DNA of 64,000 nt from Crossiella cryophila (GTDB taxonomy: Bacteria > Actinomycetota > Actinomycetes > Mycobacteriales > Pseudonocardiaceae): the NCBI RefSeq assembly GCF_014204915.1, contig NZ_JACHMH010000001.1, forward strand, positions 6,845,501-6,909,500, given 5' to 3'. Below are positions 1 to 64,000 of the stretch, in pieces (the first letter of the stretch is position 1; each line of letters starts with the position of its first letter). The translations under genes and the position numbers were made by a program. The notes below the pieces were generated by a model. It made no database searches, was not told where the DNA came from, and saw only the letters and a list, made by a program, of their open reading frames with translations.

Positions 1-1054
1 GCTGCTGGACGAACTGGCCGAGATGCACCTGGTCGAACCGTTGGGCGCCAAGCGTTTTCACCTGCACGACCTGCTGCGCGCGCACGCCGCCGAGGTCGCC
101 GAAGCCGAGGATCCGCCGGCCGACCGCGAGCAGGCCGTACGGGCGCTGCTGGAGTTCTACGCCCAGGTCTCGGCCACCGCGGACCAGTTGCTCTTCCCCG
201 GTTTTCCCTTCCTGCCCAAGGATTTCACCGCCACCGGGATACCGCTGACCGACCCGGCCCAGGCGCTGGCCTGGTGCACGACCGAACGCGCCAACCTGTT
301 CGCCGCCCTGCGCCTGGCCGCCGACCTCGGCGAACACCGCCTCACCACATACCTGGCCTCCACCAGCCGCTTCCGCCTGCGCCTGCCCCGCGATGTGCTG
401 CCCGAACACCTCGAAGCCCTCTCCCTGGGCCTCCAGGCCGCCCCGGAACCCGCCGCCGAGGCGCTGCTGCGGCTGTGGCGGGCGGCCACCTGCCGGCTGC
501 TGGGTCACTGGCCGCGGGCACAGGCCGATCTGGACCGGCTGCTGGCGCTGGCCGGGCAACTGGACAGCGTGCGCTGGCGGGCCTCGGCACTGTGCGAACT
601 CGGCCTGGGCTGCCTGGAACAACAGCGGTTCGCCGCCGCCCGCGAGCACTACACCGCCGCGTTGCCGCTGGCCAGGAGCACCGGCAACCTGCGCCAGGAG
701 GCCGTGGCCGAGGGCAACCTCAGCACCATCTGCACCCGCCTCGGCGAGTTCGAGGAGGCCCTCGGGCACGCCGAACGCGAACTGGACCTGCGCCGCGAAG
801 CCGGTGACCGCTCCGGGCAGGCCTGGGCCTGGCTGGACGCGGCGCTGGCCTGGCAGGGGCTCGGCGAGCACGACACCGCGGTCCAGCTGTGCCAGGAGGC
901 GATCCAGGGCTACCGGGAACTGGGCCGCGGCGGCGAGCCACTGGCGATGTGCCTGGAGACCCTGGCGGTGTCCTTGGCGCACAACGGTGATCCGGCCCAA
1001 GCCGCACGTTGCCGGGCCGAGGCGGCGGAGATCCGGGCCGAGTCGGGGCTGTAG
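1..1054 (+). CDS. NB-ARC/TPR (AfsR-type) regulator, C-terminal part
   Basis: The frame is already open at the left edge (LLDELAEM...), so this is the last ~350 residues of a longer protein whose start lies outside. The first visible segment, LHDLLRAHAAE, is the winged-helix-like motif that closes the NB-ARC region in AfsR/SARP and related STAND regulators. After it come helical pairs (ALCELGLGCLEQQRFAAAREHY, AEGNLSTICTRLGEFEEALGHAE) typical of TPR repeats, ending at a TAG. Such proteins sense signals through ATP-dependent oligomerisation and usually act as transcription regulators. The N-terminal DNA-binding domain cannot be seen, so SARP versus another effector domain stays open. A decayed relative of the same family lies at 5584-5970. 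Confidence 0.8.
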   Translation, partial: LLDELAEMHLVEPLGAKRFHLHDLLRAHAAEVAEAEDPPADREQAVRALLEFYAQVSATADQLLFPGFPFLPKDFTATGIPLTDPAQALAWCTTERANLFAALRLAADLGEHRLTTYLASTSRFRLRLPRDVLPEHLEALSLGLQAAPEPAAEALLRLWRAATCRLLGHWPRAQADLDRLLALAGQLDSVRWRASALCELGLGCLEQQRFAAAREHYTAALPLARSTGNLRQEAVAEGNLSTICTRLGEFEEALGHAERELDLRREAGDRSGQAWAWLDAALAWQGLGEHDTAVQLCQEAIQGYRELGRGGEPLAMCLETLAVSLAHNGDPAQAARCRAEAAEIRAESGL

Positions 1055-1121
1055 CGATGAGTTCCGGCCGCGGCCCGGGTCAGTCCTGGTGACCGTCGAA
1101 GCAGACCGCACGGAGGACACC

Positions 1122-1904
1122 ATGACGACCACTCCAGAGAACCCGGCCACCGAGCTGCCCGGCCGCCCGCCCATCGTCGACCAGGCCACCTGGCAGGCCG
1201 CCAGGGACGAGCTGCTGGTCAGGGAGAAGGCGCACACCCGCGCGGGCGACGCGCTGGCCGCGGCCCGCCGCCGGCTGCCGATGGTGGAACTGGACGGCAC
1301 GGTCGAGGTCATCGGTCCCGACGGCCCGGTCCCGTTCCTGGAGCTGTTCCAGGGCCGCCCGGAACTCGTGGTCTACCAGCACATGTGGCATGACGGCGCG
1401 CCACACCAGGGGCAGTGCGAGGGCTGCACCACCACCGCCTGGCACCTGCAGGACGCCTCCTACCTCAACGCCCGCGGTGTCTCCTTCGCCATCCTGACCG
1501 AGGGGCGCTGGGCCGAGGTGGCCGCCTTCGTGGAGTTCATGGGCTACACCCAGCCCTGGTACTCGGTGCGCGGCCTGGCGGGGCCGGTGGGCGGCGAGAT
1601 GGGTTACCTGGTGTGCTTCCTGCGCGTGGGCGACCGGGTTTTCCGCACCTACTCCTGCACCGCCCGCGGCAACGAGACGGTCAACTCCGCCCTCGGCCTG
1701 CTCGACCTGACCCCCTACGGCCGCGGCGAGAAGTGGGAGGACAACCCGGAAGGCTGGCCCGAGGGCGGCCACTCCTGCTGGTCCTGGCGCACCGACGCCG
1801 ACGGCAACGCCACCTGGGGCCCGACCGGCCGTCCGGTGCCGCAGTGGACCCGCCCCGGCGCGAGCCCGGTGGAAACCCTCGGTCGGCAGGGTCACTGCCA
1901 CTGA
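1122..1904 (+). CDS. DUF899 family thioredoxin-like protein
   Basis: A 260-aa protein starting at an ATG with a GGAG site (1112-1115) just upstream. The body (LELFQGRPELVVYQHMW, then CEGC at the thioredoxin-type active-site position, then an SFAIL strand) matches DUF899, a thioredoxin-fold family of unknown substrate. Members often carry CxxC or CDGC and are thought to be oxidoreductase-like. The end is rich in Trp, Gly and Pro (HSCWSWRTD), as usual for the family. It follows the NB-ARC regulator gene by ~65 bp on the same strand. The family call is firm; the biochemical role is not known. Confidence 0.8.
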   Translation: MTTTPENPATELPGRPPIVDQATWQAARDELLVREKAHTRAGDALAAARRRLPMVELDGTVEVIGPDGPVPFLELFQGRPELVVYQHMWHDGAPHQGQCEGCTTTAWHLQDASYLNARGVSFAILTEGRWAEVAAFVEFMGYTQPWYSVRGLAGPVGGEMGYLVCFLRVGDRVFRTYSCTARGNETVNSALGLLDLTPYGRGEKWEDNPEGWPEGGHSCWSWRTDADGNATWGPTGRPVPQWTRPGASPVETLGRQGHCH

Positions 1905-1993
1905 CACCACCGGTAACCTCCGAACAGGGCAGGAGGAACCTCGGCGAGAGGATCACTGAGATTCACGCGACGGCTGGCTTGGCGCGGGCGGGG

Positions 1994-2941
1994 GTGATCG
2001 CCGATCTCGGCGCCCTGCTCCGGTGGACCAGGTTCGCCGGGCGCATCCCCCGGGTGCCCGGCCGCGCCGCCGAGTACGCCCGCCAGTACGACCTCGTCAT
2101 CGCACCGATTGTCGAGTCCACTGTGGAGGGTGCGCGGCGGGAGCGGATCGGCCGGGCGCTCAAGGCGGCCAGCGTGAAGCTCGGGTTCCTGCTCGGCGGG
2201 TACGCGGCCATGGCCGGGCTGCCGCTGCGCAGTGACCTCGCCGCCCTCAGCGGGGCGGTGACCAGGGCCTACGACGACCTGATCGACGATTTCGGCAGCC
2301 CAGAGCTGGACCGCCGGCTGGACGAGCTGTTCCACGGCCGGGACTTCCAGCCCGCCGGGGAGCTGGAACGGCTCTTCCACGGGCTCTTCCGCGAGGTCGA
2401 GCGGCGGCTCGGCCGGGACCGGGACGATCCGATCTTCACCGCGTTGCGCGGGCTGCACGGCTGCCAGGTCCGGTCCCGGCTGCGCCAGGGCGATCCGGCC
2501 ATCCCGGCCGAGGAGCTGGCCGCGATCACCGCTGGCAAGGGCGGGTTCGGCACCGTGGTGCTGTTCGCGCTGGTCCGGCCGGGAATGCCGGAACGCGAGC
2601 TGGCGCTGGTGCACGAGCTGGGCGGGGTGCTGCAACAGCTCGACGACTACCAGGACGTCGAACTCGACCGGCGGGCCGGCGTGGTCACCGCCGCCACCCG
2701 GGACGGCCTGAGCCTGCCCCAGGTCTGCGCCGGACTGCGTGCGCTGGCGCCCCGGCTGCACGCGCACTACGGCCGGGTGCGCCCGCTGTACGCGGTGGTC
2801 TACGCCTATCTGTGGGCCTCCTTCCTGCGCCGCCACCTGCCCGGCCTTGGCAGTGGTGGCGGCACTCCGCGCGGGCCGCTGGGTTTCCTGTTGCGGCCAG
2901 GCGACAACCTGGTGCAACAGGCAGTCCACCGGCGGCGATGA
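1994..2941 (+). CDS. class 1 isoprenoid biosynthesis (polyprenyl synthase-like) enzyme
   Basis: About 315 aa. An aspartate-rich motif AYDDLIDDF lies at residues ~92-100 and a second, QLDDYQDVELD, at ~216-225. These match the paired Mg-binding DDxxD motifs of all-alpha class 1 isoprenoid enzymes (prenyl synthases, terpene cyclases, squalene synthase-like). Spacing of ~120 residues and total length fit one alpha-domain. Substrate cannot be told. No ATG is available: GTG at 1994 was chosen because homologous-looking sequence begins near it, with TTG at 1979 as an alternative. An AGGAGG at 1931-1936 lacks a well-spaced start in this frame. The next gene (2979) follows after 37 bp, suggesting co-transcription. 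Confidence 0.7.
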   Translation: MIADLGALLRWTRFAGRIPRVPGRAAEYARQYDLVIAPIVESTVEGARRERIGRALKAASVKLGFLLGGYAAMAGLPLRSDLAALSGAVTRAYDDLIDDFGSPELDRRLDELFHGRDFQPAGELERLFHGLFREVERRLGRDRDDPIFTALRGLHGCQVRSRLRQGDPAIPAEELAAITAGKGGFGTVVLFALVRPGMPERELALVHELGGVLQQLDDYQDVELDRRAGVVTAATRDGLSLPQVCAGLRALAPRLHAHYGRVRPLYAVVYAYLWASFLRRHLPGLGSGGGTPRGPLGFLLRPGDNLVQQAVHRRR

Positions 2942-2978
2942 CTTGTCCAGGGGCACTCGGGTGGAGGAAGGTGGTGCG

Positions 2979-3689
2979 GTGGCCGCGCGAAGCTCCCACG
3001 ACCGCGACCTGCCGCGTCCCGACCTGGTGACGCCGCTGGTGGCCCGGTCGAACGTGCTCGCCCGCGGCCTGAGCGCGCCGCGCGAGCCCGCCTTCGGTAC
3101 CGCGCACACCCAGACGCTGTGGCTGGTGCTGGCCGCGCTGGCGGTGCTGGCCCTTGGCCAGTGGGCGGTGCTGCCGCCACTGCGCGGGCCGGTCACCGCG
3201 GCCGGGGTGGCCCTGGCCGTGTACGCCGCCGCCCGCACCGGCTACCTGGTCTGGCTGGAACGGCGGCAACTCGCCTTCGAGCCGGTGTGGCTGGCCGAAC
3301 GCTCGGCCTGGCTGCGCGACGGCGAGTTCGAGATCCTCCGCTGCCTGGTCGACGGCAGGCCCAGCCAGCTCACCGAGGTCGAACTCGACCAGGCCGACTG
3401 GATACAACTCGACTTCACCCACCCACCAGCCGGTATCGAGCGAATCCGGTTACGTGCCAAGGATGTCCGCGTCGAGACCCGCCCCGGCGGCATGCCGACG
3501 GTCCGTTTCCCGGAGGCCCGCTACGGGTTGCAGCCCTCGGCCCGGACCACGTTCTGGCGGCTGGGCGCCAGCGCGGTGCTCACTCTCGCCCGGCCAGCCG
3601 ATCCCGCAGCAGCTCGTGGCGGAACTGGTAACTCGCCCCGGCCAGCCGCAACACACCCAGCCGGTGCGCGTCGTCCAGGAACCGCATAA
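2979..3689 (+). CDS. small membrane protein of unknown function
   Basis: A 236-aa protein from GTG 2979, preceded by GGAGGAAGG at 2963-2971; GTG 2961 is an alternative. Two hydrophobic helices are visible (TLWLVLAALAVLALGQW and VALAVYAAARTGYLVWL) followed by a soluble domain with beta-like segments (WIQLDFTHPPAGIERIRLRA). I do not recognise the family. It follows the isoprenoid enzyme gene directly, so a membrane partner role is possible but only inferred. A rare TTA leucine codon lies at 3450-3452. The last ~35 residues are low-complexity and overlap the 3' end of the opposite NACHT gene by 110 bp; that tail may simply be run-through to the next stop. Confidence 0.6.
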   Translation: MAARSSHDRDLPRPDLVTPLVARSNVLARGLSAPREPAFGTAHTQTLWLVLAALAVLALGQWAVLPPLRGPVTAAGVALAVYAAARTGYLVWLERRQLAFEPVWLAERSAWLRDGEFEILRCLVDGRPSQLTEVELDQADWIQLDFTHPPAGIERIRLRAKDVRVETRPGGMPTVRFPEARYGLQPSARTTFWRLGASAVLTLARPADPAAARGGTGNSPRPAATHPAGARRPGTA

Positions 3690-5559
3690 GCCGCAACGGA
3701 GTCCGCCCGCGCAGCCAGAACCACACCCGGGTGGTCCGGAACCGCCCGGCCGCACTGGTGGCCATCACGGTCAGCCCCAGCCCACCGGCCCCCACCACCG
3801 CGCCGGCCCCGGCCCCCAGCAACCCGATCAGCACCGGACTGCTGACCGGCACCGCAAGTCCCAACCCGGCCACCCCCACCACACCGGCCAGGAATCCCCC
3901 GGTCAAACACCCCAGCACGGCACCCAGCCCCGCCGCGTACACCGCCGAGAGCCGATCCCCACGCAACACACTCGCCGGCGTGACCGCCTCCGCCGGTTCG
4001 GTCGGCTCGGTGAACCGCCGCACCACCCCGAAAGCCAGCCCGAAGACCAGGCCGATCACCAGCCCGTACACCCCGCCGTACACCACCCCCACCGCGATCC
4101 CCCCGGCGATCGCGCCCACCAGCCCGAAAACCAGATCCCGCCCCAACTCGTGCCGCCGCAACAACCGCGGCACGAACCGCCGCGGCGCTTCGGCCCGCAA
4201 CAGTCCCAGCAACGCCCCACCCCCGGCGCCGATCGCCAGTCCCAGCAACGCCCCCAGCCCCGGCCGCCCGAACAACCCCAGCAACAGCAACCCCAACGGC
4301 GTCGCCGCCAAGCCACCCACCAGCGCGCCGCTGACCAGGAACACCGCCCGCGGCACCCGTAACCACAACCGCCACCAGTCCAGTTCCCGCTCGCCCGTGC
4401 GGGCCAGGAAGGACAGCCACCGCTCGGCCTTGACCGGATCCCACCGCCCCACCGGATCCACCTCGTTGGACAGTGGTGACGGCGGCCGGGTCGCGAAGGC
4501 CTGACTGGTGAACTCATCCAGCAATCGGGCCTGCACCCCCTCCGCACTGGCCAGGGCCAGCAGGTCGCCCGGATCCGTCCCCGGGTCGCGGTAGGCGGTG
4601 CGCGCCAACGACACCATCAACGGCGTCCGCAACGCCCGCGCCAACGGATCCGCCGCCGGGTCCACCAACCGGTCCAGCACCGGCTCCCACAGTTCCAGCC
4701 GGGCCCGCGGCGTCGAGTCCAGCAGGTACCCCGCGATCGCCTCCTCGGCCAACGGCAACAACTCCACCACCTGGGACTCCCGCACCGCCCCACCCGCGTT
4801 GGCCGCCGCGAACTCCGCACTCCGGCAGGTCAGCACCAACGGCTCCTGCTGCCCAAGGTCCTTGTCCAACGCCCGCAAAGCCACCTCCCGCAGTTCAACG
4901 GGAAGCTCGTCCAACCCATCCAGCACCGGCAGAATCCGCCCCAGCCCCAACAGATCCCGAGCCGCCGTCGTGCCGAACCGCGACTCATTCCCCAGGAACG
5001 GATAGGCCGAGACCAACGACCGCAACAACCACGCGTCCAGGTTCTCCGCCGGATGCCACCCGGACACCTGCAACAACACCGGCGTCCGCCCAGGATCCCC
5101 CCGCCGCAACAACTCCAGGATCAACAGCAGGCAGAACCCCGTCTTCCCCGCCCCCGGCTCCCCCACCACCACCAAACGCCGCGGCGCGTCCGCGAACCCG
5201 GAAATCAACTCCGCCAGGTCAACCGACCCCGCCTCCCCCAACCCCCGGCACCGCACCGGCAACCGATCCCCATCCTCCAACATCCGCCGCCGAGCCTCCG
5301 CCCCCCACTGCCGCCGCACCTCGAACGCGAGCGCGTCCGCGGCGGACTGGAGTTGTTCGGGCGTGCTGGGCTGGCCGCCCGCGCGCCAGCGGGTGGCGAC
5401 CAGGAGTTGTGCCACGGCGGCACCACCGGAGAGCAGGGTGAGCAGGGTGGTCGCGTTGGACGCGCCGTACCGAACCCACATCACGGTGAGGCCCAGTACC
5501 AGCACACCCCATACGGCCGTTTGGGCGAGCGTCGCGCGTCGGGTCACGAGTCCATTCAA
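3580..5559 (-). CDS. NACHT-domain membrane NTPase
   Basis: A 659-aa protein with two N-terminal hydrophobic segments (~12-30 and 36-55), then a NACHT P-loop: Walker A VVGEPGAGKT at 131-140 and Walker B RILPVLDGLDELP at 208-220. It continues with a typical STAND sensor region (LVLTCRSAEF) and a Gly-rich multi-helix membrane part (~400-620). It ends YQFRHELLRDRLAGRE, the common C-terminal signature of bacterial membrane NACHT proteins. NACHT proteins act as signalling or immune switches; some bacterial members take part in phage defence, but no effector domain other than the membrane part is visible here. It stands alone on the minus strand. Confidence 0.8.
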   Translation of the reverse strand: MNGLVTRRATLAQTAVWGVLVLGLTVMWVRYGASNATTLLTLLSGGAAVAQLLVATRWRAGGQPSTPEQLQSAADALAFEVRRQWGAEARRRMLEDGDRLPVRCRGLGEAGSVDLAELISGFADAPRRLVVVGEPGAGKTGFCLLLILELLRRGDPGRTPVLLQVSGWHPAENLDAWLLRSLVSAYPFLGNESRFGTTAARDLLGLGRILPVLDGLDELPVELREVALRALDKDLGQQEPLVLTCRSAEFAAANAGGAVRESQVVELLPLAEEAIAGYLLDSTPRARLELWEPVLDRLVDPAADPLARALRTPLMVSLARTAYRDPGTDPGDLLALASAEGVQARLLDEFTSQAFATRPPSPLSNEVDPVGRWDPVKAERWLSFLARTGERELDWWRLWLRVPRAVFLVSGALVGGLAATPLGLLLLGLFGRPGLGALLGLAIGAGGGALLGLLRAEAPRRFVPRLLRRHELGRDLVFGLVGAIAGGIAVGVVYGGVYGLVIGLVFGLAFGVVRRFTEPTEPAEAVTPASVLRGDRLSAVYAAGLGAVLGCLTGGFLAGVVGVAGLGLAVPVSSPVLIGLLGAGAGAVVGAGGLGLTVMATSAAGRFRTTRVWFWLRGRTPLRLMRFLDDAHRLGVLRLAGASYQFRHELLRDRLAGRE

Positions 5560-5583
5560 CCCTCGCGGTATGTGCGCGGGGGG

Positions 5584-5970
5584 TTACATTCCGTCAACTA
5601 TTGCCCGGATCGCCAGCGCGGCGCGCGGTTGTGCCAAGGCCCGCTGAGCCTTGCCCTGCCGACGGGCGAACGCGCGCAGCAGGTCGTGGCACCGGTACCG
5701 GTTGCGCCGGAACTCCTCCAGCAGGTGTGCCGAGACCAACTCGCGCAACGCCACCCGAGCCTGTGCCGCGGTCATCCCGGCCAGCGATCACCTTGCGCAG
5801 CAACGCGATCGCCTCCTCCGGCGAGAACATGCCCAGCGACAGATGCTCGGTGTCCAGCCCCAGTGCCAGTAGGAAGCGTTCCAGGACGTCAGCGGGGGCA
5901 ATCTTGGTGTTGTCCAGGTCGAAGCCGTGCAGGTTGGCGTAGAGGTGGCCGTCGGGGAAGCCCTCGCGGT
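5584..5970 (-). pseudogene. remnant of an AfsR-type NB-ARC regulator
   Basis: Read on the minus strand, one frame gives FPDGHLYANLHGFD followed by PADVLERFLLALGL (5880-5965), the segment just after Walker A in AfsR-type NB-ARC domains. A different frame then gives ARVALRELVSAHLLEEF and YRCHDLLRAFARR (5600-5775), which belongs ~200 residues further on in intact relatives, and ends at a TGA near 5584. The two parts meet around 5775-5800 with a change of frame and loss of most of the NB-ARC domain. Walker A and the N-terminus are absent too. This is a deletion-decayed gene, not a short functional one. Confidence 0.65.
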
Positions 5971-6094
5971 GCCGGGCACCGAATTGCCGATGCCGGGCCG
6001 CTCCGGCCTCCCCCGCATCCACCCATGGTCCCGCCTCGGGCGCGCGGTGCACATGTCCGGACAACAACCGGTCCGCCTGGCAGGATCGGCGCTC

Positions 6095-6685
6095 ATGGGT
6101 GACTACCAACAGGGCCTGGAACTGCTCCGGCGACTGGGCGGCACGGACAACCCCGCCGTGCTCGACCTGTTCGCCGCCGTGCGGGCCACCGACTTCGGCG
6201 CCGACGCGGTCGCCTACGTCTACGGCGGCCTCTACCAGCGCCCCGGCCTCACCCTGCCGCAACGTCAGCTGATCACCGTCAGCGCGCTGGCCGCGCTGGG
6301 CTACGCCACCGCCCAGCTTCGCTTCCACCTCACCGCGGCGCTCAACCTCGGCTGCCCGGCCAGCCACCTGCGGGACAGCCTGGACCTGGTCACCGGCACC
6401 TTCGGCACGCCGCCGGTCACCGCCGACCTCACCCCGGCCCCGGACGAGCCGCCGCTGGACCACCAGACCCGGCTGCTCACCCTGCTGGCGGCCTATACCG
6501 CGACGGGTGGAATCGCGCCGCAGGTCGATGAACAGCTCCGGGAGCTGTGTGGAATCGGCGCCGAGCGGGCCGCGTTGGAGACCATTCTGCATATCTCCGT
6601 CTACGCCGGTTTCCCGGCCGCACTCAATGCCCTGACACGATATCAGGAAATCGCCGCGACCAACCGGAGCAGGGCCGGAAGATAA
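6095..6685 (+). CDS. carboxymuconolactone decarboxylase (CMD/AhpD-like) family protein
   Basis: A 196-aa protein from ATG 6095 (ATG 6053 in the same frame is possible). Two successive CMD-like halves are visible: residues ~10-95 (VRATDFG, YGGLYQRPGLTLPQRQLITVS, FHLTAALNLG) and ~130-190 (LLTLLAAYTATGG, ILHISVYAGFPAALNAL). This is the layout of gamma-carboxymuconolactone decarboxylase-like proteins. The CxxC of peroxidase-active AhpD proteins is absent, so a decarboxylase-like or unknown role fits better. The gene ends inside a perfect inverted repeat that serves as terminator. Confidence 0.75.
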   Translation: MGDYQQGLELLRRLGGTDNPAVLDLFAAVRATDFGADAVAYVYGGLYQRPGLTLPQRQLITVSALAALGYATAQLRFHLTAALNLGCPASHLRDSLDLVTGTFGTPPVTADLTPAPDEPPLDHQTRLLTLLAAYTATGGIAPQVDEQLRELCGIGAERAALETILHISVYAGFPAALNALTRYQEIAATNRSRAGR

Positions 6686-6724
6686 CGGCCCACCCCCAAT
6701 AACAGACGGGTCGTTATCTTCCGG
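6675..6724. terminator. bidirectional hairpin terminator
   Basis: Perfect 13-bp arms CCGGAAGATAACG (6675-6687) and CGTTATCTTCCGG (6712-6724) with a 24-nt loop. It sits between the convergent CMD-family gene (stop within the left arm) and the 42-aa reading frame on the minus strand, so it can end both transcripts. Confidence 0.8.
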
Positions 6725-6731
6725 AGTCAAC

Positions 6732-6860
6732 TCAGGTGCGGGCGGTGAAGCCGACCGAACCCGCCGCACGCACGCCACCGGCCAGGATCGCACCGGCCAG
6801 GGCAGTCAGTCTGCCGATCGCTCTCGACCAGCGGGAGCGGGTACGCGGCTTGCCGTTCAT
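6732..6860 (-). CDS. 42-aa cationic hydrophobic peptide
   Basis: A short frame from ATG 6860 with a well-placed GAGGAGAG site upstream. The product begins MNGKPRTRSRWSRAIGRL, strongly basic, followed by a hydrophobic Ala/Gly-rich stretch (TALAGAILAGGVRAAG). That is a membrane- or signal-like layout. It ends 8 bp from the bidirectional terminator, which supports a real transcript. No family recognised; a leader or small membrane peptide is possible. The frame stays open upstream to 7118 but the codons there do not look protein-coding. Confidence 0.45.
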   Translation of the reverse strand: MNGKPRTRSRWSRAIGRLTALAGAILAGGVRAAGSVGFTART

Positions 6861-7152
6861 CGAATACTCTCCTCGATGGGCGAAAGCCCAGACAACCTCC
6901 CCCAGAAAAGCGCGGGGTGATCTACGACCGGCGACATCGATAACGATATACGGGTAGAGGTCGATCGGGAAATACTCCGAATCAGCTAACCGGACGGCGT
7001 TCGACAACGCGATATTCGGGAAAGGGACTACCGGGAAGGGATTTTCGGGCACTGGGGGCGCTTCGTCACCGGGTGGGCGGCGTGGTGACGGGCACGGTCC
7101 TCGAGCAAGCAACATCACTCCGAACGGGGCGGCGGGGCAGGTGGGCCGGGAT

Positions 7153-8049
7153 TCAGCGGACCTCCGTCACGGCGTCGACCACCTCCAGCACGGCCTCCCG
7201 CACGGCGGCGGGGCACTCCTGCGGGATGAGGTGGCCAGCCTGCTCGACGATCACGGCTTTTCCCTTGGGCGCCAAGGACATCAGCTCGGTCGCGAGCTGG
7301 TTCAGCGCCGGGCGGACGGTGGCCATCCCACGGTCGATCCGCCCGGCCTGCAGGCAGATCGTGGGCACCGCGGGGGTACCGACCTCTTGAAGTCGGCGCA
7401 GCACCTGGAGTGCGGGCAGGATCTGCCTGGCCTCGCGGCCTCCCGCGCGCATCGCCCTGCCGCACGCGTAGTCGCGGCGGATGATCTCCAGGTCGGACTG
7501 GCTGATCTCCGCGGCGGTGCCGTGGGGCAGGGAGAGTCGCATGATCAGGCGGCTGCCGCCGAGGCCGGCCAGCACCGACATGAGCTGGAAGGTACGGCGA
7601 ATCCGCCCGGCCTGATCCTCGGGGATGATCCCGGCGAGGGTGGCGTCGACGAAGACCAGGCCGGCCACCCGGTCCGGGTGCCGGTCGGCGAAGAGCCGGG
7701 CGATGGGGCCGCCCCAGCTGTGGCCGACCAGGACGACCGGATCGGTCTCGGCCAGCACGTCGAGCAGGTCGGTGAGGTCGTCCACGAGGCGTTCGAGGGT
7801 GCGGTCCGCCGGGTCGAGGTCGCTGCCGCCGTAGCCCGCGCGGTCGTAGGACAGGGTCCGGTGCCGGGTGCTGATCTCGCGCTGGGTGTGCACCCAGGAC
7901 GCGGCCGGCGCGCTCATCCCGGCCTCGAAGACGACCAGCGGGCCGGGGCCCTCGCCCGCTGTGACGGTGCGGATCCGGCGGCCGTCGGGCAGTACGACCC
8001 GGTGTTCGGTGAGGCCCGGTCCGGGGTCCAGGGCGCGTTCCGGTGACAT
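7153..8049 (-). CDS. alpha/beta hydrolase
   Basis: A 298-aa protein from ATG 8049, with GAAAGG eight bases upstream. The nucleophile elbow is VGHSWGG with Ser111; the oxyanion-side strand is PLVVFEAG; YDRAGYGGSD is the conserved loop after strand 4; and the catalytic His is probably in VEQAGHLIPQE near the C-terminus. These are the hallmarks of a soluble alpha/beta-fold hydrolase of esterase, lipase or haloperoxidase type. The substrate is unknown. Its start is 11 bp beyond the stop of the amidase gene, and both follow a TetR gene, so a three-gene operon for hydrolysing an amide- or ester-containing compound is likely. Confidence 0.85.
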   Translation of the reverse strand: MSPERALDPGPGLTEHRVVLPDGRRIRTVTAGEGPGPLVVFEAGMSAPAASWVHTQREISTRHRTLSYDRAGYGGSDLDPADRTLERLVDDLTDLLDVLAETDPVVLVGHSWGGPIARLFADRHPDRVAGLVFVDATLAGIIPEDQAGRIRRTFQLMSVLAGLGGSRLIMRLSLPHGTAAEISQSDLEIIRRDYACGRAMRAGGREARQILPALQVLRRLQEVGTPAVPTICLQAGRIDRGMATVRPALNQLATELMSLAPKGKAVIVEQAGHLIPQECPAAVREAVLEVVDAVTEVR

Positions 8050-8060
8050 GGCGCGGCCTT

Positions 8061-9488
8061 TCACTGGTGCCAGCAGGGCGGGTGGACGTCCGCCCACGGG
8101 GACGCGTCCTCGAGCTGGGCGGCCAGGGCGAGCAGTTCGACGTCCTGGCGCTGCCTGCCAACGAGCTGCACCCCGTGCGGCAGGCCGTCACCGTCCACAT
8201 GGGACGGAAGAGAGATCGCGGGCTGGCCGGTGAGGTTCACCCATGGCGTGTAACAGGACCAGCCGAGCATCAGGTCCGCCTCGCCGTCGACCCCGTTGGC
8301 GAAGTAGTGGCCGATCGGGACCGGCGGACCATTGGTGGTGGGGGTCAGCGCGAGATCGAACTCGTCGAGTCCGGCCAGGAACGTGCTGGCGTAGCGGGCG
8401 AGCACGGTCTGGGCGGTCACCACCTCGGCCGCGGTCATCGTCTCGGCGGCGGTGATCAGGTGCTGGGTGTAGGGCTGGAACAGGTGCCGCCGATCCGCGG
8501 CCACCAGGGTCGGGGCCATGGTGCCGACCGCGTAGACGAACAGGTCCTTGAGCGCCTGCCGCACCGGCCCGTCGCAACCGGCCGGGATCGCGATCTCGTG
8601 CACCTCGTGGCCGAGTTCGCCGAGCAGGCCGGCCGTGCGCTGCACCGCCAGCACGGACTGCGGATGCGGGGTCACGCCGTCGAGTCCGGTCCCGGTCCAC
8701 ATCGCGATCTTGCGCGGCCGGGCGAGCGGACGGGTCGCGGCGCTGGCGAAGCTGGTCTCCGGCCGCCAGCCGTACAGGTCCCCCGGCCACGGTCGCGCCA
8801 GCACGTCCAGCAACATCGCCGCGTCCCGCACCGTGCGGGCGATCGGCCCTTCGATGACCGTGCTGAAGAAGGAACTCGCCGGCGCCGGACTCACCAGGCC
8901 CCGGCTGGGTTTCACCCCGACCAGGTGACAGGTCGCCGCCGGAGTGCGGGTCGAACCCGCTCCGTCACCGGCATGGGCCACCGGCAACAGTCCGGCGGCG
9001 ACCGCGGCGGCCGCGCCACCGCTGGAGCCGCTGGCGTAGCGGCCCTGGTCATAGGGGGTGACCGCGGGTCGCGCGGTCACGTCGTTCTCGGTGTAGCAGG
9101 CCGCGCCGAACTCCGGGGTGTTCGTCTTGCCCATGATCACCGCGCCGGCCTGCCGGAGCAGCCCGACCGCCCAGGCGTCCTCGGTCGGCACGTACTCGGC
9201 CAGCGCGGCCGAACCGAAGGTGGTCCGGATGCCCGCGGTCGGGTAGAGGTCCTTCAACCCCAGCGGCAGCCCGCACAGCGGCGACCACTCGCCCCGCGCC
9301 AGCCGCTCGTCCGCGCGGGCGGCGTCCGCCATGGCGATTTCCGGGGTGACGGTGACGAAGGCGCCGAGTCCGGCGTCCAGCCGGTCGATGCGGTCCAGGT
9401 AGTGCTCGGTGAGTTCGCGGGAGCTGATCTCGCCCGCACGCAGGGCGTCCAGCTGGGCCACCGCGGACAGCTCGTGCGGCTCGGTCAT
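8061..9488 (-). CDS. amidase-signature family hydrolase
   Basis: A 475-aa enzyme of normal length for the amidase signature family. The Ser-cisSer-Lys triad can be placed: Lys79 in PLGLKDL, cis-Ser in YASGSSGGAAAAVAAG (~156) and nucleophile Ser179 in GDGAGSTRTPAA. It hydrolyses carboxamides; candidates include aryl or aliphatic amides and indoleacetamide, and the sequence does not decide. Its ATG overlaps the stop of the TetR gene by four bases (ATGA), which implies translational coupling and regulation by that repressor. Confidence 0.88.
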   Translation of the reverse strand: MTEPHELSAVAQLDALRAGEISSRELTEHYLDRIDRLDAGLGAFVTVTPEIAMADAARADERLARGEWSPLCGLPLGLKDLYPTAGIRTTFGSAALAEYVPTEDAWAVGLLRQAGAVIMGKTNTPEFGAACYTENDVTARPAVTPYDQGRYASGSSGGAAAAVAAGLLPVAHAGDGAGSTRTPAATCHLVGVKPSRGLVSPAPASSFFSTVIEGPIARTVRDAAMLLDVLARPWPGDLYGWRPETSFASAATRPLARPRKIAMWTGTGLDGVTPHPQSVLAVQRTAGLLGELGHEVHEIAIPAGCDGPVRQALKDLFVYAVGTMAPTLVAADRRHLFQPYTQHLITAAETMTAAEVVTAQTVLARYASTFLAGLDEFDLALTPTTNGPPVPIGHYFANGVDGEADLMLGWSCYTPWVNLTGQPAISLPSHVDGDGLPHGVQLVGRQRQDVELLALAAQLEDASPWADVHPPCWHQ

Positions 9489-10054
9489 GGCGTCTCGGCC
9501 TTGCCGGTGAGCAGGTAGTGCGCGGTGCGGGTGAGCGTGTCCAGGTACTCGGGGCTGAAGCTCGCGCGCCCGATCAGCCTGCGGTGCATCAGCGATCCCT
9601 CGATCACGTCCGCGACCAGGTCCGCGTCGGGCTCCCCCTCGATCTCACCCCGTTCCACCGCCCTGGCCAGCGCGTGCTGTAGCGGCTGGATGCGCACCGA
9701 GGCCATCGAGAGGAACGTGGCCTCGGCGCCGTCGCGCAGCTCGCCCAGCAGCCCGACCAGACCGTCGATCCACGGGGAGGACCAGACCGCGGCCAGGTCG
9801 TCGACGTAGGCCCGCAGGTCGGCGCGCAGGGAGCCCGCGTTGAACTCGCGCACCGGCGGCAGGTTCGCGGCCAGCGCGTCGGTGGCCAGCTCGGCCTTTC
9901 CGGCCCACCGGCGGTACACATCGGTCCGGTGCGCCTCCGCCTGGGTCGCGACCTGGCTCATGGTCAGGGCGTCATAGCCCTTGCTGATCAGCAGCGCCCA
10001 CGCCGCCGACAGCAACCGCTGCTCGAGATCAAGATCCCGTGGCCGACCAGCCAT
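9485..10054 (-). CDS. TetR family transcriptional regulator
   Basis: A 189-aa protein from ATG 10054 (GTG 10057 lies directly before). The N-terminal helix-turn-helix (LLSAAWALLISKGYDALTMS, then VYRRWAGKAELATDAL) is that of TetR repressors. The C-terminal ligand domain resembles TetR_C_16-like members. It leads an operon with the amidase and hydrolase genes and most likely controls it. An inverted repeat CGCTAC-5-GTAGCG lies at 10076-10092, 22 bp before the start, and is the obvious operator candidate. Confidence 0.9.
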   Translation of the reverse strand: MAGRPRDLDLEQRLLSAAWALLISKGYDALTMSQVATQAEAHRTDVYRRWAGKAELATDALAANLPPVREFNAGSLRADLRAYVDDLAAVWSSPWIDGLVGLLGELRDGAEATFLSMASVRIQPLQHALARAVERGEIEGEPDADLVADVIEGSLMHRRLIGRASFSPEYLDTLTRTAHYLLTGKAETP

Positions 10055-10075
10055 CACGCCCGCACACCCCCATTA

Positions 10076-10092
10076 CGCTACGACTTGTAGCG
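10076..10092. promoter_or_regulatory. candidate TetR operator
   Basis: Inverted repeat CGCTAC, five-base spacer, GTAGCG, located between the end of the permease gene and the TetR start codon. Position and symmetry suit autoregulation by the TetR protein; no experimental or comparative support. Confidence 0.4.
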
Positions 10093-10115
10093 GAAACGGT
10101 AAGGGTCGCGGCGCG

Positions 10116-11507
10116 TCAGGTCAACCGGGCGCGCCGGCGGACCACTCGCCAGCCCAGCCACAGGGCCAGCGCGACCACCGGGATCGAGTACACAGCGTAG
10201 CGCTCCACCCCGTCACTGAAGGCCATGAACCCGAGCAGGAAACCCAGGAACGCCAACGTGATCCACCCCGAGTACGGCGCACCGGGCATCCGGTACAGCG
10301 GCCTGCGGACCTCCCCGCGCAGGGCCGCCCGCCGCAGCCGGAGCTGGCACCACAGCAGCGTGCCCCAGGTGGAGATCACGCCCAACGAGGCGATGGCGAC
10401 GGCCAGGTCGAAGGCCTGCTGCGGGACGAGGTAGTTGAGCAGCACGCCGATGCCGAAGGTGGCGCCGGTGAACAGGATGCCGCCGACCGGGACCTGAGTG
10501 CCGGAGAGCCTGGCGGTGAATCGCGGGGCTTCGCCTTGCTGGGCAAGGGATCGCAGGATGCGGCCGGTGGAGTACAGGCCGGAGTTGCAGGAGGACAGGG
10601 CGGCGGTGAGCACGACCGCGTTCATCACGTCGCCGATGATCGGCACGCCCAGGCGGGAGAAGACGGTGACGAACGGGCTTTCCGCGCCGGAGTAGGCGGT
10701 CCAGGGCAGGACCATGACCAGCAGCAGCACCGAGCCGACGTAGAACACGCTGATCCGCCAGACCACGCCGTTGATCGCCCTGGGCAGGACGGTGGCCGGG
10801 CTGGCGGTCTCCCCCGCGGTGATGCCGACCAACTCGATCGCGGAGTAGGCGAAGATCACCGACTGCATGGTGAGCAGGACCGCGCCCAGGCCGAACGGGA
10901 ACAGGCCGCCGTGCCCGGTCAGGTTGGCCACCCCGGCGGTCATTCCACCACCCATGTCGGCGCCGTTGATCACCAGTGCGGCGCCGACCGCCAGGAAGAT
11001 CAGGATGGCCAGCACCTTGATGATCGCGAACCAGAACTCCAGCTCGCCGAACAGTTTCACCGACACCAGGTTCACTACCAGCAGGAAGGCCAATGCTACT
11101 AATGCAGTCACCCATTGCGGTACTTCTGGCAACCAGCGATTGAGGTAGATCGCCACCGCGGTGATCTCCGCGATCCCGGTCATCGCCCAGCTCGCCCAGT
11201 ACAGCCAGCCGCTGGCGAACCCGGCCCACGGACCCACGAACTCCCGCGCGTAGGCCACGAAACTGGCCGCCACCGGGCGGTGCGTGACCAGCTCGCCCAG
11301 TGCCCGCATCACGAAGAAGGCCGCGATCCCGCACACCGCGTAGACCAGCACCAACGCCGGTCCGGACTGGCTGAGCGTACCGCCGGCGCCCAGGAAGAGG
11401 CCGACTCCGATGGCCCCGCCCAGGGCGATCATCTGCACCTGGCGGTTGCCGAGGGACTTGGCGTAGCCCTCGTCCTCGGCAGCCGCGGTGGCCCGCGCTG
11501 GCTCCAT
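10116..11507 (-). CDS. amino acid permease, AnsP/APC family
   Basis: A 463-aa integral membrane protein with about 12 hydrophobic helices. The start KSLGNRQVQMIALGGAIGVG is the classic TM1 signature of the amino acid-polyamine-cation family, and FLGAGGTLSQSGPAL with RALGELVTHRP looks most like the asparagine permease (AnsP) group. GabP/CycA-type specificity cannot be excluded. ATG 11507 has AGGGG about nine bases upstream; the frame is open to 11549. It moves amino acids with protons across the cytoplasmic membrane. It lies upstream of the TetR operon on the same strand, with 61 bp between. Confidence 0.85.
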   Translation of the reverse strand: MEPARATAAAEDEGYAKSLGNRQVQMIALGGAIGVGLFLGAGGTLSQSGPALVLVYAVCGIAAFFVMRALGELVTHRPVAASFVAYAREFVGPWAGFASGWLYWASWAMTGIAEITAVAIYLNRWLPEVPQWVTALVALAFLLVVNLVSVKLFGELEFWFAIIKVLAILIFLAVGAALVINGADMGGGMTAGVANLTGHGGLFPFGLGAVLLTMQSVIFAYSAIELVGITAGETASPATVLPRAINGVVWRISVFYVGSVLLLVMVLPWTAYSGAESPFVTVFSRLGVPIIGDVMNAVVLTAALSSCNSGLYSTGRILRSLAQQGEAPRFTARLSGTQVPVGGILFTGATFGIGVLLNYLVPQQAFDLAVAIASLGVISTWGTLLWCQLRLRRAALRGEVRRPLYRMPGAPYSGWITLAFLGFLLGFMAFSDGVERYAVYSIPVVALALWLGWRVVRRRARLT

Positions 11508-11662
11508 GGCAGTGACCCCTCCACTCGGCACGCCATGGCGGAGCGTCACCCCATTAACAATTCAACAACGTCGGTACGCTAGCGAAGGATGCGATGGACT
11601 TTCGGGCAAGATGGAGTCAGGGCAGGCAGCGTCGCCGACTCACCGGAGAAGAATTGGCCGAC

Positions 11663-12046
11663 ATGATCGTCAGCTTCGAAGGACTCCAGTTCACCGCCGA
11701 TCACAACTGGGTTCGTATCGGCGGCGACACCGCGCGGATCGGGATCACCGCGTGTTTCGCCGAGCGGCTGACCGGGCTGTGCGAGGTGCGGCTGCCCCGC
11801 CTGGGCGAGCAGGTCCAGCACCTGGCCCCCTGCGGACTGCTGGCCACCAGCTACTGGACCGGCGACCTGTTCACCCCGGTGACCGGCACGGTGACCGGGG
11901 TCAACCAGCGGGTAATCGATGCGCCCGAACTCGTGCGCGCGGATCCCTACGGCGCGGGCTGGCTGTTCGAGGCCGATCTGGCCGACCAGCCTGCCCGGCT
12001 GCTGGACGGGCTGAGCTACCTGGAACTGACCAGTCAGTACACCTGA
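11663..12046 (+). CDS. glycine cleavage H-like protein without lipoyl lysine
   Basis: About 127 aa from ATG 11663, where similarity to H proteins begins (FTADHNWVRIGGDTARIGIT; preceded by GGAGAAG). ATG 11594 in frame would add 23 residues. Further H-protein landmarks are present in order: CEVRLPRLGEQV, FTPVTGTVTGVNQRV and ADPYGAGWLFE. At the site where H proteins carry ESVKA, with the lysine that is lipoylated, the sequence reads LATSYWTG, so the lysine is missing. It therefore cannot be a normal lipoyl carrier. No other gcv gene is nearby. A paralogue with another role, or a decaying copy, is possible. Confidence 0.65.
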   Translation: MIVSFEGLQFTADHNWVRIGGDTARIGITACFAERLTGLCEVRLPRLGEQVQHLAPCGLLATSYWTGDLFTPVTGTVTGVNQRVIDAPELVRADPYGAGWLFEADLADQPARLLDGLSYLELTSQYT

Positions 12047-12073
12047 GCCCGAGCAGACTGTCCACAGTGGACT

Positions 12074-12358
12074 TTACCTGCGGTGCAACCGTTTCCAGGT
12101 GAACCAGGCCAGCACGCTCACGCTGATCACCGCACCCAGCACGATCAACTCGATCCAGGCCCCGGACACCCCGATCACCAGCACGGTCAGGCCCAGCGCG
12201 TACGCGCCGAGCACACCGAGCAGCGCCAGTACCGCCTGCCGGTTGCGCAGGGACGGCGAACTCAGCCCAAGGAACCGTTCCGCCAGCCGGGGATCCTCCT
12301 CGGCCAGCCGCCGCTCGATCTCGGCGAGTGCGCGTTGCTCGTGATCTCGTAGTGCCAT
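12074..12358 (-). CDS. DUF3040 membrane protein
   Basis: A 94-aa protein from ATG 12358 preceded by GGAGG. It begins MALRDHEQRALAEIERRL, the invariant start of DUF3040, an actinobacterial family. Two adjacent membrane helices (LALLGVLGAYALGLTVLVIG and IELIVLGAVISVSVLAWF) follow and a basic tail ends it. Function unknown; members are abundant single genes in this phylum. It is convergent with the H-like gene, with GTCCACAGTGGAC (12060-12072) between them. Confidence 0.85.
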   Translation of the reverse strand: MALRDHEQRALAEIERRLAEEDPRLAERFLGLSSPSLRNRQAVLALLGVLGAYALGLTVLVIGVSGAWIELIVLGAVISVSVLAWFTWKRLHRR

Positions 12359-12491
12359 CTCCGGCCTCCGCCCGTGTGCCCTCACGGGTACTACCTCGAT
12401 CACCGCTCAGTATCCACCCGGATCAGCCGGTCGGGTAGCTCCCACGCCCTGCCGGGGGACACGAACCGGTACGCTGCATGATCCGGAGAGG

Positions 12492-13046
12492 ATGGGGGTG
12501 GCGGCGGTGATCCGCTGGGCACGGGCCGGCACCCGGTTCGCCGGCCACGGTCAGCCACACCGGATCCGCTGGTTGCGCGCCCGGCTCGGCGAACTGGCCC
12601 AGCTCATCGACTGGCGCACCGCCCAGTACTCCACCGGCTACCCACTCGGCGCGTTGCTGGGCATGCCGTTGCCGCCGGAGTTGCCCAGCGAACCGGTGCT
12701 GGGCACGCTGTTGCGCGCGGCGCTGCTGGACCGGGACGATCCGGCCGAGATCCAGCTGTGGTGGGAGCCGGACTTCCTGGCCGAGCTGCGCGCCGGCATC
12801 ACCACCACGCTGGACACCCTGGACGAGTCCACCGGGCTGATCTCGCTGCCCGCCGATCCGGCCTCGGTGCGCGGCTGGAGTTCGGTGCTGCTGCACCTGC
12901 GCATCGCCTACACCGCCACCTGGGCGCCCGAACTGCTCACCACCGGCGAGCTGCCGGACGCGCCCGCGGACCGGCAGCTGACCTACCAGCACGCGGCCTG
13001 GCTGTGGGACGCGGTGAACACACTGCACGCCTTCGCGGTCAACTGA
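12492..13046 (+). CDS. hypothetical protein
   Basis: A 184-aa soluble-looking protein. ATG 12492 has GGAGAG directly before it, a tight spacing, so GTG 12498 or 12507 may be the true start. Codon use is normal for the genome. It is mostly helical with several Trp residues (LIDWRTAQYS, IQLWWEPDFLAEL, AAWLWDAVNTLHAF). No family is recognised. It is convergent with the LuxR regulator and overlaps its stop by 8 bp. Confidence 0.55.
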   Translation: MGVAAVIRWARAGTRFAGHGQPHRIRWLRARLGELAQLIDWRTAQYSTGYPLGALLGMPLPPELPSEPVLGTLLRAALLDRDDPAEIQLWWEPDFLAELRAGITTTLDTLDESTGLISLPADPASVRGWSSVLLHLRIAYTATWAPELLTTGELPDAPADRQLTYQHAAWLWDAVNTLHAFAVN

Positions 13047-15861
13047 CCCCGCGGTGCAGGTGCGCCACCAGCGCGGAGCGGCGCGGCACGCCGAGCTTGC
13101 GGTAGACCCGGGCCAGGTGGGTCTCCACGGTGCGTTCGGACAGGAACAGCCGGGTGGCGATGGCCTTGTTGGTCAGCCCCTCCCCCGCCAGCGCGGCCAC
13201 CTCGGACTCCCGCCGGGTCAGGTCGCCGGGTGCGCTGTGCGTGGGTCCGGGGCCGGTCGGGACGCGGCGGAGGCCGAGGCGGCGCTGCTGCCGGGTGGTC
13301 TCCTTGAGCAGCAGTTCCGCGCCGGCGCCGGTGAACAGGGCGGCGGCGCGGTCGAGTTCGCCCAGCGCGCGTTCCCGGTGGCCTGCCTCGGCCAGGGCGA
13401 TCCCGGTGAGCAGCCGGGACCGGCCGGTGTGCACCAGGTCGCCCGCGGTGTGGAAGCTGCGCGCGGCGGCGGTCGCGGTCTGCGCGGCGGCCCATCCCTC
13501 GGTCTCGGTCAGCTGCACCCTGGCGCGGGCCAGCAGCGCGAATCCCCAGCCACGCGGCCGGTTCTGCTCGGCGGTGGCCTCGGCGCGGGCGGCCCAGTCA
13601 CGCGCCTCGATCAACGCGCCGCGGGCCAGTGCGGCCTCGGTCAGCGTCTCGTAGTGCTCGGGCCGGTAGGCGTGCAGCAGGCCGGGCAACCCCGGTCCGC
13701 CCAGGGCCTGGACCTCGGCGCGGAAGTCGGCGGCCTCGCCCAGGGCGAGCCGGGCGGCGGTGCGGCGGAACAGCACCCAGGCGCCGAGCTGGAAATCGCT
13801 GTCGTAGACATCGGGGTGCACCTCGGCGGCCTCGGCCCTGGCCGCCTCCACGCCGCCGCGCCAGCGGGCGATGGTCAGCAGCTCGGTCAGCCCGATCAGG
13901 TAAGGCGGCAGCGCGCCGACCAGCCGGGCCGCCTCGATCGCGTCCCGCACCGTGGTCGCGGCCTCCGGCAGCCTGCCCAGCGCGGACAGCGAGACCGCGC
14001 GCGGGGTGAGGAACTCGCAGATCAGCAGGTGCTGGTGGCGCTGCCGGGCCAGGTGCAGGCCGCGGTCGAGGTGGCGCACGGCGTCGGCGTGCCGGTCGTG
14101 GGTCTGCTCGGCCATGGCCACCCAGGTCAGCGTGTTCCACAGCGGCAGCACCTGGGCGTCGGGCAGTTTGTCCAGCGCGGTGGCGGCCATGTCCAGGTTG
14201 TCCCTGGCCTCCGCGCCGCCGTCGGGCGGGGCGAAGAGCACGGCCATCGCGCGGGCGGCGATCTGCAGGGACGGGTCCTTGCACCAGATCGCGGCGGCCC
14301 AGCCGAGCCGGGTGGCGGCCAGCGCGGACTGGTAGCCACCGCGGCGGAACTCGATCAGGCCCCTGGTCAGCCACAGCACCGCGCCGGCCGGGGTGTCGGT
14401 CATCGGGGCCCGGTCCAGTTCGCGGCGCACCAGGGTCTCGGAGTCGGCGAGCTGGCCGCGCCAGCGGTGCAGCAGCGCGCAGCGGCCGACCGCGGTCTGC
14501 CGCAGGTCGTCGTCGCCGGGGGTGCGGGCCAGGATGTCGTGCAGGACGGTGAGTGCCTCCTCGACGTCGCCGGTCAGCGCGATGCTGGTGGCGTAGCCCA
14601 GTTGCAGCCGCAGCCGGGGCAGGCCGGCGTCCTCCGGGGTGAGCCGGAGGGCGGCGCGGTGCAGGCTGGCCGCGGCGGCCGGGGCGTGCAGTTGCAGGTT
14701 CTCCGCGGCGCGGGTGAGCACCTCGATGGCGGAGGCGTCGCCGATCTCGCCGCAGCGGGCCAGGTGCGGGGCGAGCTGGACGGCCGGGGCGCCGCGCTCG
14801 CGCAGCAGGTCGGCGACCCTGCGGTGCGCGGTGGACTGCCAGAGCGGGCTGGCCGATTCGTACACCGCGGCCCGCAGCAGCGGATGCCGGAAGGTGACCA
14901 CCCGCTCAGGACCGTTGGCGCGCAACAGGTCTGCCGCGATCAGCTGTTGCGCGGCGGCCAGGGTCTCGGCCAGGCCGAGTCCGGCGGCCGCGGCGACCAG
15001 GTCGGGTTCGATGGGTTCGCCGATCACCGCGGCGGCCTTGGCGACCAGGCGGACCTGTTCGGGCAGCCGGGTGAACTCGGCCAGCAGCGCGGTTTTCGCC
15101 GGGGCCGGGACCGCTTCGGCGAGCTGGTGCGGGTGCAGCGCCGCGGCCGGGGCGCGGGCCAGGGCCTCCAGGTAGAGCGGGTTGCCGCCGCTGGCCTGGT
15201 GCAGGGCGGCGGCGCGCAGGCCGCCGACGCCGGGTCCGAGCAGCCGCCGGGCCTCGGCCAGTTCGAGCGGACCAAGTTCGATCCGGCGGGAGCTGCCTGC
15301 CGGGACGGCGCGGGTGAGCACCGCGGCCACCGCGCTGGGCAGTTGGCGTGGCCGGTAGGCGGCGATGAGCAGCACCGGGGCGCGCGGTGGTTGCCGGAGC
15401 AGCTGGGCGAGCAGTTCGGCCGAGGCGGGGTCGCACCAGTGCACGTCGTCGAGCACCAGCACCAGGCCGCGGTGCTCGGCCAGCAGTTCCAGGGCCCTGA
15501 TCACCGCGCGGTGCAGCACGAACCGTTCCGCGTCCAGGTCGAGGCCGTCGGTGTCGCGGCCGGCGCAGGCGGGGAAGACCGAGGCCAGCCGGGTGCGCAG
15601 GGCGGCGGGCAGCACGTGGTCGGCCAGCAGTGGGTCGAGGGCCTCGACGAACATGCCGAAGGCCGGTCGCGGCTCGAACTCCACCCCACGCCCCCAGCCG
15701 AGCAGTCGCCGCCCGGTCCGATCGCGCAGCTCCTCCAGCAGCCGGGTCTTGCCAAGGCCGGGTTCGCCCACCACCTCGGCCACGGTCAGCCCGCCCCCGG
15801 CCGGTTCGCCGAGCAGCCGGGTCAACTGCCGCAGCTGGGCCTCCCGGCCGACCAGTGGCAT
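13039..15861 (-). CDS. LuxR family regulator with N-terminal AAA ATPase (LAL type)
   Basis: A 940-aa protein. ATG 15861 was chosen because MPLVGREAQLRQL is the usual beginning and AAGGGGG precedes it. Walker A is VVGEPGLGKTRLLEEL and Walker B LVLVLDDVHWCDPASAELL. A long helical TPR-like middle follows, and the C-terminus is a LuxR helix-turn-helix (LTRRESEVAALAGEGLTNKA, then LSERTVETHLARVYRKLG). These large ATP-binding LuxR proteins (MalT-like) are transcription activators, often of catabolic or biosynthetic clusters. No target cluster is obvious next to it. It is divergent from the TPR gene at 16337. Confidence 0.92.
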   Translation of the reverse strand: MPLVGREAQLRQLTRLLGEPAGGGLTVAEVVGEPGLGKTRLLEELRDRTGRRLLGWGRGVEFEPRPAFGMFVEALDPLLADHVLPAALRTRLASVFPACAGRDTDGLDLDAERFVLHRAVIRALELLAEHRGLVLVLDDVHWCDPASAELLAQLLRQPPRAPVLLIAAYRPRQLPSAVAAVLTRAVPAGSSRRIELGPLELAEARRLLGPGVGGLRAAALHQASGGNPLYLEALARAPAAALHPHQLAEAVPAPAKTALLAEFTRLPEQVRLVAKAAAVIGEPIEPDLVAAAAGLGLAETLAAAQQLIAADLLRANGPERVVTFRHPLLRAAVYESASPLWQSTAHRRVADLLRERGAPAVQLAPHLARCGEIGDASAIEVLTRAAENLQLHAPAAAASLHRAALRLTPEDAGLPRLRLQLGYATSIALTGDVEEALTVLHDILARTPGDDDLRQTAVGRCALLHRWRGQLADSETLVRRELDRAPMTDTPAGAVLWLTRGLIEFRRGGYQSALAATRLGWAAAIWCKDPSLQIAARAMAVLFAPPDGGAEARDNLDMAATALDKLPDAQVLPLWNTLTWVAMAEQTHDRHADAVRHLDRGLHLARQRHQHLLICEFLTPRAVSLSALGRLPEAATTVRDAIEAARLVGALPPYLIGLTELLTIARWRGGVEAARAEAAEVHPDVYDSDFQLGAWVLFRRTAARLALGEAADFRAEVQALGGPGLPGLLHAYRPEHYETLTEAALARGALIEARDWAARAEATAEQNRPRGWGFALLARARVQLTETEGWAAAQTATAAARSFHTAGDLVHTGRSRLLTGIALAEAGHRERALGELDRAAALFTGAGAELLLKETTRQQRRLGLRRVPTGPGPTHSAPGDLTRRESEVAALAGEGLTNKAIATRLFLSERTVETHLARVYRKLGVPRRSALVAHLHRGVS

Positions 15862-16336
15862 CCCGTTCCCCCTTGCCCAGTGCTTCCCCCGACGGCGACG
15901 TTGCCAGTCCGGTTCACCACAGGGCAACTCGACGATCACGTGCACAGACAACCGGTTCGCGGATCGGCGCCAATCCTGCCTGACCACTCGGGCAACCCCG
16001 CTGCCCTTCGGTGCAACGGGGCCCGGCCATCCGGGTGAACATCAACGTTCACCTCAACGGAGCAGTCCTGGCGTATTACCGGCGCAACGCGGCGATCATG
16101 CGGTGGACCCGGCCAATTTCAGTCCACAGTGGACACACGTGTGGACGGTGCGGGGCGATGCTTGCTTGGCGCACAACACATCCGGTCACCAGCGGATTCG
16201 CCCTCCCGGTGGCCATCGGTCGGATCATCCTGCCCGAGCGCCAACCTCGGTTAGTCCGGACGAGATCAGTTCGCAATGAGCCTGTTGCCGCAACGCGGCG
16301 GGTTTGGCCGGATGCCCGCCGCGGACATGATGGGAT
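15862..16336. promoter_or_regulatory. divergent intergenic region
   Basis: 475 bp without a convincing gene between the LuxR regulator (minus) and the TPR gene (plus), presumably holding both promoters. It contains the palindrome GTCCACAGTGGAC at 16122-16134, immediately overlapping CACACGTGTG at 16134-16143. These are the only clear symmetric elements seen. Confidence 0.45.
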
Positions 16337-17299
16337 GTGGGGGTGGATCTGGACGAGGTGCGAACCGAAGGCCGGACGCCCGCCGAGCGAAGAGGACTCG
16401 CAGAGGCATTGGGGCGCGCCGGGCATCCGGGCGCGGCCGCCTCCGCCCTGCGCGGACTGGTGACCGAGTTCATCGACCGGCTCGGCCCGGTGCACCGGGA
16501 AACGCTGGTGACCCGCGATCTGCTGGCCCGCTGGACCGGCGAGTCGGGTGATCCGCTGCCCGCGGCCGCCGCGTTCGAGGATCTGCTGCCGCTGCAGCGC
16601 GCCGCCTTCGGCCCCGACCACCCGCGCACCCTGCGCACCTGGCACAGCCTGGCCTACTGGACCGGCGAGGCAGGCGATCCCGACCGCGCGGCGGCGCTGT
16701 CCCGCGAACTGCTGCCGCTGCGCCAGCGCGTGCTCGGCCCGGCCGAACCCGAGACCCTGCGCACCCAGCACTGCCTGGCGCACTGGACCGGCGAGGCCGG
16801 CCACACCCTGGCCGCCGTGGCCATGCTGCGCACCCTGCTCCCGCTGCGCACCGCCACCCTGGGCCCGGAACACCTGGACACCCACACCACCACGCACGAA
16901 CTCGCGCTGCGCCGCGGTGAGTCCGGCGAACCGGAGACCGCGGTCGAACAGCTCCGCGAGATCCGCGCCATCCGCCGCACCACCCTGGGCCCCGACGACC
17001 CGCACACCCTGAGCACCTGGCACGCCCTGGCCCGCTGCACCGGCCTGTCCGGCCAGCCTGCCAAGGCCGCGGCCATGCTCGCCGACCTGCTCGACCACCG
17101 CCGCCAGTCCCAGGGCCCAGCCCACCCGCGCACCCTGCTGACCTGGCACGAACTGGCATTGTGGGAGCTGGCGGCCGGTCTGCTCGCCGCGGCACGGGAG
17201 CGGCTGCGCGGCCTGTTGCCGGTGCGCGAGCGGGTGCTGGGCGCGGCCCACCGGCACACCAGGGCGACCGCGCGGCTGCTCGCGGAGACCGGCAGCTGA
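16337..17299 (+). CDS. tetratricopeptide (kinesin light chain-type) repeat protein
   Basis: A 320-aa protein made of about six 42-residue repeats, each with a core like GPDHPRTLRTWHSLAYWTGE, GPEHLDTHTTTHELALRRGE or GPDDPHTLSTWHALARCTGL. This is the TPR_10/TPR_12 pattern common in actinobacterial signalling proteins. Here it stands without the NB-ARC or other effector domain it usually follows, so it may be a scaffold or a leftover sensor half. GTG 16337 or GTG 16343 is the start; no strong ribosome site is seen. Confidence 0.75.
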   Translation: MGVDLDEVRTEGRTPAERRGLAEALGRAGHPGAAASALRGLVTEFIDRLGPVHRETLVTRDLLARWTGESGDPLPAAAAFEDLLPLQRAAFGPDHPRTLRTWHSLAYWTGEAGDPDRAAALSRELLPLRQRVLGPAEPETLRTQHCLAHWTGEAGHTLAAVAMLRTLLPLRTATLGPEHLDTHTTTHELALRRGESGEPETAVEQLREIRAIRRTTLGPDDPHTLSTWHALARCTGLSGQPAKAAAMLADLLDHRRQSQGPAHPRTLLTWHELALWELAAGLLAAARERLRGLLPVRERVLGAAHRHTRATARLLAETGS

Positions 17300-17316
17300 T
17301 CGCCGCCGGGCCGGGC

Positions 17317-17760
17317 TCAGCCGGGTGCGCGCGCCGATCGCACCGCCTGCACCGGCCGGGCCAGCAGACTTGCCACGGCCAGCCGCACACCCTCGGCCGG
17401 GTCGCCGGCGAAGACCTCGAACCGGGCCGCCGCGGGCCCGACCGGCGTCACCACGATGAAAACCTCGACCGGCCAGGCAGGCACCCCGGTGTCCTCCCGG
17501 TGCAGCCTGCTCACCTCGACGTCGGCACAGCGGATGACGAAGAACTCCGCCCCCGCGGCCAGCGCGAGTTCACCGAGACCGGCGGCCGCGCGGGCCTGAC
17601 TGCGCCCGGTGAAGACGTCCACCTCGGGCCAGGGCCCGGCATCCGGCGGCAGCCGCCACACCTGGGTGCCGTTGTAGTCCGGGGGTCCGGCCGGGATGCC
17701 GAGCACCGGATGGGTCCCGGGATCGGCCGGTTCCTGGCATGGTTCGGCGATGCTGGTCAT
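17317..17760 (-). CDS. hypothetical protein
   Basis: A 147-aa protein from ATG 17760 with GGGAG upstream. It looks soluble with mixed alpha/beta content (WRLPPDAGPWPEVDVFTG, EFFVIRCADVEVSRL, WPVEVFIVVTPVG). No family recognised. It ends 17 bp from the convergent TPR gene. Confidence 0.5.
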   Translation of the reverse strand: MTSIAEPCQEPADPGTHPVLGIPAGPPDYNGTQVWRLPPDAGPWPEVDVFTGRSQARAAAGLGELALAAGAEFFVIRCADVEVSRLHREDTGVPAWPVEVFIVVTPVGPAAARFEVFAGDPAEGVRLAVASLLARPVQAVRSARAPG

Positions 17761-17895
17761 CCGCGTCTCCCTCACGGCCGGCTACGGCGTGCTGTGCCCA
17801 CTCCGATGTAAGCCGAGTTGGCGCAATCGTTGTGGCCACGGACGGGAATGTGTCCAGATGACCCTCGGGACGCGCCCGAAGGGACCCATTCGGGC

Positions 17896-18006
17896 TCAGC
17901 CCGCATCGTCCTCGGAATAGAGCGGCTGATTCCTGGTGCGGCGCCAGTGGATCACACTGACGACGATCAGCGCCCAGAGCGGGATGCTGCACAGCCAGCC
18001 AAGCAA
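17896..18006 (-). CDS. possible small single-helix membrane protein
   Basis: A 36-aa frame from TTG 18006 with GGGAGG upstream. It encodes one membrane helix (WLCSIPLWALIVVSVIHW) and a charged tail (RRTRNQPLYSEDDAG). The frame stays open to 18219, so the start is uncertain. Hydrophobic-then-charged pattern is the main support. Confidence 0.35.
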   Translation of the reverse strand: MLGWLCSIPLWALIVVSVIHWRRTRNQPLYSEDDAG

Positions 18007-18399
18007 CGGTTTTCTCGCCTCCCACCGTCGAGCCCGGCGGGCTCCGCGCGTGGAAAGGCCGGACCGGCCCGCCGGACCAACGCAGGCTAATGCGGTGGAC
18101 TGGTCAGCCGACAGCACACCAACGGGTGAAAACCTCGGATGGCAATTTGCCAATAGCAGTCGGGCGGCCACCGGCGCTGTGTCGGCGACCGCCTCAAATT
18201 GGGCGGTTCTGCTGCTCAACGTATGGATGCCGGATGATGGTCATCGGTGCGCAACCGGCGCGGAGCCTGCGAAAGATGAGGAGGCGCACTTGCCGGAACT
18301 GTCCAGTTTCATCTGGACACCTTGTGCCGGAACGCTGTCACGAAGCCCGGGTGAGCACACAGGGCGAACAGGTGCTGTCACTGCAACTACCCTGGGCTG
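18007..18399. other. intergenic region before TnpB
   Basis: About 390 bp without a supported gene. It holds a perfect 6-bp hairpin GTCCAG-TTTCAT-CTGGAC at 18301-18318, flanked by two near-copies of GCCGGAAC (18294 and 18325 regions). This may mark the left end of the TnpB element. No tnpA is present. Confidence 0.4.
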
Positions 18400-19632
18400 G
18401 TGCAGCTCCGGTACAACTATCGCGTCTACCCGACGCCCGACCAGCAGCAGTCGCTGGCAAGGGTGTTCGGGTGCGCTCGGGTGGTATTCAACGACGGGCT
18501 GCGGGCACGGCAGACAGCACGGGACAACGGCGAGAAGTACATCTCGGATGGGGACCTGTCCAAGCAGGTCATCACCCAGGCCAAGGACACACCAGAGCGG
18601 GCGTGGCTGCGAGAGGTCTCCTCCGTGGTGTTGCAGCAGGCCCTGGCCGATCTGAACTTGGCCTACCGCAACTTCTTCGCCTCGGTCTCGGGCAAACGAA
18701 AGGGCGGTAAGGTCGGCCCGCCTCGGTTTCGGTCCCGCAAGGACAACCGACAGGCGATCCGCTTCACCAGGAACAGCAGCTTCAAGGTGCTGGTCAACGG
18801 CCACCTACGGCTACCGAAGATCGGCGAAGTACCGGTTCGCTGGTCACGCCAGCTTCCTGCCGAGCCCAGTTCACTCACCCTGATCAGAGATTCAGCGGGC
18901 CGGTACTTCGCCTCGTTCGTCGTGCGGACTGCCGATGACCAAACACTGCCGCCAGCCAAGTCCGAGGTGGGCATCGACCTGGGCCTGACCCACTTCGCCG
19001 TGCTCTCTGACGGCACGAAAATCGCCGCGCCGAGGTTCTTGCGCCAGGCCGCCCGCAAGCTGCGCCGGTTACGACAGGGTCTCTCCCGCAAGCAGCGAGG
19101 GAGTCAGAACCGCAGGAAAGCCATCGTGAAACTCGCCCGCGCTCACGCGCGGGTGGCCGACACCCGCAAGGACTGGCTGCACAAGCTCTCGACGTCGATC
19201 ATCCGCGACAACCAAGCGGTCTTCGTCGAGGACCTGTGTGTGGTTGGTCTCGGCCGGACCAGGCTGGCGAAGTCCGTGCACGACGCCGGATGGGCATCGT
19301 TCATTCGCATGTTGGAGTACAAGGCAGCCCGGTACGGCCGCACCTTCGGCCAGGTGGACCGGTTCTTCCCGTCGACCCGGACATGCTCAGACTGCGGACG
19401 GATCAACGAAAAAATGTCGTTGGAGATCCGAAGGTGGGGCTGCCGCTGCGGCAGCCACCACGACCGGGACGTCAACGCCGCGATCAACATCAAGGCCGCC
19501 GGACGGGCGGACTTCAACGACCGTGGAGCGCGGGTCAGACCAGCAGCGATGCCGGCACCGCGCAACGAAGCGGTAATCCACCCGGACGCCGCGTGCTCCA
19601 CACGCAGCGTGGAGGGAATCTCCGTCCGCTAG
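18400..19632 (+). CDS. tnpB: TnpB RNA-guided nuclease / OrfB transposase
   Basis: A 410-aa protein from GTG 18400. It has the N-terminal YRVYPTPDQQQSL wedge-domain start, a RuvC-like core with Asp193 (VGIDLGL), Glu277 (VFVEDL) and Asp357 (DRDVNAA), and a zinc finger CSDCG...CRCG between the last two. All catalytic residues are present, so the nuclease looks intact. TnpB proteins cut DNA guided by an omega RNA made from the element's 3' end. A TTA leucine codon occurs at 19069. The basic linker RRLRQGLSRKQRGSQNRRKA is typical. Confidence 0.92.
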   Translation: MQLRYNYRVYPTPDQQQSLARVFGCARVVFNDGLRARQTARDNGEKYISDGDLSKQVITQAKDTPERAWLREVSSVVLQQALADLNLAYRNFFASVSGKRKGGKVGPPRFRSRKDNRQAIRFTRNSSFKVLVNGHLRLPKIGEVPVRWSRQLPAEPSSLTLIRDSAGRYFASFVVRTADDQTLPPAKSEVGIDLGLTHFAVLSDGTKIAAPRFLRQAARKLRRLRQGLSRKQRGSQNRRKAIVKLARAHARVADTRKDWLHKLSTSIIRDNQAVFVEDLCVVGLGRTRLAKSVHDAGWASFIRMLEYKAARYGRTFGQVDRFFPSTRTCSDCGRINEKMSLEIRRWGCRCGSHHDRDVNAAINIKAAGRADFNDRGARVRPAAMPAPRNEAVIHPDAACSTRSVEGISVR

Positions 19633-19649
19633 GGCGAAGAGAACGTCAA
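19500..19649 (+). ncRNA. candidate omega RNA (reRNA) of TnpB
   Basis: In this family the guide RNA scaffold overlaps the 3' end of tnpB and runs to the right end of the element. Here the region contains the hairpin at 19596-19614 and the end-proximal CTCCGTCC/GGGCGAAGAG pair. The 5' limit is arbitrary; the guide would be the sequence just past 19649. Confidence 0.45.
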
Positions 19650-20045
19650 TCAGGTAAGAACGAGTTCCGCCGAAGCCGCCGCGAACGTCCGACCACCGGA
19701 GGTCACCTCCGCCACAACAACCCATTTACCCGGCCCGGCGACCAACGCCGGTCCCCTGGTCAGTCCCACAAAACAGGCCTGCCGAGGCGTGCTCGCCACC
19801 CGCCCGTCCGGCGCCCGCAACACCACCCGGATCCGGCAGTCCCCCGGCAGCGGCCCCTGCTGGAACGCCGACGGCGACACCGACCCACCAGCGGTCTCCA
19901 CACACGCCTGCACCTTGCCGGCCGGATCACTGCAGCTCGCGGCGGACGCACCGGCGGCGGCCGGGGTCGCGGCGAGCACCCCGAGGCCGATCGCGGCCAC
20001 GGCAACCGCACTGCCGCCCCGGATCGCCTTGTGACGCAGGGACAC
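19650..20045 (-). CDS. secreted protein of unknown function
   Basis: A 131-aa protein from GTG 20045, with AAGGAG well placed upstream. It begins with a clear signal peptide (basic SLRHKAIRGG, hydrophobic SAVAVAAIGLGVLA, then ATPAAAGASA cleavage region). The mature part has four Cys (SCSDPAG, QACVETAG, GDCRIRV, QACFVGL), suggesting two disulfides. It resembles small extracellular actinobacterial proteins of the neocarzinostatin-like immunoglobulin fold (beta-rich; VVLRAPDGRVAS), but this is only an impression. The stop codon directly abuts the right end of the TnpB element, so the original C-terminus may have been altered. Confidence 0.65.
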   Translation of the reverse strand: MSLRHKAIRGGSAVAVAAIGLGVLAATPAAAGASAASCSDPAGKVQACVETAGGSVSPSAFQQGPLPGDCRIRVVLRAPDGRVASTPRQACFVGLTRGPALVAGPGKWVVVAEVTSGGRTFAAASAELVLT

Positions 20046-20201
20046 TGAGGTCTCCTTCAACTGAGCACGCGGACCGTCCACATCGGATCGGCCAAGATCC
20101 CACGATGCCAGCCCGACCGACCGGTTGGGCGAGACTGCCTGAATGGACACAGTGCCGTGCCCAGGCGAGAACGACTGCCACCACTTCTGCCGGTGACCCA
20201 C

Positions 20202-20750
20202 TCACCCCGTCCCGAACACAACCTCCGCCGCCGGGCACAACCGCACCGTGCCACCCGGGTGGATGGCGGTGCTGAGGATCCGGTTGTGCCGGTCGACGAC
20301 CTGCTCCGCACTCAGCCCCGCCACCGGATCGCCCCCCGCGGCACCGGCATGCCCGTCACTGACCAGCACCACGTCCAGCCCGTGGCTCACCGCGGCCCGC
20401 GCGGTCGCGTCCACGCAGTAGTCGGTGGCCACCCCGGTCAGCACCAGGGTGTCCACCTCCCGCTCGGTGAGCAGCACGGCGAGATCGGTGCTGTAGAAGG
20501 CATCCGTCGCGGTCTTACGCACCACCACATCGGTCGGTTCCAGGCCCAGCCGCGCACTGAGCCGGGTGCCGGGGGCGTCGGGGTCGAACATGGAGCCGCT
20601 GGGGCCGATCTGTTGCAGCGCAAGCACGGGTGTGCCGTGCCGGCGGGCGTCGCGGGCCAGCGCGGCGATCCGGTCGGCCAGTTCGGCGCCCTGCCAGACC
20701 AGGGGGATCAGGACTTCCTGCATGTCGACGATCACCAATGCGGGCTTCAT
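20202..20750 (-). CDS. isochorismatase-like cysteine hydrolase
   Basis: A 182-aa protein with the full Asp-Lys-Cys triad of the family: Asp9 in VIVDMQ, Lys79 in VVRKTATDAF and Cys112 in GVATDYCVDATARAA. These enzymes hydrolyse isochorismate, nicotinamide, N-carbamoyl compounds and similar substrates. The absence of a helix-rich ArCP domain and the SHGLDVVLVSDGHAG segment point to the stand-alone, nicotinamidase-like branch. Start ATG 20750; ribosome site weak. Confidence 0.88.
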   Translation of the reverse strand: MKPALVIVDMQEVLIPLVWQGAELADRIAALARDARRHGTPVLALQQIGPSGSMFDPDAPGTRLSARLGLEPTDVVVRKTATDAFYSTDLAVLLTEREVDTLVLTGVATDYCVDATARAAVSHGLDVVLVSDGHAGAAGGDPVAGLSAEQVVDRHNRILSTAIHPGGTVRLCPAAEVVFGTG

Positions 20751-20780
20751 GCCGCCACAGCCTATTGCCGCGCTGGCGGC

Positions 20781-21719
20781 TCAGCCCAGTTCGCGATAGG
20801 TGACCGCCATCATCTTCATCCGCTTGATCTGGCCGGAGGAGAACACCGTCAGGCAGGCGTCGTCGCTGTAGTCCATGAAGTTGTGGATCGGGTCGGCGCC
20901 GGGTGCCGGGCAGGAGTCCCGCCCCTCCGGACACCCCTCGGAAGCCGAGGCCTGGTAAGGCGTATCGGCCACCTCATCCCCTGGGGTGTCGCACGTGCCC
21001 TGGAAGGTGTGCAGCAGTCCCAGCCAGTGGCCGACCTCGTGCGTGGCGGTGCGGCCCAGGTTGTACGGCGCGAGGGTGCCGCCGGGCACGGTGTCGAACT
21101 GGATCACCACACCGTCGATCCGCGGGTGCCGGTAGGCGTCCCAGGGGAAGGTCGCGTAGCCGAGGTTCTCCCGGGAGCCGCCGGAGGTGTTGAACCACAG
21201 GTTCAGATCGGCCGCGCTGCCCTTGCGCAGGGCCCGGCGCATGGCGAGGTCCTCGGGGCTGTCCCATTTCGCGAGGTGCCAGGCCGGGTTGACCGTCCGG
21301 TCGGTGCCGGCCAGCACGAACTGGAAGGGGGTGTTGCGGAAGTCCGTGTTCAGCACCTTGATCTGGTCGGCGATCTGCTTGTCCGGGATGTCGCCGCCGG
21401 CGAGGGTGGTGTCCTTGCTGACCACGTGCACGTACACGTTGATCGTCGCGGCGGCCAGCCGGACATCGCCGTCGGCGCCGAAGCGCCGGGTCAGCTCGGC
21501 CTGCACGGCCCGCACCTTGTCGGCGGGGACGTCGGCGTGATCACGTCCGACGGACCGCCCGGAGCCCGGCAGGCAGTCCGCGGCGGTGGGTTGGGCCGTG
21601 GTGGTGACGCCGGGGAGCAGCAGCATCGTGGCGACGAGGGTTGATCCGGCGAGTGCGGCGGCCACTTTGGCACCAGGCTGAGGCTTCTTGGTACGTTCAC
21701 GACCGCGTGCTCCTGGCAC
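20781..21719 (-). CDS. secreted zinc metalloprotease, peptidase M43 type
   Basis: A 312-aa protein with an N-terminal signal peptide (basic RGRERTKKPQPGAK then VAAALAGSTLVATMLLLPG). The zinc site is HEVGHWLGLLH (227-237), followed by Cys-rich loop (TCDTPGDEVADTPYQ) and Met-turn NFMDYSDDACLTVF. This is the layout of pappalysin/cytophagalysin metzincins. It should be exported and cleave extracellular protein. Start GTG 21719 lies only 24 bp from the divergent membrane-protein start; GTG 21665 is the alternative but would lose the basic n-region. Confidence 0.88.
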   Translation of the reverse strand: MPGARGRERTKKPQPGAKVAAALAGSTLVATMLLLPGVTTTAQPTAADCLPGSGRSVGRDHADVPADKVRAVQAELTRRFGADGDVRLAAATINVYVHVVSKDTTLAGGDIPDKQIADQIKVLNTDFRNTPFQFVLAGTDRTVNPAWHLAKWDSPEDLAMRRALRKGSAADLNLWFNTSGGSRENLGYATFPWDAYRHPRIDGVVIQFDTVPGGTLAPYNLGRTATHEVGHWLGLLHTFQGTCDTPGDEVADTPYQASASEGCPEGRDSCPAPGADPIHNFMDYSDDACLTVFSSGQIKRMKMMAVTYRELG

Positions 21720-21743
21720 GCGGTGCCAACCGGAAAGACCGCC

Positions 21744-22616
21744 ATGTCAACCACAAGCAGGGCCCGCGCCGGTTCCAGTTGGAGCCGCACCGACCACATC
21801 ACGGCCCTGCTCTGCGCGGCCGCCGGACTGCTGTGGGCACTCGCGCCCAACCCACCCGGCGCACAGCACTACCCACCCACCATGGTCCCCCGCTGGCTGA
21901 TCCTCGCCGCAGTCCTTTGTGGACTCACCACGCTCCTGCTCCGTCACTCGCGATTCCGGCCAGGCTGGCAGCGGGTCGGCGCGGCCGTGACGTTCACGCT
22001 CTTCGCCGTCAGCGGCGGGTTCGTCTTCGAGCTGCTCGGGCTGGTGGCGGTCGTGCCGTCGGCGACCGACACCGCGACCGTGCTCCTGCGCGGGCTCGCC
22101 GCGGTCAGCGCCCTGCTCTTCCTCCGGGCGACCGCCGGTCGTGGGAGCCAGTCCTGGTGGGGTTACGCCGCGTGCGCCCTGCCCCTGCCCTACCTGCTGC
22201 TCAAGACCTACTGGGCGCTGGGCGGGCAGCACGGGTTCATGCAGGCCGGTGCGCTGGGCTCGCTTTTCGGCGCGGGTCTTGGGGCTTGGCTGGCGGGTTG
22301 GGGCACGGTGCTGGCCGCACTGGTCGCGATGGTGATCGCGCTGGCCCAGGCTCGGGGGTGGGGTTCGCGTTCGGTGCGGGGCTTGCTGACGGGGGTTGGG
22401 TGGTTTGGCAGTCTGCTGCTGGTCAGTGCGGGGTTTCCCGGTGTGTATGGGGTTCTGCTGCTCGCGTTTGACTCCACAGTGGACAGTCCGCACTTCGTGA
22501 CGGGGTGGGTGCTGCCCGTCGTGTACGGGAACTTCGCGTTGTGGGGCCTCGCGCTGGCCAGGTCAACCGCGCTGGGAGGACACCGAGGAGGTCGACCGGA
22601 CCGCGCTGATCACTGA
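21744..22616 (+). CDS. polytopic membrane protein of unknown function
   Basis: A 290-aa protein from ATG 21744 with GGAAAG seven bases upstream. About eight hydrophobic helices are visible (for example ITALLCAAAGLLWALAP, LILAAVLCGLTTLLL, VGAAVTFTLFAVSGGFVF). No family recognised. It is divergent from the M43 protease with almost no spacer. The last 18 codons overlap the opposite gene at 22563. Confidence 0.65.
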   Translation: MSTTSRARAGSSWSRTDHITALLCAAAGLLWALAPNPPGAQHYPPTMVPRWLILAAVLCGLTTLLLRHSRFRPGWQRVGAAVTFTLFAVSGGFVFELLGLVAVVPSATDTATVLLRGLAAVSALLFLRATAGRGSQSWWGYAACALPLPYLLLKTYWALGGQHGFMQAGALGSLFGAGLGAWLAGWGTVLAALVAMVIALAQARGWGSRSVRGLLTGVGWFGSLLLVSAGFPGVYGVLLLAFDSTVDSPHFVTGWVLPVVYGNFALWGLALARSTALGGHRGGRPDRADH

Positions 22617-23036
22617 CTGCCACGGCGCCAGCGTCTGACCGCGCAACGGCGGCACCACCCAGCGAACCCGGCCGGGCGCCTCGGCGGACGGCAGTGGCAG
22701 CCAGGTCTGGCGGGGGATCAGGCAGACCGCGATGCGGGACAGGTCGGCCAGGGTGGTCAGGCGCAGGCTGGCGCCTGCCGGGCCGGTGAGGAAGATCCAC
22801 TCCTCCGGCCTGCCCGAGCAGCCCAGCACCGGGACGGTCAGCATGTGCAGGGCCAGCATCGAGTTGGTCTCCGCGCCCAGGCCAGCGCGCATGGCGATCG
22901 CGCCGATCTCCTCGCCGATCAGCAGTTCGCGCTCGCCGGTGTCGGGGTTGGTCCGCATCGGCCAGTGCAGGCTCTCCAGCAGACGGGTCTGGTCGAAGCG
23001 GCGGTCGCGTTGCGCGGGTTCGTCGGTGACGGTCAT
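22563..23036 (-). CDS. hypothetical protein
   Basis: A 157-aa protein from ATG 23036 with GAGGAAAG upstream. Recognisable pieces are TNPDTGERELLIGEEIGAI, WIFLTGPAGASLRL and DLSRIAVCLIPRQTWLPLP. It looks soluble and alpha/beta. I do not recognise the family. It overlaps the 3' end of the membrane protein gene by 54 bp. Confidence 0.55.
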   Translation of the reverse strand: MTVTDEPAQRDRRFDQTRLLESLHWPMRTNPDTGERELLIGEEIGAIAMRAGLGAETNSMLALHMLTVPVLGCSGRPEEWIFLTGPAGASLRLTTLADLSRIAVCLIPRQTWLPLPSAEAPGRVRWVVPPLRGQTLAPWQSVISAVRSTSSVSSQRG

Positions 23037-23205
23037 GGCGGCCGGCTTTCCTCGGTGGGCGGCGTGGCCCCGCCCAGCAGGTGTGTCAGGAAAGCACCGG
23101 TCAACTGCGCAAACGTCTAGTTGACCGGTGATCTGCCCGTCCGTCCTGCCGGTGTGCCCCCGGCGCGGCACCGGTGTGCACCGGCACCGCGCCGAGGACT
23201 CGCGG

Positions 23206-24093
23206 TCACTTCGCGGCGGCGAGCGCGGTGTCGATCACCGCGCGTCGATCCGCCAGCAACGCCTCCGCCGCGGTCTGCCCGGTCGCCGCCAGGTAGGCGT
23301 CGACCAGCCGGTTGCCCACCGCGTACCCCGCCCCGGCTGGCAGCCCGACCGGGGTCGCGCCGTAGCGGGCGGCGGCCTCGTCACCGTGCACCCAGGCGGT
23401 GAAGTTCTGCATGCCGGTGATCTCCAGGCCGGTGACGACCTTGGCGAACACCGCGTCATCACCCAGGTGCGGGACGCCGAGGCGGGCGTAGCCGAGTTCG
23501 TCGCCGTAGAGCTGGCGGGCGAAGGCGTCGGCCAGTCCCTCGGAGACGATCTGCTCCCCCACGGTCACCGTCGCCGGGTCCCAGATGACGCCGCCGGGGC
23601 TGTAGCGCAGGTTGTGGTTCAGCTCGTGCACCGCGGTCGCCTCCAGCCGGGCCAGGTTCTCCGGGTACGGCCAGAAGTTGAGGTAGATGTACCCGGACAT
23701 GCTGCCGTTGGCGTTCATACCCAGGCTCGGCCCCATGAAGTGGGCGTCGCCGGGGTCGCCGAGCACGATGAGCACGGTCAGGTCCGGCACCGTGATCCCC
23801 GGCGTCGCCGCCAGCTGCACTCCCACCGCCCGGTGCAACGCCCGCTCGATCCGGCCCCAGGCATCGGCCTGGCGCAGGCTTTCCAGGGCGTCCAGGCAAC
23901 GCTGTTCGTCCCGGTCGAGCGGGAAGCCCGAGGACATCGCGTGCATGGCGACCAGGTCGACCTCACCGGGGAAGTACCGGTACATGTCGGCGGCCGGCGC
24001 CAGCATCGCCTGCAGCAGCGCGGCGCGGTCGGCGTGCGGCGACCGCAGGATCTCCCGGATGGCCGGGTAGGTGTCCAGAACTGTGATCGTCAT
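23206..24093 (-). CDS. DUF2268 predicted Zn-dependent protease
   Basis: A 295-aa cytosolic-looking protein with a zinc motif HELNHNLRY (His156, Glu157, His160) and a following glutamate in QIVSEGLADAFA (Glu185). That is the gluzincin-like arrangement of DUF2268, a family of predicted metalloproteases related to the M61 clan. No signal peptide is seen. ATG 24093 is the start. It stands alone; the substrate is unknown. Confidence 0.8.
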   Translation of the reverse strand: MTITVLDTYPAIREILRSPHADRAALLQAMLAPAADMYRYFPGEVDLVAMHAMSSGFPLDRDEQRCLDALESLRQADAWGRIERALHRAVGVQLAATPGITVPDLTVLIVLGDPGDAHFMGPSLGMNANGSMSGYIYLNFWPYPENLARLEATAVHELNHNLRYSPGGVIWDPATVTVGEQIVSEGLADAFARQLYGDELGYARLGVPHLGDDAVFAKVVTGLEITGMQNFTAWVHGDEAAARYGATPVGLPAGAGYAVGNRLVDAYLAATGQTAAEALLADRRAVIDTALAAAK

Positions 24094-24150
24094 GCCGGGG
24101 ACGCTAAACCTTCCAGTTACGTCAAGGTCAAACCGCGCAACCCGATCGAG

Positions 24151-24393
24151 TCAGAGCCAGTCGATCACGTCCCCATCGCGGTTGAGGATCGCGTACTCGT
24201 CGGGGTAGGGCACCTCCACGCTGATCCCGTTCGGCCACACCACCACCTCGATCTTGCCCACGTTGGCCGCCGGGGTGCGCAGGTGGACGAAGTCCCCGTC
24301 GCTCAAGGAGAAGGTGCTGCCGATCGGTTCGAAGCCCACGCTGATGGTGGACCCTGGCGCGGCCGCGAACTTCAGCAGCACGGTGTCGTCCAT
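24151..24393 (-). CDS. 80-aa partner (possible immunity protein) of the 24401 gene
   Basis: An 80-aa acidic beta-rich protein (TISVGFEPIGSTFSLSDGDFV, VVVWPNGISVEVPYPDEYAIL) from ATG 24393. Its GAGG ribosome site overlaps the end of the upstream effector-like gene, whose stop is 7 bp from this start. Small, acidic and translated right after a WXG-type effector gene, it fits an immunity or chaperone protein by position. No family recognised. Confidence 0.5.
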   Translation of the reverse strand: MDDTVLLKFAAAPGSTISVGFEPIGSTFSLSDGDFVHLRTPAANVGKIEVVVWPNGISVEVPYPDEYAILNRDGDVIDWL

Positions 24394-24400
24394 CGTGTCC

Positions 24401-25261
24401 TCACCCGTCCCATGCATCGATGATCTCCTGGGCCAGCCGCACACGCGCCGGAGCTGTCTCGGCACCGCGGTTCGTGTCGGCGGCGGCCTGGTAGAAGTCT
24501 CGCAGCTGCACCGCATCGCTCCGGCTCGCGAGTGCGCGCAGCTGTTCCGGGGTCCGGGTGCCGATCAGCGCGGAGGGATTGTTGTTCGCCCAGATCTTGC
24601 GGCCGACCCCGGCCAGGCTTCCTCCGTCCAGCACCGGCACTTCGGGTCTTGGCGCGGTGTTCTTCGGGCGATCCCCGCGACGGCCTCTGCCTCTCGGGTT
24701 CAGCGGCGGCGGGATGGCCCCGCCACCTTCCGGCGGGTCGAGCGCGCTGTCCACGAGATCCGGCAGCACCAGGTCGGCCGCCCCCTGCGCGCGGGCGCCG
24801 ATCCGCCCGGCCATCTCGGCGAGGAAGATGTTGATGGTGTTGGCGACCTCCCGCAGCAGCGTCTCCTTGGCCTGGGCGTCGGCGAAGAAGCCGAAGAGGC
24901 CATTCACCTGGGCGTAGAAGGGTTCGCGGTTGGCGATGAAGGCGCGGATCTCGGTCTTGGCGTGCGCGACGTCGTTGCCGTACTGCTCGGTGAGCCAGGA
25001 CAGCTCCTTCATCCGCACGCCGTTGGCGAAGACCAGGCCGCGGAGTTTCTCGACCTTGCCGCGGAAGGTGCCGCCGTTGCCGTCGGTCCACCCGCTGACC
25101 AGCCGGGCGTCCGGCTGCTCAGCGCCGATCCGCTCGAAGGTCGCGCCGGTTTTCGCCCAGGACCTGGACAGCTCCCGCATCATCGTCTCGTCGGTGGCAG
25201 GCCATTCGGTGCGCGGGCGGACCTCGTTCCACAGACCCGAATCCGGTTCCTGGATCGCCAT
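24401..25261 (-). CDS. WXG-like T7SS effector candidate
   Basis: A 286-aa protein. The N-terminal ~150 residues are helical with RTEWPATDETMMRELSRSW and SGWTDGNGGTFRGKVEKL, the W-x-D/G arrangement of WXG100-like export domains. A Pro/Gly/Arg linker (~165-210) follows. The C-terminal module (SLAGVGRKIWANNNPSALIG, then DAVQLRDFYQAAADTN, ending RLAQEIIDAWDG) is set off from it and is probably the functional domain. Domain order resembles LXG/WXG polymorphic toxins. Enzymatic class not recognisable. It sits third in a four-gene operon after YbaB-like and WXG-like genes. Confidence 0.6.
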   Translation of the reverse strand: MAIQEPDSGLWNEVRPRTEWPATDETMMRELSRSWAKTGATFERIGAEQPDARLVSGWTDGNGGTFRGKVEKLRGLVFANGVRMKELSWLTEQYGNDVAHAKTEIRAFIANREPFYAQVNGLFGFFADAQAKETLLREVANTINIFLAEMAGRIGARAQGAADLVLPDLVDSALDPPEGGGAIPPPLNPRGRGRRGDRPKNTAPRPEVPVLDGGSLAGVGRKIWANNNPSALIGTRTPEQLRALASRSDAVQLRDFYQAAADTNRGAETAPARVRLAQEIIDAWDG

Positions 25262-25269
25262 GACAGCGC

Positions 25270-25596
25270 CTAGTACGAGTCGGGGAAGCCGAGGGCGCTG
25301 ACGTCGTCACCGCGGCGATAGACGTCCACGCTGAAGCGCCCGGCCGCGATGAGCGAGCCGTAGTCGGCCTGCCGCCGCTCCGCAGCCGGCTTCACCGGAT
25401 CGGCCTTGGCCAGGTAGCCGGGCCGGAAGGCGCGCACCAGGGTGTCGATCGGGCCGAAGCCGCCCTCCCCGGCCCGGATCTGGGCCGAGCCGTCGAGCCA
25501 GGCCACGTCCAGGTCGTGGCGCTGGGTGTCCATCGCGGCGAGCGCGGGCTCGACCTGACTGGCGACCAGGTGGATGTCCGATTTCGGCTGGTTCAT
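25270..25596 (-). CDS. 108-aa WXG100/EspC-like T7SS-associated protein
   Basis: A 108-aa protein (MNQPKSDIHLVASQVEPAL, VAWLDGSAQIRAGEGGFGPI) with a short helical layout and a W-x-x-G-type turn. It is similar in style to small T7SS-associated proteins encoded before polymorphic effectors. Its ATG overlaps the previous stop (ATGA), so it is coupled to the YbaB-like gene, and the effector-like gene follows 8 bp later. Partner or co-exported function is inferred from this context. Confidence 0.5.
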   Translation of the reverse strand: MNQPKSDIHLVASQVEPALAAMDTQRHDLDVAWLDGSAQIRAGEGGFGPIDTLVRAFRPGYLAKADPVKPAAERRQADYGSLIAAGRFSVDVYRRGDDVSALGFPDSY

Positions 25597-26237
25597 GGTC
25601 GCGGGCTCCTTCCGTCGAGGATGTCGGTGAGGTCGGCGCGGATGTCGGCCCGCACCGCCTCGATGGCCGCGCGCACCGTGCCGGTGATCCCCTCGGCCAG
25701 TCGCCGGGCGTCCGAGGTCCGGTAGATTCGCTGGTCAAGCCACAGGTCGAGGAGTTCACCCCGGCCGCTGACGGTGGCGGCGAACAGGCCGTCGGCGGAG
25801 TCGGCGGTCGCGGTGGCGGTCCGCACCCGCTCGCGCAGCGCGGTCAGCCGGTGGCGCCAGAGTTCGTCGTCCAGGCCCGCGCCGATGACCGGCCGGGAAT
25901 CCGCCACCGACCGGTGCGGTCCGGGGTGGTCGAGGGCGTGCAGCGCGGGCCCGAACAGCAGGTCGGCCTCGTCCGGATCGAGGTCCGGAGGCAGGTCAGG
26001 GGCGAGCACGTGGTAGGCGGTGGCGGCCGCGGCGTGCGCGGCCGCCCGCACGGTGGCCAGGATGGTCTCGGCCAGCGCGGCGGCGTCCCTGCCGCGCTGG
26101 TGGCGGGGGTCGAGGTCCAGTTCACGCAGGTCACCGAAAGCGCCGACGGTGGCCTCGACCAGGCCGTCCGGGGACTCCGCGGTCGCGGTGAGGTCGGCGA
26201 GCGCCCGCTGTCGGCGGTCCTGCTCGGCGGTGGTCAT
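25593..26237 (-). CDS. tandem YbaB/EbfC-like DNA-binding protein
   Basis: A 214-aa protein holding two YbaB/EbfC-type units: residues ~10-70 (ATAESPDGLVEATVGAFGDL, then ELDLDPRH) and ~130-190 (ATADSADGLFAATVSGRGEL, then DLWLDQRIY). YbaB proteins bind DNA as dimers; a tandem copy could be a covalent dimer. In actinobacteria they are common inside T7SS loci, and this one opens the effector cassette that runs to 24151. ATG 26237 is the chosen start. Confidence 0.75.
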   Translation of the reverse strand: MTTAEQDRRQRALADLTATAESPDGLVEATVGAFGDLRELDLDPRHQRGRDAAALAETILATVRAAAHAAAATAYHVLAPDLPPDLDPDEADLLFGPALHALDHPGPHRSVADSRPVIGAGLDDELWRHRLTALRERVRTATATADSADGLFAATVSGRGELLDLWLDQRIYRTSDARRLAEGITGTVRAAIEAVRADIRADLTDILDGRSPRP

Positions 26238-26314
26238 GGCGTTCAGCGTGGAAGGCGGCGGCACCGAATGGGACGCGGTGGCACCAAGCGGTCACGCCCT
26301 GTGGTGCGGCCGGG

Positions 26315-28471
26315 TCAGAGCAGCTTGTCCTGGGTGAAGGGCAGGTCGCGCAGACGCCGCCCGGTGGCGTGGAAGATGGCGTTGCCGATGGCCGCGGGCA
26401 CCCCGGTGATCGGGCACTCGCCGAACCCCCTGGCGCCCAGGGCGGTGCTGACCGGGTCGGCCTTGTCCACGAACAGGATCTCCGGGTCGGGGATGTCGGC
26501 GTTGACGGCCAGCAGGTAGGTGGACAGGTTGGGGTTGACCACCCTGGCGGTGCGGCGGTCGTACACGGTGTGTTCCATCAGGGCGTTGCCGATGCCCCAG
26601 GCCAGGCCGCCGATGGCCTGGCTGCGGGCGGTGTGCCGGTTGAGCACGCGGCCGCAGTCGTAGGCGCCGACCATCCGGCTCACCCGGACCCGGCCGTAGC
26701 GCGGGTCGACCCGCACCTCCACGAACACCGCGCCGGTGCTGTTGCCGGGTTCGTTGGTGCCGCTGGCCAGGTGCTCCACCGCGGCGCCGTGCCGGGTGAG
26801 CAGGTCGCGGTAGCTGTCCCGGCGGGACCGGTCGCTCTGGTGCCACAGGAAGCCGTGTTCGGCGGTGATCTGTTCGGGGGGCAGGCCGTGCAGGGGTGAG
26901 CGGGGGTCGGCCACGGCCAGGCGGATGACCGTGCCGCGGACCGCGCGGGCGGCCTTGTCGACCGCGCCGGTGAGGCTGGGCACGGTGGCGGAGGAGGCGG
27001 ACATGCCCGCGGTGGGGAAGGTGGTGTCGCCGAGTTCGAAGCGCACCTTGGCCACCGGGATGCCCAGTGCCTGGGCGGTCACCTGGGTCATCACCGTGTA
27101 CGTGCCGGTGCCGATGTCCTGGGTCGCGGACCGGGCCAGCACCGTGCCGTCGGTCGCCACCCGCACCAGCGCGGAGCCCACGCCGCCCTCGTAGGCGTGC
27201 GCCTCGGTGGCCATGCCCCAGCCGATGAACTCCTTGCCGTCCTTGGTCTTGCCTGGACGCGGGTCGCGGTGCTGCCAGCCGAAGGCGTCCCTGGCCAGCT
27301 GGTATGCCTCGCGCAGGTACTTCGAGCTGTAGCGCCGCCCGGTGGCCGGATCGATCTCGGTGTAGTTGCGCAGCCGCAGCTCGACCGGGTCCAGCCGCAG
27401 CTCGTGGCTGAGTTCGTCCAGGGCGGTCTCCATGGCGAAGTGCGCGCACATCTCCGGCGCCCGCATGAACGCCGCGGTCGGCAGGTCCAGGCGCACGCCC
27501 TGGGCGCGGGTGTGCAGGTTGGGCACGCCGTAGAGCCGCTGCACCGACCGGTTGGGGTTGTACAGCAGGGTGCCGGTGCTCCTGGACAGCTGCTGGGTGC
27601 CGAAGTGCAGCATCGCGGTCAGCGCGCCGTCCCTGGTGGCCCCGAGGGTGACCTCGGCCTGGTACTCGGCGCGCTGCCCGATCACCGAGTACAGCTGCGC
27701 CCTGGTGAGCACGAGTTTGACCGGGCGGCGCAGTTCCCTGGCGATGGCCAGGGTGTATTGGGCGTAGGGGCCCGCCGCGTTGGAGGTCTTGCCGCCGAAC
27801 CCGCCGCCCAGGTACTCGCACTGGACCCGGCCGTTGGCCACCGGCACGCCCACCGCGGCGGCCAGTGAGCGGAGGCTGTTGGCCACGCCCTGGGTGCTCA
27901 GGTGCACGGTGAACTTCTCGCCCTCCCACTGCGCGACCACGGCGTGCGGCTCGATCGCGTTGTGGTGGTGGGTGGGGCTGGAATAGCGCCCGGTGACGGT
28001 GACCTCGGCCTTGGCCAGCCCGGCCTTCGGGTCGCCGAGGACGAGTTCCTGGTTCGGCGGCAGGATGGCCTCGCCGGGGGCGTCCGCGATCAGCGTCTTG
28101 GGTGGCTGCTGCCCGCCGTAGGTGACGGTGATCATCGAGGCGGCGTCCAGGGCCTGTTCCTCGGTCTCGGCCACCACGTAGCCGATGATCTGGCCGTTGA
28201 CCGCGACGGTGGCGTTCTGCATCGGCGCCGGGCCGCTGTTGCCCGGCACCAGTCGCGGCGCGTTCTCGTGGTTGTACACCGCCACCACGCCGGGTGCGTT
28301 CCTGGCCGCGGTCAGGTCCATCGCGGCGACCGTGCCGCGGGCGATGGTGCTGAGCACCAGCGCGCCGTGCAGCATGCCCGGCAGTGTGCGATCCGCCGCG
28401 TAGCGGGCGCCGCCGGTGACCTTGAGGTGGCCGTCGACCCGCTCCACCGCCCTACCGACCGGTTGGCTCAT
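26315..28471 (-). CDS. xanthine dehydrogenase-family molybdopterin subunit (PaoC/YagR-like)
   Basis: A 718-aa protein with the molybdopterin-binding segment YLGGGFGGKTSNA and a catalytic-site GARGFGECPITG with Glu685 near the C-terminus. Length and sequence match the large subunit of periplasmic aldehyde oxidoreductases (PaoC, YagR) rather than xanthine dehydrogenase. It oxidises aldehydes or heterocycles at Mo. Its start overlaps the stop of the FAD subunit (28468-28471), third gene of a small-medium-large operon. No own signal peptide is visible; export would be by riding with the Tat signal of the small subunit. Confidence 0.9.
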   Translation of the reverse strand: MSQPVGRAVERVDGHLKVTGGARYAADRTLPGMLHGALVLSTIARGTVAAMDLTAARNAPGVVAVYNHENAPRLVPGNSGPAPMQNATVAVNGQIIGYVVAETEEQALDAASMITVTYGGQQPPKTLIADAPGEAILPPNQELVLGDPKAGLAKAEVTVTGRYSSPTHHHNAIEPHAVVAQWEGEKFTVHLSTQGVANSLRSLAAAVGVPVANGRVQCEYLGGGFGGKTSNAAGPYAQYTLAIARELRRPVKLVLTRAQLYSVIGQRAEYQAEVTLGATRDGALTAMLHFGTQQLSRSTGTLLYNPNRSVQRLYGVPNLHTRAQGVRLDLPTAAFMRAPEMCAHFAMETALDELSHELRLDPVELRLRNYTEIDPATGRRYSSKYLREAYQLARDAFGWQHRDPRPGKTKDGKEFIGWGMATEAHAYEGGVGSALVRVATDGTVLARSATQDIGTGTYTVMTQVTAQALGIPVAKVRFELGDTTFPTAGMSASSATVPSLTGAVDKAARAVRGTVIRLAVADPRSPLHGLPPEQITAEHGFLWHQSDRSRRDSYRDLLTRHGAAVEHLASGTNEPGNSTGAVFVEVRVDPRYGRVRVSRMVGAYDCGRVLNRHTARSQAIGGLAWGIGNALMEHTVYDRRTARVVNPNLSTYLLAVNADIPDPEILFVDKADPVSTALGARGFGECPITGVPAAIGNAIFHATGRRLRDLPFTQDKLL

Positions 28472-29451
28472 CGCAGTGCCCCCATCTCCTCGACCAGGCC
28501 GGTTAGCGCGCGCCGCACCAGGGTGGACTTGAACGCGTTCTGCTCGCGCGGCACCGCGTCACGCACCAGGGCGGCGCCGGCGGCGTCCAGGTCGGCGGTG
28601 GTCAGCCGACGCCCGCGCAACCGGTCCTCGGCCTCCTCGGACCGCCAGGGTTTGGTGGCCACCCCGCCGAAGGCCAGCCGGAGATCGCGGACCTGGCCGC
28701 CGCGCAGGTCCAGTGCGGCCGCGACGGAGACCACGGCGAACTCGAAGGTGGCCCGGTCGCGGAGTTTGAGGTAGCGGGACCGGGCCGCCATCGCGGTCAG
28801 CGGGACCTCGACGCCGGTGATGAGTTCGGCGTGCCGCAACACGTTCTCGCGGTCGGCCGTGGTCCCCGGCACGAGGTGGAAATCGCGCATCGGCACCCGG
28901 CGCGGACCGTCCGGGCCCTGGGTGAGCACGGTCGCGTCCAGCGCCAGCAGCGCCACCGCGAGGTCGGAGGGGTGGGTGGCGATGCAGTCCTGGCTGACGC
29001 CGAGGATCGCGTGCTGGCGGTGTTCCCCGTCCAGGGCGGCGCAACCACTGCCGGGCACACGTTTGTTGCACGGGGCGGCGGTGTCCCGGAAGTAGCCGCA
29101 TCTGGTGCGCTGCAACAGGTTCCCGCCGATCGCGGCCATGTTGCGCACCTGCGGCGATGCGGAGGCCAGCAGGGCCTGCGCCACCACCGGCATGCTGCGC
29201 CGGATCAGCGGGTGCGCGGCCACGGCGGACATCCTGCTCAGCGCGCCGATCCGGAGCACGCCGCGGTCCTGGGTGATCCCGGCCAGCGGCAGCGCGTTGA
29301 TGTCGACCACCCGGTCGGGAGCGCGGGCGCCGTCCTTCATCAGGTTGAGCAGGTCGGTGCCACCGGCGATATAGGCCGCACCCGGACGTTCCCCGACCAG
29401 TCGGATGGCTTCCTCGACGGTGCGGGCCGCGGTGTAGTCGAAGGTCCTCAC
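28468..29451 (-). CDS. FAD-binding subunit of molybdenum hydroxylase (PaoB/YagS-like)
   Basis: A 327-aa protein from GTG 29451 (GTGA overlap with the previous stop). YIAGGTDLLNLMKDG and AAIGGNLLQRTRCGYFRD are the FAD-binding motifs of the CO-dehydrogenase medium-subunit family. The four Cys in RCGYFRDTAAPC, GSGC and SQDC match the extra 4Fe-4S cluster typical of PaoB. It passes electrons from the 2Fe-2S subunit to the acceptor. Confidence 0.9.
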   Translation of the reverse strand: MRTFDYTAARTVEEAIRLVGERPGAAYIAGGTDLLNLMKDGARAPDRVVDINALPLAGITQDRGVLRIGALSRMSAVAAHPLIRRSMPVVAQALLASASPQVRNMAAIGGNLLQRTRCGYFRDTAAPCNKRVPGSGCAALDGEHRQHAILGVSQDCIATHPSDLAVALLALDATVLTQGPDGPRRVPMRDFHLVPGTTADRENVLRHAELITGVEVPLTAMAARSRYLKLRDRATFEFAVVSVAAALDLRGGQVRDLRLAFGGVATKPWRSEEAEDRLRGRRLTTADLDAAGAALVRDAVPREQNAFKSTLVRRALTGLVEEMGALR

Positions 29452-30047
29452 CGGCGCATCTCCCCGGCCGCGTCCTGCACCGCGTGCACGATGTTGGCGT
29501 AGGCGGCGCAGCGGCACAGGTTGCCGCTCATCCACTCCCGGATCTCCTCGGCCGAGCCGGTGTGGCCCTCGTGGATGCAGGCCACCGCGGACATGATCTG
29601 CCCCGGCGTGCAGCCGCCGCACTGGAAGGCGTCCCGGCGGATGAACGCCGCCTGCACCGGGTGCAGCCGGTCGCCGTCGGCCAGGCCCTCGATGGTGGTG
29701 ATCTCGCAGTTCTGCCGCATCACCGCGAGGGTGAGGCAGGACTTGATCCGCTCGCCGTCGACCAGCACGGTGCAGGCGCCGCACTCGCCGCGGTCGCAGC
29801 CCTTCTTGGTGCCGGTGAGGCCGAGCCGTTCGCGCAGCGCGTCCAGCAGGGTGACCCGGTTCTCCACCCGGAGCCGCCGCTGCTCGCCGTTGACCCGCAA
29901 CACGATCTCGGCCCCGCTCTCGGCTGCCGCGGCCCGCGTATCGGCCGGGGCCGCCGCGGCGGTGGGCGCGGGGACCTGGGCGAGCGCGGCCGAGGCCGCC
30001 GCCGCCTTCAGCACTGTTCGCCGGTTTGCTTCCCAGGCTGTGCTCAT
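29448..30047 (-). CDS. 2Fe-2S subunit with Tat signal (PaoA/YagT-like)
   Basis: A 199-aa protein from ATG 30047 with AGGAGGGG upstream. The N-terminus NRRTVLKAAAASAALAQV is a twin-arginine signal, so the complex should be exported folded. Two 2Fe-2S clusters are set by CDRGECGACTVLVDGERIKSC and by CGGCTPGQIMSAV with CRCAAY. It is the first gene of the operon and carries its targeting signal. Confidence 0.9.
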   Translation of the reverse strand: MSTAWEANRRTVLKAAAASAALAQVPAPTAAAAPADTRAAAAESGAEIVLRVNGEQRRLRVENRVTLLDALRERLGLTGTKKGCDRGECGACTVLVDGERIKSCLTLAVMRQNCEITTIEGLADGDRLHPVQAAFIRRDAFQCGGCTPGQIMSAVACIHEGHTGSAEEIREWMSGNLCRCAAYANIVHAVQDAAGEMRR

Positions 30048-30184
30048 CAGCGCCCCTCCTCGAACCGGAACAGCTATTCGCATCCCAGTGTTCGACGCGG
30101 GCCGTGAAGCGCTGGTAAGCGCTCGCCAGGTTCACCCCGGCGGGCTACCCCGGAACACACCAAATCGACCAATTGCCACCGACA

Positions 30185-30214
30185 CCCGAATTAATCTCGG
30201 ATTATCGAAGTCAA
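30185..30214 (-). promoter_or_regulatory. possible promoter of the molybdenum hydroxylase operon
   Basis: On the minus strand a TTGACT (30209-30214) is followed by the AT-rich GATTAATTC near 30187-30195 in an otherwise GC-rich spacer. Spacing of ~15-16 bp is slightly short for a housekeeping sigma factor. The leader to the ATG would be ~130 nt. Confidence 0.3.
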
Positions 30215-30348
30215 GAGGGCAGGTATTCCGGTTCTTAGGTGCAGCGCCCTTCTCCCCGATCCGGGGTCGACATAGCCTTTCGACGTGGCACGAACCGCCC
30301 CCGCCGCAAGCTGTTGACAGCCCTCGCAGCGGGCGGGGCGCACGGCGT

Positions 30349-30373
30349 GCGGTCGGCAGCAGGGGCCGACCGC
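30349..30373. terminator. hairpin downstream of the 73-aa gene
   Basis: Perfect 8-bp arms GCGGTCGG (30349-30356) and CCGACCGC (30366-30373) with a 9-nt loop. It follows the larger hairpin at 30390-30421 on the minus strand and probably reinforces termination. Confidence 0.45.
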
Positions 30374-30389
30374 CCGCCCCGGCTCCGGT

Positions 30390-30421
30390 GGGGCCGGGAC
30401 CCCCTCACGGGTCCCCGCCCC
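30390..30421. terminator. terminator overlapping the 73-aa gene stop
   Basis: Arms GGGGCCGGGACCC (30390-30402) and GGGTCCCCGCCCC (30409-30421) pair over 13 bp with a single mismatch and a 6-nt loop. The stop of the minus-strand gene lies within the loop/left arm. Strong GC stem, no T-run, as usual for actinobacteria. Confidence 0.65.
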
Positions 30422-30626
30422 ACCGGCAGCCCAAGGCTTCCTCCGCATCCGGCTGCGCCTGGCCCGAGATCAGCATCAGCAGCTCTACCAGCAGGAACTC
30501 GGCGGCTTCCAGCCCACCCTCGGCCCTGGTGTGCGCGACGAGCTGCTCCGCGCGGCAGCGGTCGCCCTCGGACACGGCGGCGGACAGCTCGGCCACCCGG
30601 CCGTGCAGCCATCGGTAATCCTGCAT
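30405..30626 (-). CDS. 73-aa helical protein
   Basis: A small protein from ATG 30626 with GGAGG at good spacing. It is predicted mostly alpha-helical and acidic (WLHGRVAELSAAVSEGDRCR, AEQLVAHTRAEGGLEAAEF). It ends in a terminator hairpin, which supports it as a real transcript. It is divergent from the GntR gene. No family recognised; an adaptor or small regulator is possible. Confidence 0.55.
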   Translation of the reverse strand: MQDYRWLHGRVAELSAAVSEGDRCRAEQLVAHTRAEGGLEAAEFLLVELLMLISGQAQPDAEEALGCRWGGDP

Positions 30627-30839
30627 GGTTGACCTCCGCGGAAATCACTCGTCGGTATTGGCCGGCGGACCGGCTGCCCTTCCCCGGTTTCCCGAACCGC
30701 TTTCAATGATTCGATGGCGGGGCATGGTTGAAATGGGCAGTGGTTAGGGCCCGTGCAGGCAGTTGATCACCGCGCACCCCTTCCCGGCCTTAGCGTCTGA
30801 CAAACAAGAACGGGCTGATCCACCGCCAGGGAGTACGCC

Positions 30840-31859
30840 ATGACGTTGTCGTTGCCCGCACTCGCCACGCACACGCCCGCGCTCACCGCCACCTGGTGGA
30901 CGCGCGGCGAGGGCGCCGAGCTGATCGTCCAGCTCACCGGGCGCACCAGCCTGGACCTGTGCGCGCACCAGCGCACCGAGTCCGCGGACCGGGTCACCGT
31001 GCGCCTGGCCGGCATCCCGTTCGGCCCGGCCCGCGAACGCGAGGTGCTGACCACGCTGCGCCTGCGGCTGGACAGTCCGCTGCGTGGCCGGGCGGTGCTG
31101 CTGGTCGTGGACGGCAGGCAGATCACCATCACCGCCGCGCCGAGCTGGACCGCCCCGGCCGAGGAGCCGAGGTACTACTGGGCCAAGGCCCGGATCATGG
31201 AGCTGATCGACCAGCTCGGTCCCGGCGCGGCGCTGCCCTCGGAACGGGACCTGGTGCAGCGGCTCGGCGTGGCCCGGATGACGTTGCGCCAGGCCATGAT
31301 CGAGCTGGCCAGCGAGGGCAGGGTGTCCCGCAAACGCGGCAGCGGGACCTTCGTGGCCGCGCCCAAACTGGTGCAGGACCTGGCCGCGGCCGGCTGTGAC
31401 CGCGCCCAGCTTGGCCAGGACAACCCAGCGCGGCTGCTGGTCACCCAGGAGTACCTGCCCGCCGACCTGGAACTGGCGTTGCAGCTCGGCCTCGCGCCGG
31501 GTGAGCTGGTGCTGCACCTGCGGCGGCTGCTGGTCAACGGACCGGACACGCTGCTGCTGGAGTCCAGTTACCTGCCCGCCGACCGGTTCCCCGGGCTGAC
31601 CTCGGTGTTCGACCCGGCCGAATCGCTGCTGGACTGCCTGCGCGAGCACTACGACGTGACGGTGGCGCGCACCGTGGACCAGATCAGCGCCGCACTCTGC
31701 GATCCACACGAGGCCACGCTCCTGGATGTCGCGCCGACGGTGCCGATGCTGGCGCTGGACCGCATCGGCTACGACCGGACCGGGGTGCCGGTGCACCGGG
31801 TCCGTTCGCTGTTCCGCGGCGACCGCTTCAGCCTGCAGGTGCACAACGAACACCCCTGA
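30840..31859 (+). CDS. GntR/UTRA family regulator with N-terminal extension
   Basis: A 339-aa protein from ATG 30840 (GGGAG upstream). Residues ~115-180 form a GntR winged helix (LPSERDLVQRLGVARMTLRQ, then GSGTFV), and the rest a UTRA effector domain (LVTQEYLPADLELALQLGL, RVRSLFRGDRFSLQV). Usual HutC/UTRA regulators are ~240 aa and begin with the winged helix. Here about 115 extra residues precede it (LTATWWTRGEGAELIVQLTG, VLTTLRLRLDSPLRGRAVLL), beta-rich and of unknown role. It may sense a small molecule or bind a partner. Start and end are clean, so this is a real fusion, not a wrong start. Confidence 0.85.
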   Translation: MTLSLPALATHTPALTATWWTRGEGAELIVQLTGRTSLDLCAHQRTESADRVTVRLAGIPFGPAREREVLTTLRLRLDSPLRGRAVLLVVDGRQITITAAPSWTAPAEEPRYYWAKARIMELIDQLGPGAALPSERDLVQRLGVARMTLRQAMIELASEGRVSRKRGSGTFVAAPKLVQDLAAAGCDRAQLGQDNPARLLVTQEYLPADLELALQLGLAPGELVLHLRRLLVNGPDTLLLESSYLPADRFPGLTSVFDPAESLLDCLREHYDVTVARTVDQISAALCDPHEATLLDVAPTVPMLALDRIGYDRTGVPVHRVRSLFRGDRFSLQVHNEHP

Positions 31860-31980
31860 CCCCTCCCGAGTGTTCGCCGATGTCGAAGTTCATGGTGACC
31901 GGAGCGGGACACGGTTTTAACCAGGATGGGTGTACCGGCAGAACCAACCCGGTGTATCCGACCGATCACCCTGTTGTGCG

Positions 31981-32024
31981 GCGTACCGGAACGGCCAACG
32001 TGGCGTACGACAACGGCCAACACG
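31981..32024. repeat. tandem 22-bp direct repeat
   Basis: Two adjacent 22-bp units sharing GCGTAC...ACGGCCAAC (17 of 22 identical) in the spacer between the GntR gene and the convergent 362-aa gene. Role unknown. Confidence 0.5.
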
Positions 32025-32037
32025 CGGTTTGGGCTGG

Positions 32038-33126
32038 TCAGTGCACGGTGAGCCGGTCGGCGAGGTCGCGCAGGGTGTGCACGATGGCGCTGGCGGCCGC
32101 GTCGAAGGCCGCGCCGAAACCGACGCCGAGCGCGCCGCCGACCCCGACCGCCTCGGCCTGCGCCCGCAGTTCCGCGGCCAGCGCGTTGCGCCAGCGCACC
32201 TCGGCCGAGGTCATGCCGAAGGACTGCCGTTTCGGCGCCAGCCGGCAGTGCAGTTCGCTGTGCTCGCGTTCGGCCTCGGTCAGCGACTGGTTGATCGCGC
32301 CGAGTTCGGTCAGCTCGGGCAGGTTGGCCAGGAAGTGGCGGAGCAGGTCCTGGTGCTCGACCGGGGTGGGGTACCTGGCGAAGCGGAACTGGGTCAGGGC
32401 CGGGGCCAGGCGGTCGGCCCACAGGCGGTGGCGGGCCCGATCGCCGCTGGGCAGATCGCGGGTCAGGGCGGTGAGCGTGCCGAGTTCCCGGCTGGGTGGC
32501 AGGGGTTCGGCGGCCGGGACGGGGGTGCGGGTCCAGTCGCCGCCGCCGGGGTTCTCCGCCGGGGTCAGCTCCCTGGCGCGTGCACGCAGGCGCTGGCTGA
32601 ACATCCGGCGCACCACCCGGAAACCGTCGTTCAGCTCGTTGTCGCCGGAGTCGCCACTGGGTGCGATCCGGCGGGCCAGCCGCACCAGGGCGTCGGCCAC
32701 CGAGGTGCCCGCCCCACTCAGGTCGAGGTCCGGGTCGGTGCGGCAGACGGCCGCCTCCAGCCGCAGCCCGGCCACGGTGCCGCTGATCGTCTTCAGCCGT
32801 TCCCTGGCCGCCAGCAGCGCCGCCAGTTCGGGCAGCCGCGGCGCGAGCAGCCCGGCCAGGGTGCCGGGTTCCGGATCGCTGGGCCGCAGGAAGGGCCGGA
32901 GTGCCCGGACGATCACCCGCTGCTCCAGCGGCAGCATGAACGTGGCCGGACCGCCCGCGAGCCCTGGCACCCGCCGCCCGACCGGCGGCTGCCGCCGGGG
33001 TGGAGCACCAAGTCCTTGCGGCGCAAGCGGATCGCGCATCGCCGCCGCGGCGGCGTCGAGCGCACCGGGCGGCAGCGCGAACCCGGGCGGCGCCGGTTCC
33101 CCGCCCTTGCGCCGTTTCCTGGCCAT
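32038..33126 (-). CDS. hypothetical 362-aa protein
   Basis: From ATG 33126 with GAGGCGGGGC upstream. It begins with a basic stretch (MARKRRKGGEP), has no signal peptide, and is mostly helical with long amphipathic segments (LAPRLPELAALLAARERLKT, LAINQ-type NQSLTEAEREHSELHC). The C-terminal part (GVGGALGVGFGAAFDAAASA) is hydrophobic Ala/Gly-rich. No family recognised. Codon use and GC3 look normal. Confidence 0.6.
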   Translation of the reverse strand: MARKRRKGGEPAPPGFALPPGALDAAAAAMRDPLAPQGLGAPPRRQPPVGRRVPGLAGGPATFMLPLEQRVIVRALRPFLRPSDPEPGTLAGLLAPRLPELAALLAARERLKTISGTVAGLRLEAAVCRTDPDLDLSGAGTSVADALVRLARRIAPSGDSGDNELNDGFRVVRRMFSQRLRARARELTPAENPGGGDWTRTPVPAAEPLPPSRELGTLTALTRDLPSGDRARHRLWADRLAPALTQFRFARYPTPVEHQDLLRHFLANLPELTELGAINQSLTEAEREHSELHCRLAPKRQSFGMTSAEVRWRNALAAELRAQAEAVGVGGALGVGFGAAFDAAASAIVHTLRDLADRLTVH

Positions 33127-33367
33127 GCCCCGCCTCGCCTTCACCAGCCACACCCCCGCGATCCTCCCCGCCCGGCCCGCTCCCCCGCCGCGGGTGTCCG
33201 CTTCCTGTCACCACCCGGTCCGCCCCCGGATTCGCCCTTTGGGGCAACCAATTCCGGTCAGCGGTAATTCGGTGGCGACTGTCCAGACCCGGCGTGGATG
33301 ATCCCACCGCCCTGGCCGCCGCGGCTCCATAGTCGCGGGCGCCCGGCCCGCCACGAGAGGAAATCCG

Positions 33368-34897
33368 ATGTCTGTTGCCGCGTCCACGCCGTCCGGAGCC
33401 CAGTCTGAAGTTCGCCTGGCGGCCGGCGCCGTGCGGGGCAGCCGGGAGGCGGGCGTGGCGGTCTTCCGCGGGATTCCGTTCGCCGACCAACCGGTCGGCA
33501 GGCTGCGGTTCGCGGCCCCGCAACCGGTCCAGCCGTGGGACGGGGTGCGGGAGGCCGTGGCGTACGGGCCGCCGCCCCCGCAGGCCGGGTTCTTCGGCAT
33601 GGACGCGCTGGCCGAGCAGAACCCCGGCCAGGACTGGCTGACCGTCAACGTCTTCACCCCCGAACCAGACCCCGGCCTTGGCCTGCCGGTCATGGTGTGG
33701 CTCCAGGGCGGGGCCTACGCCTTCGGCATGTCCGGGCTGCCCGAGTACGACGGCGACCGGCTGGTGCGCGACGGCGTGCTGCTGGTGACCTTCAACTACC
33801 GGGTCGGCCTGGAGGGCTTCGCCCAGATCGAGGGCGCACCGGCCAACCGGGGCCTGCTCGACCAGGTCGCCGCGCTGGAGTGGGTCCGGGACAACATCCG
33901 GGCCTTCGGCGGCGATCCGGACCGGGTCACCGTCTTCGGCCAGTCCGCGGGCGGCGGTTCGATCGCCTGCCTGCTGGCGATGCCGAGGGCGGCCGGGCTG
34001 TTCCACCGGGCGATCGTGCAGAGCGCGCCGGGCACCGTCTTCAGCCCCGAGCTGGCCGCCGACATCGCCACCGTCGCCGCCGCCGAACTGGGTCTGCGGC
34101 CCACCGTGGCCGACCTGTCCACCGCCACCCCGGCACAGTTCGCCGCCGCCGGTGACGCGGTGATGGCCAAGATCGGCGACTGGACGCACCGCTGGGGCCT
34201 GGCCGCGCACCGCCAGATCCCGTTCTCCCCGGTGGTCGACGGCGACATCCTGCCTGCCTCCCCGTGGCAGGCCGTGGCCGCGGGTGCGGCGCGGGGCGTC
34301 GACCTCGTGGTCGGTCACACCCGCGAGGAACAGCGGCTGTTCAACGTGGTCGAGGGCGTCTTCGGGATGGTGACCGAGGAGCAGGCGGCCACCGCGCTGG
34401 CCACCTTCGCCCCCGAAGGCGGCGCGTGCCGGTACCGCACAAGCTTCCCAGGGGCCAGTCCGGACGAACTGCACGAGCTGGTCAACTCGGACTGGCTGTT
34501 CCGCATGCCCTCTTTCCACCTCGCCCAGGCCCAGGCCAGCGCGGGCGGCCGCGTGCACTTGTTCGAGCTGACCTGGCCCGCACCCGGCATGGGCGGGATC
34601 TTCGCCGCCTGCCACGGCCTGGACGTGCCCCTGGTCTTCGGCAGCCTGGACCGCGGCCAGCCTGCCGCCCTGATCGGCGAGGACCCGTCGGTCGCGGAGC
34701 CGGTCTCCGCCCGGATGCGCGCGGCCTGGACGGCCTTCGCCACCCACGGCGACCCCGGCTGGCCCGCCTACGACAGCGAGCAGCGGCTGACCCGGCTCTT
34801 CGACACCGAGCCCACGGTCACCGCCTACCCGGAGGAGGCGTCCCGCCTGATCTGGCAGCACCACACCTTCGCGGCGCTGCCCCTGCTGGAGGGCTGA
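33368..34897 (+). CDS. type B carboxylesterase
   Basis: A 509-aa enzyme from ATG 33368 (GAGAGGAAA upstream). The family signature is complete: FRGIPFA, the oxyanion loop LQGGAYAFG, EDCL-region variant DWLTVNVFTP, and nucleophile FGQSAGGGS with Ser193. The acid is likely in GHTREEQRLF and the His in AACHGLDVPLVFG (~415). No signal peptide is visible, so it acts in the cytoplasm. It hydrolyses carboxylic esters. A strong terminator follows 13 bp after the stop. Confidence 0.9.
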   Translation: MSVAASTPSGAQSEVRLAAGAVRGSREAGVAVFRGIPFADQPVGRLRFAAPQPVQPWDGVREAVAYGPPPPQAGFFGMDALAEQNPGQDWLTVNVFTPEPDPGLGLPVMVWLQGGAYAFGMSGLPEYDGDRLVRDGVLLVTFNYRVGLEGFAQIEGAPANRGLLDQVAALEWVRDNIRAFGGDPDRVTVFGQSAGGGSIACLLAMPRAAGLFHRAIVQSAPGTVFSPELAADIATVAAAELGLRPTVADLSTATPAQFAAAGDAVMAKIGDWTHRWGLAAHRQIPFSPVVDGDILPASPWQAVAAGAARGVDLVVGHTREEQRLFNVVEGVFGMVTEEQAATALATFAPEGGACRYRTSFPGASPDELHELVNSDWLFRMPSFHLAQAQASAGGRVHLFELTWPAPGMGGIFAACHGLDVPLVFGSLDRGQPAALIGEDPSVAEPVSARMRAAWTAFATHGDPGWPAYDSEQRLTRLFDTEPTVTAYPEEASRLIWQHHTFAALPLLEG

Positions 34898-34909
34898 TTC
34901 CGGCTGTGT

Positions 34910-34953
34910 GGAGGGCCTTCCGGCGTTGTGCTGAGCGCGCCGGCAGGCCCTCC
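34910..34953. terminator. strong hairpin terminator
   Basis: Arms 34910-34925 (GGAGGGCCTTCCGGCG) and 34938-34953 pair over 16 bp with one mismatch; 12-nt loop. It ends the carboxylesterase transcript. Confidence 0.85.
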
Positions 34954-34995
34954 GCTAGTGTGCGGCCGGTCACTTGAGGACTGGAGCGCTCCGCC

Positions 34996-35487
34996 ATGAA
35001 GTACACCGTCTCGCTGGAGATCGCCCTGCCGCGGGAGCGGGTGGTCCAGCTGCTCGCCGACCCGGAACACCTGCCGAAGTGGCTGCGGGGCCTGGTGCTG
35101 CACGAGCCGCAGGATGGGGTGCACGGGCAGCTCGGCACCAAGTCCCGGGTGGTGCTGCGGATGGGGCAGCAGGAGTTCGAGGGCCTCGAGACCATCACCC
35201 GCCGGGAACCGGTGGACCCGCACGGGATCGCGCGGGAGGACACCGTCCACTTCGAACGCGAGCTGGTCGGCAACGGCATGTGGAGCGCCACCCGCGACCG
35301 CTTCACCGAAACCGGCCCGGACACGACGCTCTGGGTGAGCGAGAACGAATACCGGTTCGGCAGCCTGCTGATGCGGCTGGTGGGGCTTCTGATGCCCGGC
35401 ACCTTCCGCAAGCAGTCGCTACAGCACATGCGGGACTTCAAGGCTTTCGCCGAGCGTGGAGCGGACGTCCGCGAGGCGAAAGACTGA
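34996..35487 (+). CDS. SRPBCC (START-like) family protein
   Basis: A 163-aa protein. The start MKYTVSLEIALPRERVVQLL with LADPEHLPKWLRGL is the typical N-terminal strand and helix of the SRPBCC/polyketide cyclase-like fold. The C-terminal long helix follows a membrane-like LLMRLVGLLMPGTFRK segment. Such proteins bind hydrophobic ligands. No operon partner. Confidence 0.75.
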   Translation: MKYTVSLEIALPRERVVQLLADPEHLPKWLRGLVLHEPQDGVHGQLGTKSRVVLRMGQQEFEGLETITRREPVDPHGIAREDTVHFERELVGNGMWSATRDRFTETGPDTTLWVSENEYRFGSLLMRLVGLLMPGTFRKQSLQHMRDFKAFAERGADVREAKD

Positions 35488-35506
35488 ACCGCGGCCGGGC
35501 CGATCG

Positions 35507-38485
35507 TCAGTTGTCCAGGATGTAGGCGCCCACACCCAGTTCCTCGGCGATGGCCACCGTCTTCTGCAGCACCTTCATCGCCCGCGGATACCACTGCGCG
35601 CCATCGGGTTCGGCCAGGAAGTCGTCCAGGTTGGCCAGGGTGGCGCGCAGGGTGGCCTTGGCCTCGTCGTAGCGGCTGATGGCCAGGTAGCTCTCGGCGA
35701 GTTCGCGGCTGAGGCGGGTCATGGCCTCGCGTAGTTCGGCGTCGGCCTCGGCGTGCTGCTCCATCGTGTGGTGGAGTTCGGCGAGGTTGATCAGGCCACT
35801 GGTGACGTTGCGGTGCAACAGGGAGCTGACCAGGTCGCTGCCCTGGCCGAGGTCCCGGTTGAAGGCCACGTGCCGTCGGCGGTACTCGGCGGCGGCCTGG
35901 TACTGGCCGAGGCGCTGGTAGGCGCCGGCGACGGTGTCCAGCGCGGAGGACAGGCCGTAGATCTCACCCGCGTTCTCCAGTACCTCCAACGCGTCCAGCG
36001 CCGTGGTGAGGCCCTCCTCGACCTGGCCGAGCCGGATCTGGTTGTAGGCCACGCCGAGCAGGGCGCCGTGTTCGCCGATGGCGCAGTCGGCCTGGCGGAA
36101 CAACTCGATGGCGGTGTTGGCCTGCGCCAGCGCGCCCGCGAAGTCGCCTTCGAGCTGCCGCACGCCCAGGTACTGGCGCAGGGTGTAGGCGCGGGCGAGG
36201 TCGTCCTCGGCGAAGCAGTCCAGGGCTTCGTCGAGGTGGGCGTTGGCCTGCTCGAAGCGGTAGTGGTGGCAGTCGACCCTGGCCAGGCCGCGGTGGGCGT
36301 ATCCGGCCGCGATGCGGTCGCCGATGCGTTGCGCGGCTTGGAGCGCGATCCGGTTGACGTGTTCCAGGTCCCGCCAGTGCCCGGCCCAGTCCAGGTAGTG
36401 CCGCATGGACCAGGCCAGGCTGCACGCGGCGCGTTCCTCACCGAGGCTGATCCCGCGCTCCACCATGGTCATCAGCACCGAGTGGTGGTTGGCGAACCAG
36501 GCGAAGGCGTCGTTGTGGCCGATGAACTTGCGCGGGTAGACGAACGGGGCCGGCTCGCCCAGCCGGGCGGTGTCGGGGTGCACGGAGAGCAGCCGGGCCG
36601 CGTTGTAGGCGGTGTGCAGCGCGGTCTGCGCACCGCGGCCGCGGACCGCGAGCAGCTCCTCGGGACTGTCGATCTCCTCCATGAGTTCGGCGGCGTAGGC
36701 ACGCAGCAGTTCGTGCCAGGTGTAGCCGCCGGGGCGGATCTCCTCGACCAGGTGGGCGGCGGCGAGTTCGCGGAAGAGCGCGTGCGCCTTGGGGATGGGC
36801 AGCGCGGCCAGGGTGGCGCCGATGCGGACTTCCATGACCTGGCCGGGGAACCAGGACAGCAGCCGGAACATCCGGGCCGCCTCGGGGCTCAGCGCCCGGT
36901 AGGACCAGGACAGGATGGAGCGGATGTCACTGCGGCTGTCCGGTCCGGCGAAGGCGTCCAGGGCGCCTTCGCTGCCGTCGAGTTCGGCGGCCAGGTCGGC
37001 CAGCCGGAAGGAGGGGTAGCTGGCGGCGCGGGCGGCGACCAGGGCCAGGGCCAGCGGCAGCCGGGCGCAGGTGCGGACTATCTGTCGCACCGCTTCGGGT
37101 TCGGCGGCCACCCTGGGTTCGCCGAGGCGGCGGGCCAGGAAGTTGGTGGCCTCGGTGTCGCTGAGCAGTTCCAGTGGCACGGTGTGCGCGCCGGTGCCCG
37201 CGACCAGGCCGGAGAGGTTGTCCCGGCTGGTGATCACGGCCAGCGAGCGGGAGCTGCCGGGCAGCAGCGGCAGCACCTGGCGGGTGTCGCGGGCGTTGTC
37301 CAGCAGGATCAGGCAGCCGCGGTCGGCGAGCACGCTGCGGTACAACGCGGTGAGCGTGTCCAGGCGGCTGGGCAGTTGCTGGGTGGGCACGCCGAGGGAG
37401 TCCAGCAGGAACCACAGCGCTTCCATCGGGTCGACCTCGGTGTCGCCGTCCTCGAAGCCGCGCAGGTCCAGGTAGAGCTGGCCGTCCGGGAAGTGCGGGG
37501 CCAGCCGGTGCGCGGCGCGGACGGCGAAGGTGGTCTTGCCCAGTCCCGGCATGCCGTGCACGATCACCACCCCCGGCGCGTCGGGTGCGCCGGGGCGGAC
37601 CGCGGTGATCAGGCGGTCGAGTTCCTGCTCGCGGCCGGTGAACACGGGCAGGTCGACCGGCAGCTGGGCCGGGACCAGGGCGGGTGCGGCGGCGGGTTCG
37701 GGGGGCGCGGCGGGGGGCGGCGGGGCCAGCAGCACCGGGTCGCCTTCCAGGATGCGCTGGTACAGCTCACGCATGGCCGGGGCCGGGTCGACGCCGAGCT
37801 GGTCGCCGAGCTGGCGGCGCAGCCGGTCGTAGACGCTCAGCGCCTCGGCCTGCCTGCCCGCGCGGCACAGGCAGAGCATGAGCAGCTCGTGCAACCGCTC
37901 CCGCAGCGGTTCGGCCGCCGCCGCCATGGCCAGTGGGTCGAGCAGGTCGGGGCTGCGGCCGAGGTCGAGTTCGAGTGCGGCCAGCTCCTCCAGCACGGCG
38001 AGTCGCCGCTGTCCCAGCCTGCCGCGTTCGGACTCGGCGAACTCGGAGTTCAGGTCGGACATGGGTTCGCCCTGCCACTCGGCCAATGCCTGGTGCAGGT
38101 GGGTGGCCGCGCTCTCCCGGTCACCGCGGGCCTTGGCCGCCTCGGCGGCGCGCACGTGCTCGCGGAACCGGCCAAGGTCCAGGGTCTGCGGCGGCACCTG
38201 CAACGCGTAGCCGCCGGTGGTGGAGTGCACCACCGGCTCGCCGGCTTCCTCTTCCAGGGCGCGGCGCAGCCGGTGCACGTAGGTGCGGATGGTGCCGCGG
38301 GCGGCCCGCGGCACGTCCAGGCCCCACAGCGCGGCGGCCATCTCGTCGGTGGAGACCATCCGGCCGCGGGCGAGCAGCAGGATGGCCAGTGCGGTGCGCT
38401 GCTGCGGCGATCCGAGGCCGACGGCGGAACCGTTCCGCCAGGCCCGGACCGGCCCCAGCACGGCGAACTTCAGTCCCTGGGTCAA
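35507..38485 (-). CDS. SARP (AfsR/DnrI/RedD) regulator with NB-ARC and TPR domains
   Basis: About 992 aa. It begins with an OmpR-type winged helix (LKFAVLGPVRAWRNG, VSTDEMAAALWG), then the BTAD domain (GRFREHVRAAEAAKARGD...LHELLMLCLCRAGRQAEAL). NB-ARC follows with Walker A VIVHGMPGLGKTTFAVRAA and Walker B CLILLDNARDTRQVL, then TPR-like helices to the C-terminus. This is the full AfsR architecture, a transcription activator often acting on secondary metabolism. No ATG fits: TTG 38485 (with AGAGGGG upstream) is four codons before the usual first Lys. The gene's target is not evident in the window. Confidence 0.9.
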   Translation of the reverse strand: MTQGLKFAVLGPVRAWRNGSAVGLGSPQQRTALAILLLARGRMVSTDEMAAALWGLDVPRAARGTIRTYVHRLRRALEEEAGEPVVHSTTGGYALQVPPQTLDLGRFREHVRAAEAAKARGDRESAATHLHQALAEWQGEPMSDLNSEFAESERGRLGQRRLAVLEELAALELDLGRSPDLLDPLAMAAAAEPLRERLHELLMLCLCRAGRQAEALSVYDRLRRQLGDQLGVDPAPAMRELYQRILEGDPVLLAPPPPAAPPEPAAAPALVPAQLPVDLPVFTGREQELDRLITAVRPGAPDAPGVVIVHGMPGLGKTTFAVRAAHRLAPHFPDGQLYLDLRGFEDGDTEVDPMEALWFLLDSLGVPTQQLPSRLDTLTALYRSVLADRGCLILLDNARDTRQVLPLLPGSSRSLAVITSRDNLSGLVAGTGAHTVPLELLSDTEATNFLARRLGEPRVAAEPEAVRQIVRTCARLPLALALVAARAASYPSFRLADLAAELDGSEGALDAFAGPDSRSDIRSILSWSYRALSPEAARMFRLLSWFPGQVMEVRIGATLAALPIPKAHALFRELAAAHLVEEIRPGGYTWHELLRAYAAELMEEIDSPEELLAVRGRGAQTALHTAYNAARLLSVHPDTARLGEPAPFVYPRKFIGHNDAFAWFANHHSVLMTMVERGISLGEERAACSLAWSMRHYLDWAGHWRDLEHVNRIALQAAQRIGDRIAAGYAHRGLARVDCHHYRFEQANAHLDEALDCFAEDDLARAYTLRQYLGVRQLEGDFAGALAQANTAIELFRQADCAIGEHGALLGVAYNQIRLGQVEEGLTTALDALEVLENAGEIYGLSSALDTVAGAYQRLGQYQAAAEYRRRHVAFNRDLGQGSDLVSSLLHRNVTSGLINLAELHHTMEQHAEADAELREAMTRLSRELAESYLAISRYDEAKATLRATLANLDDFLAEPDGAQWYPRAMKVLQKTVAIAEELGVGAYILDN

Positions 38486-38577
38486 GGGAGGCCCCTCTGT
38501 GTCCGATCTGCGAACCGGGGGCCAATCGTAGTACCAGGATGGGCCGTTCAGCCTAATCGGCGCGGGTTGTCCACAGG

Positions 38578-39234
38578 CTAGGCGGTGACCGGGCCGCTGG
38601 GTCGCCAGATCCGGGCGAGCTGGCCGCTGACCAGGTCGGCGGCGTGCCGCACCGCGGGCACCATCGCGGGCAGCCGCCGCCGGTCCAGCACCGAGGCGGA
38701 CACCGCGCCGCACACCTCGCCCGTCCGGGTGCGCACCACCACGCTGATCCCCGCCACCTCCTGCGCACAGGTGGACTCCTGCACGTACAACACGCCGTCG
38801 CCGTCCCGCGCTGCCTTGAACAGCACCTGCCACGCGCCTTCGGCTGGGTACTTCAGCCCGGCGCGCAGCGGCAGCGCCTCATCGGTCTCCCCGCGCAACG
38901 CGCCCAGCACCAGGGTGTTCTCGCGGTCCGGCACGGCCACGCTGACCGCGGCTCCGGGCAGGGCGGCGGCCAACTGCCGCAACGGGTACAGCGCGGCCGC
39001 GCGCAGGTCCGCGCCGGAGCGCCAGCCGGTGCCGAAGCGGAACATCCGGGCACCCATCCGGTACCGGCCCTCGCCGCGTTCCACCGCGCCCAGCTGCACG
39101 AGCTGGTCCAGCAACCGGTGCACGGTGGCCTTGGGCAACCCGGTCCGGGCGGCCAGTTCGCTCAGCCCGCACTCCTCGGTGTCGATGATCTCCTCGAGCA
39201 GCAAGAACGCGCCTTCCAGCACTCCCCGGCCCAT
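38578..39234 (-). CDS. IclR family regulator
   Basis: A 218-aa protein from ATG 39234 (GGGAGG upstream). Winged helix GLSELAARTGLPKATVHRLL and effector domain (RENTLVLGALRGETDEALPL, TCAQEVAGISVVVRT) match IclR regulators. It is separated from the T7SS locus by 74 bp and read in the same direction, but belongs to the 38 kb regulator pair rather than the operon. Confidence 0.88.
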   Translation of the reverse strand: MGRGVLEGAFLLLEEIIDTEECGLSELAARTGLPKATVHRLLDQLVQLGAVERGEGRYRMGARMFRFGTGWRSGADLRAAALYPLRQLAAALPGAAVSVAVPDRENTLVLGALRGETDEALPLRAGLKYPAEGAWQVLFKAARDGDGVLYVQESTCAQEVAGISVVVRTRTGEVCGAVSASVLDRRRLPAMVPAVRHAADLVSGQLARIWRPSGPVTA

Positions 39235-39308
39235 ACCGCCTCCCTGGTTCGGCGCTGACGGTAACAGCGGTGCGCCCAGGTGTTCGCGGCGATTAAAGGA
39301 CGTTCCGG

Positions 39309-39812
39309 CTAGCCGGCCGCGCGCACCACGGCCGCGCCGTGCAGCCGCAGCGAGGCGGGCGCGCCCGGGTTGATCAGCAGGTCCACCTGGTACTCGGTGA
39401 GCAGCAGGGCCAGTTCGGTCAGCGACACCGCCCGCCAGCCGGCCGCGCCGACCCTGGGCCGGTGCGCGGGCGCGGTGGTGATCAGCAGCGAGGGCACGTC
39501 GTCGGGGGCGGGGGCGACCACCGGTTCCTCGGACTGGTCCACGGCCAGGCCGAGTATCCCGGTGCGCAGTACGGCGAAGAACGCCTCCGCGTCCAGCAGG
39601 CCCTCGTCCAGGCGGCGCAGCGCGGCGTCCACCGGGTCGGTCGGCGAGTCCGGTCCGGCCGGCAGGTAGTCGGGGTTGGGGTGGAAGGCGCCGATCCGGC
39701 CGTCGGCCTCGACCAGCCAGCCGCCGGTGACCGCGGTGGCCGGGGGCTCTCCGCCGTCGGGGCCGCCTCGCCAGTCCGGGTCGACCAGGTAGACCCAGTG
39801 TTGTTCGGTCAC
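39309..39812 (-). CDS. T7SS-associated protein, SseB-like
   Basis: A 167-aa protein from GTG 39812 whose start overlaps the giant gene's stop (GTGA). The sequence (HWVYLVDPDW, TGGWLVEADGRIGAFHPNP, SLLITTAPAHRPRV, LLINPGAPASLRLHG) matches the SseB-like family annotated as type VII secretion-associated in actinobacteria. It ends the operon and is probably a chaperone or immunity partner of the giant protein. Confidence 0.8.
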   Translation of the reverse strand: MTEQHWVYLVDPDWRGGPDGGEPPATAVTGGWLVEADGRIGAFHPNPDYLPAGPDSPTDPVDAALRRLDEGLLDAEAFFAVLRTGILGLAVDQSEEPVVAPAPDDVPSLLITTAPAHRPRVGAAGWRAVSLTELALLLTEYQVDLLINPGAPASLRLHGAAVVRAAG

Positions 39813-42800
39813 GGTGCCACCTCCTGCTTGACCGGCTTGCCGCCGAGGACCTGCGCCTCCGCGGCCGCCACGCCCTGGCTGTCGATGAGCTGTTCGATCT
39901 TCTGCAGCAGGATCAGCATGTCGCCGCCGTCGGGCACCCGGCCGAGTATGCCCGCCCGGCGGATCAGGTCGGCCGCGATCGCGTACCGCTCCACCTGCTG
40001 GGTGACCTCGGCCGGGTCGAGGTAGGCGAAGGTCTGCACGGTCTGCTCGGTCAGCGTCTCCAGCGCGATGGGGTGGCCGCGCAGTGGATCGGTGAGGCCG
40101 TGCAGGTCGAACAGGTCCTTGGCGCGGGCGAGCTGACCTTCCGAGGTGCTCTCGGCGAGTCCGTTGTGGAAGGTCTCCCAGGTGCCGCCGTGCCGGACCA
40201 CGAACGAGCGACGGCCGGGGTCACCGGGAACTGTGGAGCGGCCGACGACGTTCTTGGTGGCGCCGTAGACCCGGCGCACCCCACCCTCGTGCAGGGTGCG
40301 GGAGAAGTCGTGCGCGACGCCGCCGGGGCCGGGCAGGCCGCCGGTGGAGCAGGCGAACAGGATCACCGACTGGTGCCGTTCGCCCAGGCCGACGCCGAGG
40401 TAGAGCCGGTGCCAGTCGTCGACCACCCTGGCCAGGGTCTCGCCGTCGACGAGCAGGCTCTCGTCCAGGTGCAGCAGGTGTTCGCCTGCGTGCCCGGAGA
40501 CCAGGAACGGTTCGGCGCGTTCACCCGACCAGGGGGCGGTCAGGTGGTCGACGGGGCCGAGTTTCTTCGGCAGGCCGCCGGGGCCTTCGTAGCCGGCGAG
40601 GGCGGGGCCGCGGGCCTGGCCGATGCGCTGGTCCTCGGCGAGCATGGCGGAGTCGGTGCGGGCCTTGCGGAAGCTGGCGCCGAGCACCTCGCCCTGCCGG
40701 TCCAGGATCGGGGTCACGTCCACAGTGGACAGATCGAACCGGCGCGGGATGCCCTCGGCGGTGTAGCCGAGGTAGGTGCCGGAGCCGGTTTTGAGGCCGG
40801 GTCCGGGGCGGAAGGTGTACCAGCGGCCACCGCCGAGGGTGACGACCAGTCCGGGCCGGTCCGGGTCGACGGATTTGGGTTCGCGCAGTAGTTCGACCTG
40901 GCGGCTGGCCGCGTGCACCGCGACCTTGTCGCCCAGGTGCTGGGCGAGTTCGTGCGCGCTGCCGGTCTCGCCCTTGACCAGGCCGCCGGAGTTGGTGAGC
41001 AGCACCAGGTCCAGCTCGCTGCCCTCGGTGTGGTGGCCGGACTGGCGGAGCACCTCGGCCAGGGTGGCCGGGTCCACCGACAGCGGGCCGAGGTCCTTGT
41101 GCTGCACGGTGAACCGGGTCGGGGTGCCGTCGATGTCGAGGAACAGCGGGCTGCGCCCGGCCCAGGGCAGCGGCTGGGACTTGACGTCCTGCTTGCGGAT
41201 GGCTCGGCGCAGGGCGTCGCTGTCCGGGTGCTTGTCCGGGTCGACCGGGTAGGTGTGCTCGGCGGTGCGGTGCCCGGCCCAGTCCACCGCGTGCTCGGCC
41301 TGCACGTGCGGGCGGAAGCTGAGCAGTTTGACCCGGTCGCCGTCCTTGGCGAGGCTGACCTCCAGGTCGGCCAGGCTGAACTCCTGTTCGGCCCCGGTGT
41401 GGTCCAGGCCGGTGAGCACGGTCGGCTGGGCGGCCTTGGAGGCGGCCGAGCCGCGTTCGATGAACTCCGGCGCTTCCTGTTCGCGCACGGACAGGCTGAG
41501 CACGGCTTGTCTACGTCGACTGGACAGGTCCTGGTCGCCGTAGGGCCGCAGGTTGGGCGGGGTGCCGCGGCCAGCGCTCGCGGCGGTGACGGTGACCTCG
41601 GCCGGGTTCGGTTGGGGCTGGCCGGTGAGGTCGGCGACGTGCCGGTCCAGCTGTCCGGTGAACTGCCGCTTGGTCTGCTCGGCCCTGGACTGGCCGGTGT
41701 CCTTGGCCCTGCCCGGCTGCCAGGCGTTGCCGTAGCCGGTCACGGTGACCTCTGGCCGGGGCAGCTGCTGGTTGTCCCGCCACACGCTCTGCCGGGCGAC
41801 CTTGCGGGCGAACTGGTTCAGGCTGTGCTGCTCACCGCCGTCGATGTCCTTGCCGTGCTTGGGGAAGGTGACGCCGTGCTGGTCCTTGCCGTGCCCGCCG
41901 AGCACCACGAAGGTGAGTGGGTTGACGATGGAGGACATCGGCTCGTCCGCGCGCAGCTTGGACTTCTGCTCGTGGAAGCTCTCCCCCGGCCGCTTGCTGA
42001 ATGCCTGGAAGTGCCACAGCGTGGGCGGGCTGGGCAGTTTCGAGGCGGCGATCAGCAGGTCCCTGGCCGTGTTGGCCTGGCGCCGCTGCTGCTCCGCCGG
42101 CGCGTTCGCGGCCCGCAGGTCGTGCAGCTCGCGCAGTTCCCGCACCAGGTGCTGTTCCAGGCCGGTGGTATTGGCCTCGGCTTCGTCGAACTTGCCGGAC
42201 AGGGCGGTCAGGTTGTGCTCGACCGCGGCCTGGGCGGCCCGGTTGGTGCCGCCGGTGCGGTTGAAGTTCTCGAAGGTCAGCTGGGTGCGGGTGTCCCCGC
42301 TCTCGGCGACCACCGCGCCGAAGTGGTAGCCGTAGGGCACCCGGTTGTTGTCCGGTCGGGCGTGGTTGGTGTCCAGCCCGCGTTCGCCCTCGGCGTCGAT
42401 CCCGGCGATGGAGTGCACGCTGTAGCCCTCGCCGATCCGCGCCCAGGCGTGCTGGTTGACGCCGATCTGCCCGGCGGCCTCGCCGAGTAGTTCGCGGCGG
42501 TCGTGATTGTCCACTGTGGTCCGTTGCGCACTGCCGTAACGCTGTCCCGGCGCGGGCGCGGTGCCCACGCCGACCACCGGCCGGTCGTCCCGGTGCACCG
42601 CGTCCCCTGCGGTGGCCGGGTCGAGCCGCACCGGGCCGCCGGTGCGTTCGGCGTGCTCGACCGCGTCGATGAGCGCCTCGGCCAGGTGGTGGGTGCCGGT
42701 GAGTTCGGTGCTGTTGCCGGAGTTGGTCCGCGCGGCGACGGTGGGGCCGTTGCCGCGCAGCACGATCCGGTCTGGCTGGCCGCCGAGCACGGCGGCGGTG

Positions 42801-45800
42801 GCGTCCCGGCAGACATCCGGCGGCGGCGTGCCGGTGAAGCTCGGCCGGACCTGCACCAGGGTGCGCGCCTTGCCCTGGTGGGACAGGGTGATGGTGATGT
42901 CCGGGTTCGGGGTCAGCCGGACGTTGCTGTCCGCCGCGCGCAACGCGTGCTGCGACTTGGTGATCATCTCCTGGGTGGCGAAGAACTCCTGCGGGAACAC
43001 GCCGGGGTCGTGCACCACGGCCAGGCTGCCGTCCTCGGCGATCCGCAGCGGCGGGTGCTCATCGGTGACCGCGGGCTGGTGCAGCAGCTGGAGGTGCAGG
43101 CCGGTGTCGCCTACCGAACGGTCGGTAGTGCCGGGCAATCCGAACCGGCGGAACGGGACCTCGCTGCCGGTGACGCTGATCGTGTAGTCGGTGGTGACCA
43201 GCGGGTCGGCCTTGGCCACCCTGGGGTCGACCGCGGGCGCGGTGTAGGCCGTCTCGGGGATGATCTTGCTGCTGGCCACCAGGTTGTGCTCGATCCGCCA
43301 GAGTTCCTTGGGCCGCAGCGAGTCCGCGCCGGACATCAGGCCCTGCTGTCCCGGCCCGGCGACCCGGTTGCGCACCTCGCCGACCGGCCGGCCGTCGGCG
43401 CCCAGGTGCTGGCTCCCGGCGGCCTTGTCCTGCAGGGCCAGGCCGGGGTGGTGGTAGCTGTCGTGCAGGCCGAACCCGGCGTGACCGAGTTCGTGCGCGA
43501 GGTCCTTGGGGTCGGCGTTGACGCTCCAGTCCTGGTGGGTCATCCGGTCCAGGTCCGGGTGCACCCGCACGTGCTGGTACGCCTGGGTCGGATCGGTGGT
43601 GAACTCGACCCGGACGTGGAACTGGTCGCCGCTGGGCAGCCGGTAGCCCCGGTTGTAGAACTGGTCCACGCCCGCGTGCACGTTGCGCCGCACGGTGTCC
43701 AGCTGCGCCGGAGTGACCCCCGGCTGGGCGTCCAGGTGCACCTTGAGGGTGAACTCGGTGACCCAGCGGCTCGGCGCGGCCTCGATCCGGCGCACATCGT
43801 GCCGGACCTCGACGATCTCGCCGGACAACCTACCTACCGGTCGGTCGGCGAGGTTTTGCTGGACCTTGACACCGGCCAGTTCAGTGCTCACCTGCGCGAA
43901 ACTGCCCTGTTCGGTGCCACGCAGGTGCGCCCACAGCTCCGGCCGCACCGGGTGGTCCGGTGTCATCCAGTCCGCGGTCTGGCCGGGGAAGTCCCGCCAG
44001 CTCTCGTCCCGGAGCACCTCGGTCTCCGGCCGGTTGCCGAACACCGAGGTGGGCACCACGGCGAACCGGACCCGGCCGGTGCTGTCGTCGATGATCATCC
44101 GCAGCACCAGGGCGGGCTGGGCGGGCTGGGCGTTGAACGGGTTGGCGGTGATGAACGGACCCTGCACCCGCGGGTGGTGGATGATGATCTGCCGTTGCTG
44201 GTCGGTGGCTGCCAGCCGGGCGGCCAGCATGATCGAGTTGGTCACCTCCTCGTTGCGCGCCGCGATCCGCCGGTCCCGCTGGGCATCGCCGGTGCTGGTG
44301 CGGGTCTCGTACTGGAACCGGCTGGTCTGGCCGAGCGCGACCACCAGGTTGCCGTTGCCGCGCACCGGGGCCCGGTGCAGCTGGTCCAGGATCGAACCGG
44401 GGATCATCGCCTGGGCGGAGGTCTCGGCCACCGCCAGCTCCCACGCCAGCCGCATCGCACCGGCCCGGATCGCCTCGCCGGAGGTGCCCGCGGCCCGGCC
44501 GACCTGGTCGAACAACCCGTCCCGGACCACCTGCGGCTGCTGGTTCAGCGGATCGCCGAGCTGGAGCTGCAGACCGAGCTGGTGGATCTGCTGGGTGAGC
44601 GTGGAGGCCGGGTCCGAGGTGGCCATCAGGTAGGCGGCCAGGACCTTGTGGTGCGGCTGCACCCCGGCGGCCTCGCCGTTGCCCATGGGCGCGGACACCC
44701 GGTGGCTGGGCTCGTTGCGCACCAGGTTGCCCAGGTGGCCCTGATCCGGCCGGGCGGTCGGCAGCCAGCTGTGCTTGGGCAGCGGCTGCTCGGGACGTTG
44801 CCGCTGCTGACCGGTGTTGAAGTATGAGGTGCCACCGGGCAGCCTGCGCGGGCCGAAGGGCTGGTCCTGGTCGAGCTTCTTCAGGAAGGAGTCGCGGTAC
44901 TTCGAGGCGGACACGCCCTTCTTGGCGTCCTTGTCCACGTAGAACTGGTCCACCACACTGCCCAGCGGCACGTGCGACTGCGGCAGGTTGCCGCGGGCCG
45001 GTTGGCGGCCGCCGCTGGTGAACTCGTCCTGGAAGCGCTGCAGGTTGGTGACGATCGCGGCGTCCTCGAAGTGCACCACGTAGGCCCGGCCGCGGTTGGG
45101 GTGCCGGTTGTTGCTCTGGTCGGTGTGCACGTCGATGCCGTTGGCGCGCAGGTGGTTCAGCTCGTCGGCGTAGGTCCGGCCGACCGTGTCGGCGAGCCTG
45201 CCGAACTCGGCCCCGCCGTCACCGAAGACCACCTGCCGGTGCTGGGTGAACAGCAGCGTGCCGTCCAGGTACAGGTTGGGCTCTGGCACGTACGGCAGCG
45301 TGGGCGCGATCCGGGCCTGCCGGTCCCTGGTGCGCATGTCCTCCAGGATGGCCGCCTCGGTGTTCTGCTCGAAGCCGGAGTTCGGCGCGGGCCGGTAACC
45401 GCCGCCCATCAACAGCGGGCGTTCCGCGGGCATGTCCCGGCTGCCGCGGGTCTGGCGGTCGAAGTAGTCGAAGACGTGCCTGCCACCGGGGGTGACCCGG
45501 CTGCCCCGGTCGAAGTCCTGCACCGAGACGTACGGGTGGGTGCCGAACTGCATCATCCCGTTCAGCGCGGCCCTGGTGGCGCCGGAGTTCAGCGTATCGT
45601 TGCGCACCGAGCCGTAGCGGAACCCGTCGTGCCTGCCACCGACCACCGCGATCGGCCACAGCGATGCCTGCAGCCACTGCCAGGTCTCCCGGTTGCCGTT
45701 CCAGTGCTGCTGCCACTCCGGTGAGTCGGTGGTCGCGTTGGCGTTGAACACGAACGCCACCCGGCGCGGATCACCCTGGTAGCCCTGCATGATCTCGTGC

Positions 45801-48800
45801 ACGGTGGCCGGGATCCGGTGCAGCTGGTTGAGCTGCAGCATGATGTTGACCACGAAGGAGACCGGCCGTTGCGCGGCGCTCTCCCGCAGGAAGTTCTGGT
45901 AGTCGGTGCGGTTGTACTCCGGCCCTCCGGTGCGGGCCAGACCGAGGAAGGCGGTGTTGGCGAAGGTGCCCGCCGGCGGCGTGTACGGGCCGACCTGGTG
46001 GTAGACGGTCGGCGGTTCCTGGCTGTGCGAGGAGGAGGCCCCGTTGTTGTTGCGGCTGGGATAGGGATTGGCGCGGCCCTTGCCCTTGCGGTCCTCCTTC
46101 TTGCCCGCGCCGGGTCCGCCGTGGGTGCGCCGGGTGCCGGAGTCCTTGGCCAGCTCGTGCGCCAGGGTGTCGGCGCGGTCCGGGCCGTGCTGGGCGTACT
46201 CGGCGGCGACCACGGTGACGACCTGGTCGACCACGTCCTTGAGGTGCTGCTGTTCCGGGGTTGGTTCGCCCATGGTCAGCGGCGCGTGATGGTAGCGGGT
46301 GGCGATGGTGGCCGCGGCTTCGAGCGCCTGCCCCCGGGAGTCGTCGTCCATTGTGGACAGTGTGGTGGCGGCGACTTCGGCGCGGTGGGCCAGGGTCTGC
46401 TGTTCGGCGATAGCGGTGTCCAGGCCGCCCTCGAAGTAGGTGTTGTTCCAGGCTTCGATGGTCTGGGAGTGGTTGTCCCGCAGGTGGTTCCAGTAGCGAC
46501 TGTTCTCGTCCAGCTTGGCCCGCAGGCGGTCCCGCTGGGTCTCCGGGTCGGCGAGGTCCCTGGTGACCTCGACCTTGAAGCCGCCGTCGGGAGTGAAGTC
46601 CTTGGCGTTGAGGCCGATCCCGCCGAAGAGCAGCTGCTCGTCGGGGTGCATGACCTGTTTGCCGACGGTCTCGCCGTCCGCGATGGCCTTGCGGTAGGCG
46701 GAGTCGATGGTGCTGACCTTGGCCAGGAGTTCGGTCGCGGGCAGGGTGACCGGGTTGCTGAGGTACTCGGTCAAGGAGGCTCTGCCGAGGTAGCTCTGGT
46801 AGAGGTGCGCGATGTCGCCGCGCTTCTCCACGAACCAGCTGTGCGCGTAGGTGTTGACCCGGATGGCGGCGTCGCCGGGGGTGTTCAGGGCGGCGGCCAG
46901 GGCGTCCAGGCCGCGCTGGGGCTGAACGGGGTTGGCGAAGTAGATGTCGCGGAGGTGGGCCGAGCTTTCACCGCAGACGCCCTGGAAGTTGGCCAGGGCC
47001 GTTTGGTAGGACTGGGCCTGGGTGAGGTCGGGTTCGGTGAAGCCGAGTTCCATCACGGCGGCGGCCGGGTGGTACATGCGCATTTCCAGCTCGGTGCCGG
47101 TGAGGTTCTGCTCGGTGGCGACCCGCTGGAACAGCGCGGGGAGGTCGCGCTCGGGGCGGTCCTGGTTTGCGGCCGTGGTGCCGAAGGCGCTGTTGTTGCG
47201 GGCGGCCTCCTGGGCCAGGTACTGCACGGCGTTCTGGTCGCCGAGGTTGGCCAGCACCACGATCGCGTCCCGGTTCCCGCCGTTGGCCAGTGCGAACAAC
47301 GCCTGCTGCGCGGTCTCGTTCCCGTTCTGCGCCAACGTGGTCAGCCCGGTCACATCCCCGCGCCGGGCCAGGTCCTGGGTGGCCTGCCCGTTGCCGTTGC
47401 CCGCCAGGTGCCGCAGTCCGTCCTGGGCGTGCGGCACGTTCCGGTCCGCGAGGGTGATCAGGGTGGCCACGTCGGCGTTGTCGACCACCTTGGCCAGCGC
47501 GGTGGTGTCGCCGTTGGCGGCGAACTCGCGCACCGCGTGGTAGGCCGGTCCGTCCGTGCCCGCGTACTCGACCAGCCCGGCCACGTCCCCGGCGGTCACC
47601 AGGGTCTGCACCGCGGCCTCATTGCCCTGGCCCGCCAACTGCTTCAGCGCGGTGTGCGCGTCCGCACTGCCCTTCTTCGCCACTTCCAGCAGTCCGGTGA
47701 TGTCCTGCTGGTCGCGCAACGCGGTGAGCGCGGCCGGGTTGTTGTTGCCCGCCAAGGTTCGCAGGCCGTTCTTGGCATCCGGGTTGCCGTCCAGGCTGAG
47801 CCGGGTCAGCAGCGGCACGTCCCCGGCCTCGGTCACCTTGGCCACCGCCTGCGCATTGCCCCGGGTGGCGAACTCCTTGACCGCGTCGTAGGCGGGCCCA
47901 GGCCCGGTGGCGGCCTCGACCAGCGCGGGCACATCCCCCGCCTCGCCCAGCACCTTGACCGCGTCGTTGTTGCCGTTGCGCGCCAGCAGTTTCAGCCCGG
48001 CGTAGGCATCGGCGTTGCCCGCCTTGGCCAACTGGCCCAGGCCGACCGCGTCACCGTTGTCCGCCAACGCGATCAGCGCCTGCTGATTGCCCTCCCCCGC
48101 CAGCTTGCGGACCTCATCGCGGGCCTCTTCGTTGCCGTGCTGGGCGAAGACGACCAGGGTCGGCAGGTTCCGGTCCTTGGCCAGGTTCTCCAGGAACAGC
48201 TTGGCCTGCCGGTGCGGCACCGGCTGGAAGGTCAGCTGCGCCAGCTCCTGCACCGCGGTGCGGCCACCCAGTTCCGGGTGCGGGTTGTTGTCCCCGGCCC
48301 GGACCAGCGCGTCCAGCGCGTGCGTCTCGCCCTGCGAGCCGAGCACGACCAGGGCGTGGTGCGCCTGCTGGTTGCCACCGACGGCGAGCTGGTCAAGCGT
48401 GCGCAGTGACTCCTGGTGACCTTGATCGGCCAGGGCGATCGTCGCGTCGAGATCACCGTTGGCGGCCCTGGCGTACAGCGAGGTTTCCGGTATGGGCACA
48501 CCCTGGCCGGGCGACACGTGCGGGTTGTCCTGGACGATTTTGGTGGTGGACTGGAGGTTCCGGCCGATCTGCCACAGTTCGCGGGGGCGCAACACGGTGT
48601 CCGGGCGGTGGGACAGGGACATCAGACCGCTGTCGGCGTCCCGGATGACCCGGTTGGACACCTCGCCGACCACCTTGCCGCCCCGGCCGTGGTGCTGGGA
48701 TCCGGCGGGCTTGTGCTGCAGGGCGAGGTTGGTGTCGTAGGCGTCGTAGAGCCCGAAGCCGTAGTGCCCCAGTTCATGCGCGATGTCCTGCGGCGGCAGG

Positions 48801-51800
48801 TTGGCGTCCCACTGGTTGTGCACCGACCGGTCGGTACTCGGCCAGACGTTCACCTGCTGGAAGGCGTCCTCGGCATGCTCGACGAACTCCAGCCGCACGT
48901 GGAACTGATCGCCGTCGGGCATCCGGTAGCCCTGGTTGTACATCCGGTCCACCCCGCGATGAGCGTTGCGCCGCACGAGGTCCAGGCGTTCCGGCGACAC
49001 CCCGGCCTGCGCGGTCAGGTGCACCTTGAGGGTGAACTCCTTGACCCAGCGACCCGGCTCGACCTCGATCCGGCGCACGTCGTGCCGCACCGGGACGATC
49101 TCGGAGTTGAGGGCGAACCGCGGGCGGCCGTTGGCGTCGACCACCGCGCTGGTGTTGGTCAGGATCGCGGTCAGCTCGGACTCGACGTGGCTGACGGGTG
49201 CGGTGGCGCGCAGGTGTTCCCACTGGTCGCGGTGCAGGGGGCGGGGGTCAGGGGACATCCAGTCGGCGGTGGGGCCCGGGTAGTGCCGCCAGGACTCGTC
49301 GTCGAGGACGGTGGTTTTCGGCTTGAGCGGCGGGTTGTCGGCGGACTGGGTGTCAGTCGGGGTCGCCTCGGTGGGATTCGCGTTGCCGGGCTGGTCGGGC
49401 CGCGGGGTCGTCGCGGGCTGCGGGGTCTGGTTGGCCGGGGCCTGCTGGGGCGCCGGGTGCTGCGCGTTGGCCGTGGTGTCCGGCTGGTTGCCGAACGCCG
49501 ATCCCCCGGCCTGCGGCTGGAACCGGACCCGGCCGTGCTGGTCCACCGTCATGTCCACCACCACATCGGCCTGGTTGACCGGCCGGTCCCGGAACGGCGT
49601 CGCGGTGAAGTACTCCTGCCCGTTGCTGGTGATCACCACCCGCCGGTTCAGCACACTCGCGGCCAGTCTGCCCGCCACCGCGACCGCGTTGGCCACCTCG
49701 GTGTTGCGCTGCCCGCCCAGCGGACTCGGGTCGAAGTGCAGTCCCGCGGTCTGCAACACGGTGGTCGCCAGGTCGGCGTCCTGGACCCGGTGGTTGGTCA
49801 GCTGTTCCTGGAGCGAACCGGGCACCAGGCGGTTGATCGAGTCCGGGTTGCCGCCCTCGGCGATGGCCACCGCGATCGCGTCCCGGCGGATGCCACCGGC
49901 CGAGCGGGTGCCGTCGGCCCTGGACACCGCGTCGAACAACGTGTTCGGCGCCACCCCCGGCGGCGTGGCCGGACCGGTCGGCCGGGCGTACATCCGGTTG
50001 CCGTCGAAGACCACCTGCTGCGGCGGTGTCCACAGCGACTGCTGCTGGTTGGGCTGCACCAGGTGCTGGAAGTTCTGGAACTTCACCACGATCCGCGAGG
50101 ACGGGTCCGACAGCGCGGTGTTCCACGCCGAGAGAACCTGTTCCCCCGCGGCGATCCCGGCGTGCCCGCCCGCACTCAGCGGTGCGGAGATGCGCGGGTT
50201 CATCAGGTTCGTGCCGGGCACGCCGAGCTGGTTGGCGCGCCCGGAGTCCGGCGGCGCCCAGCGCTGGTGGTTGGCCGGGACGGTGCCGTGCTCGGTGGTC
50301 CGCAACGGCTGCGGCCCAGGCCGCCAGTGACTCGAACCACCGGGCTGGACCCGTGGCGCGAGCGGCGAATCCGTGGCCGCGACACCCGGGTAGGCGTGCC
50401 GGTACGGGGACATCTCGATGCCGCCCTTGGCACTGCGGGTCTCGAAGAACTGGGTGGCCACGTTGGTCAGGCCGAGGTGGCTCTGCGGCAGGGTGCCGTA
50501 GGTGCCCTTGAACTTGGACTGGAACCGCTTGAGATCGGTGACGATCGACGCGTCCTCGAACTGGGTCAGGTACGCGCGGCCGCGGTCGGGGTGACTGCTG
50601 GTGGCGCCGAAGACCTGAACGTCCACACCGGACTGGTGGTAGTGGTTCAGCTCGGCGGCGAAGGCCAGGTTGAGCTGCTCGGCCAGGTGGCTGAACTCGC
50701 CGCCGCCCTGCCCGAAGGCGATGGTGGCGTGCTGGCTGAACAGCAGCGTGCCGTCGAAGTACAGGTTCGGTTCGGGCGAGTACGGCAGCAACGGGTGATC
50801 ACCGGCCTGCCGGTCCCTGGTCTGCATATCGGCCAGGATCGCCGCCTGGGTGTTGGCCCGCACCGTGCTGCCCTGCCCCGGCCGGTAACCACCGGCCATC
50901 AGCAACGGCCGATCCGCCGCCAGCCGCTCCTCCCCGTGTCCCCTCGCCCCGGTCATCTGGTCGAAGTGGTCGAAGATGTGCGTGCCCGCAGGCGTGGTCC
51001 GGCTGCCCTGGTCGAGATCCTGCACCGAGATGTAGGGGTGCGTGCCCTGGCTGAGCAGCCCGGCCAGCGCGCCCCTGGTGGCCCCGGAGTTCAGCGTGTC
51101 GTTGCGCATGGTGCCGTAGGGGAAGTTGTCCTTGGACTTGCGGAACCCGGTGGGCAGCGGGGTCTGGACCACCGCGACCGGCACCCCGGAAGCCTCGATG
51201 TGCTGGTACGGCAAGGAGTTCGCCAAGGAGTTGAGATCCTTGGCGTTGCCGTTGACCCCGAACACGAAGGCCACCCGCCGGTTGCCCGAGTACTGTTCGA
51301 GCACCTTGGCGATGGTCGCCGGGATCTCGCCGGCCTTCTTGGCCGGGAGGATCACGTTGACCACGAAGGAGATCTCGGACCTGTCCGCGCTCTGGGCGAG
51401 GAAGTTCGCATAGGACTGGGGAGTGAAGTTCGGTCCGCCGGATCGCGCCAGCTGGGCGAACCGGGTGTTCACCCAGGTGCCGGGCTGCTGCTGGAACGGC
51501 CCGAAGTGCACCTGCGGAATCCCGTGCACGGTAACCGGATTCCCGCCGGGGCCACCGCTTCTGCGACCGGTGCCGGACTCCTGCGCCAGATCCTTGGCGA
51601 GCGCGGCGGCACGTTGCGGACCGTGCTGGGCGTACTCGGCGGCTACCACGGTCACGACGTGGTCGATCAGGTCCCGGTTGTGTTGTTGCCGCTCGTTCGG
51701 TTCGCCGATGACGAGCGGGATCTGGTGGTGCTGACTGACCAGTTTCGCGGCTTCTTTGTTGGCTTGGCGCTGGGTCTTGGTGTCCAGATTGGACAGTGTG

Positions 51801-53776
51801 TCGGCGGCGGCGATGGCTCGGTAGGTGAGGATGCGTTCGCCGTGTTCGGCGCGGAGTTGTTTGGTGGTGAGGGCGGGGTCCTGGGTGGTGGCGATGGTGT
51901 GGGTGAGGTTGGCGTGGAGTTGTTGCCAGGTGGGGTTGTCGGAGAGGGCGGGGGTGATGTTGGCCTGGGTGAGGAGGGTGGTGGCGGTGGTGAGTTGGGT
52001 GGTGGTTGGGGCGGGGGTTTCGGTGGGGGTGGTGGGTTTGATGCTGGGGGTGGGGGCTTGGGGGGCGGGGGTTGGCTTTGGGGTGGTGTCGATTGTGGAC
52101 GGTTGAGAGGAGTTGGGGGTGGGGGTGGAGGGCGATGGGGTTGCGGTGTTGGCGGGCACGCTGGTGTTGGACGGCGTTGCGTTGCTGGTCGACGGGGTGT
52201 TGGTGGTCGTCGACGGGGTTGCGGTGTTGGTGGCTGGGGTTGGGCTGGGGCTCGACGGTGTCGGGGTGGTGCTGGCGGGTGTGTTGGGGTTCGGCGTTGA
52301 GGTGTTGGGGGTGTTGGTGGCCGGGGAGGTGACCTCGATGTGGGAGGTGATGTCCCGGGTTGGGCCGGTGTTCGGCGAGGCGGGGGCGTCGGTGCTGGTG
52401 TTGCCCGTGCCGTGAGCCGTGGTGCCCGGAGTGTTGGAGTCAGCAGGAGTGCCCGGACCGCCGGGGGTGCCGGGGGTGCCCGAACCGCCCGAAGTGCCAG
52501 GGGCGCCGGGCGTTCCCGGGCCGCCGGGGATGCCCGGCGTGCCGGAATTGCCAGGCACGCCGGAGTTGTGGGTTGTGCCGTTGGTGTTGGGCGAGGTCGT
52601 GGTGTTGTCCCTGGTCTGCCCGAAGTTGCCGGAGCTGTTGTTCGAGCCGCCGAACCCGCTCAGCGGCGTGTTGGTCCCGGACCCACCGCTGCCCTCGGAG
52701 CCGTTCGTGCCCGAGCCGCCATTGTTCTGGTTCGAGCCACCCGAGCCCGGTCCGCCATTGCCCCCTGCACCGGATCCGCCACTCGTCCCGCCGGTGTTCC
52801 CCGGCCCATCCCCACCAAGCCCACCCGGCACATCCACCGGCCCCACCGACCCCGGCCCGGCCAACGCAGCCGGCGGCGCGATCGCATCCGGCGTCTTCGG
52901 CGCGCCCTGCAACTGCGGCCCGTTCCGCCAGTTCTCGAACTTCCCATGCAGGTTCTGCCCCAGGTTGTGCGCCCCGTGACTAGCCGCACCCGTGAAGAAC
53001 CCACTGGCCGCCCCCAGCCCAACCCCACTGAGCCCACCACCCAACGGCATCGTGCCCAGCCCGACCAAACCCTCCGTGACCGCCTCGGTGATCCCCGCCC
53101 CCACCCAGGTCTTCGCCACGTTCGGCGCCCACTTGTGCATCCCCAGATGCACCCCGTGACCGACCAGCCCCGCCGCCCCACCGATGGCCGCGCCCAGGCC
53201 GACGCTCTTCCAGTCGATGTTGTCGACGTGGCCTTGGCCCTTCTGGATGGCGCTGGCCAGGAAGGCGGTGAAGGCTTCTTCGGCGGCTTCGGAAGTAATG
53301 GCGAGCACGGCCTGGGTGGCGGCCTTGCCTAGGAAGCGTTCCAGGGTTTCGCGGACCGCGATGCGGCCCAGGGTCAGGATTTCCGGGACCAGCGGCGCGG
53401 TGAAGGGGTCGGCGATGGCCCAGAGGATCTCGGCTGCGGTGAAGGCGGTTTGGATGATGAGGGAGTACTGGGCGTTTTCCAGGTTGACCGCGTACTGGCG
53501 CAGCGACTCGCCCTGGTTGGCGACCATGGTGCCGAGGTCGCCTTCGAAGCCGCTGAGTTTCTGGCCCCAGCGGACGAAGGCCCGGCCTGCGGGGCCGGTC
53601 AGGTTGGTGTTGACGTTGCGGACCAGGTCCGGCAGTCCGCCGCCGGCCGCGGCGATCTGGCTGGACAGGTTCTGCCACTGATCAGCCTCGGCGAAGAGCG
53701 CCTCGGGATCGCCCTTGGGCCAGAAGTCGCCGCCCAGCAAGGGGAAGATCCACAGGATGCCCTCCGGTGGCTGCAT
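39809..53776 (-). CDS. giant multidomain T7SS substrate (4655 aa)
   Basis: ATG 53776 with AAGGAGG upstream. Approximate domains by residue: 18-120 WXG100_2/CpnT-like N-domain (WPKGDPEALF, RWGQKLSGF); 120-290 Gly/Ala hydrophobic; 300-400 Gly-rich; ~405-445 collagen-like; ~450-600 Pro/Thr; then two copies of a block: DxD-type glycosyltransferase-like (QDLDQGS ~920; QDFDRGS ~2755), middle domain, metalloprotease-like HELGHYGFGLYD (~1665) and HELGHAGFGLHD (~3426). Between the copies are ~10 helical 39-residue repeats (~1776-2190) and a Cys/His papain-like segment (GVCGESSAHL ~2266, NTYAHSWFV ~2311). After them come a second (VCRDATAAV ~3655, YHFGAVVAES ~3819), OmpA-like VTVTGYGNAW (~4005-4090), and C-terminal caspase-like SGHAG/FACSTG (~4427/4475). 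Function inferred: exported polyvalent toxin or effector. No frameshift is needed over 14 kb. Confidence 0.85.
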   Translation of the reverse strand: MQPPEGILWIFPLLGGDFWPKGDPEALFAEADQWQNLSSQIAAAGGGLPDLVRNVNTNLTGPAGRAFVRWGQKLSGFEGDLGTMVANQGESLRQYAVNLENAQYSLIIQTAFTAAEILWAIADPFTAPLVPEILTLGRIAVRETLERFLGKAATQAVLAITSEAAEEAFTAFLASAIQKGQGHVDNIDWKSVGLGAAIGGAAGLVGHGVHLGMHKWAPNVAKTWVGAGITEAVTEGLVGLGTMPLGGGLSGVGLGAASGFFTGAASHGAHNLGQNLHGKFENWRNGPQLQGAPKTPDAIAPPAALAGPGSVGPVDVPGGLGGDGPGNTGGTSGGSGAGGNGGPGSGGSNQNNGGSGTNGSEGSGGSGTNTPLSGFGGSNNSSGNFGQTRDNTTTSPNTNGTTHNSGVPGNSGTPGIPGGPGTPGAPGTSGGSGTPGTPGGPGTPADSNTPGTTAHGTGNTSTDAPASPNTGPTRDITSHIEVTSPATNTPNTSTPNPNTPASTTPTPSSPSPTPATNTATPSTTTNTPSTSNATPSNTSVPANTATPSPSTPTPNSSQPSTIDTTPKPTPAPQAPTPSIKPTTPTETPAPTTTQLTTATTLLTQANITPALSDNPTWQQLHANLTHTIATTQDPALTTKQLRAEHGERILTYRAIAAADTLSNLDTKTQRQANKEAAKLVSQHHQIPLVIGEPNERQQHNRDLIDHVVTVVAAEYAQHGPQRAAALAKDLAQESGTGRRSGGPGGNPVTVHGIPQVHFGPFQQQPGTWVNTRFAQLARSGGPNFTPQSYANFLAQSADRSEISFVVNVILPAKKAGEIPATIAKVLEQYSGNRRVAFVFGVNGNAKDLNSLANSLPYQHIEASGVPVAVVQTPLPTGFRKSKDNFPYGTMRNDTLNSGATRGALAGLLSQGTHPYISVQDLDQGSRTTPAGTHIFDHFDQMTGARGHGEERLAADRPLLMAGGYRPGQGSTVRANTQAAILADMQTRDRQAGDHPLLPYSPEPNLYFDGTLLFSQHATIAFGQGGGEFSHLAEQLNLAFAAELNHYHQSGVDVQVFGATSSHPDRGRAYLTQFEDASIVTDLKRFQSKFKGTYGTLPQSHLGLTNVATQFFETRSAKGGIEMSPYRHAYPGVAATDSPLAPRVQPGGSSHWRPGPQPLRTTEHGTVPANHQRWAPPDSGRANQLGVPGTNLMNPRISAPLSAGGHAGIAAGEQVLSAWNTALSDPSSRIVVKFQNFQHLVQPNQQQSLWTPPQQVVFDGNRMYARPTGPATPPGVAPNTLFDAVSRADGTRSAGGIRRDAIAVAIAEGGNPDSINRLVPGSLQEQLTNHRVQDADLATTVLQTAGLHFDPSPLGGQRNTEVANAVAVAGRLAASVLNRRVVITSNGQEYFTATPFRDRPVNQADVVVDMTVDQHGRVRFQPQAGGSAFGNQPDTTANAQHPAPQQAPANQTPQPATTPRPDQPGNANPTEATPTDTQSADNPPLKPKTTVLDDESWRHYPGPTADWMSPDPRPLHRDQWEHLRATAPVSHVESELTAILTNTSAVVDANGRPRFALNSEIVPVRHDVRRIEVEPGRWVKEFTLKVHLTAQAGVSPERLDLVRRNAHRGVDRMYNQGYRMPDGDQFHVRLEFVEHAEDAFQQVNVWPSTDRSVHNQWDANLPPQDIAHELGHYGFGLYDAYDTNLALQHKPAGSQHHGRGGKVVGEVSNRVIRDADSGLMSLSHRPDTVLRPRELWQIGRNLQSTTKIVQDNPHVSPGQGVPIPETSLYARAANGDLDATIALADQGHQESLRTLDQLAVGGNQQAHHALVVLGSQGETHALDALVRAGDNNPHPELGGRTAVQELAQLTFQPVPHRQAKLFLENLAKDRNLPTLVVFAQHGNEEARDEVRKLAGEGNQQALIALADNGDAVGLGQLAKAGNADAYAGLKLLARNGNNDAVKVLGEAGDVPALVEAATGPGPAYDAVKEFATRGNAQAVAKVTEAGDVPLLTRLSLDGNPDAKNGLRTLAGNNNPAALTALRDQQDITGLLEVAKKGSADAHTALKQLAGQGNEAAVQTLVTAGDVAGLVEYAGTDGPAYHAVREFAANGDTTALAKVVDNADVATLITLADRNVPHAQDGLRHLAGNGNGQATQDLARRGDVTGLTTLAQNGNETAQQALFALANGGNRDAIVVLANLGDQNAVQYLAQEAARNNSAFGTTAANQDRPERDLPALFQRVATEQNLTGTELEMRMYHPAAAVMELGFTEPDLTQAQSYQTALANFQGVCGESSAHLRDIYFANPVQPQRGLDALAAALNTPGDAAIRVNTYAHSWFVEKRGDIAHLYQSYLGRASLTEYLSNPVTLPATELLAKVSTIDSAYRKAIADGETVGKQVMHPDEQLLFGGIGLNAKDFTPDGGFKVEVTRDLADPETQRDRLRAKLDENSRYWNHLRDNHSQTIEAWNNTYFEGGLDTAIAEQQTLAHRAEVAATTLSTMDDDSRGQALEAAATIATRYHHAPLTMGEPTPEQQHLKDVVDQVVTVVAAEYAQHGPDRADTLAHELAKDSGTRRTHGGPGAGKKEDRKGKGRANPYPSRNNNGASSSHSQEPPTVYHQVGPYTPPAGTFANTAFLGLARTGGPEYNRTDYQNFLRESAAQRPVSFVVNIMLQLNQLHRIPATVHEIMQGYQGDPRRVAFVFNANATTDSPEWQQHWNGNRETWQWLQASLWPIAVVGGRHDGFRYGSVRNDTLNSGATRAALNGMMQFGTHPYVSVQDFDRGSRVTPGGRHVFDYFDRQTRGSRDMPAERPLLMGGGYRPAPNSGFEQNTEAAILEDMRTRDRQARIAPTLPYVPEPNLYLDGTLLFTQHRQVVFGDGGAEFGRLADTVGRTYADELNHLRANGIDVHTDQSNNRHPNRGRAYVVHFEDAAIVTNLQRFQDEFTSGGRQPARGNLPQSHVPLGSVVDQFYVDKDAKKGVSASKYRDSFLKKLDQDQPFGPRRLPGGTSYFNTGQQRQRPEQPLPKHSWLPTARPDQGHLGNLVRNEPSHRVSAPMGNGEAAGVQPHHKVLAAYLMATSDPASTLTQQIHQLGLQLQLGDPLNQQPQVVRDGLFDQVGRAAGTSGEAIRAGAMRLAWELAVAETSAQAMIPGSILDQLHRAPVRGNGNLVVALGQTSRFQYETRTSTGDAQRDRRIAARNEEVTNSIMLAARLAATDQQRQIIIHHPRVQGPFITANPFNAQPAQPALVLRMIIDDSTGRVRFAVVPTSVFGNRPETEVLRDESWRDFPGQTADWMTPDHPVRPELWAHLRGTEQGSFAQVSTELAGVKVQQNLADRPVGRLSGEIVEVRHDVRRIEAAPSRWVTEFTLKVHLDAQPGVTPAQLDTVRRNVHAGVDQFYNRGYRLPSGDQFHVRVEFTTDPTQAYQHVRVHPDLDRMTHQDWSVNADPKDLAHELGHAGFGLHDSYHHPGLALQDKAAGSQHLGADGRPVGEVRNRVAGPGQQGLMSGADSLRPKELWRIEHNLVASSKIIPETAYTAPAVDPRVAKADPLVTTDYTISVTGSEVPFRRFGLPGTTDRSVGDTGLHLQLLHQPAVTDEHPPLRIAEDGSLAVVHDPGVFPQEFFATQEMITKSQHALRAADSNVRLTPNPDITITLSHQGKARTLVQVRPSFTGTPPPDVCRDATAAVLGGQPDRIVLRGNGPTVAARTNSGNSTELTGTHHLAEALIDAVEHAERTGGPVRLDPATAGDAVHRDDRPVVGVGTAPAPGQRYGSAQRTTVDNHDRRELLGEAAGQIGVNQHAWARIGEGYSVHSIAGIDAEGERGLDTNHARPDNNRVPYGYHFGAVVAESGDTRTQLTFENFNRTGGTNRAAQAAVEHNLTALSGKFDEAEANTTGLEQHLVRELRELHDLRAANAPAEQQRRQANTARDLLIAASKLPSPPTLWHFQAFSKRPGESFHEQKSKLRADEPMSSIVNPLTFVVLGGHGKDQHGVTFPKHGKDIDGGEQHSLNQFARKVARQSVWRDNQQLPRPEVTVTGYGNAWQPGRAKDTGQSRAEQTKRQFTGQLDRHVADLTGQPQPNPAEVTVTAASAGRGTPPNLRPYGDQDLSSRRRQAVLSLSVREQEAPEFIERGSAASKAAQPTVLTGLDHTGAEQEFSLADLEVSLAKDGDRVKLLSFRPHVQAEHAVDWAGHRTAEHTYPVDPDKHPDSDALRRAIRKQDVKSQPLPWAGRSPLFLDIDGTPTRFTVQHKDLGPLSVDPATLAEVLRQSGHHTEGSELDLVLLTNSGGLVKGETGSAHELAQHLGDKVAVHAASRQVELLREPKSVDPDRPGLVVTLGGGRWYTFRPGPGLKTGSGTYLGYTAEGIPRRFDLSTVDVTPILDRQGEVLGASFRKARTDSAMLAEDQRIGQARGPALAGYEGPGGLPKKLGPVDHLTAPWSGERAEPFLVSGHAGEHLLHLDESLLVDGETLARVVDDWHRLYLGVGLGERHQSVILFACSTGGLPGPGGVAHDFSRTLHEGGVRRVYGATKNVVGRSTVPGDPGRRSFVVRHGGTWETFHNGLAESTSEGQLARAKDLFDLHGLTDPLRGHPIALETLTEQTVQTFAYLDPAEVTQQVERYAIAADLIRRAGILGRVPDGGDMLILLQKIEQLIDSQGVAAAEAQVLGGKPVKQEVAP

Positions 53777-53835
53777 GAATCCGTCCTCCTTGCCGGGACC
53801 CGCGCCAGACCGCCGATCCGCCCGTGTTCAGGGAA

Positions 53836-54231
53836 TCAGCGACGTGTTGACAGGTTGTCGACGATGTTGTTGACAGGCCCGCCGCCGGTGATGTTGGCCA
53901 GCGCGTTGCCGAGGCCACGCCCCGAATCCGTGGCGTAACGCTCCGCGAGGTCGTAGTTCTCGGCCATGCCACCGGCCACGTCGCCGGTCACCCGGATCGC
54001 GGTACCCCAGCCGCCGACCACGTCCCGTACCCCGCCACCCGATCTGGTGAACCCGGCCAGGAAGGTCTTGGCGTTGTCGTTGTCGCCGACCAGCGGGGCC
54101 AGCCGGTTGCCGTCGACCAGGACCGCGAGTTGCTGGTGCAGTCGCATCAGGTGGTCGGCCTTGGTGTGGAAACCGCGGGCGGCCACCCGCAGCCCGTCCG
54201 GCACCACCTCGAAGTGCTCTTCGCCTGCCAT
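53836..54231 (-). CDS. WXG100/EspC-like protein of the T7SS operon
   Basis: A 131-aa protein from ATG 54231 (AGGAGGAG upstream). It is helical with a GGWGTAIRV turn between two helices, in the manner of WXG100/EspC export proteins (FEVVPDGLRVAARGFHTKA, MAENYDLAERYATDSGRG). It is 59 bp before the giant gene and likely forms its export partner. Confidence 0.75.
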   Translation of the reverse strand: MAGEEHFEVVPDGLRVAARGFHTKADHLMRLHQQLAVLVDGNRLAPLVGDNDNAKTFLAGFTRSGGGVRDVVGGWGTAIRVTGDVAGGMAENYDLAERYATDSGRGLGNALANITGGGPVNNIVDNLSTRR

Positions 54232-54257
54232 GTGCTCCTCCTGTTTGTCCGGTGGCC

Positions 54258-54638
54258 TCAGGCCACGTCGGGTGCCTCGGGCAGCAGCGCGCCCAGGTCC
54301 AGTTCGCCGCGCAGCAACTTCTCCCCGGTCAGTCCGGCGGGCAGTAGCGCGCCGAGCTTCTGACCGGCGGTGCGGGCCGCCTTGGTCCGGGCCGCGTTCG
54401 CGGTCTTGAGGATCACCGCGGCCAGTTCGGCCGGGGTGAGCTTGTTGTAGGCGGCGGTGGGGAACTTGATGTCCTTCAGCTCGCCGTGCGGGCCGACGGT
54501 CACCGTCACCACATCACGCGGAGCCTTGGCCACCCCGGACACCGCGGCCAGATCACCGCGCAGGGCCAGTAGTTCGGCCCGCCTGCTCTGGTACGCGCTG
54601 AGGGCCTCGGCCCGCAGGTCGTCGTAGTTGGCGTTCAT
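54258..54638 (-). CDS. YbaB/EbfC-like DNA-binding protein
   Basis: A 126-aa protein from ATG 54638 (GGGAG upstream). The core (APRDVVTVTVGPHGELKDIKF then YNKLTPAELAAVILKTANAA) is the YbaB fold: one strand-turn-strand then a long helix. Within a T7SS operon its role is unclear; similar to the tandem version at 25593. It lies 11 bp after the EccA-like gene. Confidence 0.8.
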   Translation of the reverse strand: MNANYDDLRAEALSAYQSRRAELLALRGDLAAVSGVAKAPRDVVTVTVGPHGELKDIKFPTAAYNKLTPAELAAVILKTANAARTKAARTAGQKLGALLPAGLTGEKLLRGELDLGALLPEAPDVA

Positions 54639-54649
54639 CGTGCTCCCTC

Positions 54650-57600
54650 TCATCCGACCGCGGCCAGGCCCTGGCCCAGCGGCAGTTCCTCCGCGCCGAC
54701 CGGCGCGAGCGCGCGCAGGTCGGCGGCGACCAGGGTGCGAGTGGCCGCGGTGCGGGCCAGGGCGAGCGCGAGCTGGTGGGCGCCGCGCACACTGTCCACT
54801 CCGGACTTCGCCAGTTCACCGGCCAGCGCCTCGCGCACGTCCTCCGGCACCTCGTGGCCGCGCCGGGCCAGCGCCGCCACCGCGACCTGGGCCAGTTCCT
54901 CCACTGTGTACGGTCCGAGCGGCCAGGCGTGCCCGAAGCGGGCGGGCAGGTTGAGCAGTCCGGACAGCGCGCCGATCCGCTCCGGCTCGCCGAGCAGCAC
55001 CAGCACCTGATCGCCGGCCCGCCGTGCGGTCTCGGTGAGCACCGCTTCCACCGCCTCGAACACCGGGTCGGCGGACTCGGCCAGCCAGTCCCCGTCCAGG
55101 TCCAGCACCAGCACCCCGCCGCGGGCCTGGGCCACCGCGTCGCGGGCCAGTGCCTCGGCCTGGCCGGGCCACTGCGGCCACAGCTCGGCGGCCACGTGCA
55201 CCCGGTGCAGCACGCCGGTGCGGATCAGGCCGAGTTCGGTCAGTGACTGGGCGTACAGCCTGGCGAACTCGGTGCGGCCACTCCCCCGCCGACCGGTGAT
55301 CACCAGGTCGGCGGCGTCGTCGGCACCCGCCCGGCGGGCCTTGGCCAGGCGTTCCAGGGTCAGCCGGGCGGTGGCCCTGGTCTGGTCCTGACCGGCGAGG
55401 GCCTCGAACCGGCGCCAGCCAAGGGTGGCGGCCACCGCTGCGGCCGGATCGTCCACAGTGGAGGCGTTGACCGCGCGGGCGGCGGCGGGCAGCAGGTCCA
55501 GTTCGGCCCGCAGGTCCGCCGCGGTGAGCCGGTTCAGCTCGGTGTCCTTGCTGGGTGGGGCGGTGGCGAACCGGGATGCCTGGTTGTTCACCATGGCCTC
55601 GAACAGTTTGCGGGCCACCCGGCCGTTGCCGAAGGTCTCGTTCTTGGGCACGCGTTCGTAGTACTCGCGGACCGCGGCCAGGCCGTCCTCGGTCAGCTCG
55701 TAGTAGTGCTTGGCGCACAGGCCGGTGGTGATGGTGACCAGCTCGTCCACCGAGTAGTTGGGGAACTCGATGGTGCGGGTGAACCGGGAGGCCAGGCCGG
55801 GGTTGGAGTCCAGGAACCGGTCCATGTGCGCGGAGTAGCCCGCCACGATGACGACCAGTTCGTCCCGGTGGTCCTCCATCATCTTCATCAGCGCGTCCAC
55901 CGCCTCCTGACCGAAGTCCGGGCCGGAGCCGCCGGACTGGGCGGTCAGCGTGTACGCCTCGTCGATGAACAGCACGCCGCCGAGCGCCTTGGTGATCACC
56001 TCGGTGGTCTTGATCGCGGTGGAGCCGATGTACTGCCCGACCAGGTCGGCGCGGGCCACCTCGACCATGTGCCCCTTGCTCAGCACACCCAGCTCGGCCA
56101 GCACCGTGCCGTACATCCGGGCCACCGTGGTCTTACCCGTTCCTGGCGGACCGGCGAAGACCAGGTGGCGGCTCATCGGCGGCATCGGCAGGCCGAGCTT
56201 CTTGCGCTGCTGGGACATCCGGATCAGGTTGACCAGCCCGGTGACCTCCTGCTTCACCCCGTCCAGGCCGACAAGGCCCGCCAGTTCCCGCATGGGCTCG
56301 GACAGTTCGGCGCCCTCGGCCTCGACCGGTTCGGGGGTGTGCTCGGGCACGGTCTCGCGGACCACCGCGCGACCGGCCTCGCCGCGGCGCACGTGCTCCG
56401 GCGAGCCGATCTGGAACGGCTCCGCACCGGACTCGGTGACCTGGCAATCGGTCAGCTCGCCGCGGGCGCCCACGTCCATGGCCACACCGTGGCCACGCGG
56501 GGAGCGGATGCGGCAGTGGCTGACGGTCAGGGACGCGCCGGGCCGGGCGGTCAGGGCGTCGCCGGGGGCGTTGAGGATCTCGCTGTCCCGCACGGTCAGC
56601 GTGACCCCGTCCCCGGCCAGCACGCCACCGCCGCGCAACTGCACCGAGCGCAGCTCTCCGGCTGATGACTCCACAAAGGACAGTGCGGCGATGCTGGCCG
56701 AGTGGATCTCCAGGTCGGACAGCACCGCGCGGGAACTCTCCCTGACCTCCAGCGCGGCCGCGTCACCGGTGTCCACGGTGCCACCGGCCAGCAGCAGCTT
56801 GCTGTTGCCGGAGACCACGAAGCCCTGACCGACCTCGGTGAGCACCGGACGCTCGAACTTCGGCGTGCTCTCCCCGTCCACCAGCACCGCCACCGGCACC
56901 CCGGTGAGCACGCAGTCGGTCAGTCGCGGGGCGGCCTGGCCGGTGATCTGGATCGCGGCGTTGCCCGCGCCGGTGAAGGTGCAGTCCCGCAGCAGTTGCG
57001 CGGTGCCGCCGGAGATGTGCGCTGACTGGCCGCGGGCACCGGTGAAGCTGGAGTCCACAATGGACACCGTGCCGGTGGTGAGCAGGTAGAGGTCGATGCT
57101 GTCGCTGCCGGTCACGGTCAGGCCGGTGAGGCTGGCCGTGGACTGGCCTTCCAGCACCACGGCCGGTTTGCCCGCGCCGGTGATCTCGCACTGCTCGGCG
57201 GTCAGCTCGGCCGATCCGTTGGCGCACAGGCCGTTGCCGCGCGGCCGGAGCACGGTGCTGCGACGCAGGATCAGCGATCCGTGTTCGGCCACCACGATGC
57301 CGGAGGAGGCCGGTTCGACCACCTGGGTGTGTTCGATGGTGGAGGTCTGCGGGGAGGCGATGACCACGCCGACGCCGATGCTGTTGCGCACCACGCAGTC
57401 CCGCATGGCCAGCGAGCCGGTCTCGCGGGCCAGCAGGGTGGTCCAGGAGCCGCCGGTGATCTCGCAGCCGTCGAGTCCGGCCTGGCCGCGGACGATGTCC
57501 ACTGTGGCCAGTTCGGTCTCGCCGGAGCCGAGGGTGAGTCCGCGCAGTTGCACGGCCTCGGCGTCGACTACCAGCACGCTGCCGGTGGCGGCCTGGACCC

Positions 57601-57772
57601 GGACGGTGCCGGGGCCCTCGGCGGCGATGATGGTGACCATCTGGCGCACCACCAGGTTCTCCGCGTACTGGCCCGGCTGGACGCTGATGGTGGCGCCGCG
57701 CGGGGCCTGGGCCAGTGCGGCCCCGATGCTCGGGTAGCCGCCCGCGCCGACGGTCAGGACTTCTCGGCTCAT
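54650..57772 (-). CDS. EccA-like AAA protein fused to a beta-helix domain
   Basis: A 1040-aa protein from ATG 57772 (AAGGGG upstream). Residues ~1-480 are a right-handed parallel beta-helix: repeating strands such as LRGLTLGSGETELATVDIV, GLDGCEITGGSWTT and LILRRSTVLRPRGNGL. Then comes a CbxX/EccA-type AAA domain with Walker A FAGPPGTGKTTVARMYG and Walker B GGVLFIDEAYTL, followed by a second, degenerate AAA (VITGRRGSGRTEFARLY, GGVLVLDLDGDW). EccA is the cytosolic ATPase that releases T7SS substrates from chaperones; the beta-helix is not part of mycobacterial EccA and may bind substrate or a surface. It overlaps nearly with its neighbours. Confidence 0.85.
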   Translation of the reverse strand: MSREVLTVGAGGYPSIGAALAQAPRGATISVQPGQYAENLVVRQMVTIIAAEGPGTVRVQAATGSVLVVDAEAVQLRGLTLGSGETELATVDIVRGQAGLDGCEITGGSWTTLLARETGSLAMRDCVVRNSIGVGVVIASPQTSTIEHTQVVEPASSGIVVAEHGSLILRRSTVLRPRGNGLCANGSAELTAEQCEITGAGKPAVVLEGQSTASLTGLTVTGSDSIDLYLLTTGTVSIVDSSFTGARGQSAHISGGTAQLLRDCTFTGAGNAAIQITGQAAPRLTDCVLTGVPVAVLVDGESTPKFERPVLTEVGQGFVVSGNSKLLLAGGTVDTGDAAALEVRESSRAVLSDLEIHSASIAALSFVESSAGELRSVQLRGGGVLAGDGVTLTVRDSEILNAPGDALTARPGASLTVSHCRIRSPRGHGVAMDVGARGELTDCQVTESGAEPFQIGSPEHVRRGEAGRAVVRETVPEHTPEPVEAEGAELSEPMRELAGLVGLDGVKQEVTGLVNLIRMSQQRKKLGLPMPPMSRHLVFAGPPGTGKTTVARMYGTVLAELGVLSKGHMVEVARADLVGQYIGSTAIKTTEVITKALGGVLFIDEAYTLTAQSGGSGPDFGQEAVDALMKMMEDHRDELVVIVAGYSAHMDRFLDSNPGLASRFTRTIEFPNYSVDELVTITTGLCAKHYYELTEDGLAAVREYYERVPKNETFGNGRVARKLFEAMVNNQASRFATAPPSKDTELNRLTAADLRAELDLLPAAARAVNASTVDDPAAAVAATLGWRRFEALAGQDQTRATARLTLERLAKARRAGADDAADLVITGRRGSGRTEFARLYAQSLTELGLIRTGVLHRVHVAAELWPQWPGQAEALARDAVAQARGGVLVLDLDGDWLAESADPVFEAVEAVLTETARRAGDQVLVLLGEPERIGALSGLLNLPARFGHAWPLGPYTVEELAQVAVAALARRGHEVPEDVREALAGELAKSGVDSVRGAHQLALALARTAATRTLVAADLRALAPVGAEELPLGQGLAAVG

Positions 57773-57783
57773 CTCAGTCCCCT

Positions 57784-60138
57784 TCAGACCAGGCCCGGCA
57801 GGGTGCCGAAGCGGGCCGCGGCGGCGGCGTCGATCGGGTCCGCGGGCTGGTCGGTGGCCCAGCGGTCCAGTTGCTGCTTGAGCGAGCGCAGCGCCAGCTC
57901 GTCGAGCGAGGCGCGGCTGGCGTCGATGCGGCCCTCGGCGTCGATCTCGGCCGCACCCAGTTCGCGCAGCAGGATCCGGCCGCGCTGGCCCTCGGCGGCC
58001 CCGGTGACCTCCAGGACCTTGAAGCTGGTGCCCGGCACGAACAGCACCCGGTCGGCGACCCGGCTGTCCTCGGGCTCCAGCAGGCGGGTCCGGCGGGCGG
58101 TCATGGACCAGACCACCAGGTCGGTGTCCCCGGCAGATCCGGCGTGCGGCCCGGTCAGCGCGTTGAGGAAGCCCCACTCGGTGACGGCGGCGTTGTCCCG
58201 GTAGAACTCCAGGCGCTCGGCGTCCACGGTGGCGGTGAAGACCGCCGCGCCGCGGTGCGAGGGCAGCCGGTTCAGGCCGGAGACCACGCAGCGTGCGAAC
58301 GGGACGTGTGCGCCGACGGTGGCCGCGCGCAGCCCGGCGTCCACCGCGATGCCGCGCGGGGAGAGGTAGAGCCGCACGGCGACCGCGTCGGTGAGGATCT
58401 CGGCGGCGGAACGGGTCAGCGCGCCCTGGAAACCAGGGTGTTCGGACAGCACGCGAGCCAGGGCGTTGGACAGGGTGCCGTACTCGGCGCCCAGGTTGGT
58501 GCGCAGCCACTCGCGCTCGTCGGTGAGGCCGCGGTCGGGGATGAGCGCGGCGGCGGCCGGGGCGGGGGTGGGCAGCGCGCGGGCCGGACCGGCCGGGATC
58601 ACCGGGGCGGCGGTGACGGCCGGCGCGGGGGGCACCGGGGCCGGGGCCTCGGTCGCCGGGGCCGCCACCGGCTCGACAGCCGCGCGGGCCGGGGCTTCGA
58701 CCGCCTGGGCCTGCGGAGCAGCGGGCTCGACCGCGACGACCGGGGCGAGGGCCGCCAGGATCGACGGGGCCTCGGTGGCGGTCCTACCGACCGGTCGGTA
58801 GGGCTCCGCCTGCACCGGGGCCTGCTCGACCGGCGCGACCGGCGCCGGATCCCGCAGCGTCACCACGGCGTTCGCCGCGCCGCTGGCCCGCACCCCGTGC
58901 TCGGCCAGCAACTCCGCAGCCGCCAGCACCCTGGCGGATTCGCGGCTGGCCGTGTCCAGTCGTCCGAACATGTCGTTGGCCAGGAAGCGCATCCGCCCCG
59001 GTTCCGACTCACCGGCCGGGTCGAAGATCAGGTTGTTCTGCCGGGCGTCCAGGCGGATGTCGCGCAGGGCGGGCACATCCGGCGAGGGCACCGGGGAACG
59101 CAGCACCAGCCCGGCGGGCACGACCTCGATCACCGCGTCCGGCGCGGTCCAGTACACCGCGGGCCCGATCTCGGGCAGGTTGCCCACCGGGGAGCGGTGC
59201 GCCAGCACGATCGGCGGCAGTGCGACGCCGCGGCTGTCCCTTGCGGTGTGCAGCAGCTGGGTGGCGTAGGGCTGCCAGCCTGCGGACCCGTCCGGCAGCA
59301 CCGTGCGCAGTTCGCCGGTGCCGGTGGGCAGGCCGGTGTAGGTGACGATGCCGGTGCCGAACAGGTCGGCCAGTGCCTGGCCCAGGGTGTCGTTGTTGGC
59401 GAAGGAGAGCGGGCCGTAGTGCACGAACCGGGTCTGGCGGCGGACCGGCTCGGCGAGCTGGATCCACAGCCGGGACACATCGTCCAGGGACAGCGGCGCG
59501 CCGCCGGGGCTGCCGACCACCACGGTCATCAGGTCCGGGCGCACCGGCAGCGTCTCGGCCAGCTTCACCCGCTGTTCGGCCTGGCGCGGGTCGTCACCGG
59601 CCGGGCGGATCCAGATGCCGCCGGGGATGGGTTCGGCCACGCCGCGCGAACTGGTCGGCTCGGCGTCGAGGGGACTGCCGTTCTCCCAGGTGGGCTTGGG
59701 GAAGCGCTTGGCCTCCCATACCGGCACCCGGCCCTTGCGGAAGCGCACCCAGCCGGTGCCCGGTCCACTGTGGACGAACAGGCCGCCACCCGCGGCGCGG
59801 GTGAGTGCGCCGTCGGGGGCGAGCACGCTGCGGCCCAGGCGTTCGGACAGCCATTGCCCGGCCAGCGCGGCGGTTTCCCGGTTGCGGCCGCCGATGACCA
59901 GCCGGATGCCTCGGCGGCGCGGCAGCACCTTGGCGACCTGGTCCCACAGGCCGATCGGCGAGTCCTCGGGCAGGTCCACCACCACGAGCAGGTTCTCACT
60001 GTCCGCGGCCACGGTGAGCGCGAGCGCGCGGGCCTCGTCGCTGAGTTTGCCGGGCTGGCAGAGGATGGTGGCGTTGCCGATGGTGTGCCTGGCCAGCCCG
60101 TGGTCACCGGCTGGTCCTCGTGTGGTCAGGACAGCCAT
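57784..60138 (-). CDS. 784-aa T7SS operon protein, ART-like C-terminus
   Basis: From ATG 60138 (AAGGGGG upstream). The first ~400 residues are alpha/beta (NLLVVVDLPEDSPIGLW, RRRGIRLVIGGRNRETA). An Ala/Pro-rich linker (~460-540) follows. The C-terminal ~240 residues (GLNRLPSHRGAAVF, WGFLNALTG, DLVVWSMTARRT, RVLFVPGTSFKVLEV, ILLREL) follow the order of ADP-ribosyltransferase (ART) folds. The canonical Arg of the RG segment and the ExE glutamates are not preserved (VFTA, ADRVLF), so it is probably inactive. It is a conserved-looking but unnamed T7SS component; an eccE position is possible but the sequence is unlike EccE. Confidence 0.7.
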   Translation of the reverse strand: MAVLTTRGPAGDHGLARHTIGNATILCQPGKLSDEARALALTVAADSENLLVVVDLPEDSPIGLWDQVAKVLPRRRGIRLVIGGRNRETAALAGQWLSERLGRSVLAPDGALTRAAGGGLFVHSGPGTGWVRFRKGRVPVWEAKRFPKPTWENGSPLDAEPTSSRGVAEPIPGGIWIRPAGDDPRQAEQRVKLAETLPVRPDLMTVVVGSPGGAPLSLDDVSRLWIQLAEPVRRQTRFVHYGPLSFANNDTLGQALADLFGTGIVTYTGLPTGTGELRTVLPDGSAGWQPYATQLLHTARDSRGVALPPIVLAHRSPVGNLPEIGPAVYWTAPDAVIEVVPAGLVLRSPVPSPDVPALRDIRLDARQNNLIFDPAGESEPGRMRFLANDMFGRLDTASRESARVLAAAELLAEHGVRASGAANAVVTLRDPAPVAPVEQAPVQAEPYRPVGRTATEAPSILAALAPVVAVEPAAPQAQAVEAPARAAVEPVAAPATEAPAPVPPAPAVTAAPVIPAGPARALPTPAPAAAALIPDRGLTDEREWLRTNLGAEYGTLSNALARVLSEHPGFQGALTRSAAEILTDAVAVRLYLSPRGIAVDAGLRAATVGAHVPFARCVVSGLNRLPSHRGAAVFTATVDAERLEFYRDNAAVTEWGFLNALTGPHAGSAGDTDLVVWSMTARRTRLLEPEDSRVADRVLFVPGTSFKVLEVTGAAEGQRGRILLRELGAAEIDAEGRIDASRASLDELALRSLKQQLDRWATDQPADPIDAAAAARFGTLPGLV

Positions 60139-60413
60139 GACTGGCCCCCTTCGGATGCGTGGTGGTCGACCTGGAGTGAGTACTCCGCGGCCTGTGGCCT
60201 GGTGGCGGGCTTGGGTGCGGTCAGGTGCACGATCAGCCCGTAGAGGAAGAAGCCGAGCCCGATCAGGAAGGTGATCCCGATGCCGACCAGGAAACCGGTC
60301 CAGGCGCGGCGGGCGGGGACCTCCAGCAGGCTGGGGTCGCCGAGCACCAGGGAGGCGCTCATCCGGCCCATCATGAACTGGTATGCCTCGACGTGGTCCT
60401 TCTGCGTCTGCAT
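60126..60413 (-). CDS. truncated EccB-like membrane stub (95 aa)
   Basis: A 95-aa protein from ATG 60413. It begins QTQKDHVEAYQFMMGRMSAS with LVLGDPSLLEVPARR, the typical EccB N-terminus, and has one membrane helix (GFLVGIGITFLIGLGFFLYG). EccB is normally ~450-500 aa with a large extracytoplasmic domain, which is absent here. It overlaps the next gene by 13 bp and lies 3 bp from the eccD stop. A stand-alone membrane anchor is likely; a splitting event with the 784-aa gene cannot be shown. Confidence 0.75.
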   Translation of the reverse strand: MQTQKDHVEAYQFMMGRMSASLVLGDPSLLEVPARRAWTGFLVGIGITFLIGLGFFLYGLIVHLTAPKPATRPQAAEYSLQVDHHASEGGQSWLS

Positions 60414-60416
60414 GGT

Positions 60417-61817
60417 TCAGCTCCCCATCAGCGAGGCGGCCCAGGCGTAGAACCCGAACAGCTCGACCAGCACCGGCAGCACCGCGACCGCGGTGAGGAT
60501 CTCGGCCCAGTTGGCCAGGTGGCCCCAGATCGGCAGCAGCCGCTGGTGCACCGGGCGCAGCATGGCCAGCACCAGGGCCAGGAACACCCCGGACAGGCCG
60601 AGCAGGGTCAGCGTGCGGCCGAGCGCGCCGTAGCCGCCGACCATGCTGGTGGCCACCAGCGCGGAGCCGTGGAAACCGGCCAGCAGCAACGGGATCCGCT
60701 GCCAGACCCCGGTGAGGCGGGCGCCGCGGATCAGCGCGATCACCGCGAACAGGGCGGCCAGCGCGAAGGAGAACCCGTCGCCCGCGGTGGCCAGCACCGG
60801 CACCGCGGCGGCGTAGGCCAGGGCGGCGGCAACGGTGATCGCGGTGAGGAAGTCGTCGGCGTACCCGGTGCGGCGGGCCAGTTCCGCGGCGGGCGCGGGG
60901 TCGATCTCGCGGGGCAGCTCGGCCGCGGTGCGGGGTAGCTGCGGGCCGCGGATGTGCGCGCTGCGGATGGCCACGTGCGGGGCGAAGACCAGGCTGAGCA
61001 ACAGGATCGCGCACAGCACCGCGGCCACCTTCGCCGGCGTCCAGGCCAGGAACAGGTAGGCGCTCTCACTGCCTACTCCGACTACCCCGGCCAGGCCGAG
61101 CGCGGTGACCGGCCAGACCGGGATGGCGCGGGCGAACAACGCGTGCCCGAGGCCGAGAATCCCCGCCGCCAGCACCAGGGCCAGTCCGCCGAAGAGCACC
61201 GGAACCGCTTGCAGCGCAAGGGTTGCCTGCCCGCCGCCAACCCCGATCGCCCCGGCCAGGGCGGCGAACACGCTGCCGCCGACGGTGGTGAGCAGGGTCA
61301 GCGGGGTGTTGTCGGTGCGGTACCCGGCGACCAGCGCGCCGCCGATCAGCAGCCCGGCCAGCACACTGCTGAAGAGCACGCTCACCAGCCAGGTGACCGG
61401 TTGCAGCACCACGATCGCGAGCAGCAGCAAGGCGAGTCCGGACAGTCCGGCGAACAGCCAGCGGTTGAACTCCGGTTGCCAGCGGTCGGCGCGGCGGTTG
61501 ACCACGGTGGCCATGCCGTCGGCCACGTCGTCGAAGTCCAGTTCCGGCAACGCTTCGGCGGAGCGGCGCAGGTGGAAGACCTCGCCGTCGAGCCAGTCCA
61601 GGGTCTCCGGGGTGCCGTCGGGGTCCAGCGGCGGCTCACCGAGTCGCTGCAGGGACCAGGCGCCCTCGCCGGCGACCGGGCCGCCGGGGCCGGAGGTGTG
61701 CTTGAGCAGCACCGGCAGCAGGCTGGACACCGAGGTGGCCGAGGGCACCGCCAGGTCGGCGCGCCCGCCGGGGCCGTACACGGTGATGTGGCAGAGCTGG
61801 GCCGTTGGCGCGCTCAT
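60417..61817 (-). CDS. eccD: T7SS membrane channel EccD
   Basis: A 466-aa protein with a ubiquitin-like N-terminus (LCHITVYGPGGRADLAVPSA) and 11 membrane helices (for example WLFAGLSGLALLLLAIVVLQ, IPVWPVTALGLAGVVGVGSE, ILTAVAVLPVLVELFGFYAW). This is the EccD layout. It forms the transmembrane pore of the T7SS. Its start overlaps the eccC stop (ATGA, 61814-61817). Confidence 0.9.
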   Translation of the reverse strand: MSAPTAQLCHITVYGPGGRADLAVPSATSVSSLLPVLLKHTSGPGGPVAGEGAWSLQRLGEPPLDPDGTPETLDWLDGEVFHLRRSAEALPELDFDDVADGMATVVNRRADRWQPEFNRWLFAGLSGLALLLLAIVVLQPVTWLVSVLFSSVLAGLLIGGALVAGYRTDNTPLTLLTTVGGSVFAALAGAIGVGGGQATLALQAVPVLFGGLALVLAAGILGLGHALFARAIPVWPVTALGLAGVVGVGSESAYLFLAWTPAKVAAVLCAILLLSLVFAPHVAIRSAHIRGPQLPRTAAELPREIDPAPAAELARRTGYADDFLTAITVAAALAYAAAVPVLATAGDGFSFALAALFAVIALIRGARLTGVWQRIPLLLAGFHGSALVATSMVGGYGALGRTLTLLGLSGVFLALVLAMLRPVHQRLLPIWGHLANWAEILTAVAVLPVLVELFGFYAWAASLMGS

Positions 61818-64000
61818 GAGTTCTCCCCGAACGAAGTGGCGGTGCGGGCGGAGGCGCCCACCAGGTCTGCGGTGTGGCCGGCGAATCCGGTCTGCACCAG
61901 GCGGACACCGCGGCGGGTGACCAGCTGGGCGCGGCCGGGCGGCAGCGTGCGCGGCCGGGCCTCGCCGAGGAACTTGCCCTCCTCCTTGGGGTAGGAGAAC
62001 AGCAGGGCGGGCGTGCCCAGTTCCCAGAGGCGGCGCACGGCGGAGTCCATCATGGCCCGCATCGCGCCGGAGGTGCTGCGCGCGATGATCAGGTGCAGTC
62101 CGATGTGGACACTCTGGGCGAGCAGCGGCAGCAACGGTTCCAGCGGTCCGCCGGGCCGTCCGCCCGCGGTCAGCAGGTCGTAGTCGTCGACGATGAAGAA
62201 CAGCCGGGGGCCGTCCCACCAGTCCCGGCGGCGCAGTCGCTCGCCGGTGATCTCGGTGCCGGGCAACCGTTTGGTCACCGAGGCCGCGGCCCGCTGGGCC
62301 AGTTCGTGCACGGCGTCGCCGGTGATGGCGTGCCCGGCCCGGTACTCCTCGGGCACCAGGTCGTCGAAGCCGCGGCTGGGGTCGGCGAGCACGAACTTGG
62401 CCTCGGCCGGACCGTACCGGCGCAGCACCGACTGGACCACCAGGCGCAGCGCGTTGCTCTTGCCGGTCTCGTCGTCCCCGAACACCAGCAGGTGCGGGGT
62501 GGCGCCGAAGTCGTGCCACACCGGGGAAAGCCGCTGCTCGTCCAGGCCGAGGTCAACGCGCACATCGCCAGCGGGGGCGTTGAGCGCCTCGGCAGGCAGC
62601 AGGTGCGGCAGCAGCCGGACCTCCGGCGCCCGCCTGCCGGACCAGAAGGTCTGGACCTCCTCGGCGAGGGTGCGGGTGGCGTCGGTGAGGTCCTCGGTGC
62701 CGGAGCCGCCGTCCATCCGGGGCAGACCGGCCAGGAAGTGGAAGCCGTCGGTGGTCAGGCCGCGGCCGGGTTGTTCGGGCACGGTGGCCGCCTTGCGGGA
62801 ACCCAGTTCGGACTCCATGGCATCGCCCAGTCGCAGCTCGAAGCGGGTGCCGATCAGGTCGCGCTGCCGGGGCCGGATCTCCGACCAGCGGGTGGCGGCC
62901 ACGATCAGGTGCACGCCGAAGGTCAGCCCGCGGGCGGCGAGTTCACTGATCCGGTCCTCCAGGTCCGGGTAGTCCTGGCGCACGCTGTACCAGCCGTCGA
63001 CGAGCAGGAACACGTCGCCGTAGGGGTCGTCGATCTCGCCGAGAGCGCGCAGTTGCCGGTAGGCGGCCATGGATTCGATGCCGCGTTCGGTGAAGACCGC
63101 CTCGCGGCGCTCCATCACGTGCAGCAGTTCGGCCACCGTGCGCACCACCCGGTCGCGTTCCAGCCGGGTGGCCACCGAGCCGACGTGCGGCAGGCCGCTG
63201 ATCGACATGATGCCGCCGCCGCCGAAGTCCAGTCCGTAGAACTGGATCTCCTCGGGGGTGTGGGTGAGCGAGAGGGCCAGCACGAGCGTGCGCAGCAGGG
63301 TGGACTTGCCCGACTGCGGCGCGCCGACCACCGCGACGTGCCCGTTGGCCGCGGACAGGTCGGCGAAGAGCAGTTCGCGCACCTGCTCATACGGCCGGTC
63401 GACCATGCCGACGGGCACCCGCAGGCGGCCGCGTTCGGCCGGGTCGGCCACGGTCATGCCGCGCACCGGGTCCGGCAGCACGCCGGGCAGCAGCGAGTCC
63501 AGGCTGGGCGAGGCGCTCAGCGGCGGCAGCCAGACCTGGCGGGCCGCGGGACCCGCGCCGTGCAAGCGGTTCAGGAACGCCTCGGCCAGGGTCTGCTCAC
63601 CGGCGGCCGCGCCGAGCACCCGCTCGGGTTCGGCCTCGGTGACCGCGGTCTCGGCGGCGGGGAGCGCGAAGGTGTTGAAGGGCACCACTTCCTGGCTCAG
63701 CACCGCCTCGGTGGCCGCGCCGTTGGCGGCGGCGGGGACCGGTCCGGAGACGTAGGCGGCCTTGAACCGCACCAGGTTCGTCGTGTCGATCTTGAGGTAG
63801 CCGTTGCCGGGATCGGCGGGCAGTTCGTAGGCGCTGGCCGCGCCGATCACACTGCGGGACTCCATGGAGGAGAAGGTGCGCAGCGCGATCCGGTAGGACA
63901 GGTGACCCTCGACCCGGTTGATCCGGCCCTCGTCAAGTCGTTGCGAGGCAAGCAGAAGGTGCACGCCGAGGCTGCGTCCGAGCCGTCCGACGGAGACGAA
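61814..64000 (-). CDS. eccC: T7SS ATPase EccC, C-terminal part
   Basis: 728 residues visible; the N-terminus lies beyond the right edge, where the frame continues (FVSVGRLGRSLG...). Two FtsK/SpoIIIE-type ATPase domains can be seen: Walker A VVGAPQSGKSTLLRTL with DVFLLVDGWYSV, and a later VFGDDETGKSNALRLV with LFFIVDDYDLL. The membrane anchor and first ATPase domain are outside. EccC recognises substrates' C-terminal signals and powers secretion. It is first in the visible operon. Confidence 0.95.
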   Translation of the reverse strand, partial: FVSVGRLGRSLGVHLLLASQRLDEGRINRVEGHLSYRIALRTFSSMESRSVIGAASAYELPADPGNGYLKIDTTNLVRFKAAYVSGPVPAAANGAATEAVLSQEVVPFNTFALPAAETAVTEAEPERVLGAAAGEQTLAEAFLNRLHGAGPAARQVWLPPLSASPSLDSLLPGVLPDPVRGMTVADPAERGRLRVPVGMVDRPYEQVRELLFADLSAANGHVAVVGAPQSGKSTLLRTLVLALSLTHTPEEIQFYGLDFGGGGIMSISGLPHVGSVATRLERDRVVRTVAELLHVMERREAVFTERGIESMAAYRQLRALGEIDDPYGDVFLLVDGWYSVRQDYPDLEDRISELAARGLTFGVHLIVAATRWSEIRPRQRDLIGTRFELRLGDAMESELGSRKAATVPEQPGRGLTTDGFHFLAGLPRMDGGSGTEDLTDATRTLAEEVQTFWSGRRAPEVRLLPHLLPAEALNAPAGDVRVDLGLDEQRLSPVWHDFGATPHLLVFGDDETGKSNALRLVVQSVLRRYGPAEAKFVLADPSRGFDDLVPEEYRAGHAITGDAVHELAQRAAASVTKRLPGTEITGERLRRRDWWDGPRLFFIVDDYDLLTAGGRPGGPLEPLLPLLAQSVHIGLHLIIARSTSGAMRAMMDSAVRRLWELGTPALLFSYPKEEGKFLGEARPRTLPPGRAQLVTRRGVRLVQTGFAGHTADLVGASARTATSFGENS

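Follow-up and report, generated by a model that had tools for sequence, protein, structure and literature searches.

Giant proteins with several enzymatic domains are known from actinobacteria. In the sections of the literature cited here, those described in 2012 carry two anthrax-lethal-factor-type metallopeptidases, two caspases, three ARTs and MCF1-SHE, and the longest one has 13,652 aa (PMC3482391). The same paper lists PF04488 as a GT toxin domain, found with T7SS (WXG) and PVC routes (Zhang 2012, PMC3482391). It also contains caspase-like repeat arrays from actinobacterial toxins, some of them without catalytic residues, which are proposed as processing units (PMC3482391). Toxins led by DUF4157 (eCIS_core) have been described by Geller et al. 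2021 (PMC8213781), and the gigantic Omnitrophota proteins are another class (PMC12419801). In open-access titles and abstract openings we have found no description of the glycosyltransferase-like (GT-like) or metzincin-like modules which are presented below. Names also need some care. We take 'lonely Cys domain' to be a name for such proteins, which we have not found in the open-access literature, while 'polyvalent protein' is the name of a different class, that of phages and mobile elements.

The locus analyzed here belongs to Crossiella, whose genome (our G000) has 10.06 Mb in one contig, C1. The window, the whole stretch of DNA that was analyzed, has 64,000 nucleotides, positions 6845501-6909500 of this contig. 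Its giant gene, P0001, codes for 4655 aa. Judging from its modules and its neighbours, P0001 is probably a giant multi-module polymorphic toxin and a substrate of the type VII (ESX) locus next to it. It is similar to the SACTE_5178-type giants (13,652 aa; PMC3482391) in having several putative peptidase or protein-modifying domains per chain, partly inactive caspase repeats and a T7SS (WXG) route. SACTE_5178 is set apart from P0001 by its description: In the sections cited, these giants contain anthrax-lethal-factor-type metallopeptidases, ARTs, MCF1-SHE and OTU, whereas P0001 has an M7-like motif and a GT-like module in a duplicated block (PMC3482391). The original prediction considered P0001 unusual even among polymorphic toxins. 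This claim is not supported, because comparable multi-enzyme giants of up to 13,652 aa have been in print since 2012 (PMC3482391). The class of P0001, partly inactive caspase repeats included, is already known; two of its module families are poorly covered by Pfam.

Two Streptomyces loci may also be compared. The S. atratus locus of an 'EndoU domain-containing protein' (NZ_CP109382.1) contains eccC (on the other strand), eccD, WXG100, a T7SS-associated gene, YbaB, a small gene and a 14.4-kb giant. Its YbaB gene is related to the one found here (E 9e-10), the small genes have no similarity, and the N-termini of the giants are weakly alike (E 1e-4). Unlike the P0001 locus, it has a full EccB, and its product is named EndoU. 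The second case is a 'glycosyltransferase' CDS of Streptomyces sp. NBC_01717 (NZ_CP109179.1), which also has metzincin-like copies and is over six times longer than the P0001 gene. This annotated CDS is found in a plasmid, at 175202-265261 (our locus L052), and has 90,060 bases, about 30,019 codons. Four metzincin-like copies are present in the 40 kb examined, three of them alike across the motif stretch.

The original prediction gave the exact coordinates of the giant gene and left its strand unsaid: It is the minus strand. The genes of the locus follow each other in this order:

61814-63964, minus strand: EccC, frame continuing beyond the window (TIGR03925, T7SS_EccC_b, 733.5 bits)
60420-61814, minus strand: EccD (TIGR03920, 157.6 bits)
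57784-61014, minus strand: gene with a XopAI-like C-terminal stretch, start uncertain inside the frame (NF041404, 21.4 bits, cut-off 300)
54650-58510, minus strand: beta-helix and AAA ATPase gene, start uncertain inside the frame (Beta_helix 88.9 bits, AAA 73.7 bits)
54258-54653, minus strand: YbaB/EbfC-family gene (39.5 bits, cut-off 25.5)
53836-54231, minus strand: small gene preceding the giant, resembling WXG by eye only (no family match)
39809-53776, minus strand: giant gene P0001, 4655 aa (one open frame, ATG start at the 53776 end)
39309-39812, minus strand: NF033532, 'type VII secretion system-associated protein' (146.3 bits, cut-off 85)

Two ESX core genes, EccC and EccD, are found beside the giant, as in the known toxin class, though EccB lacks a full match. 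Full-length EccB is absent from the locus, where positions 4-63 alone match in a 96-aa frame (60228-60407, minus strand). Full EccB matches are found at five other loci of this genome; here EccB may be missing or supplied by another locus. Two WXG100 genes are located about 6 kb outside the window. Family models agree with the predicted placement of the giant behind eccC/eccD and a YbaB-like gene, but not with a WXG-like nature of the small gene: It has no Pfam or NCBIfam match at E<=0.1, so the label is unproven, and we have rejected WXG100 as its identity. The beta-helix/AAA gene is matched by the SpoVK and EccA models below their cut-offs. The gene which precedes it shows a weak resemblance to the XopAI effector family, far under the cut-off of 300. 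Downstream of the giant operon there is an AfsR/SARP-type regulator frame (35507-38833, minus strand; 504.9 bits, model cut-off 1430).

The NF033532 gene comes after P0001, with a 4-bp overlap. Genes of this type are found immediately after three other giants, one in the same genome (5430446) and two in relatives (G001:C7 142548 and G019:C7 11003). We have detected NF033532 within 4 kb of 5 of 15 giant or related frame ends (L061, L084, L058, whose end is an estimate, L076 and, weaker, L053). It was not found near the other ten, among them L080, which had just 1.2 kb available. NF033532 is present in 40 of 60 relatives and the first block of P0001 in 9 of 60, so this partner is not specific to such giants. 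No immunity gene was recognised next to P0001, and the adjoining NF033532 is not named as an immunity family.

P0001 is a single uninterrupted 14-kb frame, as the original prediction had it: Its 4655 codons contain no internal stop, only the terminal one, while the other two minus frames carry 72 and 22 stops. The G+C by codon position (0.694/0.495/0.923) gives the coding statistics of a real gene, and AAGGAGG is found shortly upstream of the ATG. The protein may be divided as follows, from the N-terminus to the C-terminus:

53396-53731, minus strand: WXG100_2 N-terminal domain, residues 16-127 (Pfam PF25547, 39.9 bits, cut-off 27)
51962-52879, minus strand: low-complexity linker, about residues 300-605 (composition)
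50447-51484, minus strand: GT-like module copy 1, residues 765-1110, DxD D920/D922 (motif and profile)
49337-50449, minus strand: linker module LK copy 1, residues 1110-1480 (nearly private to P0001)
48566-49303, minus strand: metzincin-like module copy 1, residues 1492-1737 (profile, motif)
48743-48778, minus strand: HELGHYGFGLYD motif of metzincin-like copy 1, residues 1667-1678
47177-48481, minus strand: repeat region, residues 1766-2200 (judged by eye; the frames searched contain no relatives)
46487-47179, minus strand: orphan Cys/His segment, residues 2200-2430, C2268 in GVCGES, possible papain-like (motif)
44942-45973, minus strand: GT-like module copy 2, residues 2602-2945, DxD D2754/D2756 (motif and profile)
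43940-44944, minus strand: linker module LK copy 2, residues 2945-3279 (local profile)
43292-44008, minus strand: metzincin-like module copy 2, residues 3257-3495 (profile, motif)
43460-43495, minus strand: HELGHAGFGLHD motif of metzincin-like copy 2, residues 3428-3439
42659-43066, minus strand: module C1, residues 3571-3706 (common to other giants)
41903-42625, minus strand: module C2, residues 3718-3958 (common to other giants)
41579-41878, minus strand: module C3, residues 3967-4066, OmpA-like, weak (profile)
40838-41224, minus strand: caspase-like repeat copy 1, residues 4185-4313, without the His/Cys pair (alignment)
40193-40549, minus strand: caspase-like repeat copy 2, residues 4410-4528, H4429 and C4476 (alignment)

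P0001 begins with a WXG-type trafficking domain (PF25547), as do the T7SS (WXG) polymorphic toxins; 'CpnT-like' is the label which the original prediction gave to this N-terminus. In the linker that follows, G+P+S+T+N+Q amount to 81-83% per 100 residues (residues 301-600). A duplicated block occupies residues 617-1756 and 2429-3514, and its two copies have 40% identity over 1193 columns. The LK modules are found elsewhere as weak matches in 2 of 66 GT-like loci. Beyond the N-terminus, none of the modules reaches any family cut-off in Pfam or NCBIfam, and single-sequence searches against PHROGs, PADLOC and PDB gave merely weak, low-complexity or chance matches. Such a lack of curated families, the N-terminus aside, is what we should also expect if the motifs were chance resemblances in an unrelated giant, for example a megasynthase or an adhesin. 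We give very little credit to this explanation: It is the motif columns that are conserved when many divergent copies are compared, and no megasynthase family of Pfam or NCBIfam matches P0001. The three kinds of modules with catalytic motifs, metzincin-like, GT-like and caspase-like, all show this conservation at the sequence level.

The two predicted HELGHxGFGLxD metzincin-like sites are present, one per block copy, and both combine HExxHxxGxxD/H with a Met-turn. The residues of HExxHxxGxxD (H, E, H, G, D) are kept in 87 of the 92 metzincin-like copies covering the motif, and by a permissive test 85 of 86 motif matches have a Met-turn-like [LIVPM]M in the 80 residues that follow. Compared with M7 proteins of related genomes, profile against profile, the module reaches a probability of 95.7% over 40 columns (0.2% for the GT profile, used as a control). 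Snapalysin is the best PDB match of the profile (E 0.0019, 23 positions). Copy 1 of P0001 has no Pfam family at E<=1. Matches to families are all weak among the 26 members of our alignment A1, which contains 26 of 34 copies: Peptidase_M6 in 10 (best E 0.005) and M7 in 4 (best E 0.0093). As the M7 family model is not matched by the P0001 copy, we regard the module as something that would work like M7, and we do not file it as M7. The likeness to snapalysin (peptidase family M7) consists of HExxHxxGxxD and the Met-turn; unlike the P0001 module, snapalysin is a small stand-alone protein, and the two can be aligned over 23-40 columns only.

The DxD-type GT-like segments are also two in number, as predicted, and both are inside the duplicated block. 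Both Asp of the DxD are invariant in the 51 aligned rows, and so is an Arg-Asn pair. By this DxD motif the module is a candidate GT-A glycosyltransferase. These rows (alignment A8) come from 91 chained matches, reduced to 58 non-redundant ones and then to 49, to which both copies of P0001 were added. Neither Pfam nor PDB gives a substantial match: A GT family is matched by one of six members (Glyco_tranf_2_3, E 0.1), at the level of the chance matches to other families. We have rejected PF04488 as its identity, since no member matches, although other giants carry this domain. In 41 genomes there are three PF04488 matches, all inside giant frames (L164, L165, L166), one of them in the Crossiella genome.

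A scan of genome contigs with the GT-like profile gave 108 pattern matches, 86 of them confirmed, and the best 80 of these 86 correspond to at least 66 loci. The metzincin-like module is also found in 42 of the 66. Among the matches listed, many loci are in Lentzea, Streptomyces, Actinoplanes, Saccharothrix and Micromonospora, and two in Mycolicibacterium; those outside actinobacteria are in Trinickia, a Methylibium MAG, Minicystis and an Oscillatoria MAG. Three of the four frames scanned are fusions with a delivery domain: eCIS_core leads the frames of Trinickia (L113) and of the Oscillatoria MAG (L132), WXG100_2 that of Mycolicibacterium (L148). The fourth frame (L125, Minicystis) has neither, only a sub-threshold OTU match. 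It is a Minicystis rosea frame of 3077 aa, in a genome which holds 16 eCIS_core matches. Such matches are present in 5 of 7 genomes with the GT-like module. In the Methylibium MAG (G335, L120), eCIS_core is found at C9:48310-48507; should L120 be on this same contig, the distance to its GT-like match may be about 1 kb.

That two delivery systems use the GT-like module argues most strongly for its being effector cargo. The eCIS effectors (eCIS_core/DUF4157; PMC8213781) are like P0001 in that the GT-like module is the cargo behind eCIS_core in L113 and L132. In the sections of the literature cited, they belong to another delivery system, and the metallopeptidase which they carry is eCIS_core itself, at the N-terminus, in place of the metzincin-like module of P0001 (PMC8213781).

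The caspase-like C-terminus of the original prediction is recognizable by the H4429/C4476 pair, co-conserved in relatives. Both residues are found in 22 of 100 aligned copies of this repeat and neither in 72; 2 copies have only the His and 4 only the Cys, the His position being a gap in all four. Their co-occurrence is the strongest of 5,917 residue-column pairs (Fisher 5e-16, calculated on related rows). In a reduced set of 41 copies with less than 40% identity, 9 have both, 2 His only, 1 Cys only and 29 neither. Of the 30 Cys in the 100 copies, 26 fall in the Cys column of this pair. On the basis of this His/Cys co-conservation, the repeat may belong to clan CD (caspase-like / C80). A His...Cys arrangement is, we assume, a trait common to Peptidase C80 and the caspase-like repeat. 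The likeness to C80 consists of weak matches of P0001 relatives, all under the cut-off (1 of 31 members; 2 of 10 members, one of the two outside the repeat), whereas P0001 itself does not match the model. The best PDB match of the profile is an alpha/beta hydrolase (E 0.013); an RTX toxin protease has E 0.99. The counts appear to fit the 2012 proposal of partly inactive processing repeats.

The 72 copies with neither His nor Cys, as in one of the two copies of P0001, are also what we might expect from a decayed or largely structural giant, with its repeats kept as a filament or stalk and its catalytic sites mostly idle. The linker and the repeat region, more than 700 residues of P0001, would agree with such a structure. 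We consider it quite improbable: Nearly all copies counted retain the metzincin-like or DxD site, P0001 has an intact pair of each, and a frame of 4655 codons has no internal stop.

The prediction of two papain-like segments, on the other hand, was not borne out. P0001 has three cysteines in all (C2268, C3656, C4476). As C4476 is caspase-like and C3656 is outside the columns conserved at 80% in six C1 copies, at most one papain-like candidate is left, the orphan C2268. Its Cys/His segment is found in one of 298 genomes of the order, that of Crossiella itself, and has no match in viral contigs. The predicted OmpA-like segment does show a similarity, but a weak one: PF00691 is matched by 2 of the 31 members of a mixed-module alignment, in which 7 rows are C3 (best E 9.1e-4), and comparison with PDB gives YfiB (E 0.018).

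The distribution of these modules is patchy. The first block is found in 9 of 60 genomes and the C-terminal quarter in 6 of 100, counting the Crossiella genome in both cases. With local profiles, and P0001 counted, the metzincin-like module has 34 copies in 21 frames, the GT-like module is found in 5 frames, C1 and C2 in 5, and C3 in 10; the copies in these counts are not independent, being related. P0001 was the only frame with LK, the repeat region, the Cys/His segment or the final 96 residues. GT-like, metzincin-like and caspase-like modules were aligned apart; joint MAFFT alignments of GT with metzincin, or of metzincin with caspase, misplaced rows. The succession metzincin-GT was counted 60 times vs 30 times for GT-metzincin, with any distance allowed and array members counted repeatedly. 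In Winogradskya consettensis (L087), four metzincin-GT pairs form a tandem array which repeats itself every 910-940 residues or so. Modules recur in differing sets and orders in giants of several actinobacterial genera, a pattern of cargo exchange.

The Crossiella genome has two further giant frames, of 10,792 aa (near 5.40-5.43 Mb) and 5,848 aa (near 8.80-8.82 Mb), about 13 and 7 kb from EccB (5383701-5385038 and 8828389-8829735, respectively). A frame of 16,768 aa was reported for genome G057, where 2432 aa passed the codon filter within the stretch examined. Plasmids contain little of this material: A search with residues 606-3560 gave 7 of 72,556 records, all from Streptomyces, each with a coverage of 9% at most. 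C2 gave five pattern matches in viral contigs, none confirmed, and was not found in four non-actinobacterial genomes with GT-like loci. The idea of C2 as an eCIS-associated domain has no support from these four genomes.

P0001 might also be a T7SS-exported giant which remodels the surface or envelope of its producer (adhesion, matrix glycosylation, morphogenesis), perhaps anchored by the OmpA-like segment, and not a toxin. That segment, an AAA/beta-helix partner which is not toxin-specific, an NF033532 gene common in relatives without such giants, and the lack of a recognised immunity gene beside P0001 all agree with this role. We still think it unlikely. In unrelated phyla, proteins led by eCIS_core have the GT-like module as their cargo, and relatives carry PF04488 GTs, a toxin domain in the list of 2012 (PMC3482391). 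One relative is annotated as EndoU, and the patchy distribution also argues against an envelope function. A T7SS-linked toxin with several catalytic-type modules, as the original prediction proposed, agrees better with the WXG100_2 domain, the ESX operon, the conservation of the motifs and the presence of the GT-like module behind eCIS_core.

If P0001 is such a toxin, its WXG100_2 N-terminus and the YbaB-family, NF033532 and beta-helix/AAA partners would pass the chain to EccC, and the low-complexity linker would separate the export portion from the cargo. The cargo would be two GT-like and two metzincin-type zinc-peptidase units, which would modify and cut proteins of the target cell. The OmpA-like segment may bind peptidoglycan. 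After delivery, the caspase-like unit with H4429/C4476 could cut the chain, following the 2012 proposal, or serve as the last toxin. The stack of modules may be explained by duplication and by shuffling of the same modules among giants. A more speculative version, unlikely in our opinion, is a self-dividing chain with multiple warheads: The intact caspase-like unit would free the GT and metzincin effectors, metzincin-GT would be a two-enzyme cartridge of uncatalogued toxin families, and its GT half would be exchanged, also across phyla, between giants of the T7SS and effectors of the eCIS.

In summary, P0001 is a complete example, with module boundaries, of the giant toxin-like cargo which was noticed in actinobacteria for the first time in 2012. 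It offers candidate active-site residues (D920/D922, D2754/D2756, E1668, E3429, H4429 and C4476) and a translationally coupled partner, NF033532. The export by ESX of a chain of more than 4600 residues, and its processing by partly inactive caspase-like arrays, may be tested in this locus. The GT-like module, which is covered by no Pfam family and common to two delivery systems, is a candidate new effector family.
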